NCBI GenBank assembly: GCA_036873755.1
Contig: JAVTVY010006829.1
Coordinates: forward strand, 248,001 to 312,000
Direction: 5' to 3'
Length of the DNA: 64,000 bases
From: Hanleya hanleyi
Taxonomy: Eukaryota > Mollusca > Polyplacophora > Lepidopleurida > Hanleyidae
Each line of letters starts with the position of its first letter. Positions within the stretch are counted from its first letter, which is position 1. The translations under genes were made by a program, and so were the position numbers. A model generated the notes under the pieces. It was not told where the DNA came from, did no database searches, and saw only the letters and a list, made by a program, of their open reading frames with translations. This document shows positions 1 to 64,000 of this stretch, piece after piece.

Positions 1-469
1 TTATGAATGACGGACCAGGCGCTTGTAATTGTATACGGCAGGGATTCTATCAAGTTTCTATAAACTTTCTCAACATATTTATACAAACTGAGCAAAAGAG
101 AAGAACATTTTTTTTTAAATGTTAGTGTGTAATCTCTAATTACATAAGGCGTTTATCTGTATTTCATGATAAACCATGGGTTCTATGCTCATTGGCAGAA
201 AATGCAGTATAATATTGCACACTGAACCGACTTTGGATATTTTGATGATACCTAACCGGATTTTTTAAACGATGCTCAAAATTCGGTTGACCAGTATCTA
301 TTTGTAGGTTAAATTGCAGGAGATTTGTTCATAGATCATACTGTAAGACTATTGTCAATGGTAACAAGTAAGACATACATGTAATGGTGGTGGCAATATA
401 GAAAGGCGTAGTCTGTCGGGATGATTTTGTGAGATACACTTCGTGGAATGTAAGTTTTCAAAAAATTTG
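1..469. other. Unannotated AT-rich sequence
   Basis: No coding frame, RNA gene or clear repeat was recognised. The right end abuts the 3' tail of the LINE fragment that follows. Confidence 0.5.
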
Positions 470-930
470 GAGAGAGAGAGAGAGAAAAAATTAAGGTTTA
501 ACGTCGCGTTCAGCAATATTTCAACTATATAGCGAAGATCAAACAAAATTCTAAGTATTCAAGTTAATAACTTAATAATCCAACACATTAAAACATACAC
601 ACATTAAAACTTATGAAGCAAACCGATTTCTCTCAAATAACCTAAGATATGGTCTGCTTTCACCCCACAAAAAAGATCTTCTAGAGTATCTGGTCGATAA
701 AAAGAATCTCTTACAATCTTAAAATCTATACAGTCGATAAGAATATGTTTCACTGTGAGATCTTCGTGGCATGGAATACATCTTGGGACTGCCTCTTTTT
801 TTTTGAGTAAATGTTCGTGAGTTAATCGCACAATTTTGGCAGTGTTGGCAGTGTCACCTAAGCATTCCTGAACCGCAACATTCTGAAAGCCCTGTATAGG
901 GCCTATACATATCCTACCTAGTACCATTTA
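470..930 (-). mobile_element. 5'-truncated non-LTR retrotransposon (LINE), 3' end
   Basis: On the minus strand this holds the last coding residues of a LINE ORF2 and then a 3' UTR that ends in 'gcgacgttaaacctt' and a (CT)n run at 471-486. The same coding end, UTR and (CT)n tail recur on the plus strand at about 60,390-60,758, so both are copies of one family. Tails of this form are, from memory, frequent in mollusc LINEs. The element is only the 3' fragment typical of abortive target-primed reverse transcription. Confidence 0.8.
604..927 (-). pseudogene. LINE ORF2 C-terminal fragment with CCHC zinc-binding motif
   Basis: A 107-codon open frame. Its second half has the pattern C-x2-C-x7-H-x4-C (CIPC...H...C), the zinc-binding motif found after the RT or RNase H domain of many non-LTR retrotransposons. 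The segments RLTHEHLLKKK and DFKIVRDSFYR recur in the plus-strand copy at 60.4-60.6 kb, where they lie directly downstream of an RNase H domain. This fixes the family as an RNase H-bearing LINE. The methionine at the 5' end is not a real start: the fragment is cut off from the RT and RNase H domains, so it cannot act on its own. Confidence 0.75.
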
Positions 931-1060
931 CTAGATCCTGTTCAAATGTGACGATTTCACATACTTCCCAAAACAGTTTTGTATCAACTGCAGAAAGAGC
1001 CTTCATTCAAAGTTATCAAATTTGGGGATACATATCACACACTGCTAGCAAAGTACGCTC
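926..1060 (+). pseudogene. Small Penelope-like RT relic (post-catalytic region)
   Basis: The stretch with 'actagatcctg', 'aatgtgacgattt' and 'ggggatacatatca' follows the same order as the 20,715-20,860 copy of the RT family, which is better preserved. The reading frame is broken. It matches only the region downstream of the catalytic aspartates. It is a short and diverged match made by eye. Confidence 0.45.
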
Positions 1061-1477
1061 ACAGGGGTCAACATTTCTGAGGCTACGTTTCTTTACTCTC
1101 GTCTATTTCCGCTCAATCCGGGACTAGGGGCCGGATGACCATCGTACACGTAAGACAAGATATTTCATGATGTTTATATGAACACTCACACTCGAAGCGT
1201 GGCTGAGATACCATATACTTCAGAGAACAACTTAAAAAATCAGTAAGATAAGGTAATACTGTTCAGTGATATCATGAATATCATGAATATCCTGAAAACC
1301 TCATCACTGAAAACTGCTGACCGCTTCTCTCTTGGACACGTTTTTCATTTTATGTCTGCTCGGAGATTGATGTTAATATTGTATTATGACGACGGCTTGA
1401 CACTGAATGTGGGATCTGATGCCCGTATCTCTTATTCAGTCTGTGGCCCGTTTTCGTCAGTATGAGACCAACCTTGT

Positions 1478-1727
1478 TACAACACATATAAGGGAAGTGG
1501 GAAGAGGTGCCGACATACTGACAGAGCCACATGACTTCACAGTATAGTCTTCCGGTTAACCTATTCTAAAGCACATACCAAGAATCTAACGATTCCTGAT
1601 ATGTGTTGTATCTCAGGTACGCTTTTATTGTACCTGTTCATGTGACAACTTGGATGATATGACCACACGGCCTCTAGCACCGCCATAAGCGGTATTAGAT
1701 ACAAATCGAGAGAGCTATGATGGAAAT
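1478..1727 (+). repeat. Dispersed repeat family rB, copy 1
   Basis: Begins near 'acaacacatataaggg' and ends with 'gcggtattagatacaa' plus a 'gagagagctatgatgg' extension. Other copies are at 17,345 (+), 18,688 (-, partial), 30,515 (-) and 61,040 (+). The tail contains a short hairpin (ccgc...gcgg) just before 'tattagatac'. Copy 1 joins directly to family rA. No coding capacity was seen. Confidence 0.8.
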
Positions 1728-2180
1728 ACAAGCGTCTAGTCCGTCATTCATAATTCAGCCGTCGTCCATTAAAGAATATCCGCGTCCATAATCCAAAGAC
1801 CTATTCCATATTCCATATAACAGTATTAGCACCAAATTCAAAAAGACAATCATAGTATACATAAACATAGACTAGTTTCCAGCAAGAGAGGAGCGGTCAA
1901 CAGTTTTCAATGATGCCGGCGAGACATCATGGTGTTCCAAAAATATCAAATCCGTATCGCTGATCAGTATTCTTAATCCATAATATTCGTAGTAAAGTCG
2001 TTATCTAGAGAATGATGTAGCTCAGTCATGCTTTGATTGTGACTGTTCTTATGAGCACCATGAGGATCTTGAAGTATATGGGTTCATACGGCCCCTAGCC
2101 CCCGTTTAAGCGGGATTAGATACAAGTTACGAAAGGTAACGCCATAGATCTTGCACGTTACGCTCGTATTTTGCTATCAG
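1728..2180 (+). repeat. Dispersed repeat family rA, copy 1
   Basis: A roughly 450-bp unit starting 'acaagcgtctagtccgtcat'. It includes 'cagccgtcgtccattaaag' and ends in 'ttgctatcag'. It recurs at 13,500-13,955 and 22,720-23,030, and in diverged form near 2,930. Its tail 'acggcccctagc...taagcgggattagatacaa' matches the tail of family rB, so the two families share a 3' module of about 45 bp with a hairpin (cccg...cggg). A non-autonomous element is likely; the class is unknown. Confidence 0.75.
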
Positions 2181-3389
2181 ACCGTGAACCTCGGGGCCAA
2201 GAACCAACACCATGGAAACAGAATATACAGATATACACATTTTGCACTTTCTGATACATTCTTCATACTGAGTCATCAAATCATATCACGTCATCATTTA
2301 TGTCGATAATTTCGTTATATACACTAATTTTCCTAAGTAGAAAATGGCTTCTGTTGACAGATATTTGAAACTGAATTCACCAGCATGACGATGACATCGC
2401 TTATCCCCTGATTTGATATTGTGCCGTCAACACAATTGAAAGACACTAGATGTGGAGAATTCATGTATTTGATTGTCCTCTGGATATGAGATGAATGTTG
2501 GTTAGTGAACGAATTCCTGATTTCAACATATGGGGGATCACAGTTAATTTGACCTAATCCGCTGGTTTAATAACAGCTGACTGAAATCCAAATGAAATAC
2601 CTTACTTTGAATAAAATACGAAATGAATGCTAATGATTAAATTACAAGGGCTCTTGATAAAATAGCATCGCCGTTTGAATCATTTAACTGATAAAGCACA
2701 TCAATGATGTGGCAGAGACAGGAAAGACCACCAATTTTATTTTGATGATAGAATAATTGTCAAGAACATCATATTGTCTTAACGGTCTCACTGGGAACCT
2801 TCCAACCGTTCTCTCTATCTCTAGTCCAATCCGTGTTCATCAGCATTTTTATCCTCAGACACATACAGATTTGACTCTTGGGAGTTTTATACAAAACAAA
2901 ACTATAATCGCAGAAATTTAGTATATACTAGCAGTAAGTCCGCATATCGGATAGATGCATAAATGCTAGGCAGTTAATTTTAAGAGAGTGGCAGTCAATA
3001 GTTTTAAATGACTGCAAGAAATTAAGATGTTCTTCTAGTCAAGTATTCGGTCCATACCGGTTAGGAAACTGGCAGTTTATTGAAGGTTTTAAGAGTTCTC
3101 ACAAAATAGTGTGAACATTTCAAAGTGTGAATCACCGCCTCAGGCTTCTAACCAGATTCGTAACGTAGTGAGACTTGTTAATCTAACATAAGGGAACAAC
3201 AGATCACTCTTTGTCTTCTTCACGCCTCAGTCAAGTCACACAGCCAAGGTCAATGATGAAACATTATAGTTCGACCAACTACGTGTTTAATGTGATCACG
3301 GCAAGTGACGGTGTCAAACAAGTCAGTTCGGGTTAAATATTAGTGATAGAAGAACAGACCGATCCATGTCCACATACTGCACGACGTTG
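2181..3389. other. Intergenic, with a decayed rA-like segment
   Basis: No gene seen. About 2,930-3,060 contains 'gagagtggcagtcaatagtt' and 'actgcaagaaattaagatgttc', which follow the order of the rA core ('gagcggtcaacagtttt', 'gccggcgagacatcatggtgttc') at low identity. The rest is unassigned. Confidence 0.4.
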
Positions 3390-3660
3390 TCAATATAAGA
3401 ACGTCTGCAATTAACATTGACTCAGTAGACGGAGTTACTGTTACTAGGTTCACCAAACGCTATCTAGACGATCTCATCGCTTTGGATAATCACTACATAT
3501 ATTTACGAAGAATTGAAGGATAGATAACCAGCTTCATTGGATCTGAAGGAAACTACTGACAGGGTAGAAGAAACATCATATTCCAACCCTCTTCTCAAAA
3601 ACAGCTTTCTCTCTCATCGTCACCATGACAACATGATTAGGGTTGTTAAACTACCCCTCA
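3390..3660 (+). pseudogene. Penelope-like RT relic with YLDD catalytic motif
   Basis: Around 3,450-3,495 the frame reads R-F-T-K-R-Y-L-D-D-L-I-A-L-D-N, the palm motif C (Y-x-D-D) of a reverse transcriptase. Stop codons and frameshifts follow, but the downstream phrases LDLKETT and TSYS still match the copies at 14.3-14.5 kb (-) and 20.5 kb (+). It is a dead fragment of the family described in full at 13,962-15,361. Confidence 0.7.
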
Positions 3661-4042
3661 TTGGATAACATTATCAGTATTTTCACCCAGTGACATTTGT
3701 CTTGTCTATTTTGATCATCGTCGCAAGGTGTTAGGACAAAGAAAACCAAAACAACATTGGCTATCACATCAAGTGCCTCAGAATATCAAACATAAATAAA
3801 TACGATACAGCGTCGAAGATCTGCCGATGACCTTTTGTTTGAGGCTCCGCTTCGTAGTCGCTCAGTAGTCTACATCTAAGTCAACTTAGCCCGAGACTAG
3901 TAGATCTTGTAGACACCATGCAATATATGATGTTTCAGGGTTTCAGGCGAACAGAGGTAATCATGGCGACTGAGACACTGAGACTCGTTCACTTTGGATG
4001 CCACTTAGAATTTCATATCACACAACACTACTCTCTAACATA
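3661..4042. other. Unannotated intergenic sequence
   Basis: I saw no gene, repeat or signal here. Confidence 0.4.
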
Positions 4043-4206
4043 ATTAGATTGAAAATCCAATCTATCAGATTGGAATTAGTGACCAATCTATTCGATTGAA
4101 TATTCCATCTATTAGATTCAACATTTCAATCTAGTAGATTGAATTTTCTGTCTACAACGGATTCATTTTATCGTTTTCAATCTATTAGATTGAATATTTT
4201 CAATCC
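4043..4206. repeat. Palindromic-unit minisatellite (AATCTANTAGATT)
   Basis: About seven irregularly spaced copies of a self-complementary unit around 'caatctattagattgaa' separated by AT-rich spacers. Every unit is its own inverted repeat, so the array can extrude small cruciforms. No coding capacity. Confidence 0.75.
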
Positions 4207-5031
4207 AAGAAAAGAGTACAGAGTCACATAGGCATGCAGGACTGAAGACAGGAAACCTATTTTTAAAATTTAATTTAATTAATTATTGATGCTCATAGTA
4301 AAAGCCATTAACTCAGAAACGTTGCTGGACTGATGAAATGATATTTTTGTGTCACGCTACGTTACGGCAAACATTTTTGTTTTGAAAGGTCATGTGCTGC
4401 TGGAATATTAGCGCCAATAGGGGCCAAGACTACCTTTTAAATGTTGTAGTTCACTAGACCCATGTATCTGGATAATTTAGTTCTCTCTCCCCCCCCAGGG
4501 AGTATGCGTGATCAAACGCAATAATTAATGGCGGATATATTCGAAGTAACGCATTTATTGCATCATTCTCTCTACTAGCTATATACAACTAGCTTCGTTG
4601 TCGCGATATAGATCAAACTTTGGGCATTGGTACAATAACAAATGTAAATCTTATTGATTATTAACTAAAGCAGTGATATATATATTAGAACTTTAACCCT
4701 ACCTAAACACTACTCGTGGATTTTTTCGCTCCTATCTCCGGAACGACAAAACATTGAGAGCTGAAACTCCGTGACTTCGTAGCTTATCATATTGGGGTCA
4801 TTTTGAGCAGAGGATCATGAGTAAATTCAAAATGGCGCCATGTGGGGTACCAGAAGGTACTATTTCTTAAAAGAAATTGCTTTTCTGCTTGGAAAAGTGG
4901 GTAAAACATATTTTATTTCAAATGAGATTATTATTTACTAATTTATCATGTAGTTTATGCGAAGAAAACGCCTAAATAAAAAAATCGAAAAATCTGACCG
5001 CAAAATCGGCCCAAATTTGCCTTTTTGAGAA
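4207..5031. other. AT-rich intergenic sequence
   Basis: No gene recognised. Short poly-C at about 4,491-4,497 and AT tracts only. Confidence 0.4.
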
Positions 5032-5050
5032 TGACGTCACTGTGACGTCA
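5032..5050. promoter_or_regulatory. Paired CRE octamers with an adjacent YY1-like motif
   Basis: Two perfect TGACGTCA palindromes (5,032-5,039 and 5,043-5,050) lie 11 bp apart, start to start, followed at once by 'catcatggcggtcatcttgg', which has an ATGGCGG/CCATnTT-type core. This pairing resembles a housekeeping or retroelement promoter. I could not identify a transcription unit on either side: the minus-strand 88-codon frame at 5,084-5,350 resembles nothing I know. Confidence 0.35.
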
Positions 5051-8000
5051 TCATGGCGGTCATCTTGGATTTGTTTACATTTTCTAGTAGAGATTGACCC
5101 AAAGACATAGTGTGGTAAGTTTTAGCCCTCTAGCTTTGGGGATAGCGAAAATATAGAGGGGGCATGTGGTGCACCCCAAATCGCCCAGGCCAGATAGGAT
5201 TAACAGAACTCCATTGAAGGTAACTGCTCTTTGAGAATGTGCGTCTTTAGCTTTGCCCAATGTGGAAAAGCCATTTGAAGTTACGAGTCGTATGCCAACG
5301 GAACTTAAATTCCTCGTAATTAATACATCATGCAATTTATTCTTTTCCATATTTATAAACTTTTTTTCGAAATTGTGAGTGTGTCTCTTCAGTTTCTCTA
5401 AACATTACAGTCAGAATCCCGCAATGTTGAGTACATATGACGGAACCCATAGGATTTTTCAGGTGTCGGGAAATTTGTATGTTTTAGATAAAAGATGTTC
5501 TTAATAGAATTTTTTCACATTTTTGTTATTCTGGAAACTAAATTATGTTGAATCGTTTGCATATATGAACTTCACGATAAATGTGTCGAATTTGCCAAGA
5601 ATAAATATGCACGAATCGAAATTTAAATATTTGCTGATTTTTAACTTCATGACATTTGAAAGGCAGTTCATTTGAGTCACAGGATCGATGTGTTTAATTG
5701 TACAAACTGTCGAAGATATTGCACAAGAAAAACTATTCTCCTATGAGAAACAGACATGTTAACTTACCCCGTAACAATGTAGAATGCATGCACAGGTTGA
5801 GATGAAGTAACCATAGAGGTCACCACAAGGTGTGTTCAATCTTCTCGCGGAGACAATCTGCGAGAGGGCATTTCAATGAAATCCCTTATATTTAAAAAAA
5901 CTATGAACCAATTTCCGATGACGTTAACATGCTATGGTTTTTCTGTGAATTACTTTTTACTACCTCACAATGATACAGTTTATACGATACTTATATTAAC
6001 AATGTTGTGTGGGCTATAATGTGGTTACTTTTCTCAAGTAGACTATCATGATGTTTGAACACAACCGGATCTACTTCCGATGGATTCTTGATGGCATCTC
6101 TCTTTTCTCTGACCACGATCATGTAGGTTACAATGGAATGAAATATTTAATACTGTGTGATCATGTTCCCTTACATTTTTTAAATAACTTTCTCTTTTAT
6201 TGCAATACGATGTTTTCTCTTCAATATGGGAATAGTTTTTTGCATTACATTAAGATGGTACCTTACTATTTGGGAATTATTTTATACTAATTTAAATGAA
6301 AATAATGCATAATGATTATATTCACTGTGCGTTATGGTGTAGAAGTTAGCTATATAATAGACAATCAACCAGCAATTCTAGATTACATTTCGTTACATCT
6401 ATTGTTCTACAATCATTGTGCCGTATGAAATTCCTGAGATTGCATTCACAATTATAAACAATATGCTATAAAATGAGAGAGAGAGAGAGAGAGAGTTAAG
6501 GTTGGTATAAAATGATAGCCATGAAGGTCCATTCCATCACCGCTCTATGCTTCGCCCCGAAGATGCGAGAATGCGAAAAGAAGATCCCCAGGGATCATGC
6601 AAAATTTATCAGGGGGTAGGGCCGGCACAAATGTAATTTTCATTGAACAAAACCCTTTGCCCCCCCCTCCTGATTTCGAACTCAAATCATATTGGAGTCC
6701 TATCCCCACCAAAGACTAAATATGTATGGTCCTATACCAGAATACAGCTACGAAAAGTATACATGGATAGATTTAATTTCAGTCACGTTAATGACATAAA
6801 TGTACCGGTACATGTTTACACACAGAACCTTAATTATTGAATTAAGGAAAATTGCATTGGCCTCTGATTTCATCGTCTCATGCAATCAATGTTAACTTTA
6901 GGCCACAGACTAAACAGTAAATATAAGTTTACACATACTTTTAGTTTGAATGCACAGACCAATGTTTTTCCAATAGATTATTGTTGCATAAATACATGTA
7001 CTTATGTCATGTACACATGAATAAACTTGCACCATGTGCATGATCAAATCATATGTTTATATGTATGCCATTGCTGAGATGAACTTTGGTCAAAATATAT
7101 GTCCCATCCATCATTAAAATGGAGCTATTTCGAGTCTCATGCAAGCGTTGACTGTGGTCAGGGAGAATTCAGTCCATGTCCAAATCCCGGTTGTAGAAAT
7201 ATGTCAATATAGGACAAAGTAGGAGCAATCGGTTTGGAACCAGCGATAGGCAATATAAGAACGAGAGTGCACCTAGTTTCCATACAAGTAGGTTTGGACG
7301 ATACAAATATCCATTGACATAAACTTTGGATCATTTGCTCACGATATGTATATCCTATATATTGTACTTGCTTGTCGCATATAGGAATAGGTCATATCAA
7401 TGAACATAAATATTAGTCTTTAATGTGAATTCACTTATATTTACATAAAAATCATTTTACTAAAGGTTTATATGTCAGTTTATTTGGACATATGTGAGTG
7501 CCGGGATAAGCCGTATACTTTATGAAATGTCACGTTATTCGCTGTGTATATATACATGACATCTCGATTTTATATCCGCCCTCATGAAGCCTCCATCATG
7601 GATACCGTGCAGATGAATGACTCTTGTTGACTGGAATAATATTGGACCCACACACTAACAACACTAATCCCCATATCCAGTGAACCAATGTTCGCATTAT
7701 ATGTTTTCCTAACTTTTTGAGAAATGGTGATTTCTAGTAGTATGGATGGACAGATACGGACACTGGTATTTGTATGTGGCATCACCTATTTCATAATTTC
7801 TTCTCTATTTCGTGGTTTTCCTACGGTAAGAAAATCATCGAAGAAAATTGATTACCGTTTCTGTCTTATAGCATCTATATATATAAACTTTATGTTATTT
7901 CTGCTCGGATTTTTGGTGCTAACTGTAACATGCGAATAAGGTTTATCGATATGAGAGGCGAAAATACGACGATTGGCTACTGTGAGTCGGATCTGACGGC

Positions 8001-8077
8001 TGCGTTGTTCAATTAACAATGGAAAAACGGTTCCTAGATATTACAGAAAAATGTGTAAACATGAAAAATATGTAATT
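5051..8077. other. Intergenic region, no recognisable gene
   Basis: Three kilobases of AT-rich sequence. A (GA)n microsatellite at about 6,474-6,494 is followed by 'ttaagg', which looks like the tail of the LINE family seen at 470, but nothing upstream of it matches that LINE. The open frames here are short, have no recognisable domain, and I do not call them genes. Confidence 0.4.
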
Positions 8078-8127
8078 TATCCACCTGGTCTGTCAGGTCA
8101 GTTATCCACCTGGTCTGTCAGGTCAGT
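8078..8127 (+). repeat. 25-bp direct repeat x2
   Basis: Two exact tandem copies of a 25-bp unit starting 'tatccacctggtctgtcagg'. Confidence 0.9.
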
Positions 8128-8624
8128 TCGGCGATACGGATTATTTCACATTATCATGATGATGACTGAAAATCACACGATTAAAATATTGCTACATTCA
8201 TGTATGATCGTAATAAAGCCAAAGACCAAGCCATTTCATTGTTTACTTTTCAGAGTTTAATAAGTGAAGATCCTAGGTATTTTCCATGTATTGTTGCCAT
8301 GTAATTTTTTGATTTAGTAAAGTGGTCTGAAATTTACTGTAGGATGTATACGCAATATTTGTTGTACAGTAAATTACTGTAAAATGTATATCAAAATGTT
8401 AGGAATATTACAGACCATGGCCCATACTGATGCGGACAATGGCCACCTCGGTGAGAAAGCAAATATATAGCGACTCGAAACTGCAGTTAGCTGATAGTCA
8501 TGCATGCACAAATAAAGATTACTAACCGATATGTTTCAACCATTTGGAAGACGATGTTGATAAACCAGTTAGAATTGTTTTATTTTATTTTGTGCATGTT
8601 TTTACTTCACTTTATTTTTGTGCT
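8128..8624. other. AT-rich intergenic sequence
   Basis: A short direct repeat involving 'aaatttactgtaggatgtata' and 'aaattactgtaaaatgtata' lies at 8,330-8,390. Nothing else was recognised. Confidence 0.4.
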
Positions 8625-9408
8625 TTGGGTATTATTTGATTGCGAGGATATGCTTTCTTACGTGGAATCTCTATTGGGTATTATTTGATTGCGAGGATAT
8701 GCTTTCTTACGTGGAATCTCTATTGGGTATTATTTGATTGCGAGGTTATGCTTTCTTACGTGGAATCTCTATTGGGTATTATTTGATTGCGAGGATATGC
8801 TTTCTTACGTGGAATCTCTATTGGGTATTATTTGATTGCGAGGATATGCTTTCTTACGTGGAATCTCTATTGGGTATTATTTGATTGCGAGGATATGCTT
8901 TCTTACGTGGAATCTCTATTGGGTATTATTTGATTGCGAGGGTATGCTTTCTTACGTGGAATCTCTATTGGGTATTATTTGATTGCGAGGATATGCTTTC
9001 TTACGTGGAATCTCTATTGGGTATTATTTGATTGCGAGGATATGCTTTCTTACGTGGAATCTCTATTGGGTATTATTTGATTGCGAGGGTATGCTTTCTT
9101 ACGTGGAATCTCTATTGGGTATTATTTGATTGCGAGGATATGCTTTCTTACGTGGAATCTCTATTGGGTATTATTTGATTGCGAGGATATGCTTTCTTAC
9201 GTGGAATCTCTATTGGGTATTATTTGATTGCGAGGGTATGCTTTCTAACGTGGAATCTCTATTGGGTATTATTTGATTGCGAGGATATGCTTTCTTACGT
9301 GGAATCTCTATTGGGTATTATTTGATTGCGAGGATATGCTTTCTTACGTGGAATCTCTATTGTGTATTATTTGATTGCGAGGATATGCTTTCTTACGTGG
9401 GATCTCTA
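8625..9408 (+). repeat. 49-bp minisatellite, exactly 16 units
   Basis: Unit starts 'ttgggtattatttgattgcg' and ends 'acgtggaatctcta'. Unit starts fall at 8,625 + 49n, up to 9,360, and the array closes at 9,408 with no length variation. The rare variants are single substitutions, for example 'gagggtatg' for 'gaggatatg' in several units, one 'tctaacg', and a 'tgtgtat' start plus 'gggatc' in the last unit. The uniformity implies recent homogenisation. There are no spacers between units, so it is not a CRISPR. Confidence 0.97.
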
Positions 9409-9597
9409 TACAAATATGAAGCGAGATGAAGTGTGCGAACTACATTGTCTTTATATTTAACCCAGAGATTTTGTTTGGTGTAGACAGACAATCATTTCCG
9501 TATCATCTAATTAAATTATCTTAATTGATTATGGGAATATTTGTTGTCACGCGCTTCAATTTTTCGACACACGAACTGTGATGTTCCATCAAATGTT

Positions 9598-9649
9598 GTT
9601 TCCGTTCTCTGAGCGGATCAGGTGTTTCCGTTCTCTGAGCGGATCAGGC
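9598..9649 (+). repeat. 26-bp direct repeat x2
   Basis: Two tandem copies of a unit starting 'gtttccgttctctgagcgga'. The flanks from 9,409 to 10,059 hold no recognisable gene. Confidence 0.9.
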
Positions 9650-10059
9650 GAGGAAAAAGAAGAAAATCGATGAGTAATCAATAGACTACACTCCCAATTA
9701 GTTAATATTATGATCTCGCCTGTCGTTTCCGTCTAGTCGTTGCTCAAAGATAACACGATTATTTTCTTGATACATTTGAATTCTGTTGTTTACTATTCTG
9801 TGGTGACCCTTGAAAGACGGGGAAATATCTTCTCAGTCCCATATTAGACAATCTTCAATCTTGTTCGAGCGAGCCCAGAGCGGCTTAGATATTTTGTTGC
9901 TAAAGATAGCATCTGTATCGGACTATGTGTTTACTGTCGAATTATATTTTGTTAGGTTTTCTCGAGTTGCTTTGTTGGTACATACACATGCATTACCAGT
10001 TGCATTAACAAATTTTAATTCTGTATAAACACCGAGTAAATTATAGCCGTGAAATTTAA

Positions 10060-10590
10060 GTATTTTGTATACCAGCTAAATTTTTCGCAAGGGAGAAGCG
10101 AACAATCATTCCCAAATGGATATGCACCCGTTTAAGGCTTAAGCTTTTTCTACTACACCAGTTTCCCCTCAAACATATGACGAATCCACGCCTGTGATAT
10201 CAAGGGAGGGAGGGAATTTGGCTTAATGTCACACTCAAGTTTGTTTCAGTGACAGTCAGTTTGGTTGGTGGAGGAAGCCAGAGTACCCGGAGAGAACCAC
10301 CGCCCTTCGGCAAGTAACTGACAAACGTTCACACATGGACCAGCTGGGCTCGAACCCGTGCCGGTTCAGCGGTGTGAGGCTAGCGGTCACCAGCGAAGCG
10401 CCTTAGACCGCTCGGCCACCGAAGGCCCCCTGTGATATAAAGCAAAATCTACAGACATCAGCTATATTTCACAAGGGAGGTGAGGCCAATTGTTTCAAAC
10501 TGGACATGCACACTGTTTAAGTCTTAGACCTTGTCTATTTAACCAGGTTCCCTTAAACATACCACGCAACCACGTAATGTATCATGTTAG
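10060..10590. repeat. Diverged tandem duplication split by a SINE
   Basis: The segment 10,068-10,200 ('ccagctaaatttttcgcaag' ... 'cctgtgatat') and the segment 10,460-10,590 ('tcagctatatttcacaaggg' ... 'cacgtaatgtat') align through their length at modest identity. The SINE entered at the end of the first copy. Confidence 0.65.
10201..10430 (-). mobile_element. tRNA-Leu-like SINE with target-site duplication
   Basis: Read on the minus strand, the head has Pol III box A TGGCCGAGCGG (10,409-10,419) and box B GGTTCGAGCCC (10,346-10,356), about 60 bp apart as in a class II tRNA with a long variable arm. The body then contains 'tctctccgggtactctggct' and 'tcctccacc', reminiscent of a conserved central SINE domain of animals (Nin-DC-like, from memory). 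It ends in a LINE-like tail 'gtgacattaagcc' and (CCCT)n. The insertion is flanked by the 10-bp direct repeat 'cctgtgatat' at 10,191-10,200 and 10,429-10,438. Non-autonomous; it would need a partner LINE. Confidence 0.85.
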
Positions 10591-12525
10591 GCAAGATCTA
10601 GAAATGATTTCACTGACAAATCCCTAAAAAGACCTACCCCAACCCTTCGTCGGTACTTTGCGTTGGTTCGCCTCACGCGCTGAGTGCTCTCTTCCAAATT
10701 ATGCGTCTCGAAATTGCAATATCTAAGACATTTGAATATGTGTACATTTGAAGCAGGCAATTTAGTTTTTGCTTTCCCGTCCGAGAAGACACACGTCGTA
10801 TCGAGGAGGATATTAGCCCATCACAAAAGAAACAAAATTATTTGCTGTACGGCTGCTTTTGTTGAATTTATTGTTGAATATTTTGGCAGTGTTTGGTTGT
10901 CTATGTTATTCATTTTATTCGCGTTCATTTTCTTTCGGTTGATGTTCTGTTGTGATATACGTGGCTATGTGGAGATAACATCTTTCTTTTTTCGCTTCTA
11001 ACAGCCAGTTCTTTCCAGTTCTCGGCAACAACGGTCTGGAATAAATTGCTAACCTGAGACTGTGGTCAAGGGCTTAACGTGCACTGTGAAGCCTCATTTG
11101 AGTAAGCGATAAGACGCATTAGGGACGGGAATACAGATCAGCGTGATCTGACATGTGGTCATCTCATTTTGTAATCGTAGTTAGAAATTAACTTGTATTC
11201 ATCTAGGGGGTAATATTCCCGTCTTCCCACATGTATTTGAGTGACTGACAAAGTATCTCCAATTCACTCCACGAAAGTGAATCGATACTCGCTTTTATAT
11301 ATTTACACCTTTTTGTCTTTTCATATAGATATTACATTAAATACATTTAGGAGAGCGGTCACTTAGTCCTACCCTCTATATCTATAGTTATATTTATTAT
11401 CCCATTCTTTGTAGGGAATGCTCGTGGTTACCTTTCTGTTTCACTGAATTATTTTCCAAAATTCTTGTATATTTACACAGCGTTTTATGTAGGTATTATA
11501 TATATAAGTATTTAAGAGACTGGTCACTCAGCCAAGTGGTTGGAATTTTCCGATGAGTGGCTCTCTGTTCATATCCCCCGATGTCCTGAGAACCTGTTCT
11601 TCCACCTGATTCGTATTTCCTTTTACTCGTCGTTTACACGGACTTAATAAGATTAAAAGACACTCACGTCAAAAATATTGATGACGAACGAAGAATACAA
11701 AGATGGACAACCTTGGTGTTTATTGATTCCAAGGCAAAGTCATATTTCCCAGTTTATTGAGGAAGGTTAAAAATCAAAATATTTCCAACTATAACGTTGA
11801 CACAGGAAAGATACGGACGGAATGATTGTTCTCAAGCTGGTGTCTAGAAGAGACTTGCATTGAAGTACAGGAGTGTTGGAAGAAACAAATAGCCTTGATT
11901 TTCTGTGGGGTTTTTTCAAATCGTTTTCAATTCCACGATATATTTGCTTAATAAATATTTATCCTGGACGATAGATGTATAAGTATAACGATAAGATCCT
12001 GGTGCGAAGGAGGTGGGCTAAAGAACGAGAAAAAGAAAAACCTCGAAAAACTACACGAACTCAAGATTCAGTCATGTTCTGCAGACTTTATATCGCAATG
12101 AAATCAAGATTTGAGGCCAGTCTAATACGTTCTGATAAAAGGGATTATTCAATGTTATCTCTCTAAATAACCTGAAACACGGCTAATGCTTGTTACCTTA
12201 GAGAAAGAAAATCACTCAAATCCGTATATGTATCAAACTAACCGTGAACACAGGAAAGTTATACTCATCAGTTCATCTAGATTATGTACCACCGGTCACC
12301 AGTGAATTATCACCAGTCAGAAGAGATTAGCAATGTTCTAGTTCTGATGTATTTCTGTCACAATCCAATTGCCACATTCTCATGACAATATTGATCCAAT
12401 AACGGCACCAAAAATGGCACGGGTATGAAAAAAAATCAAGTGTGTAAAGTAAACACGAGTCGGCTGCTTGCAATAGTATATCAGTCTAGAGTGTTTAATG
12501 ACGCCAACAAGACATCATGATCTTC
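10591..12525. other. Intergenic region, no recognisable gene
   Basis: Contains open frames up to 105 codons (10,684-11,001) with hydrophobic, low-complexity translations and no motif. Two diverged copies of a segment from 'tatatttacac' to 'ggtcact.ag' lie near 11,300-11,360 and 11,468-11,530. Near 12,490-12,520 a short phrase resembles the rA core. Confidence 0.4.
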
Positions 12526-13317
12526 TTATCGTCACTGGCGGTATATTACCGGTCACTGGCAGTATATTACCGGTCACTGGCGGTACATCACCGGTCACTG
12601 GCGGGATATTTCCGGTCACTGGCGGGATATTTCCGGTCACTGGCGAGTAGGTATATTACCGGTCACTGGCGGTATATTACCGGTCACTGGCGGTATCTTA
12701 CCGGTCACTGGCGGGATATTTCCGGTCACTGGCGAGTAGGTATATTACCGGTCACCGGCGGTATATTACCGGTCACTGGCGGTACCTTACCGGTCACTGG
12801 CGGGATATTTCCGGTCACTGGCGAGTAGGTATATTACCGGTCACTGGCGGGATATTTCCGGTCACTGGCGGTATCTTACCGGTCACTGGTGGTATCTTAC
12901 CGGTCACTGGCGGTATATTACCGGTCACTGGCGGGATATTTCCGCTCACTGGCGGGATATTTCCGGTCACTGACGAGTAGGTATATTACCGGTCACTGGC
13001 GGGATATTTCCGGTCACTGGCGAGTAGGTATATTACCGGTAACTGGCGGGATATTACCAGTCACTGGCGTTATATTACCGGTCACTGGCGGTATCTTACC
13101 GGTCACTGGCGGTATATTACCGGTCACTGGCGGGATATTTCCGGTCACTGGCGGGATATTTCCGGTCACTGGCGAGTAGGTATATTACCGGTCACTGGCG
13201 GTATATTACCGGTCACTGGCGGTATCTTACCGGTCACTGGCGGGATATTTCCGGTCACTGGCGAGTAGGTATATTACCGGTCACTGGCGGTATCTTACCG
13301 GTCACTGGCGGTATATT
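12526..13317 (+). repeat. Minisatellite of 21/26-bp units carrying ACCGGT
   Basis: About 36 units built on 'ggtcactggcggtatattacc', with alternative ends 'gggatatttcc', 'ggtatcttacc' and a longer 'gagtaggtatattacc' form. The variants recur in blocks, which suggests a higher-order repeat made by duplication of multi-unit blocks. The 21-bp period keeps frames open and produces repetitive 96-103-codon ORFs that are not genes. ACCGGT at nearly every junction is self-complementary and holds a CpG. Confidence 0.95.
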
Positions 13318-13430
13318 TTTAAGCATCGACTCATTTACAAGTTGGAAATAATTTTTTGTTTCTGTTTACTCAATACCCCTGTTTGTATCAGGCTCATCCA
13401 CGTCACTAAGTAAATGTTGCGTATTTTATG
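13318..13430 (+). repeat. Dispersed repeat family rF, copy 1
   Basis: The run 'aagcatcgactcatttacaag' to 'gttgcgtatt' aligns to 19,090-19,215 ('aagcatcgattcaaccacaag' to 'ttgtgtatt'), including the shared 'tactcaatacc.ctgt.tgtat' core. Class unknown. Confidence 0.6.
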
Positions 13431-13499
13431 TCGATTTTTTTAATCCAAATGGATTGCTAATTCTTTTACATGGAATCTGACATATATCACTGACGTATA

Positions 13500-13955
13500 T
13501 TAGTATACAAACGTCTGGTTCGTCATTCAATATTCAGCCGTCGTCCATTAAAGAATTTCCGCGTCCATAATCCAAAGACCTAATTCATATAATAGCATTA
13601 GCACCAAATTAAGAGAATAAATCATAGTATACATAAAACTAGGTTAGTTTCCTGCAAGAGAAGAGGTCAGCCGATTTCAATGATGCCAGCAAGAAATCAT
13701 GATGTTCCAAGAATATCAAATCCTTATCGCTGATCGGTATACTTAATCCACATGATTTTCGTTGTAAAGTTGGTATCCAGACTATGATGTATCTCAGTCA
13801 CGCCTTGATAGTGGATGTTCATATGAACACTATGAGAATCTTTAAATACATGGGTTCATACGGCCCCAAGCCACGGGTTAAGCGGAATTAGACACAAGTT
13901 ACGAAACGTAACGCCATATATTTTGCACGCTACGCCCGTATTTTGCTATCAGCAT
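13500..13955 (+). repeat. Dispersed repeat family rA, copy 2
   Basis: Nearly full-length match to the 1,728-2,180 copy, from 'caaacgtctggttcgtcat' to 'ttgctatcag', with scattered substitutions and small indels. It abuts the 3' edge of the Penelope-like element on the opposite strand. Confidence 0.8.
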
Positions 13956-13961
13956 GCGATA

Positions 13962-15361
13962 TGTAGCGCCAACTTTGAGAAACTTTGAGTGGAGGAGCTT
14001 GGTAGAATAGCTCTGTTTTATGAGTTTCTGCAACAACGTTTTGTGACGTTGATTAAAATCGTCACATTTAACACAGGATCTAGCAAATGCTACTAGGCGA
14101 GATATGTATACGCCATATACAGGTCCCTCTTGATGATATAGCCCTGTTTTATAAGTTTTTACAGTATATAATGTTTTTGACGTTAACTAAAATCGTCACA
14201 TTTAACACGGGATTTAGCAAATACTACTAGGCAAAATATATATACGCCATATACAGGTCCCTCTGGTGTATTACCGTCCGGATAGGGATAGTTTACGATG
14301 TCGATTGTAATCATCTCTTATGTCATAAAGTCGACGAGGGAGAAGGCCCGCTTCATTTTTATGGAGATATTGGTCTGAATAAGATGTGCCGTTAGTGCCA
14401 TATGTAGTTTCCTTAAAATCCAGTGAATGTGGATATATATCCTTAACTGCGTCATTTATATAGCAACTATCCCCAGGAAGAAGATCGTCTATAAAGCGTT
14501 TGGTAAATGAGAAAGAACGGGCTTTGAAATTATCTGTTTTCAAAGCGTCTGCATATAGTCGTATTCACAAGAGAACAGATATAGGTCAGCCAGAAGGGGT
14601 GCAAAATTAGTACCCATTGGGATACCTATATGCTGTTAATATATTGTATTGCCAAATTTCGAATAGATATTATTAATGAGAAATTCGTGCAACTCTATAA
14701 ACAAAGAAACATCCCATGAATGATATCCCTTGTATGTAAAGAGCTGAAGAATGCTTTATGGATTCTGACATTAATATATCAGCCATCGGTTTTCTAGAAC
14801 ACAGATTCTATTAATGACCTAAGACGTTCAATTAGGTCCTGATGAGGGATTGTCTGGATACATATCTGTTGGGTATTTGTGCTTTCGCATAAAGTTCTTC
14901 TGTAAGACATTTTGAGTTTTTCAATATCCACATGCATTCAATGAGTTCTAAGAAATATTGGCACAATACCTTTCCCAGTTTAGTTTTCACCTCCTAAAGG
15001 GCCCTTGTCAACAGCGTTGCAAGAAGCTTGGTGCTTTAGCTTCTAGAACCAGCTATGAATCTAGCCTTGTATTGTGATTTATGCATTTGGGAGTCCAGTA
15101 CACTTTCGGTATATCGTTAAAAGTGGTTGGAAGACAAATACCTCTTTCCTTGAGAAACGTTTTGTGATTGGTAAATAAATTGGTAAGTAAGTAGACTAAT
15201 TCGGCGATGGTGTACTTATATTCAAGAACCTGGTAATAGTAATATTTACATATGAATATTATAATACTGGGAGCTTTGCCTGCTGGGAATATGACGAATT
15301 TACTCTGGAGATTCGATTTTTGATTGTGAAACGACGAATATCTTGCATTACATGATCCCAA
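13962..15361 (-). pseudogene. Penelope-like reverse transcriptase, degenerate, largest copy
   Basis: Reading leftward from 15,361, broken frames keep the order of an RT. First comes an N-terminal block FVIFPAGKAPS...ICKYYYY and PKVYWTPK (15,053-15,361). Next is RFIAGS with TKLLATLLTRAL (about 14,935-15,060), then motif B GIPMGTNFAPLLADLY (about 14,585-14,640), then motif C FIDD inside FSFTKRFIDDLLPGD (14,271-14,543). The YGVYI...KCDDF region follows and is itself duplicated in tandem with a 132-bp period (14,036-14,262). Such GIPMGTN...(Y/F)xDD proteins are widespread in aquatic invertebrates. I assign them to Penelope-like elements, but the exact clade is not resolvable by eye. Stops and frameshifts show it is inactive. 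No GIY-YIG endonuclease was recognised. Confidence 0.75.
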
Positions 15362-17344
15362 GGTTGATGGAACTTACGTACAAGTTAGGAAACTTTGCTC
15401 CACATACCTGCACGCTACCCTCGTATATTCTCGTAGTTTGCCATCTAAGCGATATTGCGTAACACCAACGATCAATCGAACTACCGCCTTGTTTGACTGT
15501 ACAAACAAATTTTGAACTGTAGTAATAGTTGATTATACATTCCTGAATATTGGAATTTTACAAAAAAGGGGCAAGTCATATTCTTGTAAAGTGTCGAGTA
15601 TGAAGTGTAAACATTCTGCCCTCGACCGAGTCAACGAATATCAGATTTTGACTCATATATTAATTACTTTACCACAAGTATTGATTGATTCACATCGTGT
15701 CAGATATTGCATTTCATTCTGGTTTCCAGCCAGTCGTGTGAGATGTAACACTTACTAACGGTCTTCAGATAAAGATGGGGCAAGGCAAGCAGAGTATCAG
15801 GACTTTTGGTACCTGTACATACATTCAACAATAGACGCCTGTATTACACTCACGTTTGGTAAACTATATCCACGTGGATGTCCCTCTGGCTTGAGATGGC
15901 TCAAAGAGATAGCTCATATAACACCACGGTAAATTGTTCGTAGACAATGGCGAGGGGAGGGGAGATATTACTAAGCAATATTACTCTTTGATTCGGTTGA
16001 CCACTATCGGTAAATAGATATATCATATTTATTAACTGCGGCCTAAATCTTCCGGAATCCAGCATCAAATCCGCTGTATTTCCGGGTTATCTTTCAAATT
16101 CCCCATGGCATTGGAATGTTATGACGATGATGATGTTAACTAGAATGTACTAGTCTTCAATGAGGAAATGAGACTAGTTTACTCCCATCGGTCTGAAATT
16201 ATTTTACTCAGCTGCGATTTTACTAAAAATAATCAATTTTACACTATTAAGACTAAGACGGTTTAGTACTCCTCAAGTTAAGGCCATTTTACACTGACCA
16301 GGCTGGGACTATATATAGATCATTTTATTCAGCTAATCATGCTGCCTTCTCGAGAAGAATAATCACACAAATTGAGAGTTATCGCCTATCTTACTCTTTC
16401 CAGATTAAGAAAGTTTAAACTCTTCAAACTAAGACTTTAATACTCGCTTCATATTAATCCAGTTCCCATCCTTAGAAGTGACACCATTAATTCGGGTTAT
16501 GCTATCTGTCCCACTACTGCCGATGTTTGACTTGGCAGTTGCCAAAAGAATACTTCAATCGTCAGGATATCGATAAAAATATATGAAATATACACAATGC
16601 TCTCGTAACTCATATTGTTTACAATGTGAACTGTGCTTTACCATTACTCTCCACGAACTTTGGAAATGCTATAATACAAAACATCCCAAATTTCCATCAG
16701 AATTTTAACTTTGTAATTTGACAAAGTGTGTCTGCCAATTCACGTGGCAGAGTCGGCTGTTTGTTCAAACGGCAAAGTCTTTCTTCATTACTATTCGTCG
16801 TCGTATATTACAGTATGTACGGCGTACACTTCGCAGCTACACGGTAACCATTTGGATATTTATGGAATTCGGGCCGGACTTGAAGCTGTGTTTGATATGA
16901 GGCTCTGTGAGATTACAACTTCTTTCTCTTGTCACGTATTAAAAGGTCTGGGAGGTGTTCCAGACCCCAGGGTATATGAGTTGTCTTAGACCACGTTTTC
17001 ACACGATAAATCCTGGATTTGATCGCAGAAATCGGTACAAAGTTATTTGTACAGAAAGTCTTTCTTTCAGGATTATGTTGGTGAAAGTTTCAAAGATATC
17101 CCAAAGATGGGCGTTAGAAGAATTTCCGGAAATATATTTTACCGTGCATTTCAGTGTTTCTGTCGGAAACGGTAAAACTAACATGCGGACTTTAATAATG
17201 CTAGTTGTTGTTGCGTTTATGGGTAAATCCACAGTTAATCGTATCGTACTCTGTTGTATTGGACATAAATCAGGCTATATCGTTCTAGGAACAGTAAAAA
17301 GAAAAGCTTTCTTGGCCAGATATACAGCGAAGGATTTCACCTAC
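15362..17344. other. Intergenic region, no recognisable gene
   Basis: Open frames up to 131 codons (16,955-17,350) show no domain and overlap each other on both strands. Possible further N-terminal remains of the Penelope-like element just above 15,361 are too decayed to call. Confidence 0.4.
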
Positions 17345-17535
17345 TGTTGAAATTACAACGCATATAAGGGAAGTGGGAAGAGGTGCCGACATACTGACAG
17401 AGTCACATGACTTCACAGTATAGTCTTCTGGTTAACCTATTCTAAAGCACATACCAAGAATCTATAACGATTCGTGATATGTGTTGTATCTCAGGTACGC
17501 TTTTATTGTACCTGTTCATGTGGCAACTTTGAACA
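17345..17535 (+). repeat. Dispersed repeat family rB, copy 2
   Basis: Matches 1,478-1,660 closely ('gtgggaagaggtgccgacat', 'acgcttttattgtacctgtt') but lacks the shared 3' tail module. It starts 'gaaattacaacgcatataag', as does the 61-kb copy. Confidence 0.8.
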
Positions 17536-18687
17536 CATTTGATGGATACACACTTAAGTACAATTACTACAGTGTATACTATACATCTTTCAAGACTGGA
17601 TAATCAAGCTCTTTGAGATCTACTTTGTTAACATCGTAATGTGTTCACTCAGCTTCACTGAGATACTTCCACACGTTTGAGGGACAAGTCAACTATTTTT
17701 TTTGATTTGAAGTTAGATGGAATTTGAAATCAGCATCGATAATATGTTGATGCTATACTCTTATTCGTATGATAATATATTTCAATCGCCGTATCAGAGT
17801 TTGATATGTGTCTTCTTTTGTGGCACTCACAAGTCGACGGCTGACGATCGACAGGGCATCAATGTGAGTCGAAGCATTCGAGTCAATTCATTATTTGCTC
17901 GGACAAATATTGCTCTTTGCTCCAAGATTCCAGCTTGCTGTGTTGACTTATACCACGTACGACTGTCTCAGCAGGGTTATAGATCTGTCCCATTGCAACA
18001 TCATACAGTACAGTGAGTTGTTGAGAGAGATGAGAAAGACGAAAAAAACATAAAAAAAAAGAATTAAAGAGAAATAGAACATGATTGAAGAATTGTAAGG
18101 TTTCCCTTGTTCGGTCATTGATTGTCCAGAATATGAACCGTTATTCCACAAAAGCCTCAATTGTGAATTATTTATGCAAACAATGACTCAATCTTCGAAC
18201 GGAATGTTGTCGTCTGAGCAGGTACAGTTACCGGTACATATGTTGTATCCCTAACCTCACTATAACATACGAGCGGACAAGGTATCGATACAAACTCCTG
18301 TGTTAACTCATTTTTCGTTGTAAATGTATATTCAGCAGGACATATGTGTTACCATATTTTGGAAATATTTAACTACATGACTGAAGACTGACCATGTAAT
18401 TATTCAGTCATGTGATTACGGATCTTTGTTGGCGGAATGGCGGAGCTGATCTCTATATTGTCCATAATGGTATGCCATTTAACCCTTTCTGTATCGTATC
18501 GGTATAGGAAAAACCAACGATTGCCCATCCTTTATTTGCAGGCCTGGATATTCTGTACCACATTGTATGGCTTTGTCAAACGAACCATGGCTACACATGA
18601 TGTAATTGTCTGATCGCACATAAATTAATCATTTCCCATCGGATGACTTGATAAGGCTATTACATCATTGCTCTGAAATGTGTGTGT
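17536..18687. other. Intergenic region, no recognisable gene
   Basis: AT-rich. Nothing beyond short unsupported frames was seen. Confidence 0.4.
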
Positions 18688-18785
18688 CTAATACCGCTCA
18701 AGCCGGTGTTATGGGCCGTGTGGTCATGTCATTCAAGATGTCCAAATGAACAGCTACAGTAAAGGCGTGACTGAGATACACATCA
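18688..18785 (-). repeat. Family rB fragment, copy 3 (tail module only)
   Basis: 'tctaataccgctcaagccgg' followed by 'gggccgtgtggtcatgtcat' and 'gactgagatacacat' is the reverse complement of the rB 3' end. It is diverged and truncated. Confidence 0.6.
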
Positions 18786-19089
18786 TCACAGGCATCACAT
18801 TTGGTTCTTGTGATGTTTTTACAAATATGGAGTCAGTATGTTTATCTGTGGGGTCACATGACTTCTTGTCAGTACGGCGGCATCGTTTCCCAGCAACCTT
18901 TTAATGTTGCGTTTAATTGGCATATAGGAATGGGGAATTTCCAGATAAATATTTTATCATAATACATATTGTTGGAAAGCTCGGATTATTGTCTTAGAAA
19001 TTGCGCTATCTATGTTATATACATATCTGCCCTTTTCGTGACAGTTTTGCCCCCAGTCCTGCACTGCCCAAACAGTCTGTACAGAGGGA
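18786..19089. other. Unannotated intergenic sequence
   Basis: Nothing recognised. Confidence 0.4.
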
Positions 19090-19215
19090 GTTAAGCATCG
19101 ATTCAACCACAAGTCTTAAATTGTTTTTTTCTGATTACTCAATACCTCTGTCTGTATTGGCCTCGCCAATGTCATTATATGTGAACGTCATTAAGTGAAT
19201 TTTGTGTATTCGAAA
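19090..19215 (+). repeat. Dispersed repeat family rF, copy 2
   Basis: Aligns with 13,318-13,430 over the 'tactcaatacctctgtctgt' core and flanks. Confidence 0.6.
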
Positions 19216-20281
19216 CAAATAGAGCTACAGGAAATGTATGTTTAGATGAATTAAGAGTTTGGTTGATGATTGTTGATGAGGTAAATGATATCGCGAAGAA
19301 AAAAGTTCCATTGAATTATTCCACCGTCATTCGTTGGTACGCTGGACATTCCCGTCCCTTCACCGGGACTGCCGTGTGTATGAGAGCGGTCACAAGTGTG
19401 TCAGTGATCCTAGTCACAAACAGGACTGTTTACTGCTCTACCTCATCAGGATTCCAGTCGAATGGCTTAAATGGTTTGTCAGCTCCGGTTAAATATGGTC
19501 CGCAAGAATGTATTGTATTACAATGTCTTCCCTCCAGAAATGTCTATGAACGCTTCTTCTCTTGTTCATTACTCATTTCCTCTTCCGAATCCATATATCT
19601 CTACGGAATTTGGATTTCGTTACAAATATATTTAAACAACTGGTCATAGCGTTACCGGTACTATTTGCAAAGAATCTGTCGACAAATTGATATAATTAAC
19701 TCATTAAGGGAACATGTAACTGTGTATGGGTATAGGTGCAAAAATAATATTTGAACACATGGTCGATACGTAATTGTTCAAACAAGGTAGAGCATATCTC
19801 CTCAAAGGTTTAACAACTCGTTTTTCAAGTCTATACTAGACAATTTTGCTGTGTGTTGGGAATCTAAACAGATTGCTTCAATGATACAACACGGAGTTGC
19901 TATGGGTATATTAGTATATATGGGAATTCGTAACACTAACCCAGATTCGGGATAGAGAGAAGGAGAGGCGGGAGGAGGTGTTCTGAAATAAAAGTAGCGG
20001 AAAAAGATACCAACATAATGAAAAGAAGTATATGACCCTACAGTCCAATATTGTGACTGAATATCTACAATCATGACAAGAACCAAAATGAATCTTGAGA
20101 TGATTTGTATCTCAGCCATGCACCCTTTTATTGTCGCTGTATATCTGACTCTGACCAAGCCCTTCATTCCCCACGTTAGCTATAGTCACAAACTACAATC
20201 AGGATGATTTGTACAGAGGGAAAGCACGAGAAAAAAACACACGAGAAATTCGACCAATCAGAGTCATTAAGGCGTTCATCT
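19216..20281. other. Intergenic region, no recognisable gene
   Basis: A 128-codon plus frame (19,263-19,649) and a 121-codon minus frame (19,802-20,167) have no recognisable domain. I do not support either as a gene. Confidence 0.4.
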
Positions 20282-20368
20282 AAGTATCCCAATGACCTCT
20301 TGATGAGGTCATTGGGATACTTCAAGTATATTACTTGAACTAAGAGGATAATTAAGTATCCCAATGAC
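20282..20368. repeat. Perfect 18-bp hairpin with a third nearby copy
   Basis: 'aagtatcccaatgacctc' at 20,282-20,299 pairs perfectly with 20,305-20,322 across a 5-nt loop. The phrase 'aagtatcccaatgac' appears again at 20,354-20,368. Possibly a small palindromic element; origin unknown. Confidence 0.85.
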
Positions 20369-20429
20369 GTCATCATGATGTAATAAAACCGGAAGTAAGG
20401 TTATATATTCAAATCGAAAAATTGTCAAA

Positions 20430-20890
20430 CTCGTAACTAGTATGAACATAAGAACTGATCACTTCAAAGCTCGTTCCTTCTAATTCATCAAACGCTATCT
20501 TCTCGCTGTGGATAATCGCTGTATATATGATACAGTGAAGGATATATATCCATCTACACTGGATTTGAAGGAAACAGCACTAACGGTACATCATATATAG
20601 ACCTATATCTCTTTAAAAATGAAGCTGGCCTTCTCCCTCACAAGAGAGATGATTACAATTTCGACATCGTAAACTATCCCTTTCTGGACAGTAATATGGC
20701 GTATACATATCACGCATAGGAGCATTTGCTAGATCCTGCGTGAAATGTGACGATTTTAATCAACATCACAAAACCTTATTGCAGAAACTTATAAAACAGG
20801 TTTATGCTACCAAGCGCCTCTACTCAAAGTTTCTCAACTTTAGCGATACATATCATTTCTGGGATGTAATCCAACTTGACTTTTTCATCC
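20430..20890 (+). pseudogene. Penelope-like RT relic, second-best copy
   Basis: The plus strand reads, with stops, R-T-D-H-F-K-A-R-S-F, then KRYLLAVDN (the YxDD aspartates are lost), YDTVKDIYPSTLDLKET, and a VKCDDFNQHHKTLLQKL segment inside the 70-codon frame 20,740-20,952. Each phrase has a counterpart in the 14-kb minus-strand copy, so both derive from the same family. It begins around motif C and lacks motif B. Confidence 0.75.
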
Positions 20891-22719
20891 GATTAATCTT
20901 CGTCATAGCCTTGGCAGTAATACTGCTTTCTCTTCGCTATATGCTTTTGTAATCTGGCACTGTCCCTGTGTGACTTCGTCATTTTAATTCCGTTTAAACC
21001 AGGGCGGAGTTTTTCGTGAATATAGCCATTTCCTACAATAGCTTGTATATCTGTTTTTCTTCGTTGTTCCGTTTGGACCGCATTTTTGATAGATGTGTAC
21101 TACTCTATGAAGCCGATACTAGTTGGACCGAAATTGATGGACTGGTCGTAGACTGATCTCAACGTCTAATCATGAGAGTCTATATTAATATATTGTAGAT
21201 GTATTAGATATGATAGAAGTAGTATAACTGATGTGTCCTTGCCGAAAAGACAACTAACAACGTGCTATACTATATAATCATGCAGGGTATATATATATAT
21301 ACCATCGCCATCTCAGTACCGTCATAGTAACATATCAAACCGAGAGTTTGCATATGCCACCGCTGCCTGTCTAATAGGTTATGTCCCTTGTATACACAAA
21401 TACATAGAGATTTTCTTTTTAATTCCATTAGCCCAAAACTTTACGCAGCTTACTAACAGTCCACCATAAGAATCCTGCCATATACAAATAATAAAAATGT
21501 GTAACAGGGTCTGGCACGCATGCAAAGCTGACTGGAGTCGACATGATGCCAAACTTCCAGCTGTAATGGCGACCCGCACGAGCCTAACATATCAGTTTTC
21601 AATCCGATATATTACACTCAATAATCCAATTAGAAATAAAATAGGATTATCTGTTTAAACCCACAGCTTCTATAGTATACGTCTGCATAGTATGGCGATT
21701 AAAATGAAATGGCTATGATAAATCCTTCTCTTTATGAGCAGAACTGTCACGTGATCAAACATTTAGTGAATTATAGTCACAAATCGTAATCATGTGATCA
21801 AATATGGTGGTTGTATACAAGATTCTGGATAGTCGAATTTCTGACACCCTGCACCTTGATCCCAAACCGGTTTTGCCAATCCTCCTCTTCATCCTCCTTC
21901 TGGTCTTCGTCCCCGCACTCTCCAACCTGGACCTAAACGCTGGAGAGTAGAAATTTTAGTATTTAGAATGGTAAATTCCCACGTTTGTATGATGGGCATT
22001 TCTCAGCTTTCGTTCTCGACTATTCCATAAAACAATTATCCCTCAACCCATGTTTCTTTTAAACAAATAACAAACCTTGTCGCGGAGGGGGGGGGGGGGA
22101 TTCCAAGTTAAATGTAGCTGGAGGTAACCCAGCTATCGCATCACCATTAACTGACCGTTTACCAATACGGATTACAGCGTTTCTCGCGGTTGACTTGGGA
22201 TCAGATTTTATTTTGTGATGTATAAATAACAATCTGATATACATAAATTATCGGAGCAACAATTTATACAGAAGAAGTAAAACAATACAAATCCCTTCTA
22301 TTCTTGTTGTGAATATCGGGTTTACCTTCTGTCACTTGAGAAAACGCCTTCACTTGCGAAATGTTTATCCAAAATTGAAAGTCGCTCGGCTTCATAACCT
22401 TGGGTTGACATCTATCCGGACACTCTCATTGACCCCACATGAGGAATAGTTTCCTGTTTATGTCATGTCCAGTCGACTCTTCACCTTGAAAACGCAATCT
22501 TAATACCCAAACAGGCAGAATTCCACACATGAGCCGATATCTTCTTACCTGGGTGACGCCATATGAACTTTACCAAACAAAAGCACCAGAAGCCCTAACT
22601 GATGCATGACTCGCGAGCACGAATCTGATATAATCAGCATCTACACTTGTAATGAATGCATCTAAAAAGATGGTGAAAGAGAGCATGGGCGGAGTCAAAA
22701 TTCTGTAGCCATTCAGTTA
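20891..22719. other. Intergenic region, no recognisable gene
   Basis: Contains a (TA)n stretch at 21,284-21,302 and a poly-G run near 22,085-22,098. No gene was supported. Confidence 0.4.
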
Positions 22720-23030
22720 CAAGCGTCTGGTCTGTCATTCATAATTCAGCCGTCGTCCATTAAAGAATGTCCGCGTCCATAATCCAAAGAGCTAGTCGAT
22801 CCATATTCCATATAACAGTATATTAGCACCAAATTCAAAAAGACAATCATAGTATACATAAACATAGGCTAGTTTCCTGCAAGAGAGAAGCGGTCAACAG
22901 TTTTCAATGATGCCGGCAATACATCATGATGTTCCAAAAATATCAAATCCGTATCGCTGATCAGTATTCTTAATCCATAATATTCGTTGCAAGGTCGTCA
23001 TCTAGAGAAAGATGTATCGCAGTACCACAC
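22720..23030 (+). repeat. Dispersed repeat family rA, copy 3
   Basis: Matches the first 300 bp of copy 1 very closely ('caagcgtctggtctgtcat' to 'gatgtatcgcagt') and then stops, so it lacks the shared tail module. Confidence 0.8.
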
Positions 23031-23377
23031 GGTATCTCCGTCTCTACTGAAAACGTTCATTTTCGTGTTCAAAACGACTTAATGTTTATTTCATTCGGCC
23101 GCCAGATGCAAACTGACGACAAACTCGACAATATAGGCTATATCTTCAGATATATAAATTGAATGCTGATCTCATTATGCAGAGTAAAATGTCATGGTGA
23201 GTGCTGCTGTATAAGAGTCCATTCATGTTGATTTGATCATACGATATGTCTTCCGATTATTGACGCGGAAATGAGTTTATGAACGATCGCTGGTTACTGA
23301 ATGTCGGATCTGACGCTTGCTATTTGACAGTTTCCATTGGCCTGTGCAAAGTATAGCCCATTCTCCAGGAGACAGTC

Positions 23378-23527
23378 ACAGGGGCTCGTTACCGTTGTTA
23401 ATTAGTTAATTAGGTTGATTACAGGGAGGGGGGAGGGAGGGAGGTCGAGGTAAGGAATTCCCTACCTCGACCCGCCCCCTGTTATCAATCTAATTAACCA
23501 ATTAATAACGGTAACGAGCCCCTGTGG
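23378..23527. repeat. 150-bp palindrome centred on GAATTC
   Basis: The left arm starts 'cacaggggctcgttaccgtt' and the right arm ends with its complement 'aacggtaacgagcccctgtg'. Pairing runs nearly continuously to 'ggtaaggaattccctacc' at about 23,452, interrupted by a G-rich insertion in the left arm. There are no coding frames. A cruciform-forming MITE-like element is likely. Confidence 0.85.
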
Positions 23528-24839
23528 CGACAGTGAAGAATTACTACACCGGCACAGTCAATTCTCGTAAAACCGCAAGAACGAACATGGTATGTCAATC
23601 CCATCAATGTAGACTATTGAAATAAGTCGCGAGACAAACAAGATAGACGCTGACGTTTATTTAGTCACTTTCGCTATTGGACCATGTGCGATATTTATCC
23701 GGCAATTGTACAATTTACAGGTTTGATTTATTTACCTGAAATAATCACCGATGACTTCGCTTACAAAAGTTAAGGCGACTGGTGAAAGTATACAGTTTGC
23801 TTCTTGAACGTATTTAGGTAGAGGAATCTTGAGAACTGCACGTGTTAGCACCATATGTCCGTGCTGAAAATAGTGAATGGATCTGGAGAACATTCACAGA
23901 CAATACACATCCGGTAAGTGAATTAAAACAATGAAATTGTCATCCCTTTTTGGAGTGGCTATCTTATTTCTGATACTTCCCCATATTGATAAAAGTGCTT
24001 CTCGGTCAGCTCGCCTCGGTCAGTCTAAATTATAACGTGAGAGTTCTCATCCGCCAATTGCATGGTGAATTGAATACTTTTTTAAGCAAACTTTATTATG
24101 TTAATCTCTCCTATTAAAATCTGAGTCGCCTTAGCTCCATTTTTGGTGAATTTGTCCCTCACTTCCAATGTGCATGGTCTGTCCCTGTGTGTCATAGTGT
24201 GTTTTTGCGTCCATTCCATGACACAGCCAAGGTCGGGTGGTCAGGCGTTATACGTAATAGCCCTAAATACCCGAAACGCCGAAAGGAGCAAGTCAAACAG
24301 CAAAAATGCAGTGAATTTGCCGAGAGCAATCTGCAAGCCAGGTAGTCTTGCATTTTGTTGACAGCACCGATTGACTGGATGCTATCCTAAGTTTGAACAA
24401 GGGGTGTGAAAATCCAGAGACAGCATAAAGCCAATGAACTGCACCCAAATCGTAATAATGTCTGCATGGGTGAAATAAGTAGCTAGAGTTGACTGAAGGA
24501 TTAAAAATAGGGAGAAGTTAAGTTAAGGAAATGTAGCTGAGAAGTGGACTTTGGGATTAAATCGCCTTAAGTTACCTATCATCAATATTTACCGCTTTAA
24601 GGACTTTCCTTTCCCTCATCGGTGTATACTTATGAAATTCTCCTGAGAGCACATCGGTTCACTAAACATTCAATGTTCTTGAATTGTGAAGCACCACCAA
24701 AAACAATACACAAACGATTTTAGTCATTATTTGTATATCTACAGAGATGATGGTTCACATGTAGACAGGTAAACCGACGGTGTATCTGGCAGCAGGAGAT
24801 TAGTCTGGTTCCATGAAAATGTCGTACAACCAGGCGAAG
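23528..24839. other. Intergenic region, no recognisable gene
   Basis: Nothing beyond short frames was seen. Confidence 0.4.
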
Positions 24840-26060
24840 CCGGAGGGTGGGGGAGGGGGGGGGGCGAGAGAGGGGGGGAGTATGAAAAGGGAGGGCGGGG
24901 AGGGGGGGGGGCAAGGACCACTTTGCCACCCCCCTCCATAAATATGACTGAATTGCCTTGAAATGGTCTGAAAATTCGTAGAGTAGCGCCTCAAATTTCA
25001 AAATTTTCCGGGAGAGTACGTACCCCGACCCATTCTTTCTCCCTTGACAGCTCATAAATATTCCCAAACTAACCGTGCGTAAATAACCATTGAGCACGCC
25101 CTTGAAAACATTATTTCTATTCTATTGCTCTATTCAAATTGATTATCAACAAAGATTGTAATAAGAGATTGGAAAAATATTGTAAACTTTGACATCCTTT
25201 CTCGCCTTGGTCCACTGATATTGGCACGATGATCCCGTCTCGGTTGGCATCGTGTCAATATCAGTGGACGAGTTTATGTGGTCTCTCAGATGGGGAGTGA
25301 TTCTGTTAGCTGAGTCAGGCTTTGTGGAACATACGTGGATATAGGTCTATTTGTGTCGCTTTGTTAATCAATTTCACGATGGAAACAACCGTTAAACTCG
25401 AGAAAGAAATTCCATCTTGTACTTTATTTGTTTGTCTTTTTCGATTGTGACTTGCATGAAAGCAGACGTCCCGTTCCTCATCCGACTTGTGAAATAGAAT
25501 ATTCTAAATCAACATGTGCACTTGCCACCTGTACATTTCACACAACTGTGCTAAAACACCCAATAAATGCACAGTTAGCAAGTTGTTATAGAAACAAGTG
25601 TTATAGAATGCAGTTTTATGCAAAGTGCCAACTTCTTCCCCGTGTTGTTCTATCTGATTTAGTGTTAACTTCAACACAGTCGAACATAATTTATCAGTTT
25701 TATATGATATACGCCTCTCTTTTTCGATAAAAACGTTAATTAGCGCCGGACATTGTCGCGTTTGGTACCTACAACTTTAAATAAATCGCGCATCGACGAA
25801 TTGACCTTTTCTTGCAGAGAAATTGACTTCGACTTAAACTGACGAGAAGTTGGTTTCGTCTGAACACCAATATTTGAGGAAGATTCTGTGGGTTTTCTTT
25901 TCTCTCTTTGAAATAGTTAGAAAGGTGGAAATTGTGACAGTTTTCACTCTAAAATCTTCTCTGAAAATGCACCAAGTGCCTAAAATGAAGGGTAAATTTT
26001 CAAAATTTCCCGCGGGAGGGGTTTGCCCCCCCCTCCCCCCTCCCTCCCAATCTTGAATTG
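24840..26060 (+). repeat. Dispersed repeat family rE, copy 1
   Basis: A poly-G/GA-rich start (24,845-24,920) is followed by 'aattttccgggagagtacgt' and about 650 bp matching 42,490-43,140. The continuing part 25,650-25,890 ('gatttagtgttaacttcaac', 'ctctttttcgataaaaacg') matches 33,440-33,690 and, inverted, 35,400-35,660. The right end 'aatttcccgcgggagggg' runs into poly-C. Together the pieces outline an interspersed element of at least 1 kb. A hairpin lies at 25,210-25,269. No coding region was recognised; a non-autonomous DNA element is plausible. Confidence 0.65.
25210..25269. repeat. Hairpin inside rE copy 1
   Basis: 22-bp arms 'gtccactgatattggcacga...' pair with 'catcgtgtcaatatcagtgg...' across a 16-nt loop. 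The same hairpin with compensated and uncompensated changes occurs at 42,740-42,799. Confidence 0.85.
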
Positions 26061-26599
26061 CTTTCCCCGCGCCTGACGACCGTATCTCATGATACCATGA
26101 TCGCCCAGACTCCGTGCAAATAGGCAGTGCACTTATGCATCAAAGTGGACCGAACTGACTTTTCGAAATGTGCAGCCATGTGTTACCTCTTGTTACTCTG
26201 AACGTGGAAAAAAATGTATGAGAAAACAATAAAATTGCACAGGACATTACGTATCGTTGTGGCGTTGTGGTCTTAAATGAAAACAATTTTCTTTTTCAAA
26301 GAACTGCTGCTGGTATGCAACGCTCGCAAGTCGCTTATTCCAAACACGGTCAAAAACGCGAACAGGTTCCTCTGTATAACCTGCACTGAGTTCAAAATAA
26401 CAATACAGAAACAGGAATTTTATGAATATATGAAGTCAGCCAGTTTACAGCATTATTTTTATACAAATTTAAAATACATCGTTCGCCTACTCAAGAGCGA
26501 CAAGTTTACCCCAACAAAAGAAGATCGAGCATATCTACAAGGACTGTTCTATTCGCAACATGCATGCCTGAAAGTATTTTCCATCAGTGTGTAGGCCTA
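26061..26599. other. Intergenic, one unassigned open frame
   Basis: A 105-codon plus-strand frame (26,277-26,594) has a mixed, protein-like composition (KSLIPNTVKNANRF, SDKFTPTKEDRAYLQGLF) but no domain I can name. It ends just before a LINE 3' tail on the opposite strand. It may be a decayed transposon or host exon piece. Confidence 0.25.
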
Positions 26600-26989
26600 C
26601 AGTTGAATTGAATTGAATTGAAATTTTTATTCACCATACAGAGAAGATATGTATATAAATCAATGTAAAATGCGTCCATATTGTCCGTATATTGGCGGAA
26701 ATAAAACCCTTGCGGGTTTGTTTTATCCCTAAGAATATATATGTTGTAAAACATTAAACAGCGAGAGTATAATTATATATATAAACAGATGGTGAATAGA
26801 AATAGTTAAGTAAATATATTCCGACATTATGCAGTTGTACCATTAAATATGAATTGTCCGGTAAAGATAATAAGTACATGTATCCGTGTCAGCAATACGT
26901 TAAATAATCAAATATAACAAATAATGTTTACCTTTCAAATAAAATGATATTGAGTTACCGAGTGTGATGATCACTCTCTGTTGCGCTCA
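26600..26989 (-). mobile_element. Retrotransposon 3' UTR and (CAATT)n tail
   Basis: On the minus strand the sequence ends 'tatggtgaataaaaatttc' and then repeats CAATT four times (26,603-26,624), a LINE-like 3' end with an embedded AATAAA. The upstream part, 26,705-26,989, is present again in inverted orientation at 27,907-28,189. The coding part is not recognisable. Confidence 0.5.
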
Positions 26990-28189
26990 TAATATTTTTC
27001 ATTAGTTGCCTTAACAGTCAAATCTTATAGCGATGAAATGGCTGGACCTGCTTGGCCCAGTATCTTTCAGGAGTTTTTTTAGATGACTCTAGATGTCGAT
27101 AACCGAGTATCGTTGACAGTTCATTACTCACCCACATATTGAAATTGTATGCAACTGCAGGAAAGTTCCATTGGCCCGAGGAATAACGCCGTGGACACAA
27201 AATACCCTTGGCGATCGGTATCCGGACCCTTGCGATGACATTTTAAAGTTATAGATGATTTCCCATTTGGACGAACATCCCCTTCTTATTATCCTAGTCG
27301 TTAGAAAATAATAGATATTAAGAAATTGTCCCCATGAGAAAATTAATCTCCAGTAAGCAGAACTTTATGACGAAGAAAACGCTTCAAGAAAGACAGCTTA
27401 TTGACATGTTTCCAAACCTACATCCAGGAATACACGACCTGTATGTAAGAGAAATGCCACGTTTGTTTGTGCAAGAGGTAAATGAATTATCAAACAGATT
27501 GAATCCACATCTATACATTCACGAGAATATTTCATACTTCCACAGTATCAAAAGCCTCATAGTGGAATAAGAGTGGGGGAGAAGAAAAATGCACGAAAGG
27601 TAGGACGGACAAGAAAAAAATAAAACAAAGAAACAATATGGTGGCCGAGAGGGGCCATCGTCACTTCGCCATCGTGCCATAGGGCGATAGAGCGATAGAG
27701 CGATGGCGATAGAGCGATAGAGCGATAGAGCTATGGCGATAGAGCGATAGAGCGATGGCGATAGAGCGATGGCGATAGAGCGATAGAGCGATGGCGATAG
27801 AGCGATAGAGCGATGGCGATAGAGCGATAGAGCGATGGCGATAGAGCGATAGAGCTATGGCGATAGAGCGATGGCGATAGAGCGATAGAGCGATAGAGCG
27901 CAACAGAGCGCAACAGAGAGTGATCATCACACTCGGTAACTCAATATCATTTTATTTGAAAGGTAAACATTATTTGTTATATTTGATTATTTAACGTATT
28001 GCTGACACGGATACATGTACTTATTATCTTTACCGGACAATTCATATTTAATGGTACAACTGCATCATGTCGGAATATATTTACTTAACTATTTCTATTC
28101 ACCATCTGTTTATATATATAATTATACTCTCGCTGTTTAATGTTTTACAACATATATATTCTTAGGGATAAAACAAATCCGCAAGGTTT
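26705..28189. repeat. Outer inverted repeat, about 285-bp arms
   Basis: The arm 26,705-26,989 ('aacccttgcgggtttgtttt' ... 'tctctgttgcgctc') is the near-perfect complement of 27,907-28,189. The 917-bp spacer holds unassigned frames of 60 and 78 codons and the minus-strand GCGATAGA array at 27,676-27,906. It sits directly outside the giant palindrome and shares its array, so this locus contains nested inverted repeats. Confidence 0.9.
27640..27910 (-). repeat. CTATCG satellite array, copy 1
   Basis: Reverse complement of GCTCTATC-GCTCTATC-GCCATC (22-bp higher-order unit with 8- and 6-bp subunits). It is preceded by the conserved flank 'atggtggccgagaggggcc'. Three more arrays with the same flank are at 34,036 (+), 34,722 (-) and 40,660 (+). 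All forward frames stay open and read ALSLYRHRSI, a repeat artefact rather than a protein. Confidence 0.95.
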
Positions 28190-28973
28190 CGTACTAAATG
28201 GAATTTAGACTGGTCACAAGGTGACTTTAAGCTATTAGGTCTTCTGTTTACAACAATTTGGCCGAAAAGGTTGAAAAAATTACAAAGATAAATTAAAAGA
28301 TATTGTCATACTCATGAAGATATGGTCCAAAATAGGATTGACTCCACTAGGACGAAATGTCATTTTAAAAAAGCTTGTTGTTGCCGAAACTCAACCATCT
28401 ATTTTCCTCTCTTCCAATCCCACCCGAACCACTTATAAATGAATTCCAGAAACGCTGTTTTGAATTTATTTGGAACTCGAAACCTGATAAAATTTTCAGA
28501 CAAATTTCTGTTAAACCACTTGAACATGGCGGTTTTGATAATCCTATTGTTAATATGTAATCCAGGCACAACATATATCGTGATTAGGATATTACAAGCT
28601 GATAATTCCAAGTGGGGTAATATTTTGAAAATGTATATGCCAAACAATATAGACCCAATAGGAGTTGGTTCAGCATTCTTAAGAACTAATATTATACCAA
28701 CGATGGAAAACGTATTTTGGAGGGACACGCTTCTAGCCTGGACAGAATTTCAAATAAAACTAGAGGACTGTCAAACTTTCTCGAATGAAATGATACAATG
28801 AAAAAATTAAAATTGATAATAAAGCTCTACATTTAGGTCACTGGGATGGAAAAGGCGTGCGGTTTGTAAATGATATTTTAGGTAATAACGGATCTTTTTT
28901 GTCACTTGACTCTTTTCAGTCCATTTATAAATGCGCAGCCAATTTTCTGGAATAATTATCAGTATTTCAGGCA
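28190..28973 (+). pseudogene. L1-like LINE ORF2 fragment, left arm, 5' part
   Basis: The frame at 28,375-28,560 gives LPKLNHLFSSLPIPP, EFQKRCFEFIWNSKPDKI and LEHGGFDNP, which match the region after the RT domain of L1/Tx1-type ORF2 proteins (SKLNHLF...FIW...K...GG). Frameshifts lead into 28,439-28,801 (WGNILKMYMPNN, LLAWTEFQIKL). The LINE is interrupted at 28,973 by the transposon FB1 and resumes at 32,601. The RT catalytic core is absent; the element is 5'-truncated. Confidence 0.75.
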
Positions 28974-30196
28974 AGTGGTATATAAAACTGATATTAACGC
29001 AACTTGACCTTTGACATAAACAATTTGCATAGTGGGGAGAAAAACTACCTCCGAACACAGAAGAGTTCCAATTTTTGCAGGTCACTGCGCAGGTCAAGTG
29101 GTTGCCATGGTGACGTCACTTCCGGTCACGTGACCTTTGGGGCATGTATTCCTCCGCGGTGATGCGGTCGCGGGAAAAAGCCTCCGCGTACAGAAAAATA
29201 GTCTCAAATACGCGGGGAGCTGGGGGAAATTCTCCGGCAATCTTCGGCAATCTCCGGGACATTTTGGGGGCGAGAGGGGCCCATAGTGGACCGATTGGGT
29301 CGAATGAGGTGTCAAAGTGAAGCGCTCCTCCAGGGCGATCAAGTAGTGGGTGGGTGTATGTAAAATTAGGATTTGTCCCAAAAATACAAAAAGCGGAACA
29401 CGGACTTTACCCCTACAATAGGAGAAACCCCTATCAACCATATTCAAACGAGATAATATCGGTCTCCGGCTTATCGGGCCTGCCTATCAAGTCATGGGTG
29501 GGTGCATGTAAATTGAGGATTTGTCCCCGAAAATATAAAAAGTGGAACACGAACTTTACCCCTAAAATCGTGCCTGATTCGCACATTTGCATCTGTACGG
29601 GAAAATGCCTGTATGTGTATAGGATTGATCATTTTTTTGTGGATTTTACTATGGGTTGTGGTGTCTTGTTTTCTTCGTCTCATCACGTAAAGCACGATGG
29701 GAAGGGTCTCGGAGCTAAGCGGTGAAATTTTTCGAAAAAGTCCCTGCGCGCATGCGTAGTGGGTAAATAGTGCTGGATGGCTGTTTTGGGGTCTAGGTGA
29801 GCCCCAAGTGGTCCGATGGTGTCGTACGAGGTCTTATTTTGAAGCTCTCGTGGAGGAGCATCCCGGCTGGGCTAATGCATCGTCCACTTTCAATATTCTG
29901 CGCATGCGCAGTCTGGCCGTAGTATAGAAAGCAGGCATTTTGGGGGAGCGTGGGAGTGTGCTTGGGGTAGAGCTGGACCACTATTGGTCCAAATGGGTCG
30001 TGGGAGGGGTCAAAGTGAAGCTTTTGTGGGGTAGTCAGAATGGCGTGCTATTTATTGCAAGTCGCGTCAATCTGCGCATGCGCAGTTGGGTGTAGTAAGT
30101 AAAGTGGTCATTTTGTGGGTGCGTGGGGTGTGTTTGGGGTAGAGATGGACCACTATTGGTCCGAATTCGCCGTGGGAGGTGTCATTTTCTAGCTCC

Positions 30197-31008
30197 CGGG
30201 GTGTAGACCCCGATTTGATGGATGTCCACAGCATCTATGACGTCATCGGTGACGTCATCAGTACAAGTAGTAGCGAAAGTGCATGTACTATGTGCCTATA
30301 CATGTACTATGTGCCTGTACATAGTGCCTGTTTTGGTCTTTGATATATATTGGCATTTGTGGGAAGTTGATGCTGGGTCGACATCGGGCCTTACAGACTA
30401 GTCTTTCGTGTTAAATGCCCGTCATTTACATCTGACGACGATACAGCTCAACAATCTCCAATGTACGAGTTGTCACAGCGAAACAGCTCACCAATTACCA
30501 GTATACGAGTTGTCAGAGCATTTCCATCATAGCTCTCTAGATTTGTATCTAATACCGCTTATGCCGGTGCTAGGGGCCGTATGGTCATATCATCCAAGTT
30601 GCCACATGAACAGGTGCAATAAAAGCGTACCTGAGATACAACACATATCACGAATCGTTAGATTCTTGGTATGTGCTTTAGAATAGGTTAACCAGAAGAC
30701 TATTCTGTGAAGTCATGTGACGCAGTCAGTATGTCGGCACCTCTTCCCACTTCCCTTATATGTGTTGTAATCTGTCCATATACATATACTCTACCAATGT
30801 ACATTTTTCTTGTCCATGTACTTATACTCTTGCGGGAACAGCACAGTATCCTGATAATATATACATCGCGGTGATGTGGTGTTAGCCAGCTTATCTGGCT
30901 AGCACTTCACACATTTATCGTTTTGAATTTTTCTTAATTGTAAGAAATTACATATCAGACTGTATGTTTGTTGTCCATAATAATAAAATAATTATGTATG
31001 ACCAGACT
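30197..31008. other. Left-arm-specific insertion containing rB copy 4
   Basis: At the matching place the right arm passes directly from 'attttctagct' to 'gactgtatctatgtt' (about 38,030-38,045), whereas the left arm has about 810 bp more. The extra DNA includes CRE-like 'gacgtcatcggtgacgtcat', a (catgtactatgtgcctgta) repeat and family rB on the minus strand. It shows the arms evolved separately after duplication. Confidence 0.75.
30515..30775 (-). repeat. Dispersed repeat family rB, copy 4
   Basis: Reverse complement of copy 1, including its extension ('ccatcatagctctct'), the tail module with hairpin, and the 5' end 'cccttatatgtgttgtaa'. This is the most complete match to the 1.5-kb copy. Confidence 0.85.
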
Positions 31009-31129
31009 GTATCTATGTTGTCCATAATAATAACCTAAGTATGTATGACCAGTTACATCCGGGGACCTTTGTTTTACATCCGGGACCTCATCTTACATCC
31101 GGGGTTTTCATTGTTTTACATCCGGGACT

Positions 31130-31345
31130 GTGGTTTTACATCCGGATGCTACAATATATGTCTTGTATTATTCAATATATGTCTTGTATTATACCATATC
31201 TGTGCTGTATTTTACAATATATGTCTTGTATTATACCATATCTGTGCTGTATTATACCATATCTCTCCTATGTTATACAATATCTGTCCTGTGTTATACA
31301 ATATCTGTCCTGTATTGTACCATATATGTCCTGTATTCTGACTCT
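31130..31345 (+). repeat. FB1 internal minisatellite, about 20-bp unit
   Basis: Around ten units of the type 'tatgtcttgtattatacca' and variants. The equivalent array in FB2 is on the opposite strand at 37,605-37,880 and is longer. Just upstream are four 'ttacatccgggg' phrases that also occur in FB3. Confidence 0.9.
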
Positions 31346-32600
31346 ACCCCACAAAAGCTTCACTTTGACACCTCCCACGAACCATTTGGACCAATAGTGG
31401 TCTATCTGCATCCCAAACACCCCCCCACGCACCCCCAAAATTCCTGCTTTCTATACTACGGCCAGACTGCGCATGCGCAGAATATTGAAAACGGACGATA
31501 CATTAGTTCAGTCGGATGCTCCTCCACGAGAGCTTCAAAATAAGACCTCTTGCGACACCATTGGACCACTAGGGGCTCACCTAGACCCCAAAACGGCCAG
31601 CCAGCACCATTTACCCACTACGCATGCGCGCAGTGACTTTTTAAACAAAATGCACCACTTAGCTTCGGGATCCCGCCCATCGTGTTCTACGTGGTGAGAC
31701 GTGAAAAACAAGATCCCACAACCCATATCGCAATGAACATGTGTGAATTGCCAAGTATGGACCTATCCACTGAGCCATTAGGCCTATGGGCCTATCCATA
31801 CTTCCGTGAACTTTTCGACAAATTTCACCGCTTAGCTTCGGGAACCCGCCCATGTGTTCTACGTGGTGAGACGTGAAAAACAAGATCCCACAACCCATAT
31901 CGCAATGAACAGGTGCGAATTGCCCAGTATGGACCTATCCATTGAGCCAGTAGGCCTATGGGCCTATCCAGATCTCCGTGAACTTTTCGAAAAATTTCAC
32001 CGCTTAGCTCAGAGACCCTTCCCATCGTGTTTTACGTGGTGAGACGAAGAAAACAAGACCCCACAACCCATAGTAAAATCCACAAAAAAATGACCACCCC
32101 TATATCCGTATAGGCATTTTCCCGTACAGATGCAAATGTGCGAATCGGGCCCTATTTTAGGGGTAAAGTCCGTGTTCCGCTTTTTATATTTTCGGCACAA
32201 ATCCTAATTTTACATACACCCACCAATGACTTGATCGCCCTGGAGGAGCGCTTCACTTTGACACCTCACTCAACCCAATCGGTCCCCTAGGGCCCCTCTC
32301 GCTCCCAAAATGTCCCGAAGATTGCCGGAGAATTTCCCTCAGCTCTCCGAGTATTTGGGACTACTTTTTCTGTCCACGGAGGCTTTTTCCCGCGACCGCA
32401 TCACCGCCGACGGCTTCACCGCGGAAGAATGCCCCAAAGGTCACGTGACCGGAAGTGACGTCACCATGGCAACCACTTGATCTGCGCAGTGACCTGTGAA
32501 AATTGGAACTCTTCTGTGTTCGGAGGTAGTTTTTCTCCCCAATATGCAAATTTTTTAGGTCAAAGGTCAAGTTGCGTTAATATCAGTTTTATATACTACT

Positions 32601-33430
32601 CAAGCAGTACGGAAAGCAGCAAACAACATGCGATTTGGACTATTACAGAAACAATATATGATACCGTTGATACCGCCCCCTATTTCACTATTAATAAGTG
32701 TAAAAAAAAGACTGTAAAATGTTATATAGAAATCTCTTGACCTTTAGATTTACTGTACTAAACAGTTCTTGAAAAAAATTATAGTGATTCGGAGTGGTAT
32801 ATATGGAATAATAATGTAACAAAGAGATGTGAAATATAAATGGTTTCGATACAGAATTTTTAACCGAATATTGACTACCAACATTTTTGCACATAAACTT
32901 TACCCTGATATATCTAACTTATGTACATTTTGTAGCAAAGTTCCAGAGACTATTATTCATCTCTTTTGGGAATGTGAACATATCTACCCTTGGTGGAGTT
33001 TACTGGAAAATTGGTTCGCTTCGGCGGGTGTTCCAATTGTATTTTCTCCAGAAAAAGTTATACTTGGTCTTTTACAACCCAGAAATCAGCCACTCAACTA
33101 CTGTATTTCTATTATTAAATTTTCTATATATAATCCCTTGGTTGAAAAGTGTTCAAAACGCTTTAAATGTGCGTACGAAACCGATAAATATTTCCAGTAT
33201 AAGAACTGCGAATGGCGCTTGTTTTGCCAGTATTGGTCATCGCTGCATTTACTGTTTAGACTCTTATGATGTTGTTTGCGTAGATAAATCGAGGTGTAAT
33301 GACGATGTATCTGTTTGTTGTATAACATGAGTTTCTAATTACAAATACAACCATTTTTGTTTAGTACAATAAAATATTGTATGTACAATGTGTATTACCT
33401 AACAAAACCAAATAAGATATAAAAAAAAAT
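32601..33430 (+). pseudogene. L1-like LINE ORF2 end and 3' UTR, left arm
   Basis: The 146-codon frame 32,829-33,269 holds KYKWFRYRIFNRILTTN and the zinc motif C-x2-C-x8-H-x4-C (LCTFCSKV...HLFWECEHIYPWW), diagnostic of the L1/Tx1-type ORF2 C-terminus. A frameshift at about 33,130 relative to the right-arm copy removes several residues (KIKVVKT is present only on the right). The 3' UTR contains 'caataaaatattg' and ends in an A-run at 33,420-33,429, a true retroposed 3' end. Confidence 0.85.
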
Positions 33431-34035
33431 CAGTGTTTGTTCTATGCGATTTAGTGTTAAGTCCAGCCACGATCAGCACAATCTTAATGAATTATCAGTT
33501 TCATATGACATCCGCCTTTCTTTTTCGATAAAAACGCGGAAGTGGCCACGTTCGGCACCCACAATTTCAAATAATTCAGCTTACGTATCGACGGACGAAT
33601 TGGTCTTTTCTTTCAGAGGAGTTAGAAGTTGAATTTGACGAAAAATTACGAGACTATGGGTAAATCAGATCACCAATATTTTAGGGGGGGGGAGAGTGAC
33701 CTCTTCTATTTCGATTCTACGTTGACTTTTTTACAAGCGTTGATCAGCATTAATTACAAAACTTGATTTCAAATGTATATGTTCAGATGTATATGTTCAC
33801 CAGAGAGCGAATATCACTGCTTTATTTATTAGATTCTTATGTCGATCTTTTAGCCAATGTTTATTATTTTAGCCCATATACAATAAAATTTATCGGTCTA
33901 TCTCTCTGTGTTATCTGTGTAATCTTTGTGGTATGCCGCTGGCCCCTATAGTATTCATGAATCCGCCTGATAATAACTAGAGTTAAGCGGCGAGGTCTCT
34001 TGTGTTGGAGGTACGATTATCACCGTATGAATATG
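33431..34035 (+). repeat. rE-related flank between L1 and satellite, left arm
   Basis: 33,440-33,690 matches 25,650-25,890 of rE copy 1. The rest, to 34,035, is AT-rich and repeated inverted in the right arm at 35,076-35,664. No gene. Confidence 0.7.
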
Positions 34036-34458
34036 CATGATTATGAGACATGCGCAGTCATGTACTTCACTCTATCGCTCTATCGCCATCGCTCTATCGC
34101 TCTATCGCGATATCGCCATCGCTCTATCGCCATCGCTCTATCGCTCTATCGCTCTATCGCCATCGCTCTATCGCTCTATCGCCATCGCTCTGTCGCCATC
34201 GCTCTATCGCTCTATCGCTCTATCGCCATCGCTCTATCGCTCTATCGCCATCGCTCTATCGCTCTATCGCCATAGCTCTATCGCTCTATCGCTCTATCGC
34301 CATAGCTCTATCGCTCTATCGCTCTATCGCCATAGCTCTATCGCTCTATCGCCATCGCTCTATCGCTCTATCGCCATCGCTCTATCGCTCTATCGCTCCA
34401 TCGCTCTGTTTTTTGACGTACGATGGCGAAGTGACGATGGCCCCTCTCGGCCATCATA
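34036..34458 (+). repeat. CTATCG satellite array, copy 2
   Basis: Flanked by 'gcgcagtcatgtacttc' on the left and 'gatggcgaagtgacgatggc' on the right, as in the 40.7-kb copy. Contains variants GCGATATC and CATAGC. It forms the inner end of the left palindrome arm. Confidence 0.95.
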
Positions 34459-34721
34459 GTATATTTTAATACGCCGGAAGAATTTGACATTCTAGCTCTT
34501 GGAACGAACTCGGAATTATATGTGTACTGCCCAGTGAGAAAGATTTGATCACGGAAACATCACGGTGTGACCTCCTCGAGCACCTTATTGGAAACTGGTA
34601 AGAACAAAATACGGTTTTCCTCTAATTTATGGGGTTTTTTTTCGCTACATACCGAAGCTTATTAGGTCAGCAGGATGAAACAACAAAGGTTCTTGTAGTC
34701 CATCATCCCAAACAGAAAAGT
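34459..34721. other. Palindrome spacer
   Basis: 263 bp of unique sequence between the arms. It contains no recognisable gene or repeat. It would form the loop of any extruded hairpin. Confidence 0.7.
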
Positions 34722-35075
34722 ATGGTGGCCGAGAGGGGCCATCGTCACTTCGCCATCGTACGTCAAAAAACAGAGCGATGGAGCGATAGAGCGATAGAGC
34801 GATGGCGATAGAGCGATAGAGCGATGGCAATAGAGCGATAGAGCGATGGCGATAGAGCGATAGAGCTATGGCGATAGAGCGATAGAGCGATGGCGATAGA
34901 GCGATAGAGCGATGGCGATAGAGCGATAGAGCGATGGCGATAGAGCGATAGAGCGATAGAGCGATGGCGATAGAGCGATAGAGCGATGGCGATAGAGCGA
35001 TAGAGCGATGGCGATAGAGCGATGGCGATAGAGCGATAGAGCGAAGTACATGACTGCGCATGTCTCATAATCATA
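34722..35075 (-). repeat. CTATCG satellite array, copy 3
   Basis: Mirror image of copy 2 at the inner end of the right arm, with the same flanks inverted. The unit order differs in detail, which shows independent turnover. Confidence 0.95.
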
Positions 35076-35664
35076 TATTCATACGGTGATAATCGTACTT
35101 CCAACACAAGAGAGCTCGCCGCTTAACTCTAGTTATTATCAGGCGGATTCATAATACTATAGGGACCAGCAGCATACCACAAAGATTACACAGATAAAAC
35201 AGAGAGATAGACCGATAAGTTTTATTGTATATGGGCTAAAATAATAAACATTGGCTAAAAGATCGACATAAGAATCTAATAAATAAAGCAGTGATATTCG
35301 CTGTCTGGTGAACATATACATCTGGAACATTTGAAATCAAGTTTTGTAATTAATACGGATCAACGCTTGTAAAAAAATCAACGTAGAATCGCAATAGAAG
35401 AGGTCACTCTCCCCCCCCCCCCTAACATATTGGTGATCTGATTTACCCATAGTCTCGTAATTTTTCGTCAAATTCAACTTCTAAGAAAAGACCAGTTCGT
35501 CCGTCGATGCGTAAGTTGAATTATTTGAAGTTGTGGGTGCCGAACGCGGCCATTTCCGCGTTTTTATCGAAAAAGAAAGGCGGATGTCATATGAAACTGA
35601 TAATTCATTAAGATTGTGCTGATCGTGGCTGGACTTAACACTAAATCGCATAGAACAAACATTT
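35076..35664 (-). repeat. rE-related flank, right arm
   Basis: Reverse complement of 33,431-34,035 with a longer poly-C/poly-G tract (35,411-35,422). No gene. Confidence 0.7.
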
Positions 35665-36501
35665 TTGTTTTATATATCTTATTTGGTTTTGTTAGGTAAT
35701 ACACATTGTACATACAATATTTTATTGTACTAAACAAAAATGGTTGTATTTGTAATTAGAAACTCATGTTATATAACAAACAGATACATCGTCATTACAC
35801 CTCGATTTATCTACGCAAACAACACCATAAGAGTCTAAACAGTAAATGCAGCGATGACCAATACTGGTAAAACAAGCGCCATTCGCAGTTCTTATACTGG
35901 AAATATTTATCGGTTTCGTACGCACATTTAAAGCGTTTTGAACACTTTTCAACCAAGGGAGTTTTAACTACTTTAATTTTATATATAGAACATTTAATAA
36001 TAGAAATACAGTAGTTGAGTGGCTGATTTCTGGGTTGTAAAACTTTTTCTGGAGAAAATATAATTGGAACACACGCCAATGCGAACCAATTTTCCAGTAA
36101 ACTCCACCAAGGGTAGATATGTTCACATTCCCAAAAGAGATGAATAATAGTCTCTGGAACTTTGCTACAAAATGTACATAAGTTAGATATATCAGCGTAA
36201 AGTTTATGTGCAAAAATGTTGGTAGTCAATATTCGGTTAATAATTCTGTATCGAAACCATTTATATTTCACATCTCTTTGTTACATTATTATTCCATATA
36301 TACCACTCCGAATCACTATAATTTTTTTCAAGAACTGTTTAGTACAGTAAATTTAAAGGTCAAGAGATTTCTATATAACATTTTATTACAGCCTTTTTTT
36401 ACACTTATTAATAGTGAAATAGGGGGCGGTATCAACGGTATCATATATTGTTTCTGTAATAGTCCAAATCTCATGTTGTTTGCGGCTTTCCGTACTGCTT
36501 G
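35665..36501 (-). pseudogene. L1-like LINE ORF2 end and 3' UTR, right arm
   Basis: The 154-codon minus frame 35,807-36,271 repeats the zinc motif LCTFCSKV...HLFWEC seen in the left arm. Differences include FALACVPII for FASAGVPIV, loss of ILGL, and retention of KIKVVKT. The LINE is again interrupted by the transposon, at 36,502. The upstream part, IPLIPPPISLLIS, lies at 36,386-36,480. Confidence 0.85.
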
Positions 36502-39397
36502 AGTAGTATATAAAACTGATATTGACACAACTTGACCTTTGATCTAAAAAATTTGCATATTGGGGAGAAAAACTACCTCCGAACACAGAAGAGTTCCAAT
36601 TTTTACAGGTCACTGCGCAGATCAAGTGGTTGCCATGGTGACGTCACTTCCGGTCACGTGACCTTTGGGGCATGTATTACTTCGCGGTGAAGCCGTCGAC
36701 GGTGATGCGGTCGCGGGAAAAAGCTTCCGTGGACAGAAAAAGTAGTCCCAAATACGCGGAGAGCTGAGGGAAATTCTCCGGCAATCTTCGGGACATTTTG
36801 GGAGCGAGAGGGGCCCCTAGTGGACCGATTGGGTTGAGTGAGGTGTCAAAGTGAAGCGCTCTTCCAGGGCGATCAAGTCATTGGTGGGTGTATGTAAAAT
36901 TAGAATTTGTCCCGAAAATATAAAAAGCGGAACACGGACTTTACCCCTAAAATAGGGCCTGATTCGCACATTTACATCTGTACGGGAAAATGCCTATAGG
37001 GGTATAGGGGTGGTCATTTTTTTGTGGATTTTACTATGGGTTATGGGGTCTTGTTTTCTTCGTCTCATCACGTAAAACACGATGGGATGGGTCTCTGTGC
37101 TAAGCGGTGAAATTTTTCGAAAAGTTCACGGAGGTCTGGATAGGCCCATAGGCCTACTGGCTCAATGGATAGGTCCATACTTGGCAATTCACACATGTTC
37201 ATTGCGATATGGGTTGTTAGATCTTGTTTTTCATGTCTCACCACGTAGAACACGATGAGTGGGGTCGCGAAGCTAAGCGGTGATTTTTATTTAAAAGTCA
37301 CTGCGCGCATGCGTAGTGGGTAAATGGTGCTGGATGGCCGTTTTGGGGTCTAGGTGAGCCCCTAATGGTCCGATGGTGTCGCAAGAGGTCTTATTTTGAA
37401 GCTCGCGCGGAGGAGCATCCGACTGAACTAATGTATCGTCCCTTTTCAATATTCTGCGCATGCGCAGTCTGGCCGTAGTATAGAAAGCAGGCATTTTGGG
37501 GGTGCGTAGGGGTGTGTTTGGGATAGAGATAGACCACCGTCACTATTGGTCCAAATGGTTCGTGGGAGGTGTCAATGTGAAGCTTTTGTGGGGTAGAGTC
37601 AGAATACAGGACATATATGGTACAATACAGGACAGATATTGTATAACACAGGACAGATATTGTATAACATAGGAGAGATATGGTATAATACAACACAGAT
37701 ATGGTAGAATACAAGATATACTGTAAAATACAGCACAGATATGGTATAATACAGGACAGATATTGTATAATACAGGACTGATATTGAATAATACAGGACA
37801 TATATTGTATAATACAGGACGGATATTGAATAATACAGGACAGATATTGTATAATACAAGACATATATTTTATAATACAAGACATATATTGTAGCATCCG
37901 GATGTAAAACCACAGTCCCGGATGTAAAACAATGAAAACCCCGGATGTAAGATGAGGTCCCGGATGTTAAACAAAGGTCCCCGGATGTAACTGGTCATAC
38001 ATACTTAGGTTATTATTATGGCCAACATAGATACAGTCAGCTAGAAAATGACACCCCCCACGGCGCATTCGGACCAATAGTGGTCCATCTCTACCCCAAA
38101 CACACCCCCACGCACCCCCAAAATGACCACTTTACTTACAACACTCAACTGCGCATGCGCAGCTTGACGCGACTTGCAATAAAAAGCACGCCATTCTGAC
38201 TCTACCACACAAAAGCTTCACTTTGATCCCTCCCACGACCCATTCGGACCAATAGTGGTCCATCTCTACCCCAAGCACACTCCCACGCACCCCCAAAATG
38301 CCTGCTTTCTATACTACGGCCAGACTGCGCATGCGCAGAATATTGATGCATTAGCCCAGTCGGATGCTCCTCTACGAGGGCTTCAAAATAAGACCTCGTA
38401 CGACACTATCGGACCACTTGGGGCTCACCTAGACCCCAAAACAGCCACCCAGCACTATTTACCCACTACGCATGCACGCAGGAAATTTTTCGAAAATTTT
38501 CACCGCTTAGCTCCGAGACCCTGCCCATCGTGTTTTACGTGGTGAGACGAAGAAAACAAGACACCACAACCCATAGTAAAGTCCACAAAAATGACCACCC
38601 CTATACACATACAGGCATTTTCCCGTACAGATGCAAATGTGCGAATCAGGCACGATTTTAGGGGTAAAGTTCGTGTTCCACTTTTTATATTTTCGGAGAC
38701 AAATCCTCACTTTACATGCATCCACCCATGACTTGATAGGCAGGCCCGATAAGCCGGAGACCGACATTAGCCCTTTTGGACATGGTTGATAGGAGTTTTC
38801 CCCTATTGTAGGGGTAAAATCCGTGTTCCGCTTTTTATATTTTCGGGGACAAATCCTCAATTTACATGCACCCACCCATGACTTGATAGGCAGGCCCGAT
38901 AAGCCGGAGACCGATATTAGCCCTTTTGAACATGGTTGATAGGGGTTTCCCCTATTGTAGGGGTAAAGTCCGTGTTCCGCTTTTTGTATTTTTGGGACAA
39001 ATCCTAATTTTACATACACCCACCCACTACTTGATCGCCCTGGAGGGGCGCTTCACTTTGACACCTCACTCGACCCAATCGGTCCACTAGGGGCTCTTCT
39101 CCCCCCAAAATGTCCCGGAGATTGCTGAAGATTGCCGGAGAATTTCCCCCAGCTCCCCGCGTATTTGAGACTATTTTTCTGTACGCGGAGGCTTTTTCTC
39201 GCGACCGCATCACCGCGGAGGAATACATGCCCCAAACGTCACGTGACCGAAATGACGTCACCATGGCAACCACTTGACCTGCGCAGTGACCTGCAAAAAT
39301 TGGAACTCTTCTGTGTTCGGAGGTAGTTTTTCTCCCCACTATGCAAATTTCTTAGGTCAAAGGTCAAGTTGCGTTAATATCAGTTTTATATACTACT
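36502..39397. mobile_element. FB2: mirror copy of the long-TIR transposon
   Basis: Left end AGTAGTATATAAAACTG at 36,502, right end CAGTTTTATATACTACT at 39,397. Flanks are tgcttg and tgcctg, the same imperfect 6-bp target duplication as FB1 read on the other strand. FB1 and FB2 therefore descend from one insertion duplicated with the palindrome. TIRs are about 36,502-37,604 and 38,195-39,397. Perfect TGCGCATGCGCA sites lie at 37,454, 38,150 and 38,326. No coding gene. Confidence 0.88.
37605..37880 (-). repeat. FB2 internal minisatellite
   Basis: About 13 units of 'acaggacagatattgtataat', the complement of the FB1 array. The 168-codon frame across it is repeat-driven (MSCIIQYLSCII type) and not a gene. 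Confidence 0.9.
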
Positions 39398-40190
39398 TGC
39401 CTGACATACAGATAATTATTCCAGCAAATTGGCTGCGCATTTATAAATGGACTTAAAAGAGTCAAATGACAAAAAAATTCCGTTATTATCTGAAATATCA
39501 TTTACAACCCGCACGCCTTTTCCATCCCAGTGACCTAAATGTAGAGCTTTGTTATCAATTTTAATCTTTTCATTGTACCATTTCATTCGAGAAAGTTTGA
39601 CAGTCCTCTAGTTTTATTTGAAATTCTGTCCAGGCTAGAAGCGCGTCCCTCCAAAATACGTTTTCCATCGTTGGTATAATATTAGTTCTTAAGAATGCTG
39701 AACCAACTCCTATTGGGTCTATATTCTTTGGCATATACATTTTGAAAATATTACCCCACTTGGAATTATCAGCTTGTAATATCCTAATCCACGATCTATT
39801 TTGTGCATGGATTACATATTAACAATAGGATTATATAAACCGCCATTTTTCTGAAAATTTTATCAGGTTTCGAGTTCCAAACAAATTCAAAACAGCGTTT
39901 CTGGAATTCATTTATAAGTGGTTCGGGTGGGTGGAAGAGAGGAAAATAGATGGTTGAGTTTCGGCAACAACAAGCTTTTTTAAAATGACATTTCGTCCTA
40001 GTGGAGTGAATCCTATTTTGGACCATATCTTTTTATTTATTTATTTACTGATTTTGACATATAGTCTGGGTTAAAGAGCGGGACACAGCCAATATTAATC
40101 TTTTAATATCTTTTAATTTATCTTTGTTGGTACTTGGCATAAAACTGCAATTTAAAACCAGTCACGACAAATTTAGACCCGCGAAGGAAG
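39398..40190 (-). pseudogene. L1-like LINE ORF2 fragment, right arm, 5' part
   Basis: The minus frame 39,796-40,026 gives PPEPLINEFQKRCFEFVWNSKPDKIF, matching the left arm. It extends further upstream than the palindrome itself (40,030-40,190) with LINE-like sequence that is only partly alignable with the left side. Frameshifted and 5'-truncated. Confidence 0.7.
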
Positions 40191-40659
40191 AATTAAAAAG
40201 GTGGGTCGGGGTACACCCTCATGTAATTTTAGATTTATTTCACACGCTTCTCTACTAATTTTCGGCCCATTTCAAGGCACCCCCTCTTAATTATTGAGGG
40301 TGGAGAGACGAAGTGGTCCTTGGTCTCCGCTCTGTGAGACATTTCGTTTTTTGTGCAATGCGGGGGTATAGGGGGAGAGGCAAATCTTAATAAATTAATA
40401 TCCTATCAACGTTCTCCAATAATTGAGCATTAATAAGCGTCAATCCTTCCCCCCTCCGTGTCATTAATCAAAGATTTTTTTTTATATATTCATAATGGCA
40501 TTCCTTGAATCAACTCAGAGTCGCTTTCTTGTACAGAATTTTTCTTAGTATGGATTGCGTTGATATTCATTTTGACCGCCATGAAAATCTTGTACCGACA
40601 AATACCGTGAACACAAAGGTAGGCAAAAATGTCGACTTGTCTCGTTTTGGTGTAGTCAT
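40191..40659. other. Unannotated sequence right of the palindrome
   Basis: Contains 'ggcaccccctcttaattat' and other low-complexity phrases. No gene recognised. Confidence 0.4.
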
Positions 40660-41222
40660 ACGCAGTCATGTACTTCGCTCTATCGCCATCGCTCTATCGC
40701 TCTATCGCCATCGCTCTATCGCTCTATCGCTCTATCGCCATCGCTCTATCGCTCTATCGCCATCGCTCTATCGCTCTATCGCTCTATCGCCATCGCTCTA
40801 TCGCTCTATCGCCATCGCTCTATCGCTCTATCGCCATCGCTCTATCGCTCTATCACCATCGCTCTATCGCTCTATCGCCATCGCTCTATCGCTCTATCGC
40901 CATCGCTCTATCGCTCTATCGCCATCGCTCTATCGCTCTATCGCTCTATCGCCATCGCTCTATCGCTCTATCGCCATCGCTCTATCGCTCTATCGCCATC
41001 GCTCTATCGCTCTATCGCTCTATCGCCATCGCTCTATCGCTCTATCGCCATCGCTCTATCGCTCTATCGCTCTATCGCCATCGCTCCATCGCTCTATCGC
41101 TCTATCGCCATCGCTCTATCGCTCTATCGCCATCGCTCTATCGCTCTATCGCCATCGCTCTATCGCTCTATCGCCCTATGGCACGATGGCGAAGTGACGA
41201 TGGCCCCTCTCGGCCACCATAG
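40660..41222 (+). repeat. CTATCG satellite array, copy 4 (longest)
   Basis: About 500 bp of the 22-bp higher-order unit between 'gcagtcatgtacttc' and 'ccctatggcacgatggcgaa'. It is the inverted partner of copy 1 at 27.6 kb, which shares the 'cgtgccatagggcgatag' end, while copies 2 and 3 share a different end. Two long frames (230 and 184 codons) across it are artefacts. Confidence 0.95.
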
Positions 41223-41380
41223 AAAAGGGCTTATTTTAGGATGAACCACAACCCACGATATAACAAATTTTCATTGTTGTCTTTTGTTAGACCAGATAGA
41301 CGCATCCTTCTGGAGTAGGGGGCCAGTCTGAAACAGGCCTATCCGTCATCGAAGGAAAACACACAGTAGGTGACTACATT

Positions 41381-42056
41381 TAATATAATATAATATAATA
41401 TAATGCTTTATTTATTTTTAGAGGATTCCACACAGCCCAAGGGCTACACAGGTGGTTTCCTCTACAGTAGATATATACATAATATCAATAACTGGCCATG
41501 ATTAACCAGAAAACTTACTTAGAATATATATATATAAATGTTTTCGTCCGTTTGCACAAAAAAAATGACAATAGAAAAGGGCAATGGACTATAATATAGC
41601 AACAATAACACAATTATTACTATTCTGCAAAAATTGAAAACGAGGAAGGCAACTTTGGATTATTTGAAACCTAACCATCCAATGCCGGTTTAAAACGCCC
41701 AGTAGCATTTATGTATTCAAAAACAGCTTCAAATACTTTTGTATTTTCTTCCCATGAGAACAATTTGTCGCCACGTAATAGGATATCTAACAAATGATCA
41801 GATAAGAAATCTAAATACATGGAGTAGTGTATACCAGGACTAATGATATTTACAACTTGTGTGAGCAGGACTTTACGCGGGGCAGCAAAAATCGGGCAAT
41901 ATAGAAAGTAATGTTTGGCAGTCTCATGACTAAAATCACAGATGTGACAGTTTTTATACATTATAATATTGTACTTATACAACTGGTGGTGGAGGTGGCT
42001 TAATCCCATACGTATTCTACAGTGATTAGTAACCGAAGGACTATATGAATACGAAA
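41381..42056 (-). pseudogene. Second LINE type, ORF2 C-terminus and 3' UTR
   Basis: The minus frame 41,671-42,009, with codons just upstream, reads RIRMGLSHLHHQL, then C-x2-C-x8-H-x4-C (NCHICDFS...HYFLYCPIF), the zinc-binding end of a non-LTR retrotransposon of a family distinct from the L1-like copies. It finishes normally (GRFKPALDG-stop). The 3' UTR carries AATAAATAAAG and ends in (ATATT)n at 41,382-41,404. It is 5'-truncated at about 42,056, next to a hairpin. Confidence 0.82.
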
Positions 42057-42057
42057 A

Positions 42058-42119
42058 TAGAGGATTACTTTCGATTCCTTCAGCTGTACGAAGTTGAAGG
42101 AATCGAAAGTAATCCTCTA
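42058..42119. repeat. Perfect 25-bp hairpin
   Basis: 'tagaggattactttcgattc...' at 42,058-42,082 pairs perfectly with 42,095-42,119 over a 12-nt loop. It lies exactly at the 5' truncation point of the LINE fragment. It may be a snap-back repair junction. A short 'tttagggaacctttgttga' direct repeat follows. Confidence 0.9.
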
Positions 42120-42489
42120 AATGACTACATTTAGGGAACCTTTGTTGAAGGTTTAGGGAACCTTTGTTGAACGAGCTTTCATCCAGCAGGTGTTAAAATG
42201 ATCCATTCTTATTCCATTAATTTATCGCAACTTCGCAATTAGCAGCCATGGTAGTAGTCCTAGGCAGTTTCAACACAGTTCTCTCCAAGAAAATGAATTG
42301 AATTTGGAGAAAAATTATTTCAGGCCATATAAATCAGTTTCGAGGAAATGAAAATACGAAACCTTGACGAACTCGAAAGCGATTTAGGCCCTATTTTGGG
42401 CCTCGTATGGCTGTCATTTTTCCTTAACCAATGATATAATTTAAGAAATAATGTTTCCATAAGTATATATTTTAGGGCAAAGGCGAACT
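42120..42489. other. Unannotated intergenic sequence
   Basis: Nothing recognised beyond the short direct repeat next to the hairpin. Confidence 0.4.
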
Positions 42490-43140
42490 ATTATAAATTC
42501 GTAGAGTAGCGTCTGAAATTTCAAAATTTTCCGGGAGAGTACGTATCCCGACCCCTTCTTTCTCCCTTTCCCAAACTAACCGCGTGTAAAATAACCATTG
42601 AGCACGCCTATGTTATTTCTATTCTATTGCATTATTCAAATTGACTATCAACAAAGATTGAAAAAACCCCCAAAGAAAGGTTGAAAAAATATGGTAAATT
42701 TTGACATCCTATCCTTTCTCCCCTTTATTGAAACAACTGGTCCACTGATATTGGCATGATGCTCCCGTCTCGGTTCACATCGTGCCAATATTAGTGGACG
42801 AGTGTATGTGGTCTCCCAAATGGGGAGTGATCCTGTCAGCTGAGTCAGGTTTTGTGGAACATACGTGAATATAGGTCTATTTGTGTCGCTTTGTTAATCA
42901 ATATCACGATGGAAACAACAGTTAAACTTGAGAAAGAAATTACATCTTGTGATTTATTTGTTTGTCATATTCGATTGTGACTTGTATGAAAGCAGACATC
43001 CCTTCTCTCACCCGACTTGTGAAATAGAATCTCCCAAAGGAACACCTGCACTTGACACATGTACATTTTACACAACTGTGCTAAAACACTCAATAAATGC
43101 ACAGTTAGCAAGTTCTTATAGCCACAAGTGTTACAGAATC
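42490..43140 (+). repeat. Dispersed repeat family rE, copy 2
   Basis: Matches 24,970-25,640 from 'aattcgtagagtagcgtctg' to 'acaagtgttacagaatc' with roughly one difference per ten bases and several small indels. Includes the shared hairpin at 42,740-42,799. Confidence 0.85.
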
Positions 43141-43524
43141 CGGTATAATCCTGCTCAACTGCGTCTTTTAGAATTATTGGGTTGAATTGACCAAAGAAAA
43201 AACTAGATTCTGCCCTAAAATTTCGACCCAAAATTCTTGGGTCGGAATGAATTTGGCGTAATTGGGCCGGGATGATCAAACCAAAATTTTCTTTCATATA
43301 AATCTCGAATATGCCTTGACCTAAACTTGTTGTGTCGCAGCGACCAGTCAATTGTGACAGTGTTGATTAGCAACAGGCTTACGACGTCTACGCATCTGCT
43401 GTATATTATGACCGCCCTATGGTTTGTCCAAGATTCACGAGCACTTTTACAATAGTCCATCATCCCATGTCCACTTTCAGCATCGAACCATCACAGGGAC
43501 AATCCACGGGTGCAAAACATATAT
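43141..43524. other. Unannotated intergenic sequence
   Basis: Short overlapping frames only; nothing recognised. Confidence 0.4.
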
Positions 43525-43603
43525 GGGCCGTCATAGCTCAGTCGGTATATAAAGCATCGGCGCGTTTAGCTGGGGTCTTGGGTTCCAATACAGCTGACGA
43601 CCA
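43525..43603 (+). tRNA. tRNA-like pseudogene or SINE head
   Basis: Box A TAGCTCAGTCGG at 43,534-43,545 is canonical. A box B-like GGGTTCCAATA at 43,580-43,590 departs from GGTTCGANTCC. The 5' GGGCCGT can pair with 3' ACGACCA at most positions, giving an acceptor-like stem, but the T stem is poor. I see no reliable anticodon arm and no repeat copy elsewhere in the window, so it is not called as a functional tRNA. Confidence 0.5.
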
Positions 43604-43899
43604 ATTTATCCTTTCTCTCTCAAAAATCATTTCATATTAGTACAAGGGATCGCTTCGAATGTGCTCGTATGGGGCTTCAGTGTTCAAAGATGTGCAACTC
43701 ATCTACAATAGCTGTATTGTAGCATGTATGCTATCGAAACTAGGCAGCTCAAATGTGGAGCAAACCAGGGACAACGGATAAGGGGGTCCAATATCAGAAG
43801 AAAAATTATAGTAAATCATAGATCTATGACAAATGACAAATGACAAATGTGATAATCGTGCTATCAGAATGGACTATAACGCAGTATTTTGCGTCTGAA

Positions 43900-44967
43900 A
43901 ACACAACAATTTTCCAGGAGGGACATCTGCATAAGTCCTATAAAGTCCTTAAAAATGAAGGCTGAACCTGTCCCGTTTTACATCTAGTTTTGAAAACTAA
44001 GCAGGCCCATGATGCAGCCCAAAAGCATGAGTCGGGATTGAGTTCCTTACGTTCTTCCAGAACTCTTAAAAGTTTTCACAAATCGAAAATGTATACTGTC
44101 AAAATGCACAAGCTCCATTTTACATCTTAATTGAAAACAATTTAGAGAGGCAGAACTCCCAGACCCAATAGGGGGGAGAAAGTTAGTTCCGCTTGATGTA
44201 TCTTTTTATACATATATCACTCAAAAAGGTCTAGATATTCCGTCAAAATGTACAAGAACACACCATTTTACTAAATTTAGACGTAAACAAATCCCAAGAG
44301 GAATCATATACATGTAGCTGGGAAGTAGAGGTTCCACTTCCGAGACCATTACACGTTTTTACTTCATTCGAAAAAAAAAGCTCTCAAAAGTCTCGATATT
44401 TGCTTCCGAAATCCATGAAGTCCAGAACATTATGTAAAGGAAACCATGTCAAACAAATACGAAAATATCATACCACATGCCCTACCTTAACAATGCTGCC
44501 TTCTTTGTAACATCCGAGGCATTTTACATAGAGGAATATTATGAAATGTGTTGCCTACCCATTCCACGTACCCTGTGTTCGCCTCAAAGTGATGCTGTGA
44601 CCTTTTGACCCATTCAATGGATTATTCTTAACACACCATAATGAATTCTCATTGGAAAACAACTCCAAAGAACAGTACATGAGCCATAATTGGGCTTTGT
44701 AGACAGAATGGTGACCTACTGACCTACATAACTGACACCTGTCCGTAATATTAAACGCTTCTGAACCATGTAGACCATAGCCCACGCATAAACATACGTT
44801 TAATATGATATGTTAATTGCAATATTTGGTCAATAGATTTCCGTACACGTCTGATAATGTGACCATCCCCCTAAATTTCATATTTATTCAAAATTAGTTC
44901 TTTTTGTGAACAATCTTGGAAAGAAGTTGTGGAAGGCAGATGACAGAATGATGTCGTCAAAACCTTG
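43900..44967 (+). repeat. Decayed tandem repeats (about 140 bp) hosting FB3
   Basis: Phrases of the type 'ccgttttacatcta...gaaaac', 'ccattttacatctta...gaaaac' and 'ccattttactaaattta' recur at about 43,975, 44,115 and 44,262. The flank 'tactgacctacataac' at about 44,715 recurs right of FB3 near 50,502, and 'accttaa.aatg' also occurs on both sides (44,484; 50,576). FB3 thus inserted into an old satellite-like block. No gene. Confidence 0.5.
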
Positions 44968-44973
44968 CACATT
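44968..44973 (+). repeat. FB3 target-site duplication, left (CACATT)
   Basis: CACATT immediately precedes the AGTAGTATATAG terminus and is repeated immediately after the right terminus at 50,383-50,388. A perfect 6-bp duplication. Confidence 0.9.
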
Positions 44974-46635
44974 AGTAGTATATAGAGCGCATTAACCCGC
45001 GTGTTGACCTCTTTGCACTTAAATTTGAGGCGGTCACGTGACAGAGGTCAAAGGTCATTGAGTGCACTTGAGTTGACCTGTATCCTTTCATCTTGTCTTT
45101 GACCTTGGATCATGTTTAGACATGTTAGGGCTGGGGGTTTTCCATCACGTGCGGTATGACGTCACTTCCGTTCTGGGTGAATGGGGCGTGACCTGTGAAC
45201 ATGATAGGACATGCACTGACCTGTCTGTGGGGTTTTTCCCTACAATGTCGTTCACCTTCGTGTTTTTTCGGTGAGGTGCGAAGGGTACGTCCGTGTCTTT
45301 TCGGTGAGGTCCGTGGGAACATGATAGGCCATGTACTGTCTGTGGGGTTTTTCCCGCCAGAATTTCGCTGTCGTCTGCTTGGGGTTGTCACGTGCCGAAC
45401 ACCTGGCTCCCCGAATTGCAACATTGTTGCACGTTCGCAAGGATTGCCCTATATCCGGGTCCTTTAGCAATACCATTGATGGGATGCGTGTACGGACTTG
45501 TATTTGGGGTTTTTCCATCACGGGGAGATCAGGTGATAGTTCAAGGTCATGTTGAATGATAGGAATGCGTGTACTGACCTGTTCATCTGTGGTTTACATC
45601 CGGGGACTTATATCCGGGTCCTTTAGCTGTGTGTTCCGGGTACTTTCGAGTTTACACGGGAACAGTCGGGTAGTTACGGAGGAAGACACGGAGGTGACCG
45701 AAGATGTCACGGAGGTGCCCGAAGAGACACGGAGGTTACCGAAGATGTCACAGAGGTCACAGAAGAGACACGGAGGTGGCCGAAGATGTCACGGAGGTTA
45801 CCGAAGAGACACGGAGGTGCCCGAAGAGTCACGGAGGTTACCGAAGATGTCACGGAGGTCACCGAAGAGACACGGAGAGGTGTATGACGTCACTTCCGGT
45901 CTGCGTGAATCGGGCGTGACCTGGGTATGACTGTATGGGATGTACTGACTTGGTTCTGGGTTTTCTCCATCATGCGGCGGTCACGTGATTAGGAGTGCAT
46001 GTACGGACTTGTATGCCGTCCATTCATTTGAGTCGGGGACTTGGGGTCTCTACGGAAGGATTTTGCAAGTCATGGGTGGGTGTATGTAAAATGAGGATTT
46101 GTCTCGAAAATATAAAAAGCGGAACACGGACTTTACCTCTAAAATAGGGGAAAACCCCTATCAACTCTATCCCAGAGGGCTAATATCGGTCCCTGGCTTA
46201 TCGGGTTCTGCCTGGAGTGGGTGTATGTAAAATTAGGATTTGTCCCCGAAAATATAAAAAGCGGAACACGGACTTTACCGCTAAAATAGGGAAAAATTCC
46301 TATCAACCAAATGATATAGGGTGGGTGTATGTAAATTTAAGATTTGTCCCGAAAATATAAAAAGCGGAACACGGACTTTACCCTACAATAGGGGAAAACT
46401 CCTATCAACCCTATCTCAAAGGGCTAATATCGGGCCTTGGCTTATCGGGGCCTGCTGAGAGAGGTAGGGTGGGGGAGTGGGTGCATGAAAATTTAGGATT
46501 TGTCCCGAAAATATAAAAAGCGGAACACGGACTTTACCCCTACAATAGAGGAACCCCTATCAACCTTGTCCAAAAGGGCTAGTATCGGTCCCCGGGTCTA
46601 TCGAAGTGTGGGTGCATGGGTGGGTGCATGTAAAA
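44974..46635 (+). repeat. FB3 left TIR
   Basis: Pairs with 48,715-50,382. From the outside in it contains E-box CACGTG next to 'agaggtcaaagg', 'cggtatgacgtcacttccg', a coding-like minisatellite (45,660-45,885), and copies of the 'gtccgtgttccgctttttat' unit read on the opposite strand. Frames such as 45,556-45,930 (124 codons) recur on the other arm because of the inverted repeat, not because of selection. Confidence 0.9.
45660..45885 (+). repeat. TIR minisatellite, 20-21-bp units, left
   Basis: About ten units alternating 'acggaggtgaccgaagatgtc' and 'acggaggtgcccgaagagac'. Near-mirrored at 49,470-49,690 with different unit substitutions. Translates to TEVTEDVTEVPEETRR-type low-complexity frames in several phases. 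Confidence 0.92.
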
Positions 46636-46640
46636 TATAG
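46060..46640. repeat. Array of about 110-150-bp units, left TIR
   Basis: Four or more units contain 'gtatgtaaaattaggatttg', 'aaaagcggaacacggacttt' and '...gggctaatatcggtcc'. The same unit occurs on the right at 48,490-49,290 and in FB1 and FB2 (29,345-29,580; 32,150-32,230; 36,890-36,960; 38,650-39,020). It is the most abundant signature of this transposon family here. Confidence 0.9.
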
Positions 46641-46838
46641 AAAGTGACCTTTTACCCTGCGCTGCTCTAAAGTGACGTCATCGTACGCAGGCGCACACAC
46701 ACATACCTGGTGCACCCACACCCTGGTGTACCCTATAGCCCGTACTGGCTATAGGGTACAGGGTGCGCCAGGTATGTGTGTGTGCGCCTGCGTACGATGA
46801 CGTCACTTCCGAGCAGCGCAGGGTCAAAGGTCACTTCC
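46640..46838. repeat. FB3 internal palindrome with 6-nt loop
   Basis: The left arm 46,640-46,740 ends 'accctatagcc' and the right arm 46,747-46,838 begins 'ggctatagggt', with only CGTACT between them. The arms contain 'tgacgtcatcgtacgcaggc' and a (CA)n/(TG)n block. Pairing is nearly complete except for a short insertion in the left arm. It lies just inside the left TIR and upstream of the gene. Confidence 0.93.
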
Positions 46839-46924
46839 GGTCACCTGGTCAAAGGTCACTTCCGGTCACGTGACCGAAAGTGCACTCAGAGTTCAAAGGT
46901 TAATCGGCCTCCAAAAGCCCTTTA

Positions 46925-47165
46925 TCGCTCGTTAAGGCGCTGAGACGGGCGTTAAGGCGTAAAGATAGGGCGTTAAGGTATTGAGACGGGCGTTAAGGCG
47001 TAACGACGGGTGTTGACGGGCGTTGAGACGGGCGTTAAGGCGTAACGACGGGTGTTGACGGGCGTCACTGCATTTCGATGTATTGGTGGCAATTCCATGA
47101 AAACCAGGGCTTCTGAGCTAGTTCACCAGGGCGTTGAAGCGATAAGCTAAGCGTTGACGGGCGTT
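46925..47165 (+). repeat. GCGTTAAGG-type tandem repeats upstream of the FB3 gene
   Basis: Irregular units 'gggcgttaaggcgtaacgac' and 'gggtgttgac' repeat about ten times and end at the promoter. Another unit ('gggcgttaaggcgtaacgac') lies beyond the gene at 48,140. Possible enhancer or binding-site array; function inferred only from position. Confidence 0.85.
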
Positions 47166-47171
47166 ACTGTC

Positions 47172-47178
47172 TATAAAA
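47172..47178 (+). promoter_or_regulatory. TATA box of the FB3 gene
   Basis: TATAAAA at 47,172-47,178, with an initiator-like CACAGTC whose A is at 47,204 (32 bp downstream) and the first ATG at 47,225. The 5' UTR would be about 20 nt. Confidence 0.75.
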
Positions 47179-47224
47179 GCAAGTGTAATGCCAAAACACG
47201 CACAGTCGACGTTCAGCCATCAAT

Positions 47225-47845
47225 ATGGCTTATACTTGCTCTGAGTGCCAACGCACGTTCACCAGACGTTACGATATCATGCGACACGAGAAAAATATAC
47301 ATGAGATTGAAGACTCCGAGGCACAAGAAGCCGATACAGAAATTGATGAGAGTCTATCTACTGATAAGGAGAGCTTGACCCCAGATAGTCAGCTTACATC
47401 CCAGGAAAGTGAGATTGCTGAGAGTCTATATACTGATACGGAGAGCTTGACCTCAGATAGTCAGCCTACATACCAGGAAAGTGAGGCAGAACCTTCCTTC
47501 TGGGATCGTATTGTGACAGCAGCTATCAATACTCATGCTGCAGCGATCGAGAACGCCGGACAGGATAACTTACAACAGGCGTACACCCAAATGCGCCCCT
47601 GCATCAGGAAAACAGCCATGGCGATCTATGAACAGTATACCTTACTACCGCTTGAAATGAAAGGCGACCCCACGCACAGGTCCATTATGAAGACCAAGCG
47701 TCACTTGGAAGAGGATATGGGGCTACCACCCACTGAGGCCCTGGAAAATGCGATCAGGATGCGCAAAACAACTCTTTCAGAACATGCTGCCCAAACAATA
47801 TCCAGGCCTGCCCGACCACGATTAGGTCACACCGAGCAAAGATGA
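47225..47845 (+). CDS. FB3-encoded C2H2 zinc-finger protein, 206 aa
   Basis: Starts at the first ATG after a TATA promoter. Residues 3-26 form one canonical C2H2 finger: C5-x2-C8-x12-H21-x4-H26, with F12. Residues 27-89 are acidic and hold an in-frame 24-residue tandem duplication (42-65 and 66-89, from a 72-bp repeat). Residues about 90-185 look helical, starting SFWDRIVTAA and including QMRPCIRKTAMAIYEQYTLL. The tail is basic and Pro/Arg-rich. There is no signal peptide or membrane span. A nuclear DNA- or RNA-binding accessory protein is the natural inference. I do not recognise the helical domain and see no transposase-type DDE or polymerase motif. Intronless, with AATAAA 189 bp after the stop codon. 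It is the only non-repetitive, motif-bearing frame in the element. Confidence 0.85.
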   Translation: MAYTCSECQRTFTRRYDIMRHEKNIHEIEDSEAQEADTEIDESLSTDKESLTPDSQLTSQESEIAESLYTDTESLTSDSQPTYQESEAEPSFWDRIVTAAINTHAAAIENAGQDNLQQAYTQMRPCIRKTAMAIYEQYTLLPLEMKGDPTHRSIMKTKRHLEEDMGLPPTEALENAIRMRKTTLSEHAAQTISRPARPRLGHTEQR

Positions 47846-48033
47846 AAGTTTCTGAAACGGCGACTTCTGATTGGACAAGAGCAGCCGAGAATACATCTAA
47901 CGCAGTAACGGGCAAGAACGAATATGACTGATACAGCGCCAAATGGCGGCCTCTGATTGGACAAGAGTCTTCTTGAATTGTAAACATACCCAACGCGGCT
48001 CCCCCAGCGTGGGTATGATGTACTGGAGGGGAG

Positions 48034-48039
48034 AATAAA
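48034..48039 (+). terminator. Polyadenylation signal of the FB3 gene
   Basis: AATAAA at 48,034-48,039, followed within 30-50 nt by a GT/T-rich stretch ('ttgttgttctctc', 'ttgttgttgttgttttt') that suits the downstream cleavage element. Together with the TATA box it defines a transcript of about 0.85 kb. Confidence 0.75.
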
Positions 48040-48119
48040 CCATATAAAAAAAACATGTTGTTGTTCTCTCATCTCTCATCCTTGTTGTTGTTGTTTTTCT
48101 TTCATCAGTGTATATCATG

Positions 48120-48485
48120 GCGTCAAGGCGTTATGCTAGGGCGTTAAGGCGTAACGACGGGAGCTCGGAGCTCGGGGATGGAGTAGTCGGGAGCTCGGAG
48201 CTCGGGGATAAGGCAGGCAGGAGCTCGGAGCCCCAAAATTGTTGCTTTCTATACTACTCCTAAATGTAAGATGAGGACCCGGATGTAAAACTGATACCCC
48301 ACACGGTCCATTTGACCAGGTATGGGCCCTCAATCACTCAACAAACCTCCACGAATCCCCAGAATGCCTGCTTTCTATACTACGGCCAGTGCAAAATGAT
48401 GAAAACGGACGATACATTAGTCCAGTCGGATCCCACTCACAAACAAAAATTACCACCCCCCATACCCCATACAGGCATTTTCCCG
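48120..48485. repeat. GAGCTCGG repeats and FB1-like segment
   Basis: 'gggagctcggagctcgggga' repeats three times (48,155-48,230). The following 250 bp match the FB1/FB2 interior ('cctgctttctatactacggc', 'gaaaacggacgatacattag'). This shows common ancestry of the three elements beyond their TIRs. Confidence 0.8.
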
Positions 48486-48714
48486 TATATTGTATAATAC
48501 AAGCCCCTATTGTAGAGGTAAATTCCGTGTTCCGCTTTTTATATTTTCGGGGACAAATCCGCATTTTACATGCACCCACCCATGACTTGATAGGCAGACC
48601 CCGATAAGCCAGGGACCGATATTCGCCCTTTGGGACAGGGTTTATAGGAGTGTTCCCCTATTGTAGGGGTAAAGTCCGTGTGCCGCTTTTTATATTTTCG
48701 GGGACAAATCCTCA

Positions 48715-50382
48715 TTTTACATGCACCCACCCATGCACCCACACTTCGATAGGACCGGGGACCGATATTAGCCCTTTTGGACAAGGTTGATAGGGGTTTT
48801 CCTCTATTGTAGGGGTAAAGTCCGTGTTCCGCTTTTTATATTTTCGGGACAAATCCTAAATTTACATGCACCCACTCCCCACCCTACCTCTCTCAGCAGG
48901 GCCCGATAAGCCAGGGCCCGATATTAGCCCTTTGAGATAGGGTTGATAGGAGTTTTCCCCAATTGTAGGGTAAAGTCCGTGTTCCGCTTTTTATATTTTC
49001 GAGACAAATCCTAAATTTACATACACCCACTCCCCCACCTTATATCATTTGGTTGATAGGAATTTTTCCCTATTTTAGCGGTAAAGTCCGTGTTCCGCTT
49101 TTTATATTTTCGGGACAAATCCTAATTTTACATACACCCACTCCAGGCAGAACCCGATAAGCCAGGGACCGATATTAGCCCTCTGGGATAGAGTTGATAG
49201 GGGCTTTCCCCTATTTTAGAGGTAAAGTCCGTGTTCCGCTTTTTATATTTTCGAGACAAATCCTCATTTTACATACACCCACCCATGACTTGCAAAATCC
49301 TTCCGTAGAGACCCCAAGTCCCCGACTCAAATGAATGGACGGCATACAAGTCCGTACATGCACTCCTAATCACGTGACCGCCGCATGATGGAAAAAACCC
49401 AGCACCAAGTCAGTACATCCCATAGTCATACCCAGGTCACGCCCGATTCACGCAGACCGGAAGTGACGTCATACACCTCTCCGTGTCTCTTCGGTGACCT
49501 CCGTGACATCTTCGGTAACCTCCGCGACTCTTCGGGCACCTCCGTGTCTCTTCGGTAACCTCCGTGACATCTTCGGCCACCTCCGTGTCTCTTCGGTGAC
49601 CTCCGTGACATCTTCGGTAACCTCCGTGTCCCTTCGGGCACCTCCGTGACATCTTCGGTCACCTCCGTGTCTTCCTCCGTAACTACCCGACTGTTCCCGT
49701 GTAAACTCGGATGTACCCGGAACACACAGCTAAAGGACCCGGATATAAGTCCCCGGATGTAAACCACAGATGAACAGGTCAGTACACGCATTCCTATCAT
49801 TCAATATGACCTTGAACTATCACCTGATCTCTCCGTGATGGAAAAACCCCAAATACAAGTCAGTACACGCATCCCATCAATGGTATTGCTAAAGGACCCG
49901 GATATAGGGCAATCCTTGCGAACGTGCAACAATGTTGCAATTCGGGGAGCCAGGTGTTCGGCACGTGACAACCCCAAGCAGACGACAGCGAAATTCTGGC
50001 GGGAAAAACCCCACAGACAGTACATGGCCTATCATGTTCCCACGGACCGCACCGAAAAGACACGGACGTACCCTTCGCACCTCACCGAAAAAACACGAAG
50101 GTGAACGACATGGTAGGGAAAACACCCACAGACAGGTCAGTACATGTCCTATCATGTTCACAGGTCACGCCCCATTCACCCAGAGCGGAAGTGACGTCAT
50201 ACCGCACGTGATGGAAAACCCCCAGCCCTAACATGTCTAAACATGATCCAAGGTCAAAGACAAGATGAAAGGATACAGGTCAACTCAAGTGCACTCAATG
50301 ACCTTTGACCTCTGTCACGTGACCGCCTCAAATTTAAGTGCAAAGAGGTCAACCCGCGGGTTAATGCGCTCTATATACTACT
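48715..50382 (-). repeat. FB3 right TIR
   Basis: Complement of the left TIR. The 'gtccgtgttccgctttttat' units extend a little further inward on this side (48,490-48,714). Ends 'gcgctctatatactact'. Confidence 0.9.
49470..49690 (-). repeat. TIR minisatellite, right
   Basis: Mirror of the 45,660-45,885 array with a few unit-specific substitutions (for example 'cgcgactcttcgg'). Confidence 0.92.
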
Positions 50383-50388
50383 CACATT
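50383..50388 (+). repeat. FB3 target-site duplication, right (CACATT)
   Basis: CACATT directly after the terminal ACTACT, identical to 44,968-44,973. Confidence 0.9.
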
Positions 50389-51051
50389 GTCTAGAGAATG
50401 CACAGCTGTTATTTTTTTTATAGTGGTGTCTTTTCCAGTGTACACAGCTGACAATATGGAACACATACCCTGATTTCCATTCTTACGTCACGGTAATGGC
50501 CTACTGACCTACATAACAGACGGACTTTGAGCAATCAAAAGAAATCTTCCACCAGGTGATAGGCCATATACATACCTTAATAATGATACCTTACATGTAA
50601 CATAAAAAGCTGTACAAGTGGAAATATGTTATCATATGTTACACCTACCCCCTAATTTTCGTTTTTTTTGGACAAGTTCTCTGATCCGCTATAATTGCCT
50701 CTAGCACTTTACCTACCCATGTTTCAGGGGCAGTTCGTCAAGTAAGGATCTTCAAACGGGGAACAGCGTGCGCATTGCAACTTGTCAGGTAGCTTTTCCA
50801 GGTTCAACAAAGGTTCCCATCATGAGGCTGATTACATCTTTAATTTCGCAAGATTTTTCGCAACTACTTCCTGTCTTCTGTCGAGTGATATACAGATTTT
50901 TCATACTTGTGTATTTCACAATCTTGATGTGTCAGAACTTCAGAATTGACTCGGAACCATTGTCATCGATTTTTTCTATTTGTATCCATTGTCATCATTC
51001 TCCGTTTACACCCCGTCGTAACCCAGAGTGAGGGGAAAGGTACAACAGTAC
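50389..51051. other. Continuation of decayed repeats, then unassigned DNA
   Basis: 50,498-50,670 resembles the left flank of FB3 ('tactgacctacataac', 'accttaataatgataccttac'). The rest has no recognisable gene; an 87-codon frame at 50,768-51,031 is unsupported. Confidence 0.4.
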
Positions 51052-51151
51052 TAGATGGAGAAAACCATCTATGAATTGATGTGATATATCTGACGGTCGA
51101 AATTACAACCGTCAGATATCACATCAATTCATAGATGGTTTTCTCCATCTA
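51052..51151. repeat. 45-bp-arm hairpin, 10-nt loop
   Basis: 51,052-51,097 ('tagatggagaaaaccatcta...') pairs with 51,108-51,151. The only discrepancy is an extra 'at' in the left arm. The arms begin at 'acaacagtac'-type flanks on both sides. Small palindromic element. Confidence 0.9.
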
Positions 51152-51189
51152 CAACAGTACCTGCACTAGACAATAAACTTTCGAGGCTG

Positions 51190-51320
51190 AGCCAAGCAGA
51201 ACCAAAATGAATAGATGGCGCTGTGATTAGTACCATCCGGGCGTTTCCAATGGAAGATGACCAGATGGCGCTGTTCCAATATCATCCGGGTGCTATCAAA
51301 TTAAGATGAATGGGACTCGG
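51190..51320 (+). repeat. Short tandem duplication with 'agatggcgctgt'
   Basis: Two diverged copies of about 55 bp: 'agatggcgctgtgattagtac..catccgggcg' and 'agatggcgctgttccaatat.catccgggtg'. Confidence 0.7.
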
Positions 51321-51941
51321 CTCGATCTCATGGATTCACCAAACGCCTCACCAAACTGGGTCTCGTGGAATATCTGTATAAGTGTCGCAATATTCGAGAA
51401 AAAATATATCCATTCGATAATTTAAAGTTATATGCAATTCATTCATATTCAACAATATATAAATGGAATAATTTTATATTTACATTCTAAATGACAATCA
51501 ATATTTCTATTCTGTAATTTTTACAGCGATATTTGATATCTTACAATATTTGCATTCGATCTTGCTATATTTGTTGAAAATCAAGTTACATAAGTTTCAT
51601 AAAAATATATTTGACAAAGTTCGGTCGAATCACGTATAGTCTTTAGCAGTAAAGATAAAATTCCACAGACGCATGAAACAAGAAAAGAGGCAAGTCCGTG
51701 ACAATCGTAGTGAGCCTATAGCTTGCCCATCTGGGTGACGTGTGGGCGAGAAATAGAAAAAAAATTGTGAACTATCTGGTTCTAGCTGATCAAGCGTGTC
51801 CCTTCAATATTGTAGAAATGTCCTCAGTAATTGATTAAACCAAGTGTTCCTTGCAAAGAGTGATACATACAGGAGGAAGATACATGCTGAATCAGTCTCT
51901 GGGCGGAGATTTTACTGCTTCATAATCTCACACAACCTTCA
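51321..51941. other. AT-rich intergenic sequence
   Basis: No gene or repeat recognised. Confidence 0.4.
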
Positions 51942-51943
51942 TA

Positions 51944-52179
51944 CGGAAGCGTATTAGTGCCAGTGTGAAAAAAAAATTTCCGCGATTTATCTCCTAATTA
52001 GGAGATAATAAGTCCTAATTAGGAGATAATTATCTCCTAATTAGGAGATAATAAGTCCTAATTAGGAGATAATATGTCCTAATTAGGAGATAATTATCTC
52101 CTAATTAGGAGATATTATGTCCTAATTAGGAGATAAATCTCGGAATTTTTTTTTTCACACTGGCACTAATACGCTTCCG
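51944..52179. mobile_element. Palindromic MITE, copy 1
   Basis: Ends CGGAAGCGTATTAGTGCC and its complement, bounded by TA on both sides (51,942-51,943 and 52,180-52,181). Next to the ends are A/T runs and 'ccgcgatttatctcc'. The core is tandem copies of the palindrome TCTCCTAATTAGGAGA with variants 'aagtcctaattaggag'. The TA duplication suggests mobilisation by a Tc1/mariner-type transposase (inference). Confidence 0.9.
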
Positions 52180-52181
52180 TA

Positions 52182-53037
52182 CCTTCACACCTTGAATCTA
52201 AACAGACAAAAGAAAGATGTCACTTTGGCATTTACACGTCATCTGAATGCTTTCTGCTTCAGGTTTCAAATTGCTCGACAGTAAAAAAATCCAGAGGCGC
52301 CGCGTGTGTAACATTTCATATAATCCAGCAAAGCGATTATTCCAACGCTTAATAGTAAAGGGTGTCAAACATTCGGAGAGCTGTGCATACTGAACGATGC
52401 AGTTGCATAATACCGCGCATTTTGGAGCTCAACATTCGGGTTTGAACTTAAGCACGTGCATCATGAGCATTATTTGTCGTCTGCTGCTGCAGGAAATGTG
52501 CTCCACCATCTGTCATCCCGAGTGCGGAATAGTTGGCGATAAATGATAAATACGAAGATGAGTGGTGTCTTGTGTGTCCATACCTGGAATTACAGGTAAT
52601 CAACGTCAATATATCTCAATCATTCATTCTGGCCTCTGCTCCTGCACTTATACTATTGTTATTGCAGCTTTCTACAAATATAAGAGAATACAACCAAATA
52701 CATGTGAAGAACCATAGGATTTTAGAGGAATTGAAAAGTCTAAATCAGCCTGCCTTGGCAAAATCCTCGGTCTAGGTATCAGTAACTCGGAAAAGGCAGA
52801 TAATGTGGCTCTTCGTGAAACTAGATCTATGTGAACAGAATTTATATCATCGTGGGGTTTGGAACGTCTTCTAATTTCACTTCGCTGTTTACGAGTTCGA
52901 GGATAATAGGGACATCACACTGTTTATAAGTTCATGAACATTATTGCGAAATGATGGTCGTATATGACTTCAGTAGAACGCAGTCATATCTTCTTCACAA
53001 GTCCAGGTAAATCCTAAATCCTCGCAGAGGGTTTACC
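52182..53037. other. Intergenic region between MITEs
   Basis: No gene supported. An 80-codon frame at 52,533-52,775 has a hydrophobic middle but no motif. Confidence 0.4.
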
Positions 53038-53039
53038 TA

Positions 53040-53297
53040 CGGAAGCGTATTAGTGCCAGTGTGAAAAAAAAAATTCCGAGATTTATCTCCTAATTAGGAC
53101 TTATTATCTCCTAATTAGGAGAAAATTATCTCCTAATTAGGAGAAAATTATCTCCTAATTAGGACATATTATCTCCTAATTAGGACTTATTATCTCCTAA
53201 TTAGGAGATAATTTTCTCCTAATTAGGAGATATTATGTCCTAATTAGGAGATAAATCTCGGATGATTTTTTTTCACACTGGCACTAATACGCTTCCG
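53040..53297. mobile_element. Palindromic MITE, copy 2
   Basis: Same ends and core as copy 1, preceded by TA at 53,038-53,039 and followed by TA at 53,298-53,299, which it shares with copy 3. Confidence 0.9.
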
Positions 53298-53299
53298 TA

Positions 53300-53565
53300 A
53301 GCGTATTAGTGCCAGTGTGAAAATTTTTTTTTCCGAGATTTATCTCCTAATTAGGACTTATTATCTCCTAATTAGGAGATAATTATGAGATAATTATCTC
53401 CTAATTAGGTGATAATTATCTCCTAATTAGGACTTATTATCTCCTAATTAGGAGATAATAAGTCCTAATTAGGAGATAATTTTCTCCTAATTAGGAGATA
53501 TTATGTCCTAATTAGGAGATAAATCTGGGAATTTTTTTTTTCACACTGGCACTAATACGCTTCCG
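53300..53565. mobile_element. Palindromic MITE, copy 3, head-to-tail with copy 2
   Basis: Starts at AGCGTATTAGTGCC (the first four bases CGGA are missing) directly after the shared TA and ends CGCTTCCG before TA at 53,566. The pair is flanked by a host inverted repeat 'aagtccaggtaaat' (52,999-53,012) and 'atttacctggactt' (53,567-53,580). Confidence 0.88.
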
Positions 53566-53567
53566 TA

Positions 53568-54109
53568 TTTACCTGGACTTTTTTGGTGGTTCGAATGAGT
53601 TCTTGAGCCGATGCCTCCATTATACAATCTCGTACATTTCATCCCCCGCGCTTGTTTTGAATTAGCATGTCGGTTTCAGTTTGACATTAAACAGCGGTTT
53701 GACCCGCGGTGAAATGCAAACCTCTCACATCTCATACCTCCCAGCGGATTGACGTAGTCAGCTATAGCTTAGCGCGTACACTGATTGCTTTGATTTAGAG
53801 GAAACCTCTTGATCTATTTATATCCAGAACTGGTATGGATAACTAACCAAGCCAGTGTATCGATCCTACCAGATCGATCGATACACTGGCTCGCGAGGAT
53901 GACTCATATCAGCCTGTGGGATCTTAGTGTGAGTTCTTCAATTGTCAGTACGTCGGCCTTTCCACGCCACTATGGCATGTTACCTGCTAATTGCTACGGA
54001 GGTCTATGTGGACATTATTCACCTGGCCCTTGGCCTCGAGGTTCACCGGCTCTACCTATATGTTAACATGGTGGAGAATAAAGGCTTGAGATATTAAACT
54101 AATTTCATC
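53568..54109. other. Intergenic, with a 15-bp hairpin
   Basis: 'gccagtgtatcgatc' (53,851-53,865) pairs perfectly with 53,876-53,890 over a 10-nt loop. An 85-codon frame spanning it is unsupported. Confidence 0.5.
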
Positions 54110-54255
54110 AGGGAGTGAGGCAAGTCAAAACAAGGCCAAGAAAAGAACAAAGGGTTAAGAAAAGAGCAAAGCGTCGAGAAAAAGCAAAGGGTCAAGGAAT
54201 GAGCAATGGTTCAAGGGGTGAGCAATTGGTCAAGCGATAAGCAAGGGAGGGAGCA
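54110..54255 (+). repeat. Imperfect purine-rich minisatellite
   Basis: Seven or eight diverged units of about 18-20 bp on 'aagaaaagagcaaagggtc'. Confidence 0.7.
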
Positions 54256-54735
54256 AGACCAGGACGCAATTTCGGGAGTAAAATCGGTTTTAGGTTCAAT
54301 GACTCGACCAGCCAGAATCATGTATGCTACCGTCATCTTTGATCACGTGAGAGAAGAATTCAACATACTCATTCCATTCCAATCGCCATGTATTAACTTG
54401 GATGCTATTTTGAAGATGACAACAATAACTCAATTCAGGTTTGGAAGACTACAAAACGAATGCGCGACGTAGCTGTATCATATTCCATCTATCTTATCCC
54501 ACAAAGACAATTAATTTGACACACTAGTGACTTAGAAATGACATCATCAAACCGGAAGTAATCTTATAAAGTCAGCAGTGGAGATTTCCAGAAAGCTTCA
54601 ACAATTCCAATCTAGGTCAACCAAGATGGTAAATCAGGGGAATGGTCCCATAGCCTAATGACGTATTATATATCACTCACGTGATGAATTGTGTTTTCAT
54701 TCATCTGTATGACACGTGAACACTCATCCCGAAAT

Positions 54736-54913
54736 CTAACATCGATTAAATAAACAAATTGCTTATGGATAACAACTTCTAGTTTATTCAGAACGATACT
54801 AGTACCTGTATCGAAACGTCGTAAATAAACTAGAAATTGTTATCCATAAGCAATTTGTTTATTTATCTACTTCCCAACTTCTAAATGCCACTTAAGGAAA
54901 CCTAACATCGATT
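54736..54913. mobile_element. Inverted-repeat element with 12-bp flanking repeats
   Basis: The arm 54,748-54,787 ('aaataaacaaattgcttatg...') pairs with 54,824-54,864. The phrase 'ctaacatcgatt' stands on both sides (54,736-54,747 and 54,902-54,913), as expected of a target duplication, although it begins 37 bp beyond the right arm. Tentative MITE. Confidence 0.6.
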
Positions 54914-55799
54914 GTGTAACACGAAACCAATTAAATTGTCATTGTCAACGCAAAGTACATGTCCAGCAAGGCGTGAAGGCCTATATGTAACCCGATACAC
55001 CAAATTAAAGCTTGCTCTTCAGACTGTGCCAGCTTAGCTCAGGGACCTCACGCTGGTAATTAAGTTGATGTCATGTTACACGAAGGAGGTGACAGGCTAA
55101 TTGAATTGTTTAACGATCCTCACCTGCCATTTAATTGCCATGGATGTTGGGGGCCTGCATTGCATCAAGGGATAGAAGTGGTATTTTATTGTCATGGATG
55201 TAGGGGGCCTACGTCATCAGGCTTCAGGACCATACCCTGATAATATATTCCGTGATATTATATCTGAGTTTACTGAGATTGCAACAATTCTATACTTTCC
55301 AATATGAACATAGAAACGATTCTATTAATAGTTAACATGGAGAAAATAATGCGAAATATTTATATAAAAAATATGTTTTATTAATAAACTAGTTACACCA
55401 CAACATTTCAACATATTGTAAATACAGAATATTGCATATTTTGTTCGTACACATAATACTTTTATATACATGTATTTTTTTTTAATATTCGCAATTTACT
55501 TTTATTCAATCTTTTTAATAATTCTTTCATATTTCCGAATCATCTGTATGAATCGTACCTCTCAATTTCTAGAACAAGTCCTTTCTCTGTTTGATACTTT
55601 GTTTGATAGCTTTCTCATTGTTAATATTGTTTGCACTTTGAGTCTGAGACTGAGACAGTGATCATAAAACTTTTGACGTAGTCTCTTTTCCATTGATGGG
55701 ATACAGTCATTTTTTGTCATTTCACCATATGCATCCTTTATATAATCGGTGAAAATATGTCTTCAGACATTATATTTCATACATCTCTGATTATCAGTA
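54914..55799. other. AT-rich intergenic sequence
   Basis: A short direct repeat 'gccatggatgttgggggcct' / 'gtcatggatgtagggggcct' at 55,138-55,210. No gene. Confidence 0.4.
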
Positions 55800-55912
55800 A
55801 GGTGACGTCCCTTTCTGTGATGACATCGCTTCCGATGATGATGTCACTTCCGGAGATTACGTCACTTCCGATGATTACGTTACTTCCGGTGATTACGTCA
55901 CCTCTGATGATT
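55800..55912 (+). repeat. 18-bp minisatellite of CRE and ETS-like motifs
   Basis: About six units of 'gatgattacgtcacttccg'. Each joins a CRE-like TTACGTCA to an ETS-like CACTTCCG. The 61-codon frame over it (MTSLP-type repeats) is not a gene. May act as an enhancer-like array; no dependent gene was identified. Confidence 0.8.
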
Positions 55913-56689
55913 TGTCACATTCGTCAATCCCTCCCGCCCTGAACCTGCACCTGTGTTCTGATGCACACATTTTTACACTACTGATGACGCAACTTTTGAT
56001 GATTTTTTTCAATCGATGACCAGACTTATAACAATTACATATTGGATGAGTGGAGCAGCAAACAAGTGATAGATTGCGCCGGTCTGTAGTAAGGTGTGAA
56101 ATCCAGATTTCCAGATCATCAACGACAAATGATGCGTCATCAAGAATCGGGCAGTATACCACAGTGAATGGCTTTTGGCATCATCTTTACACTGATAGAA
56201 AAATATAACTATCAAAATAGGTTATCGTTATCATTCCAGTCATGGTTTCTTTGATCTCCACTTGTATCAAATCATCAACTGTTATATATGAATACTTCAT
56301 TTCTAAGATATTCGTTACCTAAGCGTGATCATGTTTCTATTGAATATTTACTATTCGGCTGACCTCCAAGTCATCCAGGCCGATCACGAGAGAAAGGTAT
56401 CACAATGCTTAAGAAACGTGTTCGAATGGATTAGCGTCATCGTCACGAGTCTTTCGTTTTGCTATGCTCACAAAGCGATTGTATTTGCCAGCAATGGAAA
56501 AGAAAAAAACTTGCGTAATTCTTGGTACAATAATTCAAAATAGTGTAACGAGAATTCTGTTTACATCGTTTCAAAATGTTGCGCCGCAAGCCATTTTTGA
56601 GATTTTCCTGTACGTGGCATACTGGGCATTCTTACAGAAGCACATGTTAATACCTTATTATGTATGTTTGGGAGGTAACAGTTCAACAT
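55913..56689. other. Intergenic region, no recognisable gene
   Basis: Short overlapping frames on both strands without motifs. Confidence 0.4.
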
Positions 56690-56930
56690 TGTAAGCCAGA
56701 TTTAATCTCTGCTAAGAATCGAGTTAATTTGAATGTTTCTTGACAGCAGAAAAACGTAACCAGATCAAGGCCGGGATCGTCAATATTACAGAAATACGTC
56801 AACCATGATCGAGGTCGGGTCGGAAAGCATGTCCTCCTGGAAACCTGAAGGTCTCTGTTCTCGCACGTGTAGAACACTCGTGCAGGAATGAGGACTTCAT
56901 TTCAAAGCAGTGGAACGGTTGTTCCTACCC
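56690..56930 (+). repeat. Dispersed repeat family rD, copy 1
   Basis: 'gtaagccagatttaatctctgctaagaatcgag' through 'gggtcggaaagcatgtcctcctgg' aligns with 61,520-61,730 at moderate identity. Class unknown. Confidence 0.65.
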
Positions 56931-57159
56931 TTAGTGACTGCTTTACTACAACCGGTTGAGCTGGAACCTTACTTTCTTCCATATAGCTAAAGTAAAACGA
57001 AGTTCGATCTGGCATCCCGTTTGGGAAGTTATGACGGTTCCGTATACTACTTCTCATTCTACAATCTAATAGCCAAGCTAATACCTTCTTATCATTCCAC
57101 AATAAATGCAATAGCTTAGCTATTAACTTCATTCTACAATCCATTTGCCAACCTAAAGT

Positions 57160-57393
57160 CTGTCCATTTTAATTAGTCGTCTACTTCTAGTTTGTCAAAA
57201 ATCAGTATAACTCTGCATAAATTTTCTTTTTTGCAGTGTGTAGAACAAAGTGAACTCAACACAATGACTACCATTTCTCCGTGATATCGATAACATATCA
57301 CGCTTGGAATAACTTTTTAATTCTCTCAATACAAAACTCCAGTACATTTGTTTCATGTACCGGGCGTCAATTACATAGGGAGACGTCATAATG
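57160..57393 (-). repeat. Inverted partner of the 57.5-kb unit
   Basis: Reverse complement of 57,550-57,800 at roughly 90% identity. In the shared frame I counted about 13 amino-acid-changing against 3 silent codon differences, so the frame is not under protein-level constraint. Confidence 0.85.
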
Positions 57394-58402
57394 TCTCATA
57401 CCCTCTGGTACAAAGGTCACTGAATCCGTATCAAGTAATAACAGGCGGTCCGTGTGAGTGTCGCTTATATCCCATACCCAGTGAAATTGCCGAATGCTAA
57501 ATCACATACACCTCTATGACCGTATACGGCATTGTTGACCTTTGTGCTAGTAAACACGAATACATTATGACGTCTCTCTATGTAATTGAGTCCCGGTACA
57601 TGAAACAACTGTACTGCAGTTTTATATGGAGAGAATTACAAAGTTATTTCAAGCGTGATATGTTATCGATATTACGGAGAAATGGTAGTCATAGTGTAGA
57701 GTTCAGTTTGTTCTACACGCTGCAAAAAAGAAAATTTATGCAAACTTATCTATTGATTTTTGACAAGCTCCAAAGTAGACGACTAATTAAAATGGACAGA
57801 CTTTAATACCTTCCTATCATTCTAAAATTTAATTGCCAAGCTAATACATTCTTATCATTCTAAATCTAGTAATTGGAGGTCAACTGGACATGGACAGCAA
57901 TAAAACTGCCTCAGGTTTGCAGCCTGTCGGTTTAAAAGAAAAGATTGTCCGGTAGGAATAAATGTCCGGGTCCTATCTTTCCACCCAACCGAGACATTTA
58001 TTCCTGATTTGCAGCTCAGGTAAGACACATTTGGCTGAAGAGAAACATATGAAAACGGACATTGTTTCCTGAAACATTAATTCCTTTCACGTTGGTACTG
58101 ATATGGGTTCTAGCAGAAGCAAATCAAGCAGAAGTGCGTAACAAAGATCAGAATAGCGAGATGGCTCTGGCACTCGTCAAACCGCCCACACCACTAGACG
58201 ATTGTGCAGTCTACATACATGAAGGACAAGATGCAGTCGACACGCGGGGATCATGCATGGGCGAGACTAATTATGTAGATTTCATAGGCTGAGTATTTGA
58301 ATGACAGCATCATGTCATCTCGCATGATGCATCACTCCTTTTTTTCAAATCAGCGCGAACACGGCGCGCGCAACTTGTACTGAGCAACTGGCAACGATTT
58401 GG
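57394..58402 (+). repeat. 1,009-bp tandem duplication, unit 1
   Basis: Starts 'tctcataccctctggtacaa' and ends 'gcaacgatttgg'. Contains frames of 96 codons (57,516-57,806) and 76 codons (58,062-58,292) with no recognised domain. Unit 2 repeats it at an offset of exactly 1,009. Confidence 0.97.
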
Positions 58403-59412
58403 TCTCATACCCTCTGGTACAAAGGTCACTGAATCCGTATCAAGTAATAACAGGCGGTCCGTGTGAGTGTCGCTTATATCCCATACCCAGTGAAATTGCC
58501 GAATGCTAAATCACATACACCTCTATGACCGTATACGGCATTGTTGACCTTTGTGCTAGTAAACACGAATACATTATGACGTCTCTCTATGTAATTGAGT
58601 CCCGGTACATGAAACAACTGTACTGCAGTTTTATATGGAGAGAATTACAAAGTTATTTCAAGCGTGATATGTTATCGATATTACGGAGAAATGGTAGTCA
58701 TAGTGTAGAGTTCAGTTTGTTCTACACGCTGCAAAAAAGAAAATTTATGCAAACTTATCTATTGATTTTTGACAAGCTCCAAAGTAGACGACTAATTAAA
58801 ATGGACAGACTTTAATACCTTCCTATCATTCTAAAATTTAATTGCCAAGCTAATACATTCTTATCATTCTAAATCTAGTAATTGGAGGTCAACTGGACAT
58901 GGACAGCAATAAAACTGCCTCAGGTTTGCAGCCTGTCGGTTTAAAAGAAAAGATTGTCCGGTAGGAATAAATGTCCGGGTCCTATCTTTCCACCCAACCG
59001 AGACATTTATTCCTGATTTGCAGCTCAGGTAAGACACATTTGGCTGAAGAGAAACATATGAAAACGGACATTGTTTCCTGAAACATTAATTCCTTTCACG
59101 TTGGTACTGATATGGGTTCTAGCAGAAGCAAATCAAGCAGAAGTGCGTAACATTAGATCAGAATAGCGAGATGGCTCTGGCACTCGTCAAACCGCCCACA
59201 CCACTAGACGATTGTGCAGTCTACATACATGAAGGACAAGATGCAGTCGACACGCGGGGATCATGCATGGGCGAGACTAATTATGTAGATTTCATAGGCT
59301 GAGTATTTGAATGACAGCATCATGTCATCTCGCATGATGCATCACTCCTTTTTTTCAAATCAGCGCGAACACGGCGCGCGCAACTTGTACTGAGCAACTG
59401 GCAACGATTTGG
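58403..59412 (+). repeat. 1,009-bp tandem duplication, unit 2
   Basis: Identical to unit 1 wherever compared except near 59,151, where 'aacaaagatcag' becomes 'aacattagatcag' (+1 base). This change breaks the 76-codon frame of unit 1. Very recent duplication, or an assembly duplicate of two haplotypes. Confidence 0.97.
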
Positions 59413-60093
59413 TGCAAGACTCACGAAATATAATTGACAACGGATCTGCTGCAAGTTGTTTTGTCAGTCTTTTGTCCAGAATATTACCTTTTCAATGGGA
59501 GGTCTTACACCAAACCTTGCCGAGCAACTACATCACATCGTGTGCTGTATAAGCAGGAAGGCAGTGACCGGTGCTTTGTTTCTAGTCTAAGGTTACAGAC
59601 TTCTAGTTGATTTGCTTCTGGTTCTAGCTGTTGGTATTCCATGGAATGTTGTCGCGCTATATATATGTTGAAAACGTATATACTGGAATATGAACTGGTC
59701 TTGCAAAGCGAGTATTATTACAAAATATAATAAATCAAACCGATCAATCCGTACTACGATGAATTGGAAAGGTCAATCCACTATGATGAATCAGTCAAAT
59801 TGGAAAGTTTTCTAGTCCACCACCAGTTGCATATGTAGTATGTTATATGAATTTGGAAAGCCTGATAATACTGCTTCAAGATATATTGTTAACAATTAAG
59901 TTGGACAGACAAACGGGCGGATCACGCAGACTGGTCAAAACTGACTGAGGGTTAAAAATCAATAGCCTCCAGCCTTCTCATTCACCATCACAATCCACAT
60001 TCTGTGAACTGTACTTTCACGTAGCAATTTTCAACGATTTACGGATATTCGGCCAAAACGACACGGACTTCAAAACAGCCAGGGAGACAGAAA
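59413..60093. other. Intergenic region, no recognisable gene
   Basis: Nothing recognised. Confidence 0.4.
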
Positions 60094-60758
60094 TTGTTAT
60101 CGTATTACACAACCTCATCGATCGACGAGCCCACCATCTTGAATATTCTACAATTATATCACTGCAGATTTGATCAACAGATTGATATTGTGTTTTGTTG
60201 GTTGCCTAGTCACGTTGGCATCAAAGGTAATACTGAGGCTGATAGAATGGCTAAGGCAACCCTAGATAATGAGATTGATCCTATTGGAATCCCGTTTAGC
60301 GATTTCAGACCCTCTATCTGTACTTATGTGAGAAAGCTGTTTCAATCTTTATGGGATGCTGTGAATAACAACAAACTTCTTGTCGGGTGATGTAGAATCG
60401 GTCATACACGATTAACTCACGAACATTTACTGAAAAAAAAAGCCAGTCCCAAGGTGTATTCCATGCCACGAAGATCTCACAGTGAAACATATTCTTATCA
60501 ACTGTATAGATTTTAAGATTGTAAGAGATTCTTTTTATCGAGCAGCTACTTTAGAAGATATTTTTAGTTGGGTGAAAGAAGACTGTCTTCGGTTATTTGA
60601 GAGAAATCGGGTTGTTGCATAAGTTTTAATGTGTGTATGTTTTAATGTATTGGATTACTAAGTTATTAACTTAAATACTTAGAATTTTGTTTGGTCGTGG
60701 TTATATAGCTGAAATATTGCTGAACGCGACATTAAACCTTAATTCTCTCTCTCTCTCT
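60094..60758 (+). pseudogene. LINE fragment with RNase H end, CCHC region and 3' tail
   Basis: The 98-codon frame to 60,390 contains VFCWLPSHVGIKGNTEADRMAKA, the RNase H C-terminal signature with the catalytic His loop (SHVGIxGNxxAD). A stop (LLVG-stop) and a frameshift follow. Downstream pieces RIGHTRLTHEHLLKKK, CHEDLTVKHILINC and DFKIVRDSFYR match the minus-strand copy at 604-927. The 3' UTR ends 'gcgacattaaaccttaattc' and (CT)n at 60,741-60,759. The RT domain is missing. Belongs to an RNase H-bearing clade (I/Jockey-like groups); exact clade not determined. Confidence 0.85.
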
Positions 60759-61039
60759 CGAGACGAGTGTATGCAAAGAGTGCAGTTGTTCCAAAAGAAA
60801 ACTCATGGAAACAGGCGACCATCTCATTTCCAGCTAAGCTTCGTTATACAAGTAAGTGACCATCTCATTTCCAGCTAATTTAAGTTATTTTCTAGTAACT
60901 CTTTATAACTAAGTCATCTCCAAAAAAATCACACCTTAGTGTGCTTAATCATTATTCATGTCACAGTCGGATGACCAAGTGAATCCAGGAAAATACCAAT
61001 ATATCAAACTGCGTATCGGGACAGCAAAAGTAGCACGAC
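60759..61039. other. Short intergenic segment
   Basis: A small direct repeat 'gaccatctcatttccagcta' at 60,818 and 60,859. No gene. Confidence 0.5.
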
Positions 61040-61282
61040 ATGTTGCAGAAATTACAACGCATATAAGGAAGGTGGGAAGAGGTGCCGACATACTGACAGA
61101 GCCACATGACTTCACAGTATAGTCTTCTGGTCAACCTATTCTAAAGCACATATCAAGAATCTAACGATTCGGGACGTGTTTTATCTCCGATACGCTTTTA
61201 TTGTACCTGTTCATGTGGCAACTTGGATGACACGATCACACGGCCCCTAGCACCGGCATAAGCGGTATTAGATACATTGTAT
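61040..61282 (+). repeat. Dispersed repeat family rB, copy 5
   Basis: Full-length match from 'gaaattacaacgcatataag' to 'gcggtattagatacat', including the tail module. Confidence 0.85.
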
Positions 61283-61519
61283 CTATGTGGTTCGTTCGTA
61301 TATCAACGTCAGAAGTCTTTTATTTGATGCGTGTTTAACTAGAGATTTTGTTTGTCATATAAAAAACTGACATCATTCATGTTAATTTTAGCTGCAACCC
61401 AATGGGGTTTTCTTTCCGCAATCTTCAGAAACCATGCCCCCAACCATTTTCCCCAGACATTCTAACAGAAGTCATGCATGATGATATTTCGACTATGCTA
61501 TAGGTGTAAATTCACCATT
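61283..61519. other. Unannotated intergenic sequence
   Basis: Nothing recognised. Confidence 0.4.
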
Positions 61520-61730
61520 GTAAGCCAAAGATAATCGGTGCTAAGAATCGAGCTAATCTGAGTGCATGGCAGCAGAAAAACGCGACTTTGATCAATATTA
61601 AAGAAATTCGTCAAATCATTAAAGTTGGGTCGGAAACATGTCCGGAGCAACCAGAAGATTATTTTCCCATGCGTAAAATATTCATCACGTTGCGGGAATG
61701 GACTTCATTTAGCTTCTCTGAAAGCAGTTA
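61520..61730 (+). repeat. Dispersed repeat family rD, copy 2
   Basis: Aligns with 56,690-56,930 ('gctaagaatcgagctaatct', 'gggtcggaaacatgtcc'). Confidence 0.65.
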
Positions 61731-61981
61731 ATGGTTGCTTCTTATCTTGGCGGCTGATTAATTACCAATCAGCAAATGAAAGCGCGGGAGTGGACTGGAA
61801 TTTTCATTCCTTTTCGAGCGGGGTAGCATCTGTCAGCTCCGACATGCAAGGGCCTCAAGATGACGTCCTTGGCAAGACCTTCGAATGGAACGATTAGCAC
61901 CAAAATCCACAGAGGCACGAAGCGAAGATAACTGCGGTTCATATTTTTTTTTCTTAACGATGGTATTTTATTGGCAACACA

Positions 61982-62100
61982 AGTAGTAGATTGTCCACAA
62001 TCTAGGTATTATTAGTAAATACCAGTACTAATAATTTTGAAGCCAGAAGTCATTCGCGTTATGTAGCGATTACTAATAGTAGAATATAAAAGGGGAGTTC
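61982..62100 (+). mobile_element. Possible left terminus of a larger element
   Basis: AGTAGTAGATTGTCC at 61,982 resembles the AGTAGTATATA ends of FB1-FB3. About 100 bp inside is a strong TATAAAAG at 62,085-62,092. If this is an end, the preceding hexamer AACACA (61,976-61,981) would be the target duplication, and the right end lies beyond the window. Eight matching bases are weak evidence. Confidence 0.25.
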
Positions 62101-62147
62101 GAGCGCAGGGAAGCCGATGACGTCATAAGTAGGTCGAGGTGACGTCA
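62085..62147 (+). promoter_or_regulatory. TATAAAAG with two downstream CRE octamers
   Basis: TATAAAAG at 62,085-62,092; TGACGTCA at 62,118-62,125 and 62,140-62,147 inside a 22-bp direct repeat ('gacgtcat.a.taggtcg'). Promoter-like, but no adjacent ORF starts within 250 bp, so the transcript may have a long leader or be non-coding. Confidence 0.45.
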
Positions 62148-62505
62148 TGAATAGGTCGGAGTCGTGCGATGTTCGTCTATTGATAGTGTCATGAAGATAG
62201 CCCAAGGGGTTGTAGGTCAACGTCTGTTCACCGAACCATGACTATACCGTGAGAAGTGTGTGCGGTGTTCCATATCTGTTCAGCGGGCCGTGTCTATAGT
62301 TAGCGATGGAGCGTGACTAATGAAAGCAGGCGGCTAATTCGGGACCGAAGTCGTATTGATTCCTATGTTGATAGTGTTAAATGAGCCATGAAATGCGTAA
62401 ATTCCTTTGTTATGCCCCTACAGCCTCCAAATTTTGTTTCGGAGAATTTTTTTTTTTTTTTTTTTTGACTGCCGATTTTCGTCGAATTTTCTATAAATTA
62501 CCGAT
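62148..62505. other. Leader-like sequence with a poly-T run
   Basis: Contains two similar phrases ('attgatagtgtcatgaa' and 'gttgatagtgttaaatga') and a poly-T run at 62,448-62,466. No gene recognised. Confidence 0.4.
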
Positions 62506-62790
62506 GGCGATATCTCGGGAACTAAGACGGATAGACACTCGCGGCTTACGGCGTCGTATTCCTCTCGTATAGATGCACGATAAAGGCCCTATACAATTTT
62601 ATCGCCCGGCGGTAACTTTCGCCGCAATTAGACGATAATCGGTGTCACGTGATTCGGCGATTTCTCGCGAAATAAGCGACATACGCGCACGCTGTTTGCG
62701 GCGTTGTATTCCTCGTGTAGGGGTCTACCGTAAAGCTCCTATACGAATTTATCATATCTCCGTAAATTTCGCCTCTATTCGGCGTCGAAA
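62506..62790 (+). repeat. Diverged direct repeat, 150-bp period
   Basis: 'ggcgatatctcgggaactaag' at 62,506 and 'ggcgatttctcgcgaaataag' at 62,656 begin two copies that continue through 'ggcgtcgtattcctctcgta' and 'ggcgttgtattcctcgtgta'. CpG-rich compared with its surroundings. Lies directly upstream of the PC4-like gene. Confidence 0.8.
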
Positions 62791-62884
62791 AATGCTCTGT
62801 TTACTTACTTAACCGGACATGGAATGCGTCTGCGCGAAAATTAGGTCGACCGTCACATGGTCAACTGATAAAATTATAAATGCG

Positions 62885-62916
62885 TATATAAAGACTTCTC
62901 ATGTGCTTCTCACTTT
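62885..62916 (+). promoter_or_regulatory. Core promoter of the PC4-like gene
   Basis: TATATAAA at 62,885-62,892 and a perfect initiator TCACTTT (YYANWYY) at 62,910-62,916, with A+1 at 62,912, 27 bp from the TATA start. This places the ATG at 62,901 upstream of the transcript and makes 62,949 the first usable start. Confidence 0.75.
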
Positions 62917-62948
62917 ATTCTACGACTGTCGCACCTGTAAAAGCCAAT

Positions 62949-63593
62949 ATGTATCGACTAATGAGTAATCTCTACGTTCAAGTGAGGGGTGAAGGAAATT
63001 CTCCTCAAGTAACATTTCAACGTATACGACATAATGGGCAGATTATAAAACCTTATGGTGTTGCCATACGACTGACGAGAGATGGGTGGTTTTCATTCAA
63101 ACAATTCCTGCCTAGAGTGGATAGAATGATTCAGGCTAAAGAGACGGTTGAAACTCCATTCAAGCTACAAGATAATATATACATTAGCACTGCAGCATAT
63201 GAAGGGGAATGGTTCGTCCACATAAGAGAGTGGTTCCTAAAATCATCAACCAGCGAGTTGAAACCAGGTCGGAACGGACACACGCTGAACACGAAAGGCT
63301 GGGATATGTTGAAAAAACTCATTCCTATCATTGAGACCAACATGATTGAAATAGAACAGTGTCCCGTCAGCAACGAATTCAACACGTCTATCACAGGACC
63401 AATTCTCCCACCTAAACCAGTTGGATCTGCCGCGAGTGATCTACCGAGCGAGAATTTGGTGAATGATAATGGTGGATATTCATACGATGAAGCGGACGAC
63501 GTCTCTATGTGCGACATTTTACACCACAACCAAATGGAACAGTTGCATTGTGACACGTGCAATCCTATGGGGGCGGGATTACTTCACTGGTGA
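62949..63593 (+). CDS. Protein with two tandem PC4-like modules, 214 aa
   Basis: The start is chosen at 62,949 because the in-frame ATG at 62,901 lies upstream of the predicted initiation site. Residues 78-132 match the single-stranded-DNA-binding domain of transcriptional coactivator PC4/Sub1: YIS...WFVHIREWF (92-96 IREWF), then LKPGRNGHTL (KPGRNG 105-110), W118, and LKKLIPIIETN. Residues 8-61 look like a second, diverged copy: LYVQVR, then RHNGQIIKPYG, RLTRDGW (W47), FKQFLPRVDRM. Ordinary PC4 has one module, which dimerises, so a fused pair is unusual. The C-terminal third is acidic and ends in a His/Cys cluster (CDILHHNQMEQLHCDTC) that could bind metal. A possible role is ssDNA binding in transcription or replication. 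Whether it is host or mobile-element encoded is unknown. Confidence 0.78.
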   Translation: MYRLMSNLYVQVRGEGNSPQVTFQRIRHNGQIIKPYGVAIRLTRDGWFSFKQFLPRVDRMIQAKETVETPFKLQDNIYISTAAYEGEWFVHIREWFLKSSTSELKPGRNGHTLNTKGWDMLKKLIPIIETNMIEIEQCPVSNEFNTSITGPILPPKPVGSAASDLPSENLVNDNGGYSYDEADDVSMCDILHHNQMEQLHCDTCNPMGAGLLHW

Positions 63594-63741
63594 AAACTCA
63601 AACAATGTGAACATTAGAAGAAAGACTAAACCGTTGTATAAACTGTGTGTCCGCCATACATCGTCAAACACCTCTTCACGACATTCTATGTAGTTATACC
63701 TATATCATAACTCTATGAGAGAAATTTTTGCATTCCTTTAG

Positions 63742-64000
63742 AAACCGTTGAACGCATCATGTCGGCAGAAGACAATCTTGACTGTAGATATGTGGATTAA
63801 ATTTTATCGAGACCAGAGTAGAGCTTACCTAAAGGAGGAAATTTGTGAGATTGGGGGACAGAGAGTGCATTCACCTCCAAACTCTCTTAATATTGCACAA
63901 GGCAACAGTATGGTGAACTCGACTAACAAATCACATACAAGAGAAATGACAGTTGAACTAATTTCACCGGCACAGCGAGTTGTAGAGCAGGCTAAAGCAG
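63742..64000 (+). CDS. Partial coding exon, runs off the window
   Basis: An open frame continues from 63,742 to the edge with no stop (the first internal Met is at 63,790). It is preceded by 'tttttgcattcctttag', a good 3' splice acceptor (pyrimidine tract plus AG at 63,740-63,741). The frame immediately upstream is closed by a stop spanning the acceptor. The translation includes WIKFYRDQSRAYLKEEICEIGG, VHSPPNSLNIA and MTVELISPAQRVVEQAKA, with regular amphipathic character. I do not recognise it. It could be a second exon of the PC4-like gene (no convincing donor found; one at 63,589 would give an immediate stop) or the start of the next gene. Incomplete at the right. Confidence 0.5.

Follow-up and report, generated by a model that had tools for sequence, protein, structure and literature searches.

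A gene-bearing fold-back element in Hanleya hanleyi and the enzyme that may move it

A 5.4-kb segment with mirror-image ends lies within a 64-kb stretch of Hanleya hanleyi DNA (64,000 nucleotides, hereafter the window). It raises two questions: is it a genuine mobile element, and which enzyme could move it? Our analysis confirmed that this segment, FB3, is a genuine mobile element, whose mirror-image ends enclose one small gene for a DNA-binding protein. The source of its mobility is a matter of graded likelihood, discussed below.

Boundaries and arms of FB3

FB3 occupies positions 44974-50382 (5409 bp), exactly as in the initial annotation. The left arm (44974..46636, + strand) starts with AGTAGTATATAG, and the right arm (48714..50382, - strand) finishes with CTATATACTACT. 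Aligned as an inverted repeat, the arms, about 1.66 kb each, are 97.5% identical over 1673 columns. They differ by 29 substitutions (16 transitions, 13 transversions) and 14 gap columns. The core between them measures 2077 bp (46637-48713), in agreement with the 2.1 kb claimed before. At the ends of FB3 and of the FB2 elements described below, both strands begin with 5'-AG; FB3 reads AG..CT.

Copies of CACATT, with no strand assigned, directly adjoin the left (44968..44973) and right (50383..50388) termini. The two copies match at 6/6 positions, whereas none of the rival duplication lengths between 2 and 12 matches at more than 3 positions. By chance, a 6/6 match was obtained at 71 of 200000 random boundary pairs placed 2-8 kb apart in the same window. 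The perfect duplication reported earlier is borne out and, together with the inverted arms and exact termini, supports the assignment of FB3 as a fold-back transposon. Alternatively, the structure could be an inverted duplication that arose by chance, or an error of assembly. In favour of this, a different kind of inverted duplication is present in the window (28317-40031), whether genuine or produced by an assembly join. For FB3 the explanation is very improbable: an exact 6-bp direct repeat lies immediately outside its exact termini, and another element, inserted elsewhere, has those termini too.

The initial annotation was right about the length and near-identity of the arms; its description needs correction in that the arms are not simple, but internally repetitive. 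Repeat analysis located a 41-bp minisatellite of 4.8 copies in the left arm (45684..45877, + strand) and its mirror, also of 4.8 copies, in the right arm (49479-49672). Each arm has one 124-aa ORF spanning the minisatellite, and neither copy has a Pfam match. The arms also contain several copies of a repeat of about 0.1-0.15 kb, which extends into the core on the right side only (48504-48713). FB3 shares its subterminal repeats with AAAAGCGGAACACGGACTTTACC (46076..46636, + strand) with FB2a and FB2b, as found by repeat analysis and blastn comparison. A 195-nt near-perfect hairpin (46642..46836), with no strand assigned, adjoins the left arm on its inner side. Its arms are 76 nt long and 95% complementary, with a DNA fold of -111.5 kcal/mol (z -23). 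Copying between the two arms of FB3 may keep them alike.

A second member of the family

Judged by its sequence, FB2a (28974..32600, + strand; 3627 bp) is a second, independent member of the FB3 family, newly recognised here. No gene was recognised in it, and its 4 ORFs of at least 110 aa lack any Pfam match. Its mirror copy is FB2b (36502..39397, - strand; 2896 bp). The inverted duplication at 28317-40031 takes in FB2a, FB2b and their flanks. FB2b is thus not independent of FB2a, because both derive from the same insertion event. Only two independent insertions of the family were thus seen in the 64-kb window.

FB2a and FB3 have the first 11 terminal nucleotides in common, with one substitution at one end. 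When 110 nt of the ends were compared, the first 54 nt aligned with a local score of 42; the best of 2000 resamplings scored 39. These resamplings, like the ORF-length and related ones, were drawn from a first-order Markov model and are not exact dinucleotide shuffles. With the first 11 nt removed, 27/2000 resamplings reached the observed score. The initial annotation had proposed the duplication length at other copies as a check. The one further independent copy, FB2a, is flanked by CAGGCA (28968..28973, no strand assigned) and CAAGCA (32601-32606), a 6-bp duplication with 5/6 positions matching; among the alternative lengths between 2 and 12, a 2-bp duplication also matches and the rest do not fit. 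A second member with shared ends, subterminal repeats and a 6-bp duplication indicates that these ends and a 6-bp stagger are family traits. Since two members of different size and with shared ends occur in one 64-kb window, the family probably has enough copies in its genome for a direct test.

Searching the window with FB3 by blastn (E <=0.01) gave 222 matches: 157 in FB3 itself, 32 in FB2a, 33 in FB2b and 0 elsewhere. The sequence AGTAGTATATA, with at most 1 mismatch, occurs at 13 places in the window. Six of these places are the termini of FB2a, FB2b and FB3, and the remaining seven lie at 4590, 19910, 41823, 62078, 32793, 36307 and 48258; 32793 and 36307 form a mirrored pair in the inverted duplication, and 48258 is inside the FB3 core. 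No element bounded by any of these seven places was demonstrated. That 62078 might terminate a PC4-bearing element was considered, but the idea was abandoned for want of a partner.

The empty site of FB2 was modelled from its flanks, which we take to be LINE-like from weak zf-RVT matches and the look of the sequence. The zf-RVT matches involve 3/9 ORFs of one Pfam batch, all under the curated cut-off; two of the three flank FB2, and the left-flank ORF of FB2a (28439-28801) has no match. The flanks were joined with 0, 4, 5, 6, 7 or 8 nt of right flank removed, giving longest open frames, in degenerate flank frames, of 60, 75, 67, 58, 74 and 66 codons at FB2a and 63, 71, 90, 61, 70 and 89 codons at FB2b. 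Removal of 6 nt is not singled out as the longest, and gives the shortest frame at both sites; this comparison thus lends no support to a 6-bp duplication.

Several words resembling transcription-factor consensus motifs were counted in FB3, FB2a and FB2b (11932 bp) versus the other 52068 bp: TGACGTCA 12 vs 5, CACGTGAC 18 vs 2, ACTTCCGG 7 vs 4 and AGGTCA 44 vs 37. We do not rely on these counts, since related arms contribute copies that are not independent of one another. Rfam gave 0 matches in the window at gathering scores. The 23-nt subterminal-repeat pattern gave 0 matches among viral contigs, a collection not directed at animal genomes.

The gene in the FB3 core

The sole core ORF of at least 110 aa is intronless, encodes 206 aa and lies at 47225..47845 (+ strand). 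It corresponds to the single complete C2H2 gene of the initial annotation. The protein begins with a C2H2 zinc finger (residues 3-26), followed by an acidic linker with a 24-aa duplication and a C-terminal part presumed to be helical. Pfam matches the finger at residues 3-26 with an E of 0.00027 and 21.6 bits, under the Pfam cut-off of 25.2, and C2H2 proteins in the PDB match the same residues. The ORF exceeds the longest ATG ORF in 996/1000 resamplings of the core; 4/1000 reached its length. The TATA box and AATAAA claimed for the gene can be read from the sequence, as a putative TATA box TATAAAAG (47172..47179, + strand) and a putative poly(A) signal (48034..48039, + strand).

The third codon positions of the ORF show no base preference. 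The copies of its 72-bp internal duplication differ at 7 codons, and 6/7 of these change the amino acid, so no constraint is evident on at least the linker. A single-sequence AlphaFold model has low confidence (mean pLDDT 49.9), too poor for a fold search. A search of 5.8 billion proteins for relatives returned 51 candidates, none with E <=1. Viral contigs gave 2 pattern matches, neither confirmed, and phage records and NCBIfam gave no match. These misses say little, because none of these collections targets animal genomes.

The ORF could be a host gene or fragment caught between the arms, with no part in mobility, which is compatible with either view of the enzyme discussed below. We consider this a real possibility, somewhat short of an even chance. 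With the protein as query, tblastn (E up to 10) detected its own locus only and no trace of the gene in FB2a or FB2b, indicating that the gene is not required for family membership. Repeats of the GGCGTTAAGGCGTAACGACGGG type are present on both sides of the ORF, upstream at 46930..47065 (+ strand) and as one more copy (86%) downstream at 48136-48157, which also fits a captured gene. However, the ORF is intronless, has its own putative TATA box and AATAAA, and is the sole recognised gene in FB3. Its product probably serves FB3 as an accessory DNA-binding protein encoded by the element itself.

Mobility and comparison with known systems

The initial annotation had inferred that FB3 lacks polymerase, integrase and capsid genes, and our search agrees. 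For the ORFs of at least 110 aa of FB3 (3/3), FB2a (4/4) and FB2b (2/2), Pfam gave no match to a capsid, integrase, polymerase or transposase; neither a protein-primed family B polymerase nor a retroviral-type integrase is among them. Pfam covered 19/27 window ORFs of at least 110 aa, and a weak match in 1/7 ORFs of one batch (E 0.075, 13.4 bits vs a cut-off of 28.8) was taken as chance.

The best reading, to which we give an even chance, is that FB3 is a fold-back DNA transposon, complete but non-autonomous, that encodes a C2H2 accessory factor and is moved by an integrase acting in trans, with the Polinton/Maverick type as the likeliest source. FB3 probably borrows a Polinton-type enzyme for its movement. 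An integrase of this (retroviral-integrase) type would bind the shared terminal sequence AGTAGTATATA and join the two ends to target DNA at cuts staggered by 6 bp. The C2H2 protein would be expressed from a TATA promoter of its own, and may bind repeats in the arms or beside this promoter as an accessory factor or regulator. FB3 would thereby supply a DNA-binding helper and borrow the catalytic enzyme. It is less likely, and rather doubtful, that the elements form a distinct fold-back family of satellites of Polinton-type integrases, each encoding a single-finger C2H2 protein dedicated to binding the arms and aiding targeting or synapsis. If Polintons have the same ends, FB3 would count as a satellite, with a gene of its own, of a virus-like transposon, and its C2H2 protein could offer a handle on fold-back arm recognition.

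The initial annotation names AG...CT ends as a Polinton/Maverick trait, and FB3 has 5'-AG on both strands. Literature searches for AG...CT ends as a Polinton trait found no papers, and passages in PMC2836005, PMC6431247 and PMC4028283 contain nothing decisive on ends. Passages in PMC10045372, PMC8969392 and PMC12220804 give 6-bp target duplications for Polintons, and state them for rve integrases as well. FB3 (6/6) and FB2a (5/6) share this duplication length, and the 1.66-kb arms of FB3 compare with the TIRs of hundreds of bp described in PMC8969392. Duplication length and long TIRs are consistent with the proposed Polinton link, but the ORFs of at least 110 aa show no polymerase, integrase or capsid match. 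Polinton membership of FB3 is not established, as the coding features tested in these ORFs are absent. FB3 also differs in having internally repetitive, fold-back arms and in its size, 5.4 kb versus 15-40 kb for Polintons (PMC8969392).

The Dada group makes 6-7 bp duplications. FB3 might be a non-autonomous member of another 6-bp cut-and-paste superfamily (IS3EU/GingerRoot-like or the Dada group) or of an undescribed one, with the C2H2 ORF captured or accessory. We regard this as a tentative alternative. Its duplication length fits several superfamilies, including IS3EU (usually 6 bp) and GingerRoot (6 bp) in the relevant passages of PMC10045372, and no Polinton protein was recognised in ORFs of at least 110 aa. 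In contrast to FB3 and FB2, which begin with AG, the ends given in those passages are always TA..TA in IS3EU and mostly so in GingerRoot (PMC10045372). FB3 further differs from both in lacking a transposase match in its ORFs of at least 110 aa.

None of the titles and abstract openings among the literature matches listed describes a C2H2 gene in a fold-back element; since subscription papers and Repbase lie outside their coverage, novelty is not thereby proven. Drosophila Foldback (FB, FB-NOF) and Galileo make 7-9 bp duplications, unlike the 6 bp of FB3, and FB-NOF carries a gene between its fold-back arms, as FB3 does. FB3-family ORFs of at least 110 aa have no THAP or Mutator-type transposase match, a further difference from these elements. 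Galileo has long, internally repetitive TIRs (PMC3573991), and these contain multiple binding sites for the THAP domain of its transposase (PMC3688188). Long, internally repetitive inverted arms are the feature that FB3 shares with both Foldback and Galileo.

Boundaries and organization of FB3

FB3 (5409 bp, 44974-50382) is a genuine transposon and was measured correctly in the initial annotation. The inverted arms, termini and flanking duplication described there were all borne out by alignment and flank comparison. In an inverted self-comparison the left arm (44974-46636) aligns with the right arm (48714-50382) at 97.5% identity; the alignment spans 1673 columns, of which 29 are substitutions and 14 are gaps. 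An exact CACATT duplication (6/6) directly flanks the element; at the other lengths from 2 to 12, no more than 3 positions match. For random boundary pairs in the window, the chance of a 6/6 match is 71/200000, and that of at least 5/6 is 1113/200000.

The outermost part of FB3 is the 11-nt end AGTAGTATATA. Inward of it, the arms carry the motifs ATTAAC and TTGACCT, then a 41-bp minisatellite (4.8 copies in each arm) and, deeper still, a repeat of roughly 0.1-0.15 kb that contains AAAAGCGGAACACGGACTTTACC and occurs several times. On the right side, copies of the subterminal repeat extend into the core from 48504. A 195-nt near-perfect hairpin (46642-46836) is located at the left arm/core boundary and has no right counterpart. 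This hairpin may be a miniature element nested in FB3, although inspection by eye revealed no duplication at its flanks. Further inward, GC-rich repeats (about 20 and 42 bp) precede a TATA box, a 206-aa ORF (47225-47845) and AATAAA. Minisatellite arrays are also found at 8625-9409 (49-bp unit, 16 copies, 98%) and 12531-13317 (21-bp unit, about 36 copies).

A second family member

A terminus scan and self-comparison revealed a second element, FB2a (28974-32600, 3627 bp). It has the 11-nt end in common with FB3, with one substitution at its left end. Its first 450 nt are mirrored by its last 450 nt (89%), and its flanking duplication is CAGGCA/CAAGCA (5/6 identical). FB3 and FB2a thus belong to one family, whose members have inverted arms and share both a terminus and a 6-bp stagger. 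A comparison of empty-site reading frames at FB2, made across degenerate flank frames, does not at face value favour 6 bp. When FB3 was compared to the window by blastn (E up to 0.01), 65 of the 222 matches fell outside it: 32 in FB2a, 33 in its mirror copy FB2b (36502-39397, 2896 bp) and none elsewhere. Over the first 54 nt, the alignment of the FB3 left end with the FB2a right end scored above all 2000 first-order Markov resamplings. Without the shared 11 nt its score was reached in 27/2000, so the likeness past the end is moderate.

FB2b lies within an inverted duplication of the element and its flanks (28317-40031). It is flanked by the same two six-mers as FB2a, so it represents the same insertion and is not independent evidence. 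The duplication, about 5 kb per side, contains a LINE-like sequence with FB2 inserted; identity in the main blastn segments is about 91-94%. It may be a genuine palindrome, or the assembly may have fused two haplotypes. A separate inverted-repeat element (26704-28189) has 285-bp arms that are 99% alike. It contains the GATAGAGC satellite, also present at 34070-34407, 34783-35044 and 40675-41179.

The words TGACGTCA, CACGTGAC, ACTTCCGG and AGGTCA are more frequent in FB3, FB2a and FB2b than in Markov resamplings of their own sequences. The arms are possibly promoter-like.

The C2H2 gene

The N-terminus of the FB3 protein is a C2H2 finger (residues 3-26; Pfam zf-C2H2, E 0.00027, 21.6 bits, below the 25.2 cut-off), also matched by solved C2H2 proteins. 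An ATG ORF at least this long arose in 4/1000 resamplings of the core; third codon positions display no base preference. In the acidic linker a 24-aa stretch is duplicated, and 6 of the 7 codons that differ change the amino acid. Searches of Pfam, NCBIfam, protein collections and solved structures gave no convincing match for the C-terminal part, and the predicted structure was of a quality below use. The C-terminal part is presumed to be helical; invertebrate genomes often encode small C2H2 proteins with a comparable one.

No relative of this protein was found in FB2a or FB2b. The protein-family scan covered unbroken ORFs of at least 110 aa (19 of the 27 in the window) and gave no credible match for the four in FB2a or the two in FB2b. 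At 62901-63593, an intronless 230-aa ORF has a Pfam match above the cut-off to the PC4 coactivator domain (E 8.5e-08). It is preceded by TATATAAAG and followed by another open frame that continues past the window end.

Mobilization and known fold-back systems

AG at the ends is a Polinton trait. Together with the 6-bp stagger, it makes a Polinton-type integrase, which would be supplied in trans and act on FB3-family elements, our leading guess, at about even odds. A 6-bp stagger is described for Polinton and rve-type integrases (PMC10045372, PMC12220804, PMC8969392), and likewise for IS3EU, which always ends in TA..TA, and GingerRoot, which mostly does (PMC10045372). The finger and the repeat-rich arms suggest that the C2H2 protein may serve as an accessory binder.

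The second family member inside the same window is newly added by our analysis. Fold-back elements that carry a gene are a known kind, FB-NOF among them. In Galileo, the long TIRs are described as containing multiple binding sites for the transposase's own domain (PMC3688188).
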